From a virus: a stretch of 23,497 nt of DNA. Within the stretch, counting starts at the first letter, position 1. Every line of letters begins with the position of its first letter. The position numbers were made by a program, and so were the translations under genes. Shown one piece after another: positions 1 to 23,497 of the stretch. Location of the stretch: positions 1 through 23,497 of the IMG/VR virus record IMGVR_UViG_3300005664_000088; one strand, written 5' to 3'. The notes beneath the pieces were generated by a model, which saw nothing but the letters and a program-made list of their open reading frames with translations, was not told the DNA's origin and ran no database searches.

Positions 1-111
1 GAGGACTACGAGAAAGAGTTGGATGAGTTACAGAATATATTCGATAACCAAGAATCCTTACCGGCGTTCCTCGTAGATGCGCAGTTAAACACCGGCGTTA
101 AAATTAAGTAG
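1..111 (+). CDS. C-terminal end of an unknown plus-strand protein (partial)
   Basis: The window opens inside a plus-strand reading frame that runs 36 codons to a TAG at 109-111. The visible tail is acidic and helical at first (alternating E, K, D and L), then ends with a short hydrophobic stretch and a basic terminus. Nothing in it identifies a family. It lies 8 bases upstream of another plus-strand frame that begins with ATG, so the two may be co-transcribed. The rest of the window is minus-strand, so this is probably the end of a divergent or convergent gene block such as early or replication genes; that role is inference. The frame is open from the first base and agrees in strand with the next frame, which is the main reason for calling it real. 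Confidence 0.5.
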   Translation, partial: EDYEKELDELQNIFDNQESLPAFLVDAQLNTGVKIK

Positions 112-119
112 GTAAAACA

Positions 120-314
120 ATGAAGTCTATCGTAAAAACCCCAGCCACCATAAGGGAAGTCCGCTATGTGCTTAAACCAGCTTTTGACCGGTTCGCGTTT
201 CAAAAGGGGAAAGCGGGAGCAAACAGTCTTTGTAAGGCTTGGTCTACCGCCGTTTCCAAAAACAAAAGAGCTCAGCAAGAGACACCTACCTTACGAAATC
301 ATTACTGTCCTTAA
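120..314 (+). CDS. small hypothetical basic protein
   Basis: This is a 64-aa plus-strand frame starting with ATG eight bases after the preceding stop, with a weak purine-rich stretch (TAGG) upstream. The product is basic (many K and R) with no membrane segment and no motif I recognise. Its last 29 bases overlap, tail to tail, the end of the outer-spanin gene on the other strand. It may be a real small phage gene that ends the plus-strand block. It could also be chance, because a 90-aa minus-strand frame covers the same DNA. I prefer the plus-strand reading because it follows the upstream plus-strand stop closely and its composition is less cysteine-rich than the minus-strand alternative. Confidence 0.42.
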   Translation: MKSIVKTPATIREVRYVLKPAFDRFAFQKGKAGANSLCKAWSTAVSKNKRAQQETPTLRNHYCP

Positions 315-525
315 CTTGACGTAAAGTCTTATCGGTTAATATATCACACCCCTCGAAATTCTCAAGGGGCTTCTTGGCGTTTCCGTTAGCTTTTGCTACA
401 GCCCAGGTGAATGTACAAGGGGAAACAAGGATACGCTTAGGGCTCCTTGCGGGCATCGTCACGGAGCAACTCGCTAAGAATATCATCAGTAGACTTGGCA
501 AGATTATCTTTTTCAATTTGTTCAA
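286..525 (-). CDS. outer-membrane lipoprotein spanin (Rz1-like o-spanin)
   Basis: This 79-aa protein has a textbook lipoprotein signal: basic N-terminus (N-K-L-K-K), hydrophobic core, and the lipobox L-A-S-C with the acylated Cys at residue 20. Two further Cys (37 and 60) lie in the mature part. The frame starts with TTG inside the upstream inner-spanin gene and overlaps it by 89 bases in another frame, the classic overlapping Rz/Rz1 layout. Known role: o-spanins sit in the outer membrane and pair across the periplasm with the inner-membrane spanin to fuse the two membranes at the last step of lysis. It ends the minus-strand lysis cassette (endolysin, holin-like, i-spanin, o-spanin). A purine-rich AAGGA lies about 11 bases before the TTG. 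It implies a Gram-negative host. Confidence 0.8.
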   Translation of the reverse strand: MNKLKKIILPSLLMIFLASCSVTMPARSPKRILVSPCTFTWAVAKANGNAKKPLENFEGCDILTDKTLRQVKDSNDFVR

Positions 526-658
526 AATCTTTAGCGTCCTTTAACGCCTTATCTTTTAGGTCGTTAACAACTTTGTTTTTACCAGCAAAATAAGCCATCA
601 GGGGTACTGACAGCTTATCGAGTAGAATCTTTAACACTTCTAAAAGGAAGCTTAGCAA
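437..658 (-). CDS. inner-membrane spanin (Rz-like i-spanin)
   Basis: This 73-aa protein has an N-terminal hydrophobic/amphipathic segment (about residues 2-24) followed by a highly charged helical region rich in K, D and E, as expected for a periplasmic coiled coil. The start codon is TTG at 656-658, five bases after the stop of the holin-like gene, with no clear Shine-Dalgarno, so translation may be coupled. The gene contains the start of the lipoprotein spanin in another frame, which is the strongest evidence for its role. Known role: i-spanins span the inner membrane and bind the o-spanin. The membrane segment is less hydrophobic than in lambda Rz and could be read as a reentrant or amphipathic helix. 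Without the overlapping lipoprotein this would be only a small coiled-coil membrane protein. Confidence 0.68.
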   Translation of the reverse strand: MLSFLLEVLKILLDKLSVPLMAYFAGKNKVVNDLKDKALKDAKDFEQIEKDNLAKSTDDILSELLRDDARKEP

Positions 659-663
659 AGGAG

Positions 664-840
664 CTATGCTTTCGGTTTAGTGTCGGCTATCGCCTGGAGA
701 ATGGCCTCAAGAACTTTATCGTCTATTTTATTTTCTGTTTTAGCTACCAGATCTTTGATTTTACCCAAAGCCAGTGTTACGACAGAGCCCAAAGCTGCAG
801 CGATGGCCGCAACGATTTCTACGGAGAGATTATCCAGCAT
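664..840 (-). CDS. small membrane protein, candidate holin
   Basis: This short frame encodes 58 aa from ATG (838-840) to TAG (664-666). Residues about 9-25 form a strongly hydrophobic Ala/Leu/Val helix, followed by a charged, helical tail rich in K and D. The gene overlaps the end of the endolysin by 11 bases and is followed within five bases by the i-spanin start, so it sits exactly where a holin belongs. An AAGGA element lies upstream within the endolysin gene. Holins form inner-membrane lesions that release or activate the endolysin. This one would have a single transmembrane helix with a cytoplasmic charged tail (class III-like). The role is inferred from position and topology; it could be an accessory membrane protein instead. 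Confidence 0.62.
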   Translation of the reverse strand: MLDNLSVEIVAAIAAALGSVVTLALGKIKDLVAKTENKIDDKVLEAILQAIADTKPKA

Positions 841-1525
841 TTATATTGTTTTCCTTTTCTATCGAGGTTAGACGATTCATCCAACCTTTGAGGGAACCCC
901 CGTGGGTCTTAGGGTCTTTCTTAGCGAGATCCTTAAGGAATTCCTTTCTTTCGTTTAAGTAGGCTTTCTTCAACTCTGAAGAACCAAACTTTTTAATGTA
1001 CAAATTAACTTTACCTAAAGTCTCGGGTCCGAGGGAACCATCTACGGGGGCTCCAACGATTTTCTGCAAACCCTTTACGGCTTTCACAGGGCCTGAGTTC
1101 ACACTGTAGTCAAAAGCCAAATGTTGGATATCTTCTGGGAGAGCGTTCAAACCAGGCTTTTCGTAGTATTTGACTTTATACAGCTTCTTAGCGTCTTCAG
1201 GCGTGAGATCCTTAAGGGTTTCCTCAGTATAACCCAGTTGGCGCAACTCTTTTTTGTTGTCTCGCCAAGTCACACCACGCATAGTGGGGCCACCTTGATC
1301 TACAGTAAAGCCACCTTCCAAACCTAAAGTTTTGTCTGCAAAATCATCGAAAGTCAAAGACGTAGGGTTTCCCAGATACTTGTTTAAAATAGAACGGTAA
1401 TCAATAGAGCCTGTGTCGGAATCCTGAAGGGTTTGAGAGGGGGCCTTAGGGGTTTCTGTTTGAGCTTTGTCGAAATAAGCTTTAAAAATATCCTGAAGCA
1501 CAGGGTCGTCTATTTTATTCGTCAT
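830..1525 (-). CDS. endolysin, GH108-type N-acetylmuramidase with peptidoglycan-binding region
   Basis: The frame encodes 231 aa from the chosen ATG. The core carries the family signature L-G-L-E-G-G-F then D-Q-G-G-P-T-x-x-G-V-T at about residues 67-86. E70 is the expected catalytic glutamate that cleaves the glycan backbone of peptidoglycan. A helical stretch with the A-F-D-Y-S-V-N-S-G motif and a C-terminal region resembling PG_binding_3 (about 140-215) follow. The start at 1525 is preferred over an upstream ATG at 1597 because GGAAG lies nine bases before it and it overlaps the previous gene by only 11 bases. The roughly 65-residue extension before the EGG motif is longer than usual for this family, which commonly has it near the N-terminus. 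No signal peptide is visible, so release should depend on the adjacent holin-like protein. Confidence 0.88.
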   Translation of the reverse strand: MTNKIDDPVLQDIFKAYFDKAQTETPKAPSQTLQDSDTGSIDYRSILNKYLGNPTSLTFDDFADKTLGLEGGFTVDQGGPTMRGVTWRDNKKELRQLGYTEETLKDLTPEDAKKLYKVKYYEKPGLNALPEDIQHLAFDYSVNSGPVKAVKGLQKIVGAPVDGSLGPETLGKVNLYIKKFGSSELKKAYLNERKEFLKDLAKKDPKTHGGSLKGWMNRLTSIEKENNINAG

Positions 1526-1718
1526 TATCTGTTTCTTCCAAGTCGAAAGTAAGCTCCAGAATTTCTTCAACACCGGCATTATCATTGGCTTGTTCAACTA
1601 CTAAACGGATCTCAAAACTGTCGTCTTGAATGAAAGCAGAGACCAGGTGTTGGATGTAAAGGTCGAAGTCAACAACGTTTGTATCTAGATAATAAGAGGG
1701 GTACTTTTTAATGAACAC
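1515..1718 (-). CDS. small acidic hypothetical protein
   Basis: The 67-aa product is acidic, especially at the C-terminus (E-E-T-D-N-D-E), with alternating hydrophobic residues that suggest a small mixed alpha/beta fold. It matches no family I know. The start codon is GTG at 1716-1718, supported by a perfect AGGAGG seven bases upstream, the strongest ribosome-binding site in the window. This implies that the protein, and through an 11-base overlap the endolysin after it, is made at a high level. Its acidic character contrasts with the three very basic small proteins upstream in the operon. A role next to the endolysin (lysis timing, for example) is only a guess from position. Confidence 0.65.
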   Translation of the reverse strand: MFIKKYPSYYLDTNVVDFDLYIQHLVSAFIQDDSFEIRLVVEQANDNAGVEEILELTFDLEETDNDE

Positions 1719-1725
1719 TTTAGAG

Positions 1726-1731
1726 CCTCCT
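1726..1731 (-). promoter_or_regulatory. perfect Shine-Dalgarno AGGAGG deciding a GTG start
   Basis: The minus strand reads AGGAGG followed by seven bases and then GTG. It sets the start of the 67-aa gene at 1718 and stands out because most genes here have weak or no Shine-Dalgarno. Confidence 0.75.
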
Positions 1732-1748
1732 AGGATACGTTGTAGAGG

Positions 1749-1907
1749 TTACTTACAGACTTTACCGCCCTTCCTGTAACCACCGTTAGTGGGTACCTTA
1801 GCGCCTTTAGGGACTTTCTTTTTAGAGGCTTCCCCATCTTTAATCATCTTGTCTGAAGGGATGTTAACGGGTTTTTCTTTAGGCTTCTCAGGGGTTTTCT
1901 TAGCCAT
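1749..1907 (-). CDS. small lysine-rich protein with terminal GG-KGG-V motif
   Basis: This short frame runs from ATG (1905-1907) to TAA (1749-1751) and encodes 52 aa. The product is extremely basic (K and P rich at the start, then K-K-K) and ends in G-G-Y-R-K-G-G-K-V-C-K. That glycine/lysine motif resembles the E-G-G-x-V-x-x-x-x-S-G-G-x-V stretch in the 739-aa internal protein of this window, and similar KGG-V tails occur in small proteins of environmental phages. The gene begins four bases after the previous stop. It has no cysteine pair, membrane segment or enzyme motif. It could be a DNA- or virion-associated small protein; function unknown. Confidence 0.55.
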   Translation of the reverse strand: MAKKTPEKPKEKPVNIPSDKMIKDGEASKKKVPKGAKVPTNGGYRKGGKVCK

Positions 1908-1911
1908 GTAT

Positions 1912-2115
1912 CTATTTCTTCTTTTTATTAAAGGCTGCTACGCCTTTCTTATCTGCGGCCATATCTTTCTTAGAGCCTTCTTTCCCGTGGGCACCCTTGG
2001 CGTCTGCCTTAGCGTCCTTAGGGGAGTTTTCCCATTTGTTTAAAGTCATTTTTTTCTTTTTAGCCATTGAGGGTGTACCTACTTGTTTACCTATGGAAGA
2101 CCTAGAGATTGTCAT
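1912..2115 (-). CDS. small lysine-rich protein with N-K-W-E-x-S motif
   Basis: This is a 67-aa frame from ATG at 2115 that overlaps the stop of the preceding gene as TAATG. A second ATG at 2067 would give a 51-aa protein beginning M-A-K-K-K-K, like its neighbour. Both have only weak ribosome-binding sites, so the start is uncertain. The body is lysine- and alanine-rich with the motif W-E-x-S-x-x-D-x-x-x-D, which I have seen in short, highly basic phage proteins of unknown function, and it ends in a K-K-K-K tail. There is no membrane segment. Composition would suit nucleic-acid binding or a packaged basic protein; that is inference. Confidence 0.55.
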   Translation of the reverse strand: MTISRSSIGKQVGTPSMAKKKKMTLNKWENSPKDAKADAKGAHGKEGSKKDMAADKKGVAAFNKKKK

Positions 2116-2369
2116 TAGATGGTCTTGCCTGATTTGTTTCGTTTGCCTCTGTTGGCTTTTTTAGTTTCCATTTTGAGGTTTGATTTTGAGTTATTTCTAG
2201 GATTAGAATCCTGGTGTCCGACATCTTTACCGTCACCCTTGTGGGCTTTACCGGCTTTGACCATTTCGGCACGAGCCTTGTTCCTAGCCGCTCGGTTTTT
2301 AATTTGCTCAGGCTTACCTTGGTACTCTTTATAGTGCTTTTTCAGCTGTTCTTTAGTTCTATTAGGCAT
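2115..2369 (-). CDS. HNH-like small basic protein, degenerate active site
   Basis: This is an 84-aa basic protein. Residues 17-35 (Y-Q-G-K-P-E-Q then R-A-A-R-N-K-A-R) resemble the helical lead-in of small phage HNH-type proteins. Residues 49-75 read D-V-G-H-Q-D, then N-N-S-K-S-N-L and A-N-R, lining up with the usual D-H-x-x-P-L-x-x-G-G-x-N-x-x-x-N-L core. H52, N60 and N64 are present. The usual first-motif D-H is G-H, and the final histidine of HNH seems to be replaced (N73), so nuclease activity is doubtful. HNH proteins near phage packaging genes can aid terminase, but here it follows a glycosylation cassette. The gene begins eight bases after the stop of the DUF115 gene and has no clear Shine-Dalgarno. 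Confidence 0.55.
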   Translation of the reverse strand: MPNRTKEQLKKHYKEYQGKPEQIKNRAARNKARAEMVKAGKAHKGDGKDVGHQDSNPRNNSKSNLKMETKKANRGKRNKSGKTI

Positions 2370-2377
2370 CTTGACGA

Positions 2378-3421
2378 CTATTCTACAGGGTCAGGATCTA
2401 CTGAAGGAAGGGTTACAGATCTCTTTTGGACCTCCCCTAGGGTTTCCTTTTTGGGCACTTTGGTTTTGAAAAAGCTGGTAAAACTAAAGTCCCTTTGGGG
2501 TCTTGTCATGTTGGAAAACAAATGTCCTACTAATCCATCATCGTACACCTGGTACTTGATATCAAAATGTGGGGAAGAGAAAAGATTTTCAAAATCCTGG
2601 GCTTGAGCCATAAGCTCCCCTGTGGTGTAGAACTTTTTAAAAGCGGCAATTTTGATAACAGTGTTTTCAGGCATAGCCTCAGAAGTTTCTTGGACTTTGT
2701 CTTCCAGGAAAGCCTTGTCAGCCTCCGATAACTGCGTTAAAGGAAGCTCTACGGGAATGTACTTCTTTCTGTCTTTTTTGTCTCTCTCCAGCAACTGTGC
2801 TGGTGTAGGGTTATGGATACAGGAGTCAAAACCCACCAAGGTGATGTCGCGTATGCCCAAGGCGTGAGCTATGGCTACACAGCGAGTCCCACTGGAAGTT
2901 CCCCCTGAGATAATAGGTTCTTTAATCATGTGTGCGAATTCTTTTATGGCTTCCACTTCAGTGTGCCAGCCCATAACCCTAGCACCGTTATCCATCAAGT
3001 ATTTCGCGTAGCCTGGGTTAGCCATTGAGGCAACCAGGAAGATGGTTTTAGGGGGAATGGTTTCAAACAAAGAAGCGCGGTTAACCCCGTGGGTGCTTTC
3101 ACCGTTAAAGTCACGACCATCCAGAATGACACAGAAATCTGGCTCGATACCCATAGCTACCAACCTAGGCAGTGAGTGCTTGACGCAAAAAAGAATGAAA
3201 GGACGACTGGGGTTGGCCATTCGCTCCTTTAGATTCAACTCTGTTGCGTACTTCTCTAAAGAAGGACCTGCAGAACAGATGATGGCTTCGTAGCCGTTAG
3301 GGTAAAACATACGATCAAACCAGGTGGGAATAGTTTGCAGGTTCTCTTTAATGTTGTTCACGGTGTCTTCTTTGGAGACAGCTAAAACAGCGTTGACTTT
3401 AACAGGTAGAAAATTAGTCAT
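2378..3421 (-). CDS. DUF115/MptE-like (Maf flagellin-modification-type) glycosyltransferase-related protein
   Basis: This 347-aa protein has the hallmarks of the DUF115 family: I-I-C-S-A-G-P-S-L-E at about residues 47-56 (a nucleotide-binding-type G-P-S-L loop), D-F-C-V-I-L-D at 95-101, G-G-T-S-S-G at 173-178, and I-T-L-V-G-F-D at 193-199. The family includes archaeal MptE (6-hydroxymethylpterin pyrophosphokinase) and bacterial Maf proteins, thought to transfer nonulosonic sugars to flagellin. In a phage, next to two glycosyltransferases and a methyltransferase, a glycan-transfer role is far more likely than pterin synthesis; that is inference from context. It overlaps the methyltransferase gene by 8 bases and ends the cassette. 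The last 60 residues are charged and low in hydrophobics. No signal peptide, so it should be cytosolic. Confidence 0.72.
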   Translation of the reverse strand: MTNFLPVKVNAVLAVSKEDTVNNIKENLQTIPTWFDRMFYPNGYEAIICSAGPSLEKYATELNLKERMANPSRPFILFCVKHSLPRLVAMGIEPDFCVILDGRDFNGESTHGVNRASLFETIPPKTIFLVASMANPGYAKYLMDNGARVMGWHTEVEAIKEFAHMIKEPIISGGTSSGTRCVAIAHALGIRDITLVGFDSCIHNPTPAQLLERDKKDRKKYIPVELPLTQLSEADKAFLEDKVQETSEAMPENTVIKIAAFKKFYTTGELMAQAQDFENLFSSPHFDIKYQVYDDGLVGHLFSNMTRPQRDFSFTSFFKTKVPKKETLGEVQKRSVTLPSVDPDPVE

Positions 3422-4037
3422 GTGGGTTAATTACCGATGTGTCGTATCTGGTATCGGGTTTAATGGCCTCGATACGGAAGTCCCTAGAGGGACCCATGTG
3501 GGTTACCGGTGCAGCTTCTCGTATACGTGTAAAGCCACAACGTTCTAGAACAGGTGCCAAGGTTTGGAAAGTCCAACCCCAGCGGTGAATCATGTAAGGT
3601 CTATTTTCAAATTGCTCACCGTAGAGACCCATGAGACCCAAACGGTCAATCATCTTTAAGTCCCTGGAAGTGTGAAGTTGTAGAATGTTAATAGCGCATT
3701 TAACAACATCTGGCATTTCAAAGGCCACCGAACCTCCTGGCTTTAAGATCCTAAGCCACTCTTTAAGGGTTTTGTCTAAATCATAAACCGGTATGTGCTC
3801 TATGACATGCGAGGAAAATATGTGATCAGCGTAGTCGTCAGGTAAGTCAATAGCTCTTAAATCCGACTCTAGAAAATAAGGGTATTTGTGGGCTTGTTTA
3901 TTAGGGATATCTTCAACGGTGCGTGGGTCAACAAGTTTAAGGTTAACCTCAGGGGCTACAATGTCTACGTTGATCCATTGCTGCATGATGTCGGAACCTT
4001 TAATTTTGTTTCCACAGCCGAGGTTTAGGTTAAGCAT
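3414..4037 (-). CDS. SAM-dependent methyltransferase (class I, type 11)
   Basis: This 207-aa protein begins almost directly with the SAM-binding loop L-N-L-G-C-G-N (residues 4-10). The acidic residue expected to hold the ribose is D25 (N-V-D-I), and the post-motif region reads S-S-H-V-I-E-H-I at 75-82, followed by I-L-K-P-G-G-S at 97-103. This matches the small class I methyltransferases common in polysaccharide and glycan clusters. The C-terminal half (H-R-W-G-W-T then L-E-R-C-G-F) also fits. It overlaps both neighbours by 8 bases, so it is translated with the glycosyltransferase before it and the DUF115 protein after it. The likely substrate is a sugar of the glycan they build, for example an O-methyl cap. 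DNA or protein methylation is less likely, since no target-recognition domain or N-P-P-Y motif is present. Confidence 0.82.
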   Translation of the reverse strand: MLNLNLGCGNKIKGSDIMQQWINVDIVAPEVNLKLVDPRTVEDIPNKQAHKYPYFLESDLRAIDLPDDYADHIFSSHVIEHIPVYDLDKTLKEWLRILKPGGSVAFEMPDVVKCAINILQLHTSRDLKMIDRLGLMGLYGEQFENRPYMIHRWGWTFQTLAPVLERCGFTRIREAAPVTHMGPSRDFRIEAIKPDTRYDTSVINPHD

Positions 4038-4944
4038 AATCTTTAATTTTTCCTAGTTGTTTAAATACGTCGAGCCATTTGTCGAGAATAATTTGGTCAG
4101 AGTGATGTCTGTCTATGTATGAGTAAGATAAGTTTGTGCAAGACACGTCAGCCAACGAGGTCACTGTATAGTCAAGGCAATCTTTAAAGTCTTTTCCTAT
4201 GACGCCTACAGTGTTTACGAACAAGTGTAAGTGTCCATAGATATCAGTGTTGTCTACAATAACCTTGCAACCAGCATTCAACGCGTCCAAGGCTCTGTTG
4301 GGTGATTTACACTTGGATTTTTCGTCTAGCTTGGTGGGAATAAGCACGATGTTAAAGTCAGCTATCATGGATTCAACTACACCTACACCCCACTTTACAT
4401 AGTCGATGTTCGGATGGTTTAGTTGTGCATCACAAACAGCCGTAATACGGTAAGGGCACTCATTGGCCCATTTCAATAAAGGTAAAGCGTTCGATTGGTG
4501 CCCGAACCAAAGGATTTTAGGCTCACTGTAATCTTTGTTCTCAGGTTTAATCCTGGGGAAAGTCACAGGGTCAGGGATGATGACTGCTAGTTTTCCCGTT
4601 TGTTCGTAAATCCTTGTTTGCATGTTTTCAGTGTTACAAACAATAACATCAACCCTTTCACACATATCCCGGTAATAATCCCCTTCCGGTCTATCGAAGT
4701 AATCGTCACAAATATCAAAAACAGTGGAATAGCCAAAATCTTCGGCAGAAGCAACAGAAAGAAAATTACCACTGCGGTCAAAGTGCTTAGAAAAGATGTT
4801 AACGTCACTGTCTGGATTTGCCTTTCTATCGGTTGTTGCCGCGATGTTATCAGTGTATTTGTTTAAAAGCTCTACTGGTTTCAAGCAGCGGTATCTATGA
4901 GACGCTAAATGGGAGCCCGCTTGGGAGACAAAAGTGACTTTCAT
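4030..4944 (-). CDS. GT-B fold glycosyltransferase (GT4-like)
   Basis: This 304-aa protein starts with K-V-T-F-V-S-Q-A-G-S at residues 2-11, the glycine-containing first strand/loop of GT-B enzymes. The linker motif V-I-I-P-D-P-V lies at 121-127 and the start of the second Rossmann domain (K-I-L-W-F-G-H) at 143-149. The donor-binding stretch S-P-N-R-A-L-D-A-L-N-A-G-C-K-V-I at 214-229 corresponds to the E/D-x-L-x-x-G-x-P-V-I region of GT4 enzymes. It is a little shorter than typical GT4 proteins (about 350-400 aa), with a reduced N-terminal domain. The ATG overlaps the stop of the upstream glycosyltransferase as TAATG. It probably adds a sugar to the same glycan; donor and acceptor cannot be read from sequence. 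Confidence 0.75.
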   Translation of the reverse strand: MKVTFVSQAGSHLASHRYRCLKPVELLNKYTDNIAATTDRKANPDSDVNIFSKHFDRSGNFLSVASAEDFGYSTVFDICDDYFDRPEGDYYRDMCERVDVIVCNTENMQTRIYEQTGKLAVIIPDPVTFPRIKPENKDYSEPKILWFGHQSNALPLLKWANECPYRITAVCDAQLNHPNIDYVKWGVGVVESMIADFNIVLIPTKLDEKSKCKSPNRALDALNAGCKVIVDNTDIYGHLHLFVNTVGVIGKDFKDCLDYTVTSLADVSCTNLSYSYIDRHHSDQIILDKWLDVFKQLGKIKDYA

Positions 4945-5753
4945 TAAAACTCGCTGTCTATCAGTTTACAGGCGTCAAAGCGAATGTTGTAAACAACGGA
5001 GCGTAGGAAATCTTCGTATTCGCTTAACCACATTTCTGCGTGTAGGCAATCCCGCATGTGGGGGAACCAGGGACCTCCGTTTGTGTAGTGCAAAGCTTTA
5101 ATCCTTTCTTTAGCCAGGTGATTCTCAGAGTGACCCGCCACAAAGTGCCAATCCTCAGGCAACCCTTCAACTTCTGTGGGTTTTAACCAAGAAAACTGAT
5201 GGAGGTTTCGCCCAGTTTCAAAACGGACCAAATCAACAAAATCTACACTCTTATTCGAATCAGAAGTCATTTCTAAAACAAACATAGCTGACCAAAGCTT
5301 CTTGTTGTATTGCTCCTGTTTCATACCATCCATTTTAATGGTGTTCTCGGGTTTGTAATCGTGTTTTACGCACCAAAGAGCGGAGGTGGAAGTTCTGTGC
5401 TGTTCAATATACTCGAACATCTTCCCTATGTCGGTAGTCCAAATAAAGTCACAGTCAACAAACATTACCAAGTCGCTCTTTGTAGGATCTTCTAGACGTT
5501 TCCAAAGCTCGCCGATTAAGAACCTGGTGTGGGAGAATTGCGTAGAGAAAGGTCTACCGTCTACCAGATCAACGTACTGACCGTTGGCTTCTATTTTCCA
5601 CTCTCGCGTAAACAAGCCTTGTGAACGAAGATCCCTGTGACAAAGCTTGTGGACTTTAATAGGAACTTTAGCGTATTTCTGAAGGGTAAATTTGGCGACT
5701 TGGTAAGCGGTAGGTTCGCGCTCATCAAATCCTACGTATATGTGATAAGTCAT
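4944..5753 (-). CDS. GT-A glycosyltransferase, GT8-like
   Basis: This 269-aa protein opens with H-I-Y-V-G-F-D-E-R-E at residues 4-13. It carries the metal/nucleotide-sugar binding D-x-D in M-F-V-D-C-D-F at 97-103 and a C-terminal L-H-Y-T-N-G-G-P-W-F at 221-230, where H222 is a likely metal ligand as in GT8 enzymes. Other conserved-looking blocks are F-S-H-T-R-F-L (73-79) and K-H-D-Y-K-P (130-135). This pattern matches a bacterial and phage glycosyltransferase family that I recognise by motif but cannot name. It is the first gene of the four-gene cassette and follows a 68-base gap with a promoter-like motif and hairpin. No clear Shine-Dalgarno precedes its ATG. It probably makes the first transfer of the pathway. 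Confidence 0.8.
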   Translation of the reverse strand: MTYHIYVGFDEREPTAYQVAKFTLQKYAKVPIKVHKLCHRDLRSQGLFTREWKIEANGQYVDLVDGRPFSTQFSHTRFLIGELWKRLEDPTKSDLVMFVDCDFIWTTDIGKMFEYIEQHRTSTSALWCVKHDYKPENTIKMDGMKQEQYNKKLWSAMFVLEMTSDSNKSVDFVDLVRFETGRNLHQFSWLKPTEVEGLPEDWHFVAGHSENHLAKERIKALHYTNGGPWFPHMRDCLHAEMWLSEYEDFLRSVVYNIRFDACKLIDSEF

Positions 5754-5763
5754 TTTAGATTGA

Positions 5764-5802
5764 GGTTTACAGACAGCGGGGAGCTATCGAGAGTCGTAAA
5801 CC
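5764..5802 (-). other. inverted repeat / RNA hairpin upstream of glycosylation cassette
   Basis: On the minus strand GGTTTAC and GTAAACC form a perfect 7-bp stem, extended by GAC/GTC after a one-base bulge, closing an 18-base loop. It lies in the only gap between the small genes after the ejection module and the GT-A gene. No run of T follows, so it is a poor intrinsic terminator; a processing or regulatory hairpin is possible. Confidence 0.45.
5784..5801 (-). promoter_or_regulatory. T7-like RNA polymerase promoter motif (candidate)
   Basis: The minus strand reads GTTTACGACTCTCGATAG. Compared with the T7 core TAATACGACTCACTATAG, 13 of the last 15 positions agree, including TACGACTC and ATAG at +1. 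It is in an intergenic gap, on the coding strand, about 31 bases before the ATG of the GT-A gene. I found no second copy in the window and no T7-type polymerase gene is visible here, so it may be coincidence or the stem of the overlapping hairpin. Confidence 0.35.
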
Positions 5803-5821
5803 AAAGTATGCGGGGTAGGCG

Positions 5822-5998
5822 CTAAGAAGTCAAGGAATTCTTGGTTAAAATCTTCTGTTTAAAGTAGGAAGGTGGGGTGGCTTCTATTTTCTTTAAAGCT
5901 TCAGCACAAGTGTCCAGGCTTTCTTTTAAAACCCTTTCAAACTCCTTTTCCATCCCTTTAAAATCCTCTTGTTCGTAAAGATTATTCTTCGTCAGCAT
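5822..5998 (-). CDS. small hypothetical helical protein
   Basis: This frame encodes 58 aa from ATG at 5998, overlapping the end of the upstream membrane-protein gene by 17 bases. A further in-frame TTG at 6010 is less likely. An internal ATG at 5953, preceded by AAGAGGA about ten bases away, would give a 43-aa protein and is a real alternative. The middle is a charged amphipathic helix (E-K-E-F-E-R-V-L-K-E-S-L), followed by a P-P-S-Y-F-K turn and a basic tail. There is no membrane segment. The family is unknown. It is the last gene before the 68-base gap, so it may end the ejection-module transcript. Confidence 0.5.
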   Translation of the reverse strand: MLTKNNLYEQEDFKGMEKEFERVLKESLDTCAEALKKIEATPPSYFKQKILTKNSLTS

Positions 5999-6206
5999 CG
6001 AGTTTCTCAATCAAACGGGTCATCACACGTGTGTTGTTCTCGACTGTTAAAAGAAACTTGTTACTTAAAGCTTCCAGTTTGTCTAAAAGGACTTCCTGTT
6101 TGGCCCAGAGGGTTTGGACAGTTTTAACTAAAACAACGATGACCAGAATAAGGAACCCTACAAAAGCCCCGTATTCACTAATTATTTTATCTATATATTG
6201 ATCCAA
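5982..6206 (-). CDS. small membrane protein with coiled-coil tail, holin-like
   Basis: This 74-aa protein has one strong transmembrane helix at about residues 14-33 (F-V-G-F-L-I-L-V-I-V-V-L-V), then a long amphipathic, leucine-containing helix likely to be a coiled coil, and an acidic end (D-A-D-E-E). The start is TTG at 6204-6206, five bases after the stop of the 1789-aa gene, with AGGA about 11 bases upstream. The architecture fits a single-span holin or an i-spanin-like protein, yet the lysis cassette is 5 kb away and already holds a holin-like and a spanin pair. It could instead serve the ejection machinery or a second lysis function. Role uncertain. Confidence 0.6.
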   Translation of the reverse strand: MDQYIDKIISEYGAFVGFLILVIVVLVKTVQTLWAKQEVLLDKLEALSNKFLLTVENNTRVMTRLIEKLDADEE

Positions 6207-6211
6207 GTCGC

Positions 6212-9200
6212 TTAGTTTCCTGTCGTTTTTTTCAGGGCTTCATAGCGACCTGTGGCTTTTGCAGCCTTGTTTAATTCTCCGTATTGTACCCCTCCAGCCA
6301 AGCGCTGAGCAACAGCCTCGTTGACAGAAGAGAAAAAAGATCCTATATCGTAAGGTACGTTTTTCTTAGTCAGGAACTCCTGCAAATCAGAAACAACATC
6401 CGAATATTTTTGAGCCCATTTCTTGGCTTCCTCGGGGTTACCCTCTTGGTACGCCCTGAGCTCCCTCGTGCGGTAATTCTTTGCTCTGGCTCTGAATTTA
6501 TCCATTGCTGGCTTGTAACGACCATTCTCAAGGGTAGCCCAGTAGCGCTCGTCTCTGGCGTTTGCAACCGTACCGGAACCAATACCCATAGCTCTAAGAG
6601 CTATCTGATCCGGTTCCGCACGGAGATCCTCAGGAGTAACCAGCTGCTTACCTTTACCGGTAACAGCGCCTTCGTCGTAGTACGTATAAGCTTTTAAAAG
6701 GTTGGAAATAGCCATAGGAGTAATCATCGTACCTATCTTAGCCGTGCTTTCGTCTGTGTTGTAGGCTTTCCAGGCTTGTATACCTTGCGTCAGCATAGAA
6801 CCTTGAACACCTGCCAACTCCGTCATATCCCCTTGAACACCCATCGCAGCCAATATCACGTCTTGACCAATTAAAGGTAATCCGATACGTTTGGATACGT
6901 CGATGTTGGTTAAAGATCTAAAGATACCGTTGGTTACAAAGCGGCCAGCGACAGGGCCCCCAGTGGCTTCCGCCAGAGTTTCCTGCATCAATTGATTGAG
7001 ATCAACATCTTCACCTTCTATTCCTGCGTAGGCTTCTTCAGCCAACTCCTTGAACAGGTCAGCTCCTGGAAGACCCATAAGGCCAGCAAAAAGGAACAAA
7101 GAGGCGACAGTCGTAGCAAGAGCTTTCTTGCCTTCAGGACCTCTACCATACATCCTGGCGAGAAACTCAAGAGCTTGCTGAGGGTAGGTCTGAAAAGGAA
7201 ACACAAAGGCACCTAGGCCACCTCTAAGAACATCAGAGCGACCGGTTTTACCAAAGACTGCGTGAGCTTCGTCTAGACCAAAAAGAACTACGTCATCTAT
7301 AAGGGGAAGACCAGAGATCTTTCTTTGTGCTTGAAATCGGTAATCCTGAGCAAGAACATTAGCAGCCTTTTGAAGAGCCTGTGGATTCTCCTGAAACATC
7401 TGGTAGTGAGCGTTGGCCGTAGCAAATCTTGTTGCTTGCTCCATAGCTGAAATAGGTATACCCAAATAGTTGGTTACCTCGTTTAATTTTGTCTTAGCTT
7501 TACCGCCAATAGTTTTGTCTTTGAAAGAAGCTTTCTCTGTGGTGTCGTAGCGATATGTGCCTGTTTGCTCTTCCAAGAAAGCGGCACCTGTACGACCAGC
7601 CTTAAACATACGCTTGTTAAACTCTATTTGCTTGGACGTGTACTTGTGTTTATCTCTCAAATCGTCCAAAAACTTTTGTTCATCAACTCTAAAAACCAAA
7701 GAACCGTTCTCTAGTTGATACGCGTTTTTATTCGTCATAGCTGACATGGCGACTTTAAAATTATTCGAAATATAGCGCATGTTCTTTATCGGATTAGGGT
7801 TGTACTGCGTCATCGAGCCTAACGTTGTTGTCGGAAGGGTCATAATCTGCAGAGCTGCTGAAGACAGGTTACCGCCCATAGTCCAGACAAAGTTAAGCGC
7901 CCTGATCTCCTGGAAGGAGTCAAAGGGGGAGGATGTATAATCTACATACTTTTGTATCTTTTCTTTAATGTTTTTGTGGTTGTCACCCAGCTCGTTTTGA
8001 ATACGGTTGTTGTATTCTTGCATCATAGGTGCGTATTTCTGCTTGGCGAAGTAATGAGCGCTGGACGTGGCGTAGGAGCTTAGAACCCTGTCCCAGTCTT
8101 GCGAGTACCCTGGAATGTTCTCAGAAGGCGCGAACCTACGGGCAAACCCCTTAAACTTCACATCTCTTTCAAGTTGCTCTTTGATTTGTTGATACGCTTT
8201 CTCATCTTTGGCAGAACCCAATAGACCGCTTAAAAGTTCAAACGTAAGCTGGCTTTCACCAATCTTGTCGTAGACATTGGCGTAAGTCATCTCGAAACCA
8301 TCATAAACAACATAATCGTTGTTATCACGGTAGTCCTTAAGGGCTTTCTGTACGGCTTCGTATTGTTGTCTGTTATACCGGCCAAAATGCTTACCCTCTT
8401 CAACCTGTGCATGGTACACGGGTTTGGCATCCGGCTTCACTTTGCCAGACTTGGTTATGTTGTCTTTCAGGTGTACGGTGAAGCCGTACGTTCCAAAACG
8501 CATGTGAGGGACAAAAGCTTTAGATCGCATACGCTCGATGTCTTCCAGGTTTTGCACTTGGTCCTGGATGAAGTCACGGTCCTTTGCCGACATTTGGTCA
8601 TTATCGAGCATTTTAAAAGCTTCTTTCTGAATAGCTTGAGGAGACATTTTTATAGCGCCTGGGATCAGTTTTTCCAAAGCGGCGCGGGACATCATCTCGG
8701 CATCGTTAAGGGGTTCCTTAAGGTACCTGTCAAGATCTTGAATAACACCCAACATACGCTTGTCTTTAATCGCCACGATTTGACCATCTCTTTCAAAAAC
8801 CAGGGAACCATCTTGATCGTAACTAAAGTTTTGACCGGTCATTCTTAAGTGGTCAATCACAGAACCAGCTTTAACGCGTACTTGCGCTTCGCGCTCAGAG
8901 AAGTATCTTTCGCCCATCTCGCGGTATTTGGTCATCAAGTTTGACTGCATATCTTCCTGCGTCCTTTTGATCGCAAAGACAACACCGGCAACAGGGTTAA
9001 CCGAGGCTAGGTGTGCAAAAGAAGAAAGAAATCTTTGGTACAAACCTAAATCTTTATTAGATGCCTTTTCTTCATCAAACCTATCTTTGGCAAATTGTTC
9101 AAACGCATCGTCTTGATCCTTCCAGTGACCTTCTTGGAGTTGATCGGAAAACTTTTGTAACCTGGCTTCCCTGATGGCTTTTACACCGTCCGCAGCAGCT

Positions 9201-11581
9201 TGTTTAGCCGACTGATCCGCAGTGTCGAACAGATCTTCCAAGGACTGAAGACCTTGCAGCTTCATCTTTCTTTGAACATCTTTAAGTGTTTTTAACGCCT
9301 TGTTAAACTCTCTTTTCAGTTTCTTAGGAACGTAAGGTAGTTTTACACCTTTACGTTTTGCTTCGGCGTATTCAGCGAACTTGTTAGCGATAATCTCACG
9401 GCGACCCTCAGGAGTTTTCGCCCAGGCTTTTAGGGTATTCTTAAGGTCTCCTGAGGCTTTCACCACAAGGGGTATTGATTGATCAACAGCTTCTGCGTCA
9501 AAGGAACCTTTATCCGCCAAATAATTCCAAGCCTCTAGGAGAGGTGTTTCCAAGTTGATAAAATTTGAGGGGTCGTTGAAGTTTAAAGCTGCAGACATCA
9601 AATTAGCTTCTTGCACGGTTTCCACAGGGGCTACGGGGTTACCGTTCTGGTCTAAAGTCTCGGGTACGTTAAAAGACACATTATCAGCTTTAATGCGGTT
9701 TAAAGAACGTATTGTTTCTTGAACCTGCATTTGAACCGCTTGCTGACTTTTTCTTTTGTCGGCTTTAACCTTTAACTTCGAGGCGTTGTTGTTTATTTCA
9801 ACTTCAGGAGCCACGGGTGTCTTTGGTTGTACGGGTGTATCCGCTTTAACCAAGGGTACTGGCTCTGTATACGATTTACGCATAATGGCTCCAGCAATAT
9901 CTTCTTTGGTTCTTGTGACGTTGGACTTGGTGTCAGAAATCTCGCTTTCGGGAACACCTTTGGATCTCGCTATTTCAATAAGCTGAGGTTTGGTGTAAGT
10001 CAAAAGGTCTTTAAACTTTTTGTTTTGAACCTTCATGTCTTCAGCTATAAAACCTGGAAGCTCAGAAATAGAGGGCTCATTCGGCGCTTGAGCTGGTGTA
10101 TATTTATTTTGTCTTTGTTTCACTTGCGCTTGTGCAGTGACCGCAAGGGCTTCCCCTGTGGACTCTAAAGGCAAACTTTGGATTTCAACCTTAAAAGGCT
10201 TTACGGGTTTTGCGATAAAAGGGGATTGCGGGGCAATGATCTCAGCCAGGCTCTTTGTCGCTGCGTCTGTTTGAACCTTATTTAGGTCAACATCACCTAT
10301 TGGTGTTTTGTTTTGGATTTTGACTCTTAAGGGAGCCGTAGGGGTTAACCCCGAGGAATTCTTAAGGTTCATCTGCATGTGGGCCTGAAGGTTTTCCTTG
10401 GCTACCCCTGAGAACAACGACTGGTAACCGAGCCGATTGTTCTCCACACGATCCAGCATGACGTTGGCTGCTTTGATCTTCTCTTCAGCTTTAAAGGCAT
10501 CAGGAGAAAAGCCGTTATTACGAAGAACCGCATCAGCAGCCTCCGGTGTGTCGATAATGGATGATTTTGGAGCTTGCTCTTTTAAAACGTCTTCTCGGAT
10601 AACCTCTTCCAAACCCTTTTTGGCTTTCTCGGGAAGACCTTTAGGAATCCCCGAAAGACCGGAATAAAGACCGGATGCTGATCCGAAACCGCCACCTTGT
10701 ACAGCGGCTGCAATGGCAGAATCGAGGTATTCGTTAGCGGCTTCTTCGGAAGTAAAAGGATTGACCTCCAGATTGGCTGCAGAACGCTCCAGGGCTTGCT
10801 GTAGGACCTCTCCAGGTACCCCTACAGCTATCGCTTCAGAGACCTTACCCATGACGTTCTTGGCGACACCAGGGGCCACATTCTCAAAGACCTTCTCTCC
10901 TACGGCTGTTAAGCCAGTCTTCGCCAGGACCCCACCTAGGACCGCTTCTACGGCTGCTTGCGGGACTGCGAGGACTGCGGCTTTTGGGAGGTTTGGTTCT
11001 TGTCCTTCGTCGAGTTGTCTGGAAACATTAAAACCGGTAAAAATAGGCAAAGCAGCCAGAGTAGCACCGACACCAAAGCCTCCAACCTTGGCGACCAGTT
11101 CGGCAACAGGGTGGGGAAGATTAGGAGCAATAGTAGCGCCAGCGACACCACCTGCCATAATAGCCGCCATTTGCGGAGAATTGAGACCAATCTGTTCTTT
11201 GGCGTAATCAAGAAATTTACCCGCTCCTTCAGGGATAGAATCAGCTTTTAAAATATCACGCCAGTCTGTAGCGTTTACCAACAGCTGTCCAGCTTTTTCT
11301 TTTTGCTTTTGAAACTCCTGCGTGGCTAGGGCTTGCTCTTCGCTATCACCAGTCAACTCATTCCAACCGGCGTTTAAAGCAGCGCCAGCACCGGAAAGAC
11401 CAGCAGCGCCAGCCCTGACAGATTCCCAAAAGGTTGGAGAGGCAGCACTAGGCTGCGGTGTGGGGGCTAGTTGCGCGAAGTGCTGCGTGGCAAACGCCTC
11501 AACTTGCTCAGGGGTAGCTCCTTCGGGGCCCTCGAACTTGTAAATCTTTGAATCGGGACCTTGTACTTTGTAGATCGGCAT
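6212..11581 (-). CDS. giant internal virion / DNA-ejection protein with PLxRG-type region
   Basis: This 1789-aa protein starts at ATG 11579-11581, with GGAAG nine bases upstream. Residues 1-35 (I-Y-K-V-Q-G-P-D, then A-T-P-E-Q-V-E-A-F) match the N-terminal motif of phage ejection proteins. Hydrophobic, glycine/alanine-rich segments lie at about 135-185 and 201-223. A SAP/Rho-N-like helix pair is at about 524-570, and charged helical segments run through 700-900. The C-terminal part (about 1230-1680) resembles the PLxRG domain: M-E-Q-A-T-R-F at 1380, F-P-F-Q-T-Y-P at 1461, and a membrane-like helix at 1487-1509. By analogy with T7 gp15/gp16 it would form the internal core and be injected to help DNA cross the envelope. 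No lytic transglycosylase motif was found. It is the last large gene of the ejection module. Confidence 0.85.
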   Translation of the reverse strand: MPIYKVQGPDSKIYKFEGPEGATPEQVEAFATQHFAQLAPTPQPSAASPTFWESVRAGAAGLSGAGAALNAGWNELTGDSEEQALATQEFQKQKEKAGQLLVNATDWRDILKADSIPEGAGKFLDYAKEQIGLNSPQMAAIMAGGVAGATIAPNLPHPVAELVAKVGGFGVGATLAALPIFTGFNVSRQLDEGQEPNLPKAAVLAVPQAAVEAVLGGVLAKTGLTAVGEKVFENVAPGVAKNVMGKVSEAIAVGVPGEVLQQALERSAANLEVNPFTSEEAANEYLDSAIAAAVQGGGFGSASGLYSGLSGIPKGLPEKAKKGLEEVIREDVLKEQAPKSSIIDTPEAADAVLRNNGFSPDAFKAEEKIKAANVMLDRVENNRLGYQSLFSGVAKENLQAHMQMNLKNSSGLTPTAPLRVKIQNKTPIGDVDLNKVQTDAATKSLAEIIAPQSPFIAKPVKPFKVEIQSLPLESTGEALAVTAQAQVKQRQNKYTPAQAPNEPSISELPGFIAEDMKVQNKKFKDLLTYTKPQLIEIARSKGVPESEISDTKSNVTRTKEDIAGAIMRKSYTEPVPLVKADTPVQPKTPVAPEVEINNNASKLKVKADKRKSQQAVQMQVQETIRSLNRIKADNVSFNVPETLDQNGNPVAPVETVQEANLMSAALNFNDPSNFINLETPLLEAWNYLADKGSFDAEAVDQSIPLVVKASGDLKNTLKAWAKTPEGRREIIANKFAEYAEAKRKGVKLPYVPKKLKREFNKALKTLKDVQRKMKLQGLQSLEDLFDTADQSAKQAAADGVKAIREARLQKFSDQLQEGHWKDQDDAFEQFAKDRFDEEKASNKDLGLYQRFLSSFAHLASVNPVAGVVFAIKRTQEDMQSNLMTKYREMGERYFSEREAQVRVKAGSVIDHLRMTGQNFSYDQDGSLVFERDGQIVAIKDKRMLGVIQDLDRYLKEPLNDAEMMSRAALEKLIPGAIKMSPQAIQKEAFKMLDNDQMSAKDRDFIQDQVQNLEDIERMRSKAFVPHMRFGTYGFTVHLKDNITKSGKVKPDAKPVYHAQVEEGKHFGRYNRQQYEAVQKALKDYRDNNDYVVYDGFEMTYANVYDKIGESQLTFELLSGLLGSAKDEKAYQQIKEQLERDVKFKGFARRFAPSENIPGYSQDWDRVLSSYATSSAHYFAKQKYAPMMQEYNNRIQNELGDNHKNIKEKIQKYVDYTSSPFDSFQEIRALNFVWTMGGNLSSAALQIMTLPTTTLGSMTQYNPNPIKNMRYISNNFKVAMSAMTNKNAYQLENGSLVFRVDEQKFLDDLRDKHKYTSKQIEFNKRMFKAGRTGAAFLEEQTGTYRYDTTEKASFKDKTIGGKAKTKLNEVTNYLGIPISAMEQATRFATANAHYQMFQENPQALQKAANVLAQDYRFQAQRKISGLPLIDDVVLFGLDEAHAVFGKTGRSDVLRGGLGAFVFPFQTYPQQALEFLARMYGRGPEGKKALATTVASLFLFAGLMGLPGADLFKELAEEAYAGIEGEDVDLNQLMQETLAEATGGPVAGRFVTNGIFRSLTNIDVSKRIGLPLIGQDVILAAMGVQGDMTELAGVQGSMLTQGIQAWKAYNTDESTAKIGTMITPMAISNLLKAYTYYDEGAVTGKGKQLVTPEDLRAEPDQIALRAMGIGSGTVANARDERYWATLENGRYKPAMDKFRARAKNYRTRELRAYQEGNPEEAKKWAQKYSDVVSDLQEFLTKKNVPYDIGSFFSSVNEAVAQRLAGGVQYGELNKAAKATGRYEALKKTTGN

Positions 11582-11585
11582 TTGA

Positions 11586-13805
11586 TTATTCTTCCGTGCC
11601 TATGAACTTGAACCCGCCGGGAGTAGAAGGTGTCACGTTGGCTAAGCCAGCATCTTGTGACTTTGTTCCTACTATTGCTTGAGCTTCAACCAGTGATTCT
11701 TTTTGCATTCTATCCAAATCTTCTTTCGAAATAGTCATACCGGCACGTTGTTCAATTTTCTTTTGCAAGATCTTGGCTGCAGCAGACGACAAAGGATCTC
11801 CTTTTTCGGAAGCTTGTGCCTGTTTATAAGCTACTTCGGCTTGTATCTCTTGTTTTTTAAGTGGGAAAAGCTCTTGGTTCATCTTTTGGTTATCCCTAGA
11901 GATCTCCGTTTGAAGTTTGTAGGATTCAGCTCTGTCTTGAGCCAACTGATTTTCCAAGGCTTGCTGCTGAGCTTCAGACTTAATTTTGTCGATTTGCATT
12001 TTAGTGGTCATACCTTGCATCACGGAGTTACCCAAAGCTTCGCCAAAGCCTTCACCTGGGGAAGCCAGCATACGGGCACCAAAGGCAAGAAGCGGTAAGT
12101 TCCAACCCGGACTTTCTTCTTTAGTCGTGTTTGGTTGAGCCATTTGCTGTGTAAAGCGGGCCATCTGTTCATCGTTCATTTGAGAACCGTCAGGGTTCAA
12201 ATAGGAGCCCTCAGGAGATTCTGAAGGTGTTTCTTCGGGGCTCTCTTTAATACGGTGCTTGTCCATCATCTCGGCTATAGCTAAAACATTCTTATTCATT
12301 TCTGGGTCAAGGTCGTCGGGACTCATGTTGTCGGCAAAGAACTTAGCGAATTCAGGTGAGGATTTACGACCAACTTTACCTTCAGAAGCATCATAAGCCG
12401 CAGCTTGCTGTAGTTGGTACATAGCTTCGTTTTTATTTTTGTCACCCAAATTAACCGTATCTTCTTCCTTGGGTTTTGAAGGGGAGGTTAGCCAGTCACC
12501 CAGCAATTGAAGATCTGTGGTAGGCGCACGAAGAGCCTCTAAAGGAAGTGTTCCTACAGCAGCACCTAATGAGCCTAAGCCTAGAAAACCGTTTTTACCG
12601 TAACCTGCAGCCTTGGTTAAAGGTGAATCGTCTTCAGAAGGTGAGTAGGCAGCTCTACGGTTAGACTTAATAATTCCCGTTAAAGCTTCGTAAAGAGGGT
12701 TCAAAATATCCCTGTCATGGCTAACAGAGCCGCCAGAAGCGTAACCCTTCACTTGGCCGCCTTCCTTAAAAATAGATCCGCGTAAGGGTCCGTTGACAAG
12801 GTTGTAAACACTGGAGCCAGTACCAAAACCTGTACCACCCATCATGCTGCTTAAACCCGCCATTCCAGAGCCTAACATTCCTCCCAAAGAGCCCAGGCCA
12901 CCTAAGCCTAAAGAAGCTCCGCCCGTGAAAGGTGCAGCCAGCATCGAGCCTAGCCCGAGCATGGAGCTTAAGGGGCTGCTGCCTGGTTGCGTTTGGGTAT
13001 TTGTCGTCGTACCTTGAGTGTGCTGGCTAGTCGTAAGTTGAGCCATAGGATAAAGGATGCTGCTAAGAAAGTTAACTTGGTCATACGGATACTGCTGTTG
13101 TTTAGCGAATTGACCGTAATCCCAGTTCAAACCTTGTTGAGCCTGATTTTGCTGTGTAGCCCCAGTTTGCTCCAAAGCAGCCAGACCCGTAAGATCCTGT
13201 GCCTGGTTTGCACCTGCAAGTTGGCTCATAAGGGTTCCTGAGTTCAACTGGTTTTGTTGCTGGCTCAAAGCTAAGTTCTGAGCGTCTCCGTAAGCTGTTT
13301 GAAGACCTTGTGTCTGTATGTCGCTCAAACGCGTGTTTAAATCGTTGTAAGCGTTAGCCTCGACAACGCCGTGACGGTCTCCACCGAAAGCTCCTGCGTT
13401 GGCTGCAGCGTCACCTATAGAGTTCATTTGAATATCGAAGTCGCGCAAAGCACCGCGTTTGGTTTGATCCACAACGTTTTGCATATAAGGCGACATATAC
13501 TGAGAGATATCGGATGAAGTCAGATTTTGAGAGCCGGAATTCAAAAGACTTTGTGCCTGGACTTGCAAAGGGTTCTGCTGTCCTTGCATGTCCTTGACAC
13601 CTTGAAAAGCTTGAAGTTGCTCAGGCGTAAGACCTGCGACACCTTGGCCTGTGTAAGGTGTGTAAGGGCTAAGAGACAAAGAGTTAGCTCTGTTGGCTAA
13701 ATCAGGAAATAAATCCTTCAAGTAGTCAGGTAAAACAGGTGTCTGTGTTTGGTCGATTGAGGAAGTGGAAGTGGATTTTTTAGAACCACCTAAAAGGCCG
13801 CCCAT
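11586..13805 (-). CDS. internal virion / ejection protein (739 aa)
   Basis: The N-terminal 250 residues carry motifs of a podovirus structural family: Y-T-G-Q-G-V-A-G-L-T-P-E-Q at 51-63, S-Q-Y-M-S-P-Y-M-Q-N-V at 101-111, and G-A-F-G-G-D-R-H-G-V at 138-147, with a Q-rich helical stretch to 240. A Gly/Leu-rich, membrane-active-looking segment follows (280-330), then E-G-G-Q-V-K-G-Y-A-S-G-G-S-V at 348-361. The second half is charged and helical, with a long coiled coil at about 605-680. Four bases separate it from the 1789-aa gene, so the two are surely co-translated. Likely role: an injected core protein acting with the 1789-aa protein. The Gly-rich part could be buried in, or inserted into, a membrane. 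Confidence 0.78.
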   Translation of the reverse strand: MGGLLGGSKKSTSTSSIDQTQTPVLPDYLKDLFPDLANRANSLSLSPYTPYTGQGVAGLTPEQLQAFQGVKDMQGQQNPLQVQAQSLLNSGSQNLTSSDISQYMSPYMQNVVDQTKRGALRDFDIQMNSIGDAAANAGAFGGDRHGVVEANAYNDLNTRLSDIQTQGLQTAYGDAQNLALSQQQNQLNSGTLMSQLAGANQAQDLTGLAALEQTGATQQNQAQQGLNWDYGQFAKQQQYPYDQVNFLSSILYPMAQLTTSQHTQGTTTNTQTQPGSSPLSSMLGLGSMLAAPFTGGASLGLGGLGSLGGMLGSGMAGLSSMMGGTGFGTGSSVYNLVNGPLRGSIFKEGGQVKGYASGGSVSHDRDILNPLYEALTGIIKSNRRAAYSPSEDDSPLTKAAGYGKNGFLGLGSLGAAVGTLPLEALRAPTTDLQLLGDWLTSPSKPKEEDTVNLGDKNKNEAMYQLQQAAAYDASEGKVGRKSSPEFAKFFADNMSPDDLDPEMNKNVLAIAEMMDKHRIKESPEETPSESPEGSYLNPDGSQMNDEQMARFTQQMAQPNTTKEESPGWNLPLLAFGARMLASPGEGFGEALGNSVMQGMTTKMQIDKIKSEAQQQALENQLAQDRAESYKLQTEISRDNQKMNQELFPLKKQEIQAEVAYKQAQASEKGDPLSSAAAKILQKKIEQRAGMTISKEDLDRMQKESLVEAQAIVGTKSQDAGLANVTPSTPGGFKFIGTEE

Positions 13806-13811
13806 AGTGTT

Positions 13812-14255
13812 TTAAATTCCGAAAGTTAACAAGAACCCACTCTTTTTGAAACCTTGTTTCTCGAAAAGTCTTTCTTTGGCCGGTGTTCTGTCGTTACTCA
13901 TGAAAGTCATGATTACCGGTAATTTATTTAATTTTGAAAAATCTTTCATGGCTCCTGCCAGAGCTTTAAAGACTTTCCCACCTTTACGGTGTTCTGGGTC
14001 TACAAAAAAAATGTAGTCAGAAATAACAGGAGTCGAACTCCACCAAGTAGTAACTATCTGAGTTCCTACAAAGCCTTTTATTTTACCTTCTTCTTTGAAG
14101 ATAAACAAAGGACTCTCAGACCATTTATCGTAAAAAAACTCTGTTGTTTTAGCTAGGTCTACTTTAGGCAGGTTTTCAAAACCATGTTCTTTAGGGATCG
14201 TAAGGGCCATCTTAATGACAACCGGCAGATCTTCTTTAGCTGCGGTAAAAATCAA
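13812..14255 (-). CDS. GNAT-family N-acetyltransferase
   Basis: This 147-aa protein follows the GNAT fold in order: a first strand with A-A-K-E-D-L-P at 5-11, a central strand I-K-G-F-V-G at 59-64, and D-Y-I-F-F-V-D-P-E-H-R-K-G-G-K-V-F at 80-96, where R90-K-G-G-K is the acetyl-CoA pyrophosphate loop (R/Q-x-x-G-x-G/A, with G-K in place of the second small residue). The last motif is L-F-E-K-Q-G-F at 130-136. The start appears to be TTG at 14253-14255, because the family's first strand begins right there; the next ATG is too far in. It sits between a small virion protein and the ejection proteins, so its substrate may be a virion protein or a host factor met early in infection. Acceptor unknown. 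Confidence 0.82.
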   Translation of the reverse strand: MIFTAAKEDLPVVIKMALTIPKEHGFENLPKVDLAKTTEFFYDKWSESPLFIFKEEGKIKGFVGTQIVTTWWSSTPVISDYIFFVDPEHRKGGKVFKALAGAMKDFSKLNKLPVIMTFMSNDRTPAKERLFEKQGFKKSGFLLTFGI

Positions 14256-14261
14256 AGGTTG

Positions 14262-14591
14262 TTACTTTGTCTGTTTACTTGTCGCTTGGCTCACCATCTC
14301 GGATAAGGGAGGGGATTGCTCTTTACCCCCTTGTTTCATCATAGCACGCACTTGCGTGATAATCTGGTTTAAAACCCTGGAGCCAGCGTCTGAAGAACCA
14401 TTACCCACAAAAGAGACTACATCAGCGGGAAAAACAAATTCCCCTTCTGACAGGGCTGCGGGTTGTTCTCCGTCTATTTGTGCGGGAACAAAGTCAGCAA
14501 GACCTCCACCGGAACCTTGGACAGGTCCTGCCTGTTCCGAAGGATCATTCATAATGTCACCTAAAAGGGAAGATATGGGGTTCATAGGCAT
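14262..14591 (-). CDS. small conserved virion-type protein (L-S-E-G-E-F-V-F-P-A-D-V-V motif)
   Basis: This is a 109-aa protein. The first 45 residues are flexible (Gly, Pro, Asp, Gln). The central L-S-E-G-E-F-V-F-P-A-D-V-V at 47-59, followed by G-N-G-S-S-D-A-G-S-R at 63-72, is a motif I recognise from small podovirus proteins encoded next to the internal/ejection genes; its function is not known to me. The remainder is a helix with M-M-K-Q and a polar tail. It is the first gene after a 62-base gap with a sigma70-like promoter and has no clear Shine-Dalgarno. Two ATG codons (residues 1 and 3) are possible starts. It may be a virion component or a scaffold for the ejection complex. Confidence 0.65.
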   Translation of the reverse strand: MPMNPISSLLGDIMNDPSEQAGPVQGSGGGLADFVPAQIDGEQPAALSEGEFVFPADVVSFVGNGSSDAGSRVLNQIITQVRAMMKQGGKEQSPPLSEMVSQATSKQTK

Positions 14592-14614
14592 GTAGGTTGG
14601 TTTGCTCGACTTTT

Positions 14615-14646
14615 ACAGGGTATATTCTATCATTCCAGACAGGGTA
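14615..14646 (-). repeat. 8-bp direct repeat flanking the -10 element
   Basis: TACCCTGT (minus strand) occurs at 14639-14646 and again at 14615-14622, 24 bases apart. One copy lies in the spacer just after the -35 element and the other just after the -10 element. Such placement would suit a repressor or activator operator, but an 8-base repeat in A/T-rich DNA can also be chance. Confidence 0.35.
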
Positions 14647-14652
14647 GATCAA
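14624..14652 (-). promoter_or_regulatory. sigma70-like promoter
   Basis: The minus strand shows TTGATC (4 of 6 matches to TTGACA), a 17-base spacer, and TAGAAT (5 of 6 to TATAAT). It fills the gap between the small beta-rich protein and the 109-aa gene and would drive the ejection module and perhaps the genes beyond. This is a reading of consensus only. Confidence 0.45.
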
Positions 14653-14653
14653 T

Positions 14654-15010
14654 TTATTTAACTAATGTGTATTTAAAGATACGATTGGTTGAAACATCGT
14701 TCGCGTGGTAAACAGTGAAAAATTGGGTATTTGGGACACAATAGAGGGTTCCACCGGAGATCTCTAAGGCTGCATCACTTGTGTAGGCGGTCAAATGCAC
14801 AACACTCTTAGCTGTACAGGCCAAATCGTTAACAACAGTGCTTGTAGCACCAGCTGTTAAGGTGACAGACCCTTTATTGGCCGTAGCCCTACCTAGCTCC
14901 CTGTCAGTATCTGTCAAATAAATAGTTAAGCCCCTGACCAACTCACTAAGAAAACCTTTTGTTTTAGGGTCTGCAAAATCTGTGGGTTCCGGTAGTCTAA
15001 TTGTCGTCAT
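14654..15010 (-). CDS. small beta-rich tail/virion protein
   Basis: This is a 118-aa protein. After a polar N-terminal 40 residues (L-P-E-P-T-D-F-A-D-P-K-T) the rest is beta-strand-like, with T-L-T-A-G-A-T-S-T-V-V-N-D at 50-62 and a closing T-V-Y-H-A-N-D-V-S-T-N-R-I-F-K-Y at 99-114. This last piece resembles the I-x-H-A-N-N-x-x-x-D-R-x-F-x-Y ending of small phage proteins encoded beside tail hub genes. It overlaps the tail hub gene by one base. It is probably a virion decoration or tail-tip protein; no enzyme motif is present. Exact role unknown. Confidence 0.62.
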   Translation of the reverse strand: MTTIRLPEPTDFADPKTKGFLSELVRGLTIYLTDTDRELGRATANKGSVTLTAGATSTVVNDLACTAKSVVHLTAYTSDAALEISGGTLYCVPNTQFFTVYHANDVSTNRIFKYTLVK

Positions 15011-16845
15011 TAGCGGCCACCATCAGGCTTGATCGCCAAGCGCGTAACGCCCAGTCTAAAGTCACCACCTTGGGTGCTTGTGGAATATTCTAAAGAAGCC
15101 TGTCTACCACGTGCCCTCAAACTAATCTTTTGAGTAGCACTGGTAACCTCAAAGGGTCCCTTTTCTTGAGTTTCTGTTGAGTTGGGGTATTTTTTAGCCC
15201 TAAAAATAAAGTTGGTTGTTTTGATAAAAGTTCCGTCAGGAATGATTCTGTCTACAAAGACAAAGTCCTGTCCATCACCTATATCAAAATCAGCTGTTCT
15301 TAAATAAGCTTTTAAGTTAGAGCCATCATCGTCTTTACCTACCTCATGGGAATAGAGTTTTCCATCAGCCCCTGTAGCGTATGGCCTATCAAAAATATCA
15401 ATGTCATTCCACGCAGTTCTTACAATCGTACCGTCATACCAAACGCGATCCAGGTAGTTATAAACCACATAACGGCTGTTTTCTATTTCGTTGTTAGCAG
15501 GATAAAACCACCAAACCTCGTCAAACTCCGTGTTGGCACCGGCATGTACTTTTTCTTTTTGGTCAAAATTTAAAGAACCTTCGCTGTTAGGGGAAAAGAT
15601 GTATTTTTGAAGGGAACAGAACAACGTTTGAACAACACCATCGTACTGGTAAAAACCTGTTGGGGACATCCAAAAAACAACACCGTTTACATCCACGGCA
15701 GCGTGTTGAGAAACAATCCCAGGGATTTTACCCAGGTTGTCGAAAGAGAAGACAAAGTCTCCACCGATTCGACGCATAGAGTGTAGGGCTTCGTCTGTAA
15801 AGATAACGATTTCGCGGCGTGTCTTGAGAGCTGTAGAGATAAAAGAGCCGGATTCAAGCCTAAAAGAACCCGCTTGGTTTGTCGCTGCGGCAGTCCAAAC
15901 GTTATAATTTTCACTATCACTCCAACGAATCAAAAGCGGATCAAAGATACCAGACACATTGTGCGTTCCAAAAGCCACAACGTGACGTGCGGGTTGAGCT
16001 ACAAGCATAAAATTTACGACACTGGGGGCTGCTGAAGAAATTACTCTGGCCCGTGTGTCTAAGCCATCAGAGGCGACCCAGGTATAGATTTTACCGCCTT
16101 TAGGGTTAGCCAAAAGGTCTTCACCCCAGTTGTCCAGGGACCATTGGCGAAGCTCGGTGCCTACGCCAGAACCACCGCGAGGACGACCCCAACCGGCGCT
16201 TAAACTGGTACCCACAGAAACCCCTGGGGTTCCCCAAGTACCTGCACCCCAACCGGCAGCAAACCCGTTGTCAGCGTCACCGGAGTCCAAAAGGAACTGA
16301 AAAACAGCAGCACCGCCACCTGCGGATACACAGGTTGTAGCGGAAGTCGAGGATTCGATGATGAAGTAATTCGTACCAGCAGATACAATCTGGTATTCAC
16401 TTAAAAGGTTTATACCGCCTATGCTGGCTGTGGTTGCGAAAAGAACGTAGTCACCCGTGCTGCGGTTGTGACCGTCCACACAAACAGTGATAAAAGATGA
16501 GCCTGAAGTTACATGAAAGGGGTTTGAAACGGAAGCGGAGCTTTCAATCGGTGTAACATCGGTAATCTGTCCACCGTTGTATATCTCCAGTTTTTCGTTC
16601 GTACCTACAGCAATATATTTGTCTGAAGCAAGATCAGCCCAGGTAAGCATATCTCTAGGTACTCCTATGAAAGCTTCAGGTGTTGTTTGCTCTTTGGTCC
16701 AGCCACCTATTTTTTCAGGGCGCTTGTAACGAAACCTTACGTGGTCACAATCTACATACTGACCCTCGGCATCATAATCGGTTGTATTGCGATTAATACC
16801 GGGAGCAATGTTTATCTTCTGAATTTGTGTGTCAGAGCTACTCAT
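15010..16845 (-). CDS. P22 gp10-like tail hub / packaged DNA stabilization protein
   Basis: This 611-aa protein is recognisable from its N-terminal block: I-A-P-G-I-N at 12-17, T-T-D-Y-D-A-E-G-Q-Y-V-D at 21-32, and V-R-F-R-Y-K-R-P-E-K-I-G-G-W at 36-49. This is the standard opening of gp10-type tail proteins of P22-like and many environmental podoviruses. A second characteristic region lies around V-F-W-M-S-P-T-G-F-Y-Q-Y at 390-401. The whole is beta-rich with many W and Y, consistent with a propeller-like hub that plugs the tail and holds packaged DNA. It sits between the collar fibre and the small beta-rich protein, in the expected late tail block. Length is slightly greater than P22 gp10 (about 470 aa), the extra being a Gly/Ser-rich insert at about 100-240. 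Confidence 0.82.
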   Translation of the reverse strand: MSSSDTQIQKINIAPGINRNTTDYDAEGQYVDCDHVRFRYKRPEKIGGWTKEQTTPEAFIGVPRDMLTWADLASDKYIAVGTNEKLEIYNGGQITDVTPIESSASVSNPFHVTSGSSFITVCVDGHNRSTGDYVLFATTASIGGINLLSEYQIVSAGTNYFIIESSTSATTCVSAGGGAAVFQFLLDSGDADNGFAAGWGAGTWGTPGVSVGTSLSAGWGRPRGGSGVGTELRQWSLDNWGEDLLANPKGGKIYTWVASDGLDTRARVISSAAPSVVNFMLVAQPARHVVAFGTHNVSGIFDPLLIRWSDSENYNVWTAAATNQAGSFRLESGSFISTALKTRREIVIFTDEALHSMRRIGGDFVFSFDNLGKIPGIVSQHAAVDVNGVVFWMSPTGFYQYDGVVQTLFCSLQKYIFSPNSEGSLNFDQKEKVHAGANTEFDEVWWFYPANNEIENSRYVVYNYLDRVWYDGTIVRTAWNDIDIFDRPYATGADGKLYSHEVGKDDDGSNLKAYLRTADFDIGDGQDFVFVDRIIPDGTFIKTTNFIFRAKKYPNSTETQEKGPFEVTSATQKISLRARGRQASLEYSTSTQGGDFRLGVTRLAIKPDGGR

Positions 16846-16849
16846 GGAC

Positions 16850-17995
16850 TTAAGTTTTAATCATCCAGGTTACAACTTTATAGGGTGCTAAGGTAACCGT
16901 GTGGGTGTGCGTTCCACTTGCTGAGATAGTGTGTGAGTGACCGCCACCTGAACCTGTTGTCGCTGTTGAACCTGTAATGGAGACAGTGCTTGACGAAGCA
17001 GTTGATGTTTTTCCTAAAGTTGCACCAGGATCACTACCGGCAGAAGATTGTTTTATTGTGTACTGCTCGTTTACGGTAGACACCGTATCGTTGTACGCAG
17101 CTGCGCGGTCTGCCGTTAAAGCAGCTCTACCTGCACCATCTGTGCTAAAAACTGTGTGGTAGTGGGCGGCGGCAGTGCCTGTGAGAGTACCAGCGGCGTG
17201 ACTGTGAGATGGAATGTCAGCTTCTAAAAGTGTGTAAGAACCTGTAGAGCCACCGTGGCTGTGGTCACCGCTGGCACCTGTAACAGTCGCTCCGGCGTAA
17301 GATCCACCAGAAGCTGTCAAAGAACCTGTTATGTTTGTCTTCGGAGTACCCGAGTCGTCTTGATTGGCACCTATAACAAGAACATCCCTTAAATCAGGAA
17401 CGTTGAATGTTGTGGTGCCGTTACCTGACCCATGTAAGGTACCAATAGCTGCAAACAAAGCCGCATACGTCGAACGAGAAACAGCTTGACCATTACAAAA
17501 CAACCAGCCACTAGGAATAGAAGCGATTGTACCAGCCCAAGGTTGGAGCATTCCTGGTTGAAATATTCGTGTGCTATCTGTCGTAGAAGCAACGTTAGCC
17601 ACTTTTATAACGTTAGTACCATCACAAGCTACAATCATTCTGTCGCCAGCGGCGAGGTCAACGCTGCTACCCGAACCCGTTGATATTGTCACGGTATAAG
17701 ACCCACTGTAATCAGAGAGTATTACATACATTTTGGATTTAGAAGGAATGAAAACGCTTAGATCACCACTTACAGTTCCTGTTAACTGCAGAATCATGTT
17801 ACGGGCTTCGTCAGAAGCACCGTTTAAAGTCGTTAAAGTGTGGTCTGCGGAGCCGGATATGTTTTCTGTGTGCATACCTGCTATAGAGTCTTCAATTAAC
17901 TGAAAATTGGTGTCAGCCAGGTCCCCCCAGGTGAACTCGTTTTCCCCGTTGGCCTGGTCAATAAAACGTAGAAGGCTTGTGTATGTGCTAGGCAT
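16850..17995 (-). CDS. tail fibre with phage tail collar domain and HxH metal-binding motifs
   Basis: This is a 381-aa protein. The N-terminus (residues 1-45) is a short helical/strand segment likely to attach to the tail. Residues 148-205 are a phage tail collar domain: P-G-M-L-Q-P-W-A-G at 147-155, P-S-G-W-L-F-C-N-G-Q at 161-170, and F-N-V-P-D-L-R at 197-203. Five H-x-H motifs follow, at 245/247, 264/266, 278/280, 353/355 and 363/365, set in Gly/Ser/Thr-rich strands. H-x-H pairs in the T4 fibre proteins coordinate metal ions along the trimer axis. The C-terminus (A-P-Y-K-V-V-T-W-M-I-K-T) is the usual closing strand of collar fibres. It is probably a homotrimeric receptor-binding fibre. Confidence 0.85.
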   Translation of the reverse strand: MPSTYTSLLRFIDQANGENEFTWGDLADTNFQLIEDSIAGMHTENISGSADHTLTTLNGASDEARNMILQLTGTVSGDLSVFIPSKSKMYVILSDYSGSYTVTISTGSGSSVDLAAGDRMIVACDGTNVIKVANVASTTDSTRIFQPGMLQPWAGTIASIPSGWLFCNGQAVSRSTYAALFAAIGTLHGSGNGTTTFNVPDLRDVLVIGANQDDSGTPKTNITGSLTASGGSYAGATVTGASGDHSHGGSTGSYTLLEADIPSHSHAAGTLTGTAAAHYHTVFSTDGAGRAALTADRAAAYNDTVSTVNEQYTIKQSSAGSDPGATLGKTSTASSSTVSITGSTATTGSGGGHSHTISASGTHTHTVTLAPYKVVTWMIKT

Positions 17996-18007
17996 TTAAA
18001 ATCTCGG

Positions 18008-18670
18008 CTATACTTTACCGGACAAGGTGTTTTGTTCGGGGTTTTGAGGTGTTTTCGCGCTATCACGTCTCGAACGTCTAGCTTCGTTATTCAAGCTTTC
18101 TAGAGCTCGTGCGTATTTGGTTTCCCAAACGGCGTCTCTCGTGCTGTAGTCTTTCATAAACTCTGCCATGTTTGACATAGTAGCGTAATACAAGGCGTCA
18201 GGGCAGCGAAGAGAGAAATAATTTGTCGATGTAGAAGCGTTTAAATGTTCGACATCTTTGACGCAGTTAATTGTGAAAACAAAGTTTTGATCTGGGGGTG
18301 GTGCCAGCATCCAGGCTGCGCTGTCCCAGTTGGAGAAATATTTAGGCTGTCCTAAAACAGAAGGGTTGGGCCAATAATCTTTCATAAAACTGGCAGTTTT
18401 CATTACGGGGAAAACAGCGCTTGAAGATACATTGTAAAACATATCTTGCACTACGCGGTACCCTTCAGGTTTGAATAAAAACTGAGATCCTGACGTAGCT
18501 GTGACAGAAACCACTTCTGAAACACCGTCCGTGTCCAGCTCTTTCATTAGTCTTTCTTCTGCTAAATAAATAGCTGTAGGAATGAAAGCTGTGAACTCAG
18601 AACTGTCGTCTTCAGCCAAAGCTGCAATCGCAGAAACCAAGCCATCATAGTTTGTAGGTAGTAAAGACAT
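18008..18670 (-). CDS. SU10-type adaptor / head-tail connector protein
   Basis: This 220-aa protein begins with a helical region (Y-D-G-L-V-S-A-I-A-A-L-A-E-D-D, then F-T-A-F-I-P-T-A-I-Y-L-A-E-E-R-L at 26-41) that matches the N-terminal helices of podovirus adaptor proteins, which dock on the portal ring. A beta part follows, with G-Y-R-V-V-Q-D-M at 70-77 and Y-W-P-N-P-S at 99-104, then W-M-L-A-P-P-P-D and a C-terminal helix with S-R-R-D-S. Neighbouring genes are the repeat fibre and the collar fibre. Known role: joining the portal to the tail tube or nozzle. The C-terminal 25 residues are charged and probably disordered. Confidence 0.68.
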   Translation of the reverse strand: MSLLPTNYDGLVSAIAALAEDDSSEFTAFIPTAIYLAEERLMKELDTDGVSEVVSVTATSGSQFLFKPEGYRVVQDMFYNVSSSAVFPVMKTASFMKDYWPNPSVLGQPKYFSNWDSAAWMLAPPPDQNFVFTINCVKDVEHLNASTSTNYFSLRCPDALYYATMSNMAEFMKDYSTRDAVWETKYARALESLNNEARRSRRDSAKTPQNPEQNTLSGKV

Positions 18671-18678
18671 AAGGGTGT

Positions 18679-20187
18679 TTAAACCACGCGCATAAACATG
18701 TACGGAGCAAAGCCGCCGCCGCCGAAGGACAAGGAGCTTGCTGAAGCAGGTAAAGAAGAAACAGTAGCCGCCATATAAGCAACACCATCTTGAGCCGTTG
18801 CACCTGTAGTGCCGTTTTTCCAGCTGTCAACACCAGCGTACACAAGTGTAGGGTTACCTGTACCACCCAAAGCGCGGCAACCTAGCCAGTAAGTACCTGG
18901 GAAAACTGTAACGGATACTGTGGCTTCTTTTATTCCAATTGTCGTGAAAGGAACTGAGCTGGACTCAAAGATTTTTGCTCCAGGAGCGCCAGCAGAGTCA
19001 GCGTAAAGACCAAAAACACCGTTACAGCCAGCAACAGCACCGTCCACGACAACACCTACACGCGTCCAAACCTTTTTCTCTGGGCAAACCCAAGGGGCCA
19101 TCCAAAGAACGCTCGAAGTCATCGGTGTGGCTGAAAACAAGGCATTAATACCTTCAATACCGTAATACCTGTTATTCGCAACTGTTAGGCGGTTTCTAGG
19201 AACTACTTGTTGTAAACCAACTTCGGCTATACCGTCCGTCCTGAAAATCCAGTCAGAGTTGGAGTTGAACCCAAAATATTTGTTCTGGTATTGACCGTGA
19301 TTTGTTAAAGGAGCCATATAGAACCCTACGCCGTAGAGTGCTGTGCCTCCTGCAGAGTTTTCTGCACAAGTATCAAAAGCTGTGATAAAAGCAGAAGCTA
19401 CGTTGGCTGTACCTCTGTTCACACCAACACGACCTTCAACACCGATAACCAGCGCATCAGTGCCTAGGGCATCCTTATAACCATAACCAATAACACCACC
19501 GTAATGTCCTACACCAGATATGTCGGCAGAAACCCCTACGTGGTTCGTTTTACCAAAAACAGCAAAGCGAACTGCTTGAGTGCCAGCAGCAGGAGACCAG
19601 TTGTACTCTACGAAGTTGTACCCAACATCCGAAAAGGTGCCCATGGCAACCAAAGACGAAGAACAAGAAACTGAAATCTTTTGACCTGTGTATTGGATTC
19701 CCAAAGTGGCTGACGTAAAAGGTATGTCTGTAAATTTAGCGAAAGCTGAAGAAGAGGTTTTTGTCAGGTAGAGTGCGTCAGCCTCTGCTGGTTTCATAAA
19801 GGCAGAGGAAGATGTCTTGGTTAAGTATAAAGCATCAGCTTCAGTCTGTTTGATAAACGCCGAAGAAGAGACCTTGGTTAAATATAAAGCGTCCGCTTCA
19901 GTTTGCTTCATGAAGGCCGAGGAAGATGTTTTGGTTAAAAACAAGGAGGCCGCTGAGGCTGAAGTTATAAATCCAGAACCGTCAACAATACCTTGGGCCA
20001 AAGCTGAGGCTTCGGCGGAAGTAACGAAAGAATCAATGTCGGCGGAAGTAATAAAACCTAAGCCCGTAGCAACTTGAGATAGAGTAGCCCTGCGGACACC
20101 CACGTTTTGAGAAATCAAAATGGAGTCTGTTGTTGAAACTTCAGTGGCTTGGGTAAACGTGTTACCGTCGTTCTTTATAAAACTCAT
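18679..20187 (-). CDS. tail fibre/spike with 19-residue tandem repeats and carbohydrate-binding-like C-terminus
   Basis: This is a 502-aa protein. After a short N-terminal segment with T-S-A-D motifs, residues 84-151 hold three full copies and a partial fourth of a 19-residue repeat built on L-T-K-T-S-S-S-A-F-M-K-Q-T-E-A-D-A-L-Y, typical of a trimeric fibre shaft. The middle (160-330) is Gly-rich and beta-like (G-H-Y-G-G-V-I-G-Y-G). The C-terminal 170 residues, with a P-E-K-K-V-W-T-R-V-G block at 375-384 and C-R-A-L-G-G-T-G-N-P at about 447-456, look like the beta-sandwich binding domains of phage fibres and spikes. It is one of three candidate receptor-binding proteins in the window. No catalytic motif was seen. 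Confidence 0.72.
   Translation of the reverse strand: MSFIKNDGNTFTQATEVSTTDSILISQNVGVRRATLSQVATGLGFITSADIDSFVTSAEASALAQGIVDGSGFITSASAASLFLTKTSSSAFMKQTEADALYLTKVSSSAFIKQTEADALYLTKTSSSAFMKPAEADALYLTKTSSSAFAKFTDIPFTSATLGIQYTGQKISVSCSSSLVAMGTFSDVGYNFVEYNWSPAAGTQAVRFAVFGKTNHVGVSADISGVGHYGGVIGYGYKDALGTDALVIGVEGRVGVNRGTANVASAFITAFDTCAENSAGGTALYGVGFYMAPLTNHGQYQNKYFGFNSNSDWIFRTDGIAEVGLQQVVPRNRLTVANNRYYGIEGINALFSATPMTSSVLWMAPWVCPEKKVWTRVGVVVDGAVAGCNGVFGLYADSAGAPGAKIFESSSVPFTTIGIKEATVSVTVFPGTYWLGCRALGGTGNPTLVYAGVDSWKNGTTGATAQDGVAYMAATVSSLPASASSLSFGGGGFAPYMFMRVV
19735..19938 (-). repeat. 57-bp tandem coding repeats in the tail fibre
   Basis: Three 57-base units (19882-19938, 19825-19881, 19768-19824) and a partial fourth (19735-19767) encode the 19-residue shaft repeat. 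The units differ mainly at synonymous or conservative positions (K-T/K-V, F-M/F-I, Q-T/P-A). They keep the reading frame, so gain or loss of one unit would only lengthen or shorten the shaft. Confidence 0.8.
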
Positions 20188-20193
20188 TAGGGT

Positions 20194-20541
20194 CTACTCC
20201 GGGTCTTCTTCAGCTAAAGCTGGTTGTGGATCTTCAGTGATAATTAGGAAAGTGCCATCTTCAAAAAAGATGTAATTGGGTTTTGGATCAGTCACGTCTC
20301 GTCTAACATTTTTAAGACCGATAGCCTCGCGGGTATCAGCAGGGAAGTTTTGGGGGTGATCTACACGGTTCCACATGCCATCAGATTCAGATTTATGAAC
20401 AAACAAGTTGGTACCCGGTTCAAAGATCATCTCTCTGTAGGGAAACCTGAAACCAGAGCGGTCAGAAATAGCCCAGGCATGTTTACCTGTGGCCCATTTA
20501 TGACTAGAACGTCTGTTGTTTTGTTTAGGTCTTTGCGACAC
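20194..20541 (-). CDS. small conserved structural protein (C/S-D-R-S-G-F-R-x-P-Y-R-E family)
   Basis: This is a 115-aa protein with G-K-H-A-W-A-I-S-D-R-S-G-F-R-F-P-Y-R-E-M at 19-38 and N-R-V-D-H-P-Q-N-F-P-A at 58-68. Both blocks recall a small family of phage structural proteins encoded next to adaptor and tail genes, in which the first block is often W-A-I-C-D-R-S-G. Here the usual Cys is Ser. The start is GTG at 20539-20541, overlapping the upstream stop as TAGTG, which suggests coupled translation. The ends are polar and charged (Q-R-P-K-Q-N-N-R-R and E-E-D-P-E). It is probably a head or connector minor protein; exact role unknown. Confidence 0.65.
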   Translation of the reverse strand: MSQRPKQNNRRSSHKWATGKHAWAISDRSGFRFPYREMIFEPGTNLFVHKSESDGMWNRVDHPQNFPADTREAIGLKNVRRDVTDPKPNYIFFEDGTFLIITEDPQPALAEEDPE

Positions 20542-21242
20542 TAGGAACCTAAAATAGTTTTACTGGCAGGGTAAACACTGTAATCAATTCTTTCTCTGTC
20601 TTCTTCCAAAGCTAGCTGCAAAGCCTCTAGATACTCACTCTTGTAGTAAAGAACAGTTTGAAGATCTGCTTGTCTAATTTCAGACATTTTCCAACGCAAC
20701 CCGTTAACAATCGCCTGTAGGTACCTGGTAGAAAAGTCCACCAGCTGGTAGCTTTTGGTTATATCGGCTACTTTCACACAACTCCAAGTAATAAACTTAT
20801 AAGTTTGTGCGTTTGGTACCGGCCAAAAGTTGACGGTTAATTCATCTCTTTGACGATCCACCATAAATTGTGTGGGGCGACCCACAGTATCTTTAATCGG
20901 GATCTCTAACCAGTCAGCTAAAGATATTCTTTGTATGGGTATGTCTAAAACTTGTGTAGAAGAAGACGTGCGAATAATAGCATCAAAGACATTCAAAGTG
21001 GAAGACCCCAAGGAATATCCTAAAGAACTAGCCGAAGTCAAAGGAACGACAACTTGCTCCATTGAAGCAAGAGGAACCATCCCTCTATTTTGCATGTCTA
21101 TGAAAAGAAGGTTTAAAGCTCTACGCGCCAATCTGGATTCGAACTGCGTGACGTGTTCACCACCTAAGCCCTCCAGGGCTTGCTCGATGATTTCATCTAC
21201 AGGTAAATCAAAAGTTTTTGTCGTTCCTACCGTTTCAACCAT
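20541..21242 (-). CDS. tail accessory / adaptor-like structural protein
   Basis: This is a 233-aa protein. Residues 13-55 read L-P-V-D-E-I-I-E-Q-A-L-E, then R-L-A-R-R-A-L-N-L-L-F-I-D-M-Q-N-R-G, a helical pattern typical of podovirus tail accessory or adaptor proteins. Beta blocks follow, with I-P-I-Q-R-I-S at 100-106, G-R-P-T-Q-F-M-V-D-R-Q at 120-130 and F-W-P-V-P at 138-142, which I recognise as a conserved family in virion-gene blocks of environmental podoviruses. It may correspond to the P22 gp4-type factor that extends the portal, but I cannot show that. It overlaps the next gene by one base and lies three bases after the esterase-like gene. Confidence 0.66.
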   Translation of the reverse strand: MVETVGTTKTFDLPVDEIIEQALEGLGGEHVTQFESRLARRALNLLFIDMQNRGMVPLASMEQVVVPLTSASSLGYSLGSSTLNVFDAIIRTSSSTQVLDIPIQRISLADWLEIPIKDTVGRPTQFMVDRQRDELTVNFWPVPNAQTYKFITWSCVKVADITKSYQLVDFSTRYLQAIVNGLRWKMSEIRQADLQTVLYYKSEYLEALQLALEEDRERIDYSVYPASKTILGS

Positions 21243-21245
21243 GTG

Positions 21246-23321
21246 CTATCTCTTAAATATACCTGCTTTAGTTATTTTAGTTGTCAAGCTAGAGGAGGTC
21301 GTGCTGTCAGCTATTGATACCAAACGCCACTCAAGAGACATTCCTGAGCCGGATGAAATAGCCAAATCAGGAGTAAATATTGTATACACACCGGGTGTGG
21401 AGTAGGTTTCAGCCAACAGCAGGTTAGATCCTGAGTTACCGCTACCATCAAAACCCCTGGTGGTTACTTTTGTGGGTACACCTGTGCCGGTTAAGCGTAG
21501 CTCCAATCTGAATTCAAAAACGTTAGAAGGTGTAGAAGGTATTTCAACTTCAGCCAAACCGTACACAGTATCACCCACTGAGAAACCAGAAGACGTTGTT
21601 TGAGACAATCGCATTTCATCAGTTGCCCCACCAGAAGTTATGTTTTGTACCAGCTGTTGGACATCACCTGTCGCTTTCGATCCTGTGCGGTTCTGCGCTG
21701 TATTGACGCCTGTAAGCGTATAACCAGTCGCAACAGAACCTGTAGCGTTAGACCCTGCTGTACCCCCTGTACCCGACAAAGTTGGATTCGACAAAAGGTT
21801 ACCTGTAGTGTAATTCACAGTGTTGTTACCGTAGTACGAAACCAAAGTGTCTTTAATCTTTTTACCAACAGCGTAGGCACCATAAGGACCAAAGTGAAGA
21901 TCGTCGTAAGCCATGTTTGCTACTATTCCTCCTGCTCCATCAGTCGTAGCGGCGTAGGCGTCAACGCAAACACAGCGGCCCAATCTGGTTCCGTGTTGAG
22001 CCATAATCCAGGCGTTTACAGTGTCCATAGTCGCTTTCGCTGTCACAATCTGAGGGGCTGTGAGGGTTGACCAGTTAGACCTGGCGGTGATCGTGCTCCA
22101 AATTAAACGCTTACCTAAAACAAGACAGTTGTAATCCGCGATTTGGTTCAAAGAGCTTATAATAGCCGAAGGTGAGGCTGTAAGGGCCACAATGTCATTT
22201 GTACCACCCATAAAGAAAAGAGTGTCGTAAGTAATCGCTGGAAGATCTGTAGTCATACGGGAAACCATCTGGACAGTTGTGTTTCCTGCTATACCCAGGT
22301 TGTTTGCCGGTAAAGGAAATTTCATACGGTTTCCAGCTAAGGCGTTATACCAAGTGTAAGCTCCAACATTCTCCAGGTTTTCGTCTGTTGTGCTTCCGCC
22401 GATATCCATGTAGGCCGTGATGGAATCACCTAAAGCTGCTGCGGTGATGTTTCCGGTTAGCAAAGGAACGGCCACAGGTCCATTTGCAGCAGTCGGTGGC
22501 GTGGATTTGTAAGGGTGCCAAGAGGGTAGGTTGGAAGTTAAGCCGTGTTTCCAAGCCAAGTAACCTTCCATCTCGTAAGCGTAAGTGTCGTCGGTGCAAA
22601 TGATAATTTCGTATATATCACCTGTCATAAAAGCACCTGCGGAGGTTCTCAGTAAACAGCCTACCGCAAATCTGTTTAGAGTCAAACTGCCGGATCGTGT
22701 AATACCTACAATGGTTGTTCCTGCCGTTCCATCCAAATAGCCAGCCATAGCCAAGCCGCTGTCCACAAGACGCACCAGATTTTTTGTACCGTCATAGGCT
22801 GTTATCGTATTTCCGGTAACGTTCGAAGACAGAACGCCAGCTGCGTCATTTCTTAAAAAAAGAATGTTGTCTGAAGAAGCTGCTGTAGCCTTTACACCAA
22901 ATTGGTAAACAGGGCTACCCGAAGACGAGCTACCCTCAGCTATGATCCCTGTGCCGTTCTGCGTGGGAATGTTACAAACCATGTAAATGGCGACTTTACC
23001 GTTTGCGTACATCCAGGGGGATGAATTGAACAGGTAGTCACCACCGTCAAAAGACATTTTTGTTCCATCCCAAGTGGGTCTCAAGGTGGAAGCCCCTGCC
23101 TGTGCCAAGTGTCTTGCGTTGGTCGATTTGTCGTTCCAAGCAGAGCAAACTCCTGCGGGGGCTGTGATGGTAGCTGCGTCAGTTGCATCGTACCAAGCGC
23201 CTAGTTTTGAGCCAGCGTTTGTTGGAGAAAAGGGTACGGCAGATTCACCACCAACACCTGATAAGTTGGAGGAAACATTAGACAAAAGAGTGCTGAGAAG
23301 GTTGGACGAAATAGAGCGCAA
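21246..23321 (-). CDS. tail spike-like LamG + SGNH hydrolase (esterase-like)
   Basis: This 691-aa protein reads from TTG at 23319-23321. The open frame continues to 23384, but that part lies inside the upstream gene. After a short polar leader, residues 35-270 form a LamG/concanavalin-like domain ending in Y-L-A-W-K-H-G-L-T-S-N-L-P-S-W-H-P-Y. Residues 290-490 are an SGNH (GDSL) hydrolase: G-D-S-I with S300, G-I-A-G at 343-346, G-G-T-N-D with N375, and D-D-L-H at 473-476 with H476. All four SGNH blocks are intact. The C-terminal 185 residues are Gly/Thr-rich and beta-like, resembling a carbohydrate-binding jelly roll. It probably removes acyl groups from the host surface polysaccharide. AGGG lies about 11 bases upstream of the TTG. 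Confidence 0.85.
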   Translation of the reverse strand: MRSISSNLLSTLLSNVSSNLSGVGGESAVPFSPTNAGSKLGAWYDATDAATITAPAGVCSAWNDKSTNARHLAQAGASTLRPTWDGTKMSFDGGDYLFNSSPWMYANGKVAIYMVCNIPTQNGTGIIAEGSSSSGSPVYQFGVKATAASSDNILFLRNDAAGVLSSNVTGNTITAYDGTKNLVRLVDSGLAMAGYLDGTAGTTIVGITRSGSLTLNRFAVGCLLRTSAGAFMTGDIYEIIICTDDTYAYEMEGYLAWKHGLTSNLPSWHPYKSTPPTAANGPVAVPLLTGNITAAALGDSITAYMDIGGSTTDENLENVGAYTWYNALAGNRMKFPLPANNLGIAGNTTVQMVSRMTTDLPAITYDTLFFMGGTNDIVALTASPSAIISSLNQIADYNCLVLGKRLIWSTITARSNWSTLTAPQIVTAKATMDTVNAWIMAQHGTRLGRCVCVDAYAATTDGAGGIVANMAYDDLHFGPYGAYAVGKKIKDTLVSYYGNNTVNYTTGNLLSNPTLSGTGGTAGSNATGSVATGYTLTGVNTAQNRTGSKATGDVQQLVQNITSGGATDEMRLSQTTSSGFSVGDTVYGLAEVEIPSTPSNVFEFRLELRLTGTGVPTKVTTRGFDGSGNSGSNLLLAETYSTPGVYTIFTPDLAISSGSGMSLEWRLVSIADSTTSSSLTTKITKAGIFKR

Positions 23322-23334
23322 AACAGGGAGAGCC

Positions 23335-23497
23335 CTAAAGGATACCCACAACAGTTGCTGTGCCAGAAGCACCGACTTTTTCAATGCGGATGGCTTCTAC
23401 AGGACCGTTGACCACGGTTGCAAAAGAGTTTGTTGCTGTCGTGTATGAAGAGGAACCTGCTGAAACCGTGTCCTCTAAATGCGAGAAAAGAAGGGTT
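23335..23497 (-). CDS. C-terminus of an unknown structural-type protein (partial)
   Basis: A minus-strand frame is open from the window edge to TAG at 23335-23337 and encodes 53 residues of a C-terminus rich in T, S, V and A, with a closing beta-like segment (V-E-A-I-R-I-E-K-V-G-A-S-G-T-A-T-V-V-G-I-L). That style suits small phage capsid or decoration proteins. Its stop lies 13 bases before the chosen TTG of the esterase-like gene, which supports the shorter reading of that gene. The protein's N-terminus is outside the window, so no family can be given. Confidence 0.55.
   Translation of the reverse strand, partial: TLLFSHLEDTVSAGSSSYTTATNSFATVVNGPVEAIRIEKVGASGTATVVGIL

Follow-up and report, generated by a model that had tools for sequence, protein, structure and literature searches.

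Organization of the locus

The window analysed here is a 23,497-nt stretch of DNA from an uncultured tailed phage. It carries four consecutive open reading frames (ORFs) on the minus strand that encode, in order, a GT-A glycosyltransferase (4944..5753, 269 aa), a GT-B glycosyltransferase (4030..4944, 304 aa), a class I SAM methyltransferase (3414..4037, 207 aa) and a DUF115/MptE-like (PF01973) protein with a Maf core (2378..3421, 347 aa). The cassette sits between the gene for a large ejection-type protein (6212-11581) and that for an endolysin (830-1597). Other virion proteins of the window are encoded, for example, at 15010-16845, 16850-17995 and 18008-18670. All four glycan-type genes placed here in a row by the original prediction are real. 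Of the overlaps of 3, 8 and 8 bases ascribed to them, those between GT-B and the methyltransferase and between the methyltransferase and DUF115 are 8 bases each as described, but the first is a single base, the GT-B start lying inside the GT-A stop codon (TAATG).

The cassette had also been credited with an upstream gap of its own, an argument that fails. The interval 5754-6211 contains two small minus-strand ORFs, both belonging to the flank: one of 74 aa (5982..6206), outside the pathway and with one hydrophobic, putatively membrane-spanning stretch as judged by eye, and one of 58 aa (about 5822..5998), which leaves ~70 bp before GT-A. Neither promoter-like matches in 5754-6211 nor a terminator scan gave any excess over shuffled sequence. 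Directly downstream of the DUF115 gene lies a gene for a small HNH protein (2115..2369, minus strand, 84 aa). The GC content of the cassette (0.41-0.45) is near that of the neighbouring genes, so base composition gives no sign of recent acquisition. A megablast search with the whole window returned no match.

The glycosyltransferases and the methyltransferase

GT-A is a full-length member of phrog_28018 (3.3e-50), and both aspartates of its DxD motif (D100 and D102) were invariant in the family alignment (n=10). A GT8 profile search had been proposed as a check. No Pfam family, GT8 included, exceeded its cut-off, with PF00535 falling below it at 0.0029; a GT8 enzyme (5gvv) is the second-closest solved sequence, after WbbM (6u4b, 8e-4).

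For GT-B, a Pfam search likewise gave nothing above cut-off. Its AlphaFold2 model (pLDDT 91.9) bore out the predicted class, showing a clean, GT4-like GT-B fold of two Rossmann domains. Foldseek returned 95 PDB matches to this model at E <= 0.001, the top ones being GT-B glycosyltransferases, and SenB, GtfC/Gtf3 and TarM/SdgB were among those matched. The region of the E-x7-E motif reads K-S-x-N-R-x-x-D (K213-S214-x-N216-R217 in the window), in which K, S and R are invariant and N is present in 21/22. Relatives of GT-B were found at 38 viral loci; a tblastn search of cultured phages found none. Another candidate member, glycosyltransferase gp77 of HTVC023P, fell outside the family by the first, two-sequence profile.

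The methyltransferase matched the type 11 family as anticipated (PF08241, Methyltransf_11; 7.7e-12, over the cut-off), and in relatives the methyltransferase domains give matches to TylF and Methyltransf_24. An anti-phage defence system was also considered; PADLOC gave generic methyltransferase matches only, and the idea was dropped.

A DUF115 protein related to Maf

The profile match of the DUF115 protein to PF01973 is far over the cut-off (1.9e-25; 90.1 versus 34.6 bits), which is also passed by its relatives in L001, L003, L021, L040, L085 and L145. Its AlphaFold2 model (pLDDT 87.5) has the Maf/MptE core. The best Foldseek match was archaeal 6-hydroxymethylpterin diphosphokinase (HPPK) MptE (8sd5; E 2.3e-7, TMt 0.59); Magnetospirillum Maf (5mu5) was matched at E 6.7e-7 (TMq 0.50, 297 alignment columns) and also by a PDB sequence search. 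The sole NCBIfam match was the flagellin-modification protein PseD (4e-9), confined to model positions 229-371 of 640 and not reaching the cut-off of that model (35.6 versus 670 bits). The PseD match, together with that to Maf by sequence and fold, upholds the proposed tie to Maf-type glycosylation. Judged by sequence and predicted structure, the protein is related to the enzymes that glycosylate bacterial flagella.

The original prediction had named a pterin enzyme as the outcome that would overturn it. The fold does not separate MptE from Maf, since both have this core. The loss of a motif weakens the pterin reading. Where MptE has a row of acidic residues (SDLDGD in 8sd5) with the presumably catalytic DLDGD motif, 30/30 phage proteins read x-[I/V/L]-L-D-[P/G]-R (alignment column 99 being I/V/L and column 103 R), so that two of the three acidic residues are gone.

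In common with Maf/PseD proteins (Magnetospirillum Maf 5mu5, CbMaf and Aeromonas caviae Maf1), phage DUF115 has the PF01973 core, the S-[AG]-G-P-S motif, the central-domain fold and a cytosolic character. However, it measures 280-350 aa or forms a domain of a fusion and is missing the remainder of Maf (630-670 aa in full), and no flagellin acceptor is encoded nearby. CbMaf of Clostridium botulinum transfers nonulosonic acid/Kdo to Ser/Thr of flagellin (PMC11339370).

Co-occurrence, fusion and co-divergence

Two other IMG/VR contigs, L001 and L097, have all four genes in identical order. Further DUF115 relatives were retrieved from IMG/VR with an alignment query, a single-sequence scan of that database and tblastn against cultured phages having given no match. 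In 74/74 contigs with enough upstream sequence, the DUF115 relative follows the same GT-A family on the same strand, a count valid for this clade only because the search seeds were found through GT-A and the nearest 80 of >525 relatives were kept. In 73 of the 74, DUF115 forms the C terminus of a fusion protein of 550-800 aa that also includes a glycosyltransferase and, mostly, a methyltransferase, most commonly as second GT-A, sugar-O-methyltransferase-like domain, DUF115. The system usually consists of two polypeptides: GT-A and a glycosyltransferase/methyltransferase/DUF115 fusion. The fusion protein was absent from cultured phage records, and the bacterial records containing it were two MAG contigs only, both phage-like.

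Distances among GT-A and DUF115 sequences were correlated (r = 0.83; 0/2000 permutations). Across 14 loci, r was 0.80 for GT-A and DUF115 versus 0.28 for DUF115 and ribonucleotide reductase. Co-occurrence in related phages, whose absence had been named beforehand as refuting the proposal, is near complete, and the shared order in L001 and L097, the 73 fusions and the co-divergence favour the claim of one pathway. Because the same set, usually part-fused, recurs so widely, we conclude that the cassette is a real viral sugar-decorating kit common to many uncultured phages.

Genomic context

The cassette follows a large virion-type protein in four relatives (L016, L024, L065 and L092), as it does in the window. 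L001 and L097 lack, in the stretches compared, the virion genes that flank the cassette in the window; in these, in L134 and in many fused loci, the cassette comes after ribonucleotide reductase. In many of the fused-cassette contigs it also points toward structural genes encoded on the opposite strand, so the module is not always part of a virion operon. Its presence in different genomic contexts agrees with the accessory unit originally envisaged. In L001, L097 and ~20 fused loci a relative of the HNH protein lies close by, and a link to cassette mobility is possible.

Proposed pathway and alternatives

Phage glycosyltransferases are common and mostly without an assigned function. Here, tight linkage, with a Maf-type protein fused to both a glycosyltransferase and a methyltransferase, narrows what was a loose guess to a defined pathway of few, testable reactions, for which we infer the enzyme activities, type of sugar, order of steps and acceptor as follows. 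GT-A and a second transferase, which is GT-B in the window and another GT-A domain in most relatives, would lengthen a glycan using nucleotide sugars of the host. O-methylation of a sugar is the probable role of the methyltransferase. DUF115, with its Maf core, most likely forms or recognizes the bond to a folded protein in the cytosol, and the likeliest such protein is a virion component synthesized concurrently. A glycan on protein is favoured by the resemblance of the GT-B fold to the protein-glycosylating Gtf3/GtfC and SdgB in Foldseek, and a virion acceptor by the position of the cassette in the late region of the window. We put at about even the chance that this is a mobile, virus-restricted module by which a glycan is assembled and O-methylated on an acceptor in the cytosol, the most probable one being a virion protein. 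More tentatively, it may represent a virus-restricted, Maf-like protein O-glycosylation family that builds an O-methyl-capped glycan directly on the virion proteins of many uncultured phages.

The same enzymes might instead remodel glycans of the host surface (LPS core, O-antigen or capsule), blocking superinfection or the adsorption of progeny to debris. A GT8-like GT-A, a GT4-like GT-B and a methyltransferase are the usual set of LPS and capsule clusters, and relatives of GT-A are found in pelagiphage Mosig and in comparable large clusters together with an epimerase and an FkbM-like methyltransferase. Against this, the four proteins include no GtrA/GtrB-like flippase or other membrane transferase of the Gtr-type seroconversion cluster, and no membrane segment (no 19-residue window > 1.6 on the Kyte-Doolittle scale), though the latter absence is not decisive because LPS-core transferases are soluble too. 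Furthermore, Maf relatives are protein glycosyltransferases, and the window's virion and lysis neighbours suggest expression late for superinfection exclusion. Pelagimyophage glycosyltransferases have been interpreted as modifying LPS (PMC9599517). On balance we regard a host-surface target as rather unlikely.

Glycosylation of phage DNA bases, as a hypermodification against restriction, appears less likely still. It would suit the loci that follow ribonucleotide reductase, above all L001, where thymidylate synthase, a thymidylate kinase-like gene and a DNA methyltransferase also precede the cassette, and sugar-modified phage DNA exists, as reported for phage Thanatos (PMC12838424). Yet such phages commonly encode ribonucleotide reductase, which co-diverges only weakly with the cassette, an unsystematic look noticed no hydroxymethylase beside the cassette, and in the window the neighbours are virion and lysis genes. 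To our knowledge, no Maf-type protein acts in DNA modification. Finally, DUF115 could be a pterin kinase or other enzyme amid an unrelated neighbourhood of four genes; the Pfam name MptE-like, the first rank of 8sd5 in Foldseek and a weak phmmer match (0.014) point that way. We consider this very improbable given the broken acidic motif, the PseD match and the linkage and fusion to glycosyltransferases and methyltransferases.

Comparison with known systems

Returning to protein glycosylation, searches of one literature library found no paper joining DUF115, phage and glycosyltransferase, and no title on phage MptE-like proteins. Streptococcal Gtf3/GtfC, which performs the second step on serine-rich adhesins, is among the closest folds to GT-B (~12% identity) and extends protein O-glycans in the cytosol, although its acceptor is not comparable with that of the phage enzyme. 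By gene set, the cassette also resembles that of Corndog and other cluster O mycobacteriophages, where an O-methyltransferase, two glycosyltransferases and a GlcNAc-transferase (gp35-gp38 in Corndog) lie adjacent in the virion structural region and capsid modification has been proposed (PMC4351075). However, no DUF115/Maf protein is described there and the host group differs; when the phage collection was searched by tblastn with GT-A, GT-B and DUF115, no mycobacteriophage was among the matches listed.

The giant Caulobacter phages CcrColossus (gp126-gp131) and CcrSC (gp169-gp174) combine a PF01973-like gene with the same GT-A family (gp129 in CcrColossus, gp172 in CcrSC) and a GT9, to which CcrSC adds an FkbM methyltransferase. 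Their glycan genes lie between tail and lysis genes, comparable with the late-region position in the window, but the PF01973 match is partial and below cut-off, and gene order and transferase families are unlike those of the window. Were the acceptor a virion protein, many uncultured phages would coat their particles with sugars through a pathway known chiefly from flagella, with a bearing on adsorption and particle stability. The similar gene set of these cultured Caulobacter phages makes the hypothesis directly testable.

Results

The window, a 23,497-base IMG/VR virus contig, carries all of its main genes on the minus strand. From the virion end these encode a GDSL-lipase-like protein, an adaptor (SU10_adaptor), virion structural proteins and a tail-fibre-like protein, next a stabilisation-like protein, an acetyltransferase-like protein, an ejection protein and a 1789-aa protein, and then the four cassette proteins, the HNH protein, an endolysin and small lysis proteins. 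The cassette consists of GT-A (5753-4944), GT-B (4944-4030), the class I methyltransferase MT (4037-3414) and DUF115 (3421-2378), all on the minus strand. Of the overlaps originally predicted as 3, 8 and 8 bases, the second and third were confirmed at 8 bases each, while the first measured 1 base. The predicted gap upstream of the cassette did not hold up, the interval being mostly filled by ORFs at 5982-6206 and 5822-5998.

An IMG/VR alignment search for DUF115 returned at least 525 confirmed relatives, and the nearest 80 were kept. The contigs are fragments; 74 extend upstream of the DUF115 ORF and the remaining six start within it. The predicted co-occurrence of cassette genes was borne out, with a GT-A gene upstream of DUF115 on the same strand in 74 of the 74 assessable contigs, a count valid for this clade rather than for all phage PF01973 proteins, since the search was seeded with loci originally found via GT-A and retained just the closest relatives. 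Measured between stop-to-stop reading frames, the two ORFs overlapped or lay within about 20 bases in 72 of 74; GT-B and MT lie between them in L022 (a locus on the same contig as L001), and 480 bases separate them in the locus L088. The linkage is one-way, GT-A also being found without DUF115. One such arrangement, L138:1962-5476, lies directly upstream of terminase genes and contains apparent glycosyltransferases and a methyltransferase with GT-A.

In 73 of 74 contigs, DUF115 is a C-terminal domain within a larger protein. The longer fusion type (about 770 aa) joins an N-terminal GT-A-like domain, a class I methyltransferase domain and DUF115; the shorter (about 550-575 aa) is without the methyltransferase. 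The N-terminal domain often contains WLDADT, a DxD. Dereplication at 85% left 32 lineages overall. The separate-gene order GT-A, GT-B, MT, DUF115 was found in the window and the viral loci L001 and L097. A further locus, L145, encodes as separate genes GT-A, a second GT-A-like protein, three methyltransferases (TylF and Methyltransf_24 types among them, and one weakly matching rhamnosyl-O-methyltransferase/CmcI), a protein of GT-like appearance and DUF115. Thus, the cassettes keep one set of activities but draw the second transferase and the methyltransferase from different families.

GT-A matched phrog_28018 (3.3e-50) and retains its DxD in an alignment of ten sequences. MT matched PF08241 above cut-off. 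A Pfam search with GT-B gave no family above cut-off; its relatives are present in 38 viral loci, and an AlphaFold2 model (22 sequences, pLDDT 91.9) adopts a GT-B fold whose closest solved counterparts are SenB and the protein-glycosylating GtfC/Gtf3 enzymes.

DUF115 exceeded the cut-off for PF01973, a family common to Maf/PseD flagellin glycosyltransferases and archaeal MptE pterin diphosphokinases. Its predicted structure (30 sequences, pLDDT 87.5) matched both archaeal HPPK 8sd5 and Maf 5mu5. Sequence profiles placed Maf before HPPK (0.0012 vs 0.44), whereas the window sequence alone favoured HPPK (0.014). For three divergent members PseD was the sole meaningful NCBIfam match, scoring far under the PseD cut-off. 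In 30 of 30 phage DUF115 proteins, x-[IVL]-L-D-[PG]-R stands where HPPK has its acidic motif, SDLDGD.

Scans by short patterns or plain tblastn, which distant relatives escape, gave no match to the first of two fused proteins among 50,697 cultured phage records, matches in two of these records to the N-terminal domain only of the second, and just two relatives in a genome collection of 84,980 species, each on a MAG contig with phage-type genes. The top viral structures are proteins of uncultured Caudovirales phages labelled 'MptE-like' or methyltransferase. Between their tail and lysis genes, cultured Caulobacter giant phages carry GT-A, a partial PF01973 gene and a GT9, to which the phage CcrSC adds an FkbM methyltransferase.

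GT-A and DUF115 distances correlated at 0.83, a value attained in 0 of 2000 permutations. Across 14 loci with ribonucleotide reductase, DUF115 and GT-A correlated at 0.80, and the reductase correlated with each at 0.28 and 0.24, respectively; with so few loci, closer co-divergence within the cassette than with the reductase is suggestive only. In the window and four other loci (L016, L024, L065 and L092), the cassette comes after a large virion-type protein; in L001, L097, L134 and many other loci it comes after ribonucleotide reductase genes. The related phage DSL-LC04 has no such cassette within the stretch read, and in HTVC023P a different glycosyltransferase set separates the stabilisation genes from the ejection genes. 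Encoded at 2115-2369, the small HNH protein may be a mobility element; its relatives lie close to the glycan cassettes of L001, L097 and about 20 fused loci.

At a distance of about 1-2 kb from the fused cassette, mostly upstream and on the same strand, 40 loci encode a 2OG-Fe(II) oxygenase (PF13640; e.g. L033:2742-3338). Hydroxylation followed by glycosylation is one reading; no such oxygenase was seen in the window.

Discussion

None of the four cassette proteins has membrane segments. From family knowledge, sugar transfer would occur in the cytosol, the glycan would be capped by methylation (relatives contain TylF-type and Methyltransf_24-type domains) and the Maf-like DUF115 component would attach it to protein. 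The analysis itself shows which genes are present, how they are linked and fused, their folds, the conserved motifs and the lack of membrane segments; the enzyme activities are predicted.

Maf enzymes glycosylate flagellin Ser/Thr residues and tolerate varied donors (PMC11339370). The structural region of mycobacteriophage Corndog encodes an O-methyltransferase and three glycosyltransferases, proposed to modify the capsid (PMC4351075). Together, these precedents make a virion protein the leading candidate acceptor, with roughly an even chance of being the true one. The host surface ranks behind it as an unlikely acceptor, and DNA, placed behind both, is less probable still. Later work is said to have shown virion glycosylation in Corndog-like phages, and a paper so titled is cited by others.

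Other genes of the window merit mention. At the virion-gene end, a protein of 712 aa (21246-23384) that contains a GDSL lipase/acylhydrolase domain (PF13472) could be a receptor-deacylating virion enzyme, and the acetyltransferase-like gene amid the virion genes (13812-14255; phrog_1249) is another possible modifier. Two small ORFs of about 50 aa, very basic and Lys-rich, lie between the HNH gene and the endolysin (1598-2114). Beyond the endolysin, a small lipoprotein-like ORF with an LASC motif (286-525) is probably an outer spanin.

Follow-up and report, generated by a model that had tools for sequence, protein, structure and literature searches.

What is a lectin-like domain doing in one chain with an SGNH esterase and a second jelly roll, and where on a phage would such a chain act? 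The question is raised by a gene near the end of the window, by which we mean all 23,497 bases of IMG/VR record IMGVR_UViG_3300005664_000088, a probable phage fragment. Directly seen here are a three-part gene with intact blocks, predicted folds, linkage to an adaptor gene, absence of the gene in two relatives, and a recurrent pairing of its lectin with SGNH-superfamily esterases.

A three-part gene in a virion operon

The coordinates proposed in the first-pass annotation (21246-23321) are correct, and the gene sits on the minus strand (Table 1). An open frame of 712 codons runs through 21246-23384 on that strand, of which 691 aa are counted from a TTG at 23321; the plus-strand translation of 21246-23321 is riddled with stops. 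Some doubt attaches to the TTG start. Inspection by eye showed no clear ribosome site before it, but the nearest relative starts at a similar place.

The stop of the upstream gene (23337-23335) precedes the TTG by 13 bases, and adaptor 1 starts (21242) 3 bases past the stop of the esterase gene. This close spacing on both sides indicates that the esterase gene is packed into an operon of virion genes. The upstream gene is cut by the window end, and its visible end is related to small proteins at two loci with similar gene order, L002 and L008 (jackhmmer against small upstream ORFs, with E-values that refer to a very small set). Downstream follow adaptor 1, fibre-like, adaptor 2, collar and stabilisation genes, as expected from the earlier placement of the gene within a block of adaptor and tail genes. 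No foreign base composition was seen, the gene having 47.4% GC and the window 45.2%. As a separate observation, one operon here holds two SU10 adaptor family genes (18008-18670 and 20541-21242); some relatives retain both, and the pair stands in swapped order in L003-L007.

Table 1. Features of the lectin-esterase gene and of its operon in the window.
Feature	Position	Strand	Basis or remark
Lectin-SGNH-jelly-roll gene	21246..23321	minus	691 aa, 71.9 kDa, pI 5.4, TTG start; longest frame reaches 23384
N-terminal ConA-like (LamG-type) jelly roll, residues ~28-276	22494..23240	minus	predicted fold; motif EGYLAWKHGLTSNLPSWHPYK at its end
SGNH/GDSL esterase domain, residues ~290-498	21828..22454	minus	PF13472 6.8e-13; model Z 16-20 to acetyl esterases
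Ser300 codon, block I G-D-S	22422..22424	minus	sequence blocks
Gly346 codon, block II GIAG	22284..22286	minus	sequence blocks
Asn375 codon, block III GGTND	22197..22199	minus	invariant, 17 aligned rows
Asp473-Asp-Leu-His476 codons, block V D-x-x-H	21894..21905	minus	His invariant, 17 aligned rows
C-terminal jelly roll, CBM-like, residues ~510-691	21249..21794	minus	predicted strands 519-690; Foldseek
Upstream gene, last 53 aa and stop, cut by window end	23335..23496	minus	relative of small pre-adaptor proteins in L002, L008
SU10-type adaptor protein 1	20541..21242	minus	PF24175 E 8.9e-8
115-aa conserved tail-block gene	20194..20541	minus	phrog_28581; 52% in L002
502-aa fibre-like protein with repeats	18679..20187	minus	phrog_25864; repeats read from sequence
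SU10 adaptor family protein 2	18008..18670	minus	PF24175 E 7.7e-20
Tail collar fibre	16850..17995	minus	PF07484 E 4.2e-22
Stabilisation-type virion protein	15010..16845	minus	phrog_3287 E 8.1e-71

An intact SGNH esterase domain

In the 691-aa numbering the SGNH residues are G298 D299 S300, G343 I A G346, G373 T N375 D376 and D473 D L H476. All blocks had been called intact, and they are; the residue numbers given for them (S300, G-I-A-G, N375, D473/H476) are exact. Lipase_GDSL_2 (PF13472) matches over profile positions 1-175 of 178, and the 691-aa protein scores 49.9 bits where the curated cut-off is 32.9 bits. A pattern of the SGNH blocks, written after the protein had been seen, was found in one of the 31 stop-to-stop frames of at least 100 aa in the window and in none of 20,000 shuffled versions of the protein sequence.

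A full-length structure model built from 15 sequences was good in the SGNH domain, usable in the C-terminal jelly roll and unfolded in its N-terminal half. The SGNH part (residues 290-497) reached Z values of up to 20.2 (rmsd 2.4, 186 aligned), with PVA esterase first (20.2), followed by PbeAcXE (19.1), CE3 (17.9), Axe2 (17.2) and sialic acid/sialate O-acetylesterase (16.6); an SGNH-type esterase protein, PDB entry 9cod, is also among the structure matches. The predicted structure has the three-layer SGNH fold. Structure prediction had been put forward as a check on the domain, and the SGNH geometry is retained as far as the fold and the aligned blocks show. The blocks, the score and the modelled fold together assign the protein to the SGNH/GDSL hydrolase family. 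The type of ester is not fixed by these matches, since the best Z belongs to PVA esterase and the fold is common to lipases and thioesterases.

The domain also belongs with a phage family. phrog_6102, 'lipase', matches at E 4.9e-39 over residues 301-643 of the 712-aa frame, that is, the SGNH domain and much of the C-terminal domain; its PHROGs category is 'moron, auxiliary metabolic gene and host takeover'. In BFVD the SGNH and jelly-roll half matches phage proteins, including the tail spike of Pectobacterium phage PP99 (rank 14, E 5.7e-10).

Two jelly rolls flank the esterase

The C-terminal domain had been described as a jelly roll, in agreement with the predicted strands and with a Foldseek match to TmCBM61 (2xom, E 4.4e-6). 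The Klebsiella K2-2 tailspike (8iqe) was found at E 4.7e-5. Judging by the kind and length of the targets, both matches probably concern the C-terminal part of the model.

The first domain had been labelled lectin-like and 'LamG'. Its lectin-like character holds at the level of predicted fold, which is a ConA-like jelly roll. The LamG label is unsupported by Pfam sequence models, since residues 1-281 matched no Pfam family at E up to 1. Because only two sequences were aligned over the N-terminal half, the full-length model was poor there and the domain was folded apart from 32 sequences (pLDDT 79.6, pTM 0.81). Its best phage structure match is chain p of the tailspike entry 9vyh from Pseudanabaena phage Pan3, with Z 18.5 for 220 aligned residues that are 15% identical. 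Fold matches to GH54, sialidase and clostridial toxin binding domains were taken as shared fold only. In a related observation, a relative of the lectin domain in Pseudanabaena phage Pam2 (ON014754.1, 57604-58233) is recorded as 'botulinum neurotoxin type A', which looks like over-annotation through the common jelly roll fold.

About 27 residues, with a predicted helix at 6-20, precede the first jelly roll. No N-terminal virion-binding domain was recognised by Pfam or PHROGs; an adaptor gene is adjacent.

The lectin domain is widespread, with at least 516 confirmed sequence matches in viral contigs, and is mostly chain-terminal in the 80 of these that were looked at; in relatives it is usually either a protein by itself or the last domain of a chain. 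Directly upstream of stand-alone lectin genes there are often small proteins of ~80-145 aa (L136, L141, L142, L146, L150 and others, and likewise L166, L178, L188, L195 and L198), several of which share a similar tail, ..ATTAT/TGTSAT..V..Y or ASGTGSVHIIPGEG. A role as partner or anchor is possible for these small proteins.

The whole fusion recurs in one other lineage

A single-sequence search of viral contigs returned no relative of the protein, and a profile of the SGNH half returned 21 loci. Two of these, L099 and L100, carry the full lectin-SGNH-jelly-roll layout and represent one protein on two contigs, 57% identical to the window protein (60%, 60% and 52% by domain). The lectin model found no N-terminal lectin domain at the other 19, and among 211 loci the window protein and L099/L100 are the only cases in which a single ORF matches both the SGNH and the lectin model. 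The LamG-first order had been thought uncommon, and with one protein on two of 21 SGNH-family loci it is.

Within the flanks covered, L099 and L100 encode nothing else that matched a protein of the window, and the fibre of L100 resembles that of Roseobacter phage CRP-810. It thus appears that phages otherwise unrelated to one another have exchanged the fusion in one piece. A genome scan gave 12 loci, every one a partial SGNH match at 25-49% identity, with no bacterial copy of the fusion among them; plasmids held no match to the protein. In the literature searched under these domain names, we found no phage fusion of LamG with SGNH, or of a lectin domain with an esterase domain.

More distant relatives come from among the phrog_6102 'lipase' proteins and their kin (phiK7A1 gp059, Lyrsu01_00013, JSF7 APD18153, KBC54_009 and the QdP_Psa3 spike), all five of which were found by the SGNH and C-terminal model. 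They have the SGNH and C-terminal domains in common with the window protein, and four of them align with it over ~400 residues at 21-26% identity. They differ at the other end: the lectin model found an N-terminal lectin domain in none of the five, and the QdP_Psa3 spike has a long N-terminal part of its own, unlike that of the window protein. Three of them have a receptor-binding setting. The Lyrsu01 relative adjoins a 'particle-associated lyase', the JSF7 relative adjoins a T7-tail-N/beta-helix protein, and in QdP_Psa3 the shared part follows the long N-terminal part in one chain, encoded among baseplate genes.

The slot is filled in the window and empty in two relatives

In L002, the nearest relative, the gene order is kept, with identities of 54% in adaptor 1, 52% in the 115-aa gene, 30% over 114 residues of the fibre, 49% in adaptor 2, 39% in the collar and 51% in the stabilisation protein. 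There the gap between the small 123-aa gene and adaptor 1 is only 12 bases. L008 has the same order, with 74 bases between small gene and adaptor. The esterase gene is thus absent from the equivalent junction of both, between the same flanking genes.

PF13472 was found in none of the 50 related virus records searched (of 86 loci), which suggests that the group can do without the gene. The SGNH model likewise found nothing in the 32 loci that have capsid and adaptor genes, loci with repeated adaptor starts being left out of this count. Gain is, on these two counts, simpler than loss, and we infer that the esterase gene was acquired at this slot as a cassette. Slot size varies from 0.6 to 7.1 kb across the 32 loci, two of which (L186 and L195) carry a stand-alone lectin gene in the capsid-adaptor interval; lectin genes also lie in the slot of L142 and L153, two loci whose visible part lacks a capsid gene. 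The contrast between the window and the two relatives without the gene makes the exchange of receptor modules open to test.

Does the lectin keep a dedicated partner? A search narrowed to the lectin's closest clade yielded nine loci, and the L100 lineage makes up two of them, its lectin being 60% identical to that of the window. A second lineage consists of L134 (the same as L300), L302 and L303, which are 94-100% alike and whose lectin is 41-42% identical to the window's. These proteins are laid out as Mtd_N-collagen-SASA-lectin (SASA 3.9e-31 in L134), with SASA region and lectin present in all three alike. As in the window, a lectin domain is fused to an SGNH-superfamily acetylesterase; the esterase is instead of the SASA family, the domain order is reversed and the N-terminus is of a recognisable tail type. 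L301 and L139 start at a contig edge, so that the partner region is missing. In L304 and L305 the lectin match spans 46 residues only, and SGNH is absent by the models used.

Both other lineages with a complete and well-aligned lectin therefore pair it with an SGNH-superfamily esterase, in two families and opposite orders, although two lineages are a small number. In the wider lectin family the pairing is scarce: among 50 records PF13472 was found in one, below cut-off, and PF03629 in two, one of them L134's. We regard it as a tentative idea, more doubtful than not, that this jelly-roll clade has a dedicated glycan acetylesterase partner and that the window holds a portable one-chain cassette, inserting whole into the capsid-adaptor slot. 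In Pan3, on this idea, a lectin of the same fold serves as a separate subunit of a spike that may be esterase-like. If the window does hold such a cassette, a podophage may change its glycan receptor without touching the main fibre genes.

A proposed virion lectin-esterase and its alternatives

Since SGNH deacetylases are proven in other phages, deacylation of a glycan is the leading reading. We propose, with a probability of about 0.6, that the protein is a virion-associated lectin-esterase that deacylates a host surface glycan during adsorption; its location, trimerisation, acetyl specificity, substrate and role in adsorption are all inferred. In this model the N-terminal ConA-like and C-terminal CBM-like jelly rolls would hold the host surface polysaccharide, while the SGNH domain would catalyse through Ser300-His476-Asp473, with Gly346 and Asn375 forming the oxyanion hole. 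Ester-linked acyl groups, most likely acetyl, would be removed during adsorption and the polysaccharide chain left uncut, as with G7C gp63.1 and PP99 gp55. By analogy, then, the jelly rolls may bind the host glycan as its acyl groups are shaved off. The model predicts an O-acylated glycan on the host surface. Against it stand the lack of a recognised virion-binding domain, a capsid-end slot away from the fibres, the 'moron' PHROG and the dispensability of the gene.

A connection to the phage's own glycan cassette had also been suggested, and for this we found only co-occurrence ~15 kb away, with no O-acetyltransferase among the proteins scanned. The cassette (2378-5753) lies between tail/ejection and lysis genes and has four genes, encoding a GT-like protein (phrog_28018), an unmatched 304-aa protein, a SAM methyltransferase and an MptE/DUF115 protein (PF01973) distantly similar to the flagellin modification protein PseD. 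The sole acetyltransferase match among the scanned window proteins is a GNAT (13812-14255) inside the structural block. The GNAT family acts mostly on amines. L008, CRP-901 and CRP-810 likewise carry a GNAT near structural genes. Elsewhere in the window, a 1789-aa protein with no Pfam match (6212-11581) stands beside a DNA-ejection-like 739-aa protein (phrog_4287) and is perhaps a large ejected virion protein.

With no recognised anchoring domain and a slot between the small post-capsid gene and the adaptor, the protein could be a spike or a head or neck fibre. The latter is the most serious competitor, although we give it only about one chance in five: an esterase-bearing fibre or decoration at the head or neck, rather than a tail spike, would provide a loose hold on cells or surface polymers. 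The gene does occupy a variable slot between a capsid-side small protein and the adaptor, as do the stand-alone lectin genes of L186 and L195, and phrog_10356, which the lectin domain of L100 matches, belongs to the head and packaging category. There is also a precedent in phage A-1(L), whose neck fibres are described as bearing a distal carbohydrate-binding module (PMC10966104). However, the Pan3 lectin subunit belongs to a tailspike entry, the L134 lectin follows a tail-type N-terminus, and virion position is poorly predicted by gene order.

It is rather unlikely that the protein is a moron, an enzyme altering host glycans or lipids inside the infected cell, for instance to block superinfection. 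The PHROG category of phrog_6102 and the absence of PF13472 from all 50 relatives searched would suit such a role, but no signal peptide was seen by eye in the 691-aa protein, the gene lies only 3-13 bases from virion genes, and both the lectin domain and several relatives are known from proteins of the virion or tail. Least probable of all is a virion enzyme aimed at O-acetylated peptidoglycan or a lipid or polyester instead of a capsule or O-antigen glycan: PVA esterase, lipases and thioesterases do share the SGNH fold, but two carbohydrate-binding-like jelly rolls flank the domain here, and in the accounts available the phage SGNH proteins that have been characterised act as deacetylases of O-polysaccharide or capsule.

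Comparison with known phage systems

As a kind, the SGNH deacetylase is already known; it is the lectin-first domain order that is rare. In the published accounts available, gp63.1 of Escherichia phage G7C is a receptor-binding deacetylase that removes O-acetyl groups and leaves the chain uncut (PMC10743462), and gp55 of Pectobacterium phage PP99 was shown experimentally to do the same to an O-polysaccharide (PMC6989608). Possum gp66 (PMC9569702) and Aristophanes gp41 (PMC8471582) are described as SGNH receptor-binding deacetylases of O-antigen or capsule, and two Klebsiella prophage SGNH proteins as active esterases, in a report that treats deacetylating receptor-binding proteins as a counterpart of depolymerases that is likely to be widespread (PMC13123978). 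The cases so described come from Klebsiella, Escherichia, Pectobacterium and Acinetobacter phages. The window protein shares with gp63.1 and gp55 an SGNH-type esterase, theirs within the receptor-binding apparatus, and its model matches the PP99 spike; a lectin-first domain is not among the features given for either in these accounts. At the level of sequence, neither G7C nor PP99 was among the eight phage records found with the SGNH half at E up to 1.

For the lectin half, the closest comparison is Pan3. Its gp15 (270 aa) has the jelly roll fold of our N-terminal domain, is present as three chains in 9vyh, and is encoded beside the tail spike gp14, likewise three chains. A lectin of this fold is therefore a tailspike subunit in another podophage; gp15 differs in being a separate subunit, and in sequence it is far removed. 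Pan3 gp14 has what we take, by eye, to be SGNH-like motifs. Model searches and pairwise comparison did not bear this out, giving no SASA match, a sub-threshold Lipase_GDSL E of 0.057 and no pairwise support.

The Acinetobacter phages fLi-Aba02/03 bring both functions together, an SGNH protein (gp21) and a ConA-like protein (gp22) being described as one receptor-binding set (PMC11058221). There gp21 and gp22 are two separately numbered genes, likened to ours by description only, whereas the window encodes its lectin and esterase as one compact chain. This gene and its relatives would extend the deacetylating receptor-binding kind to further phages.
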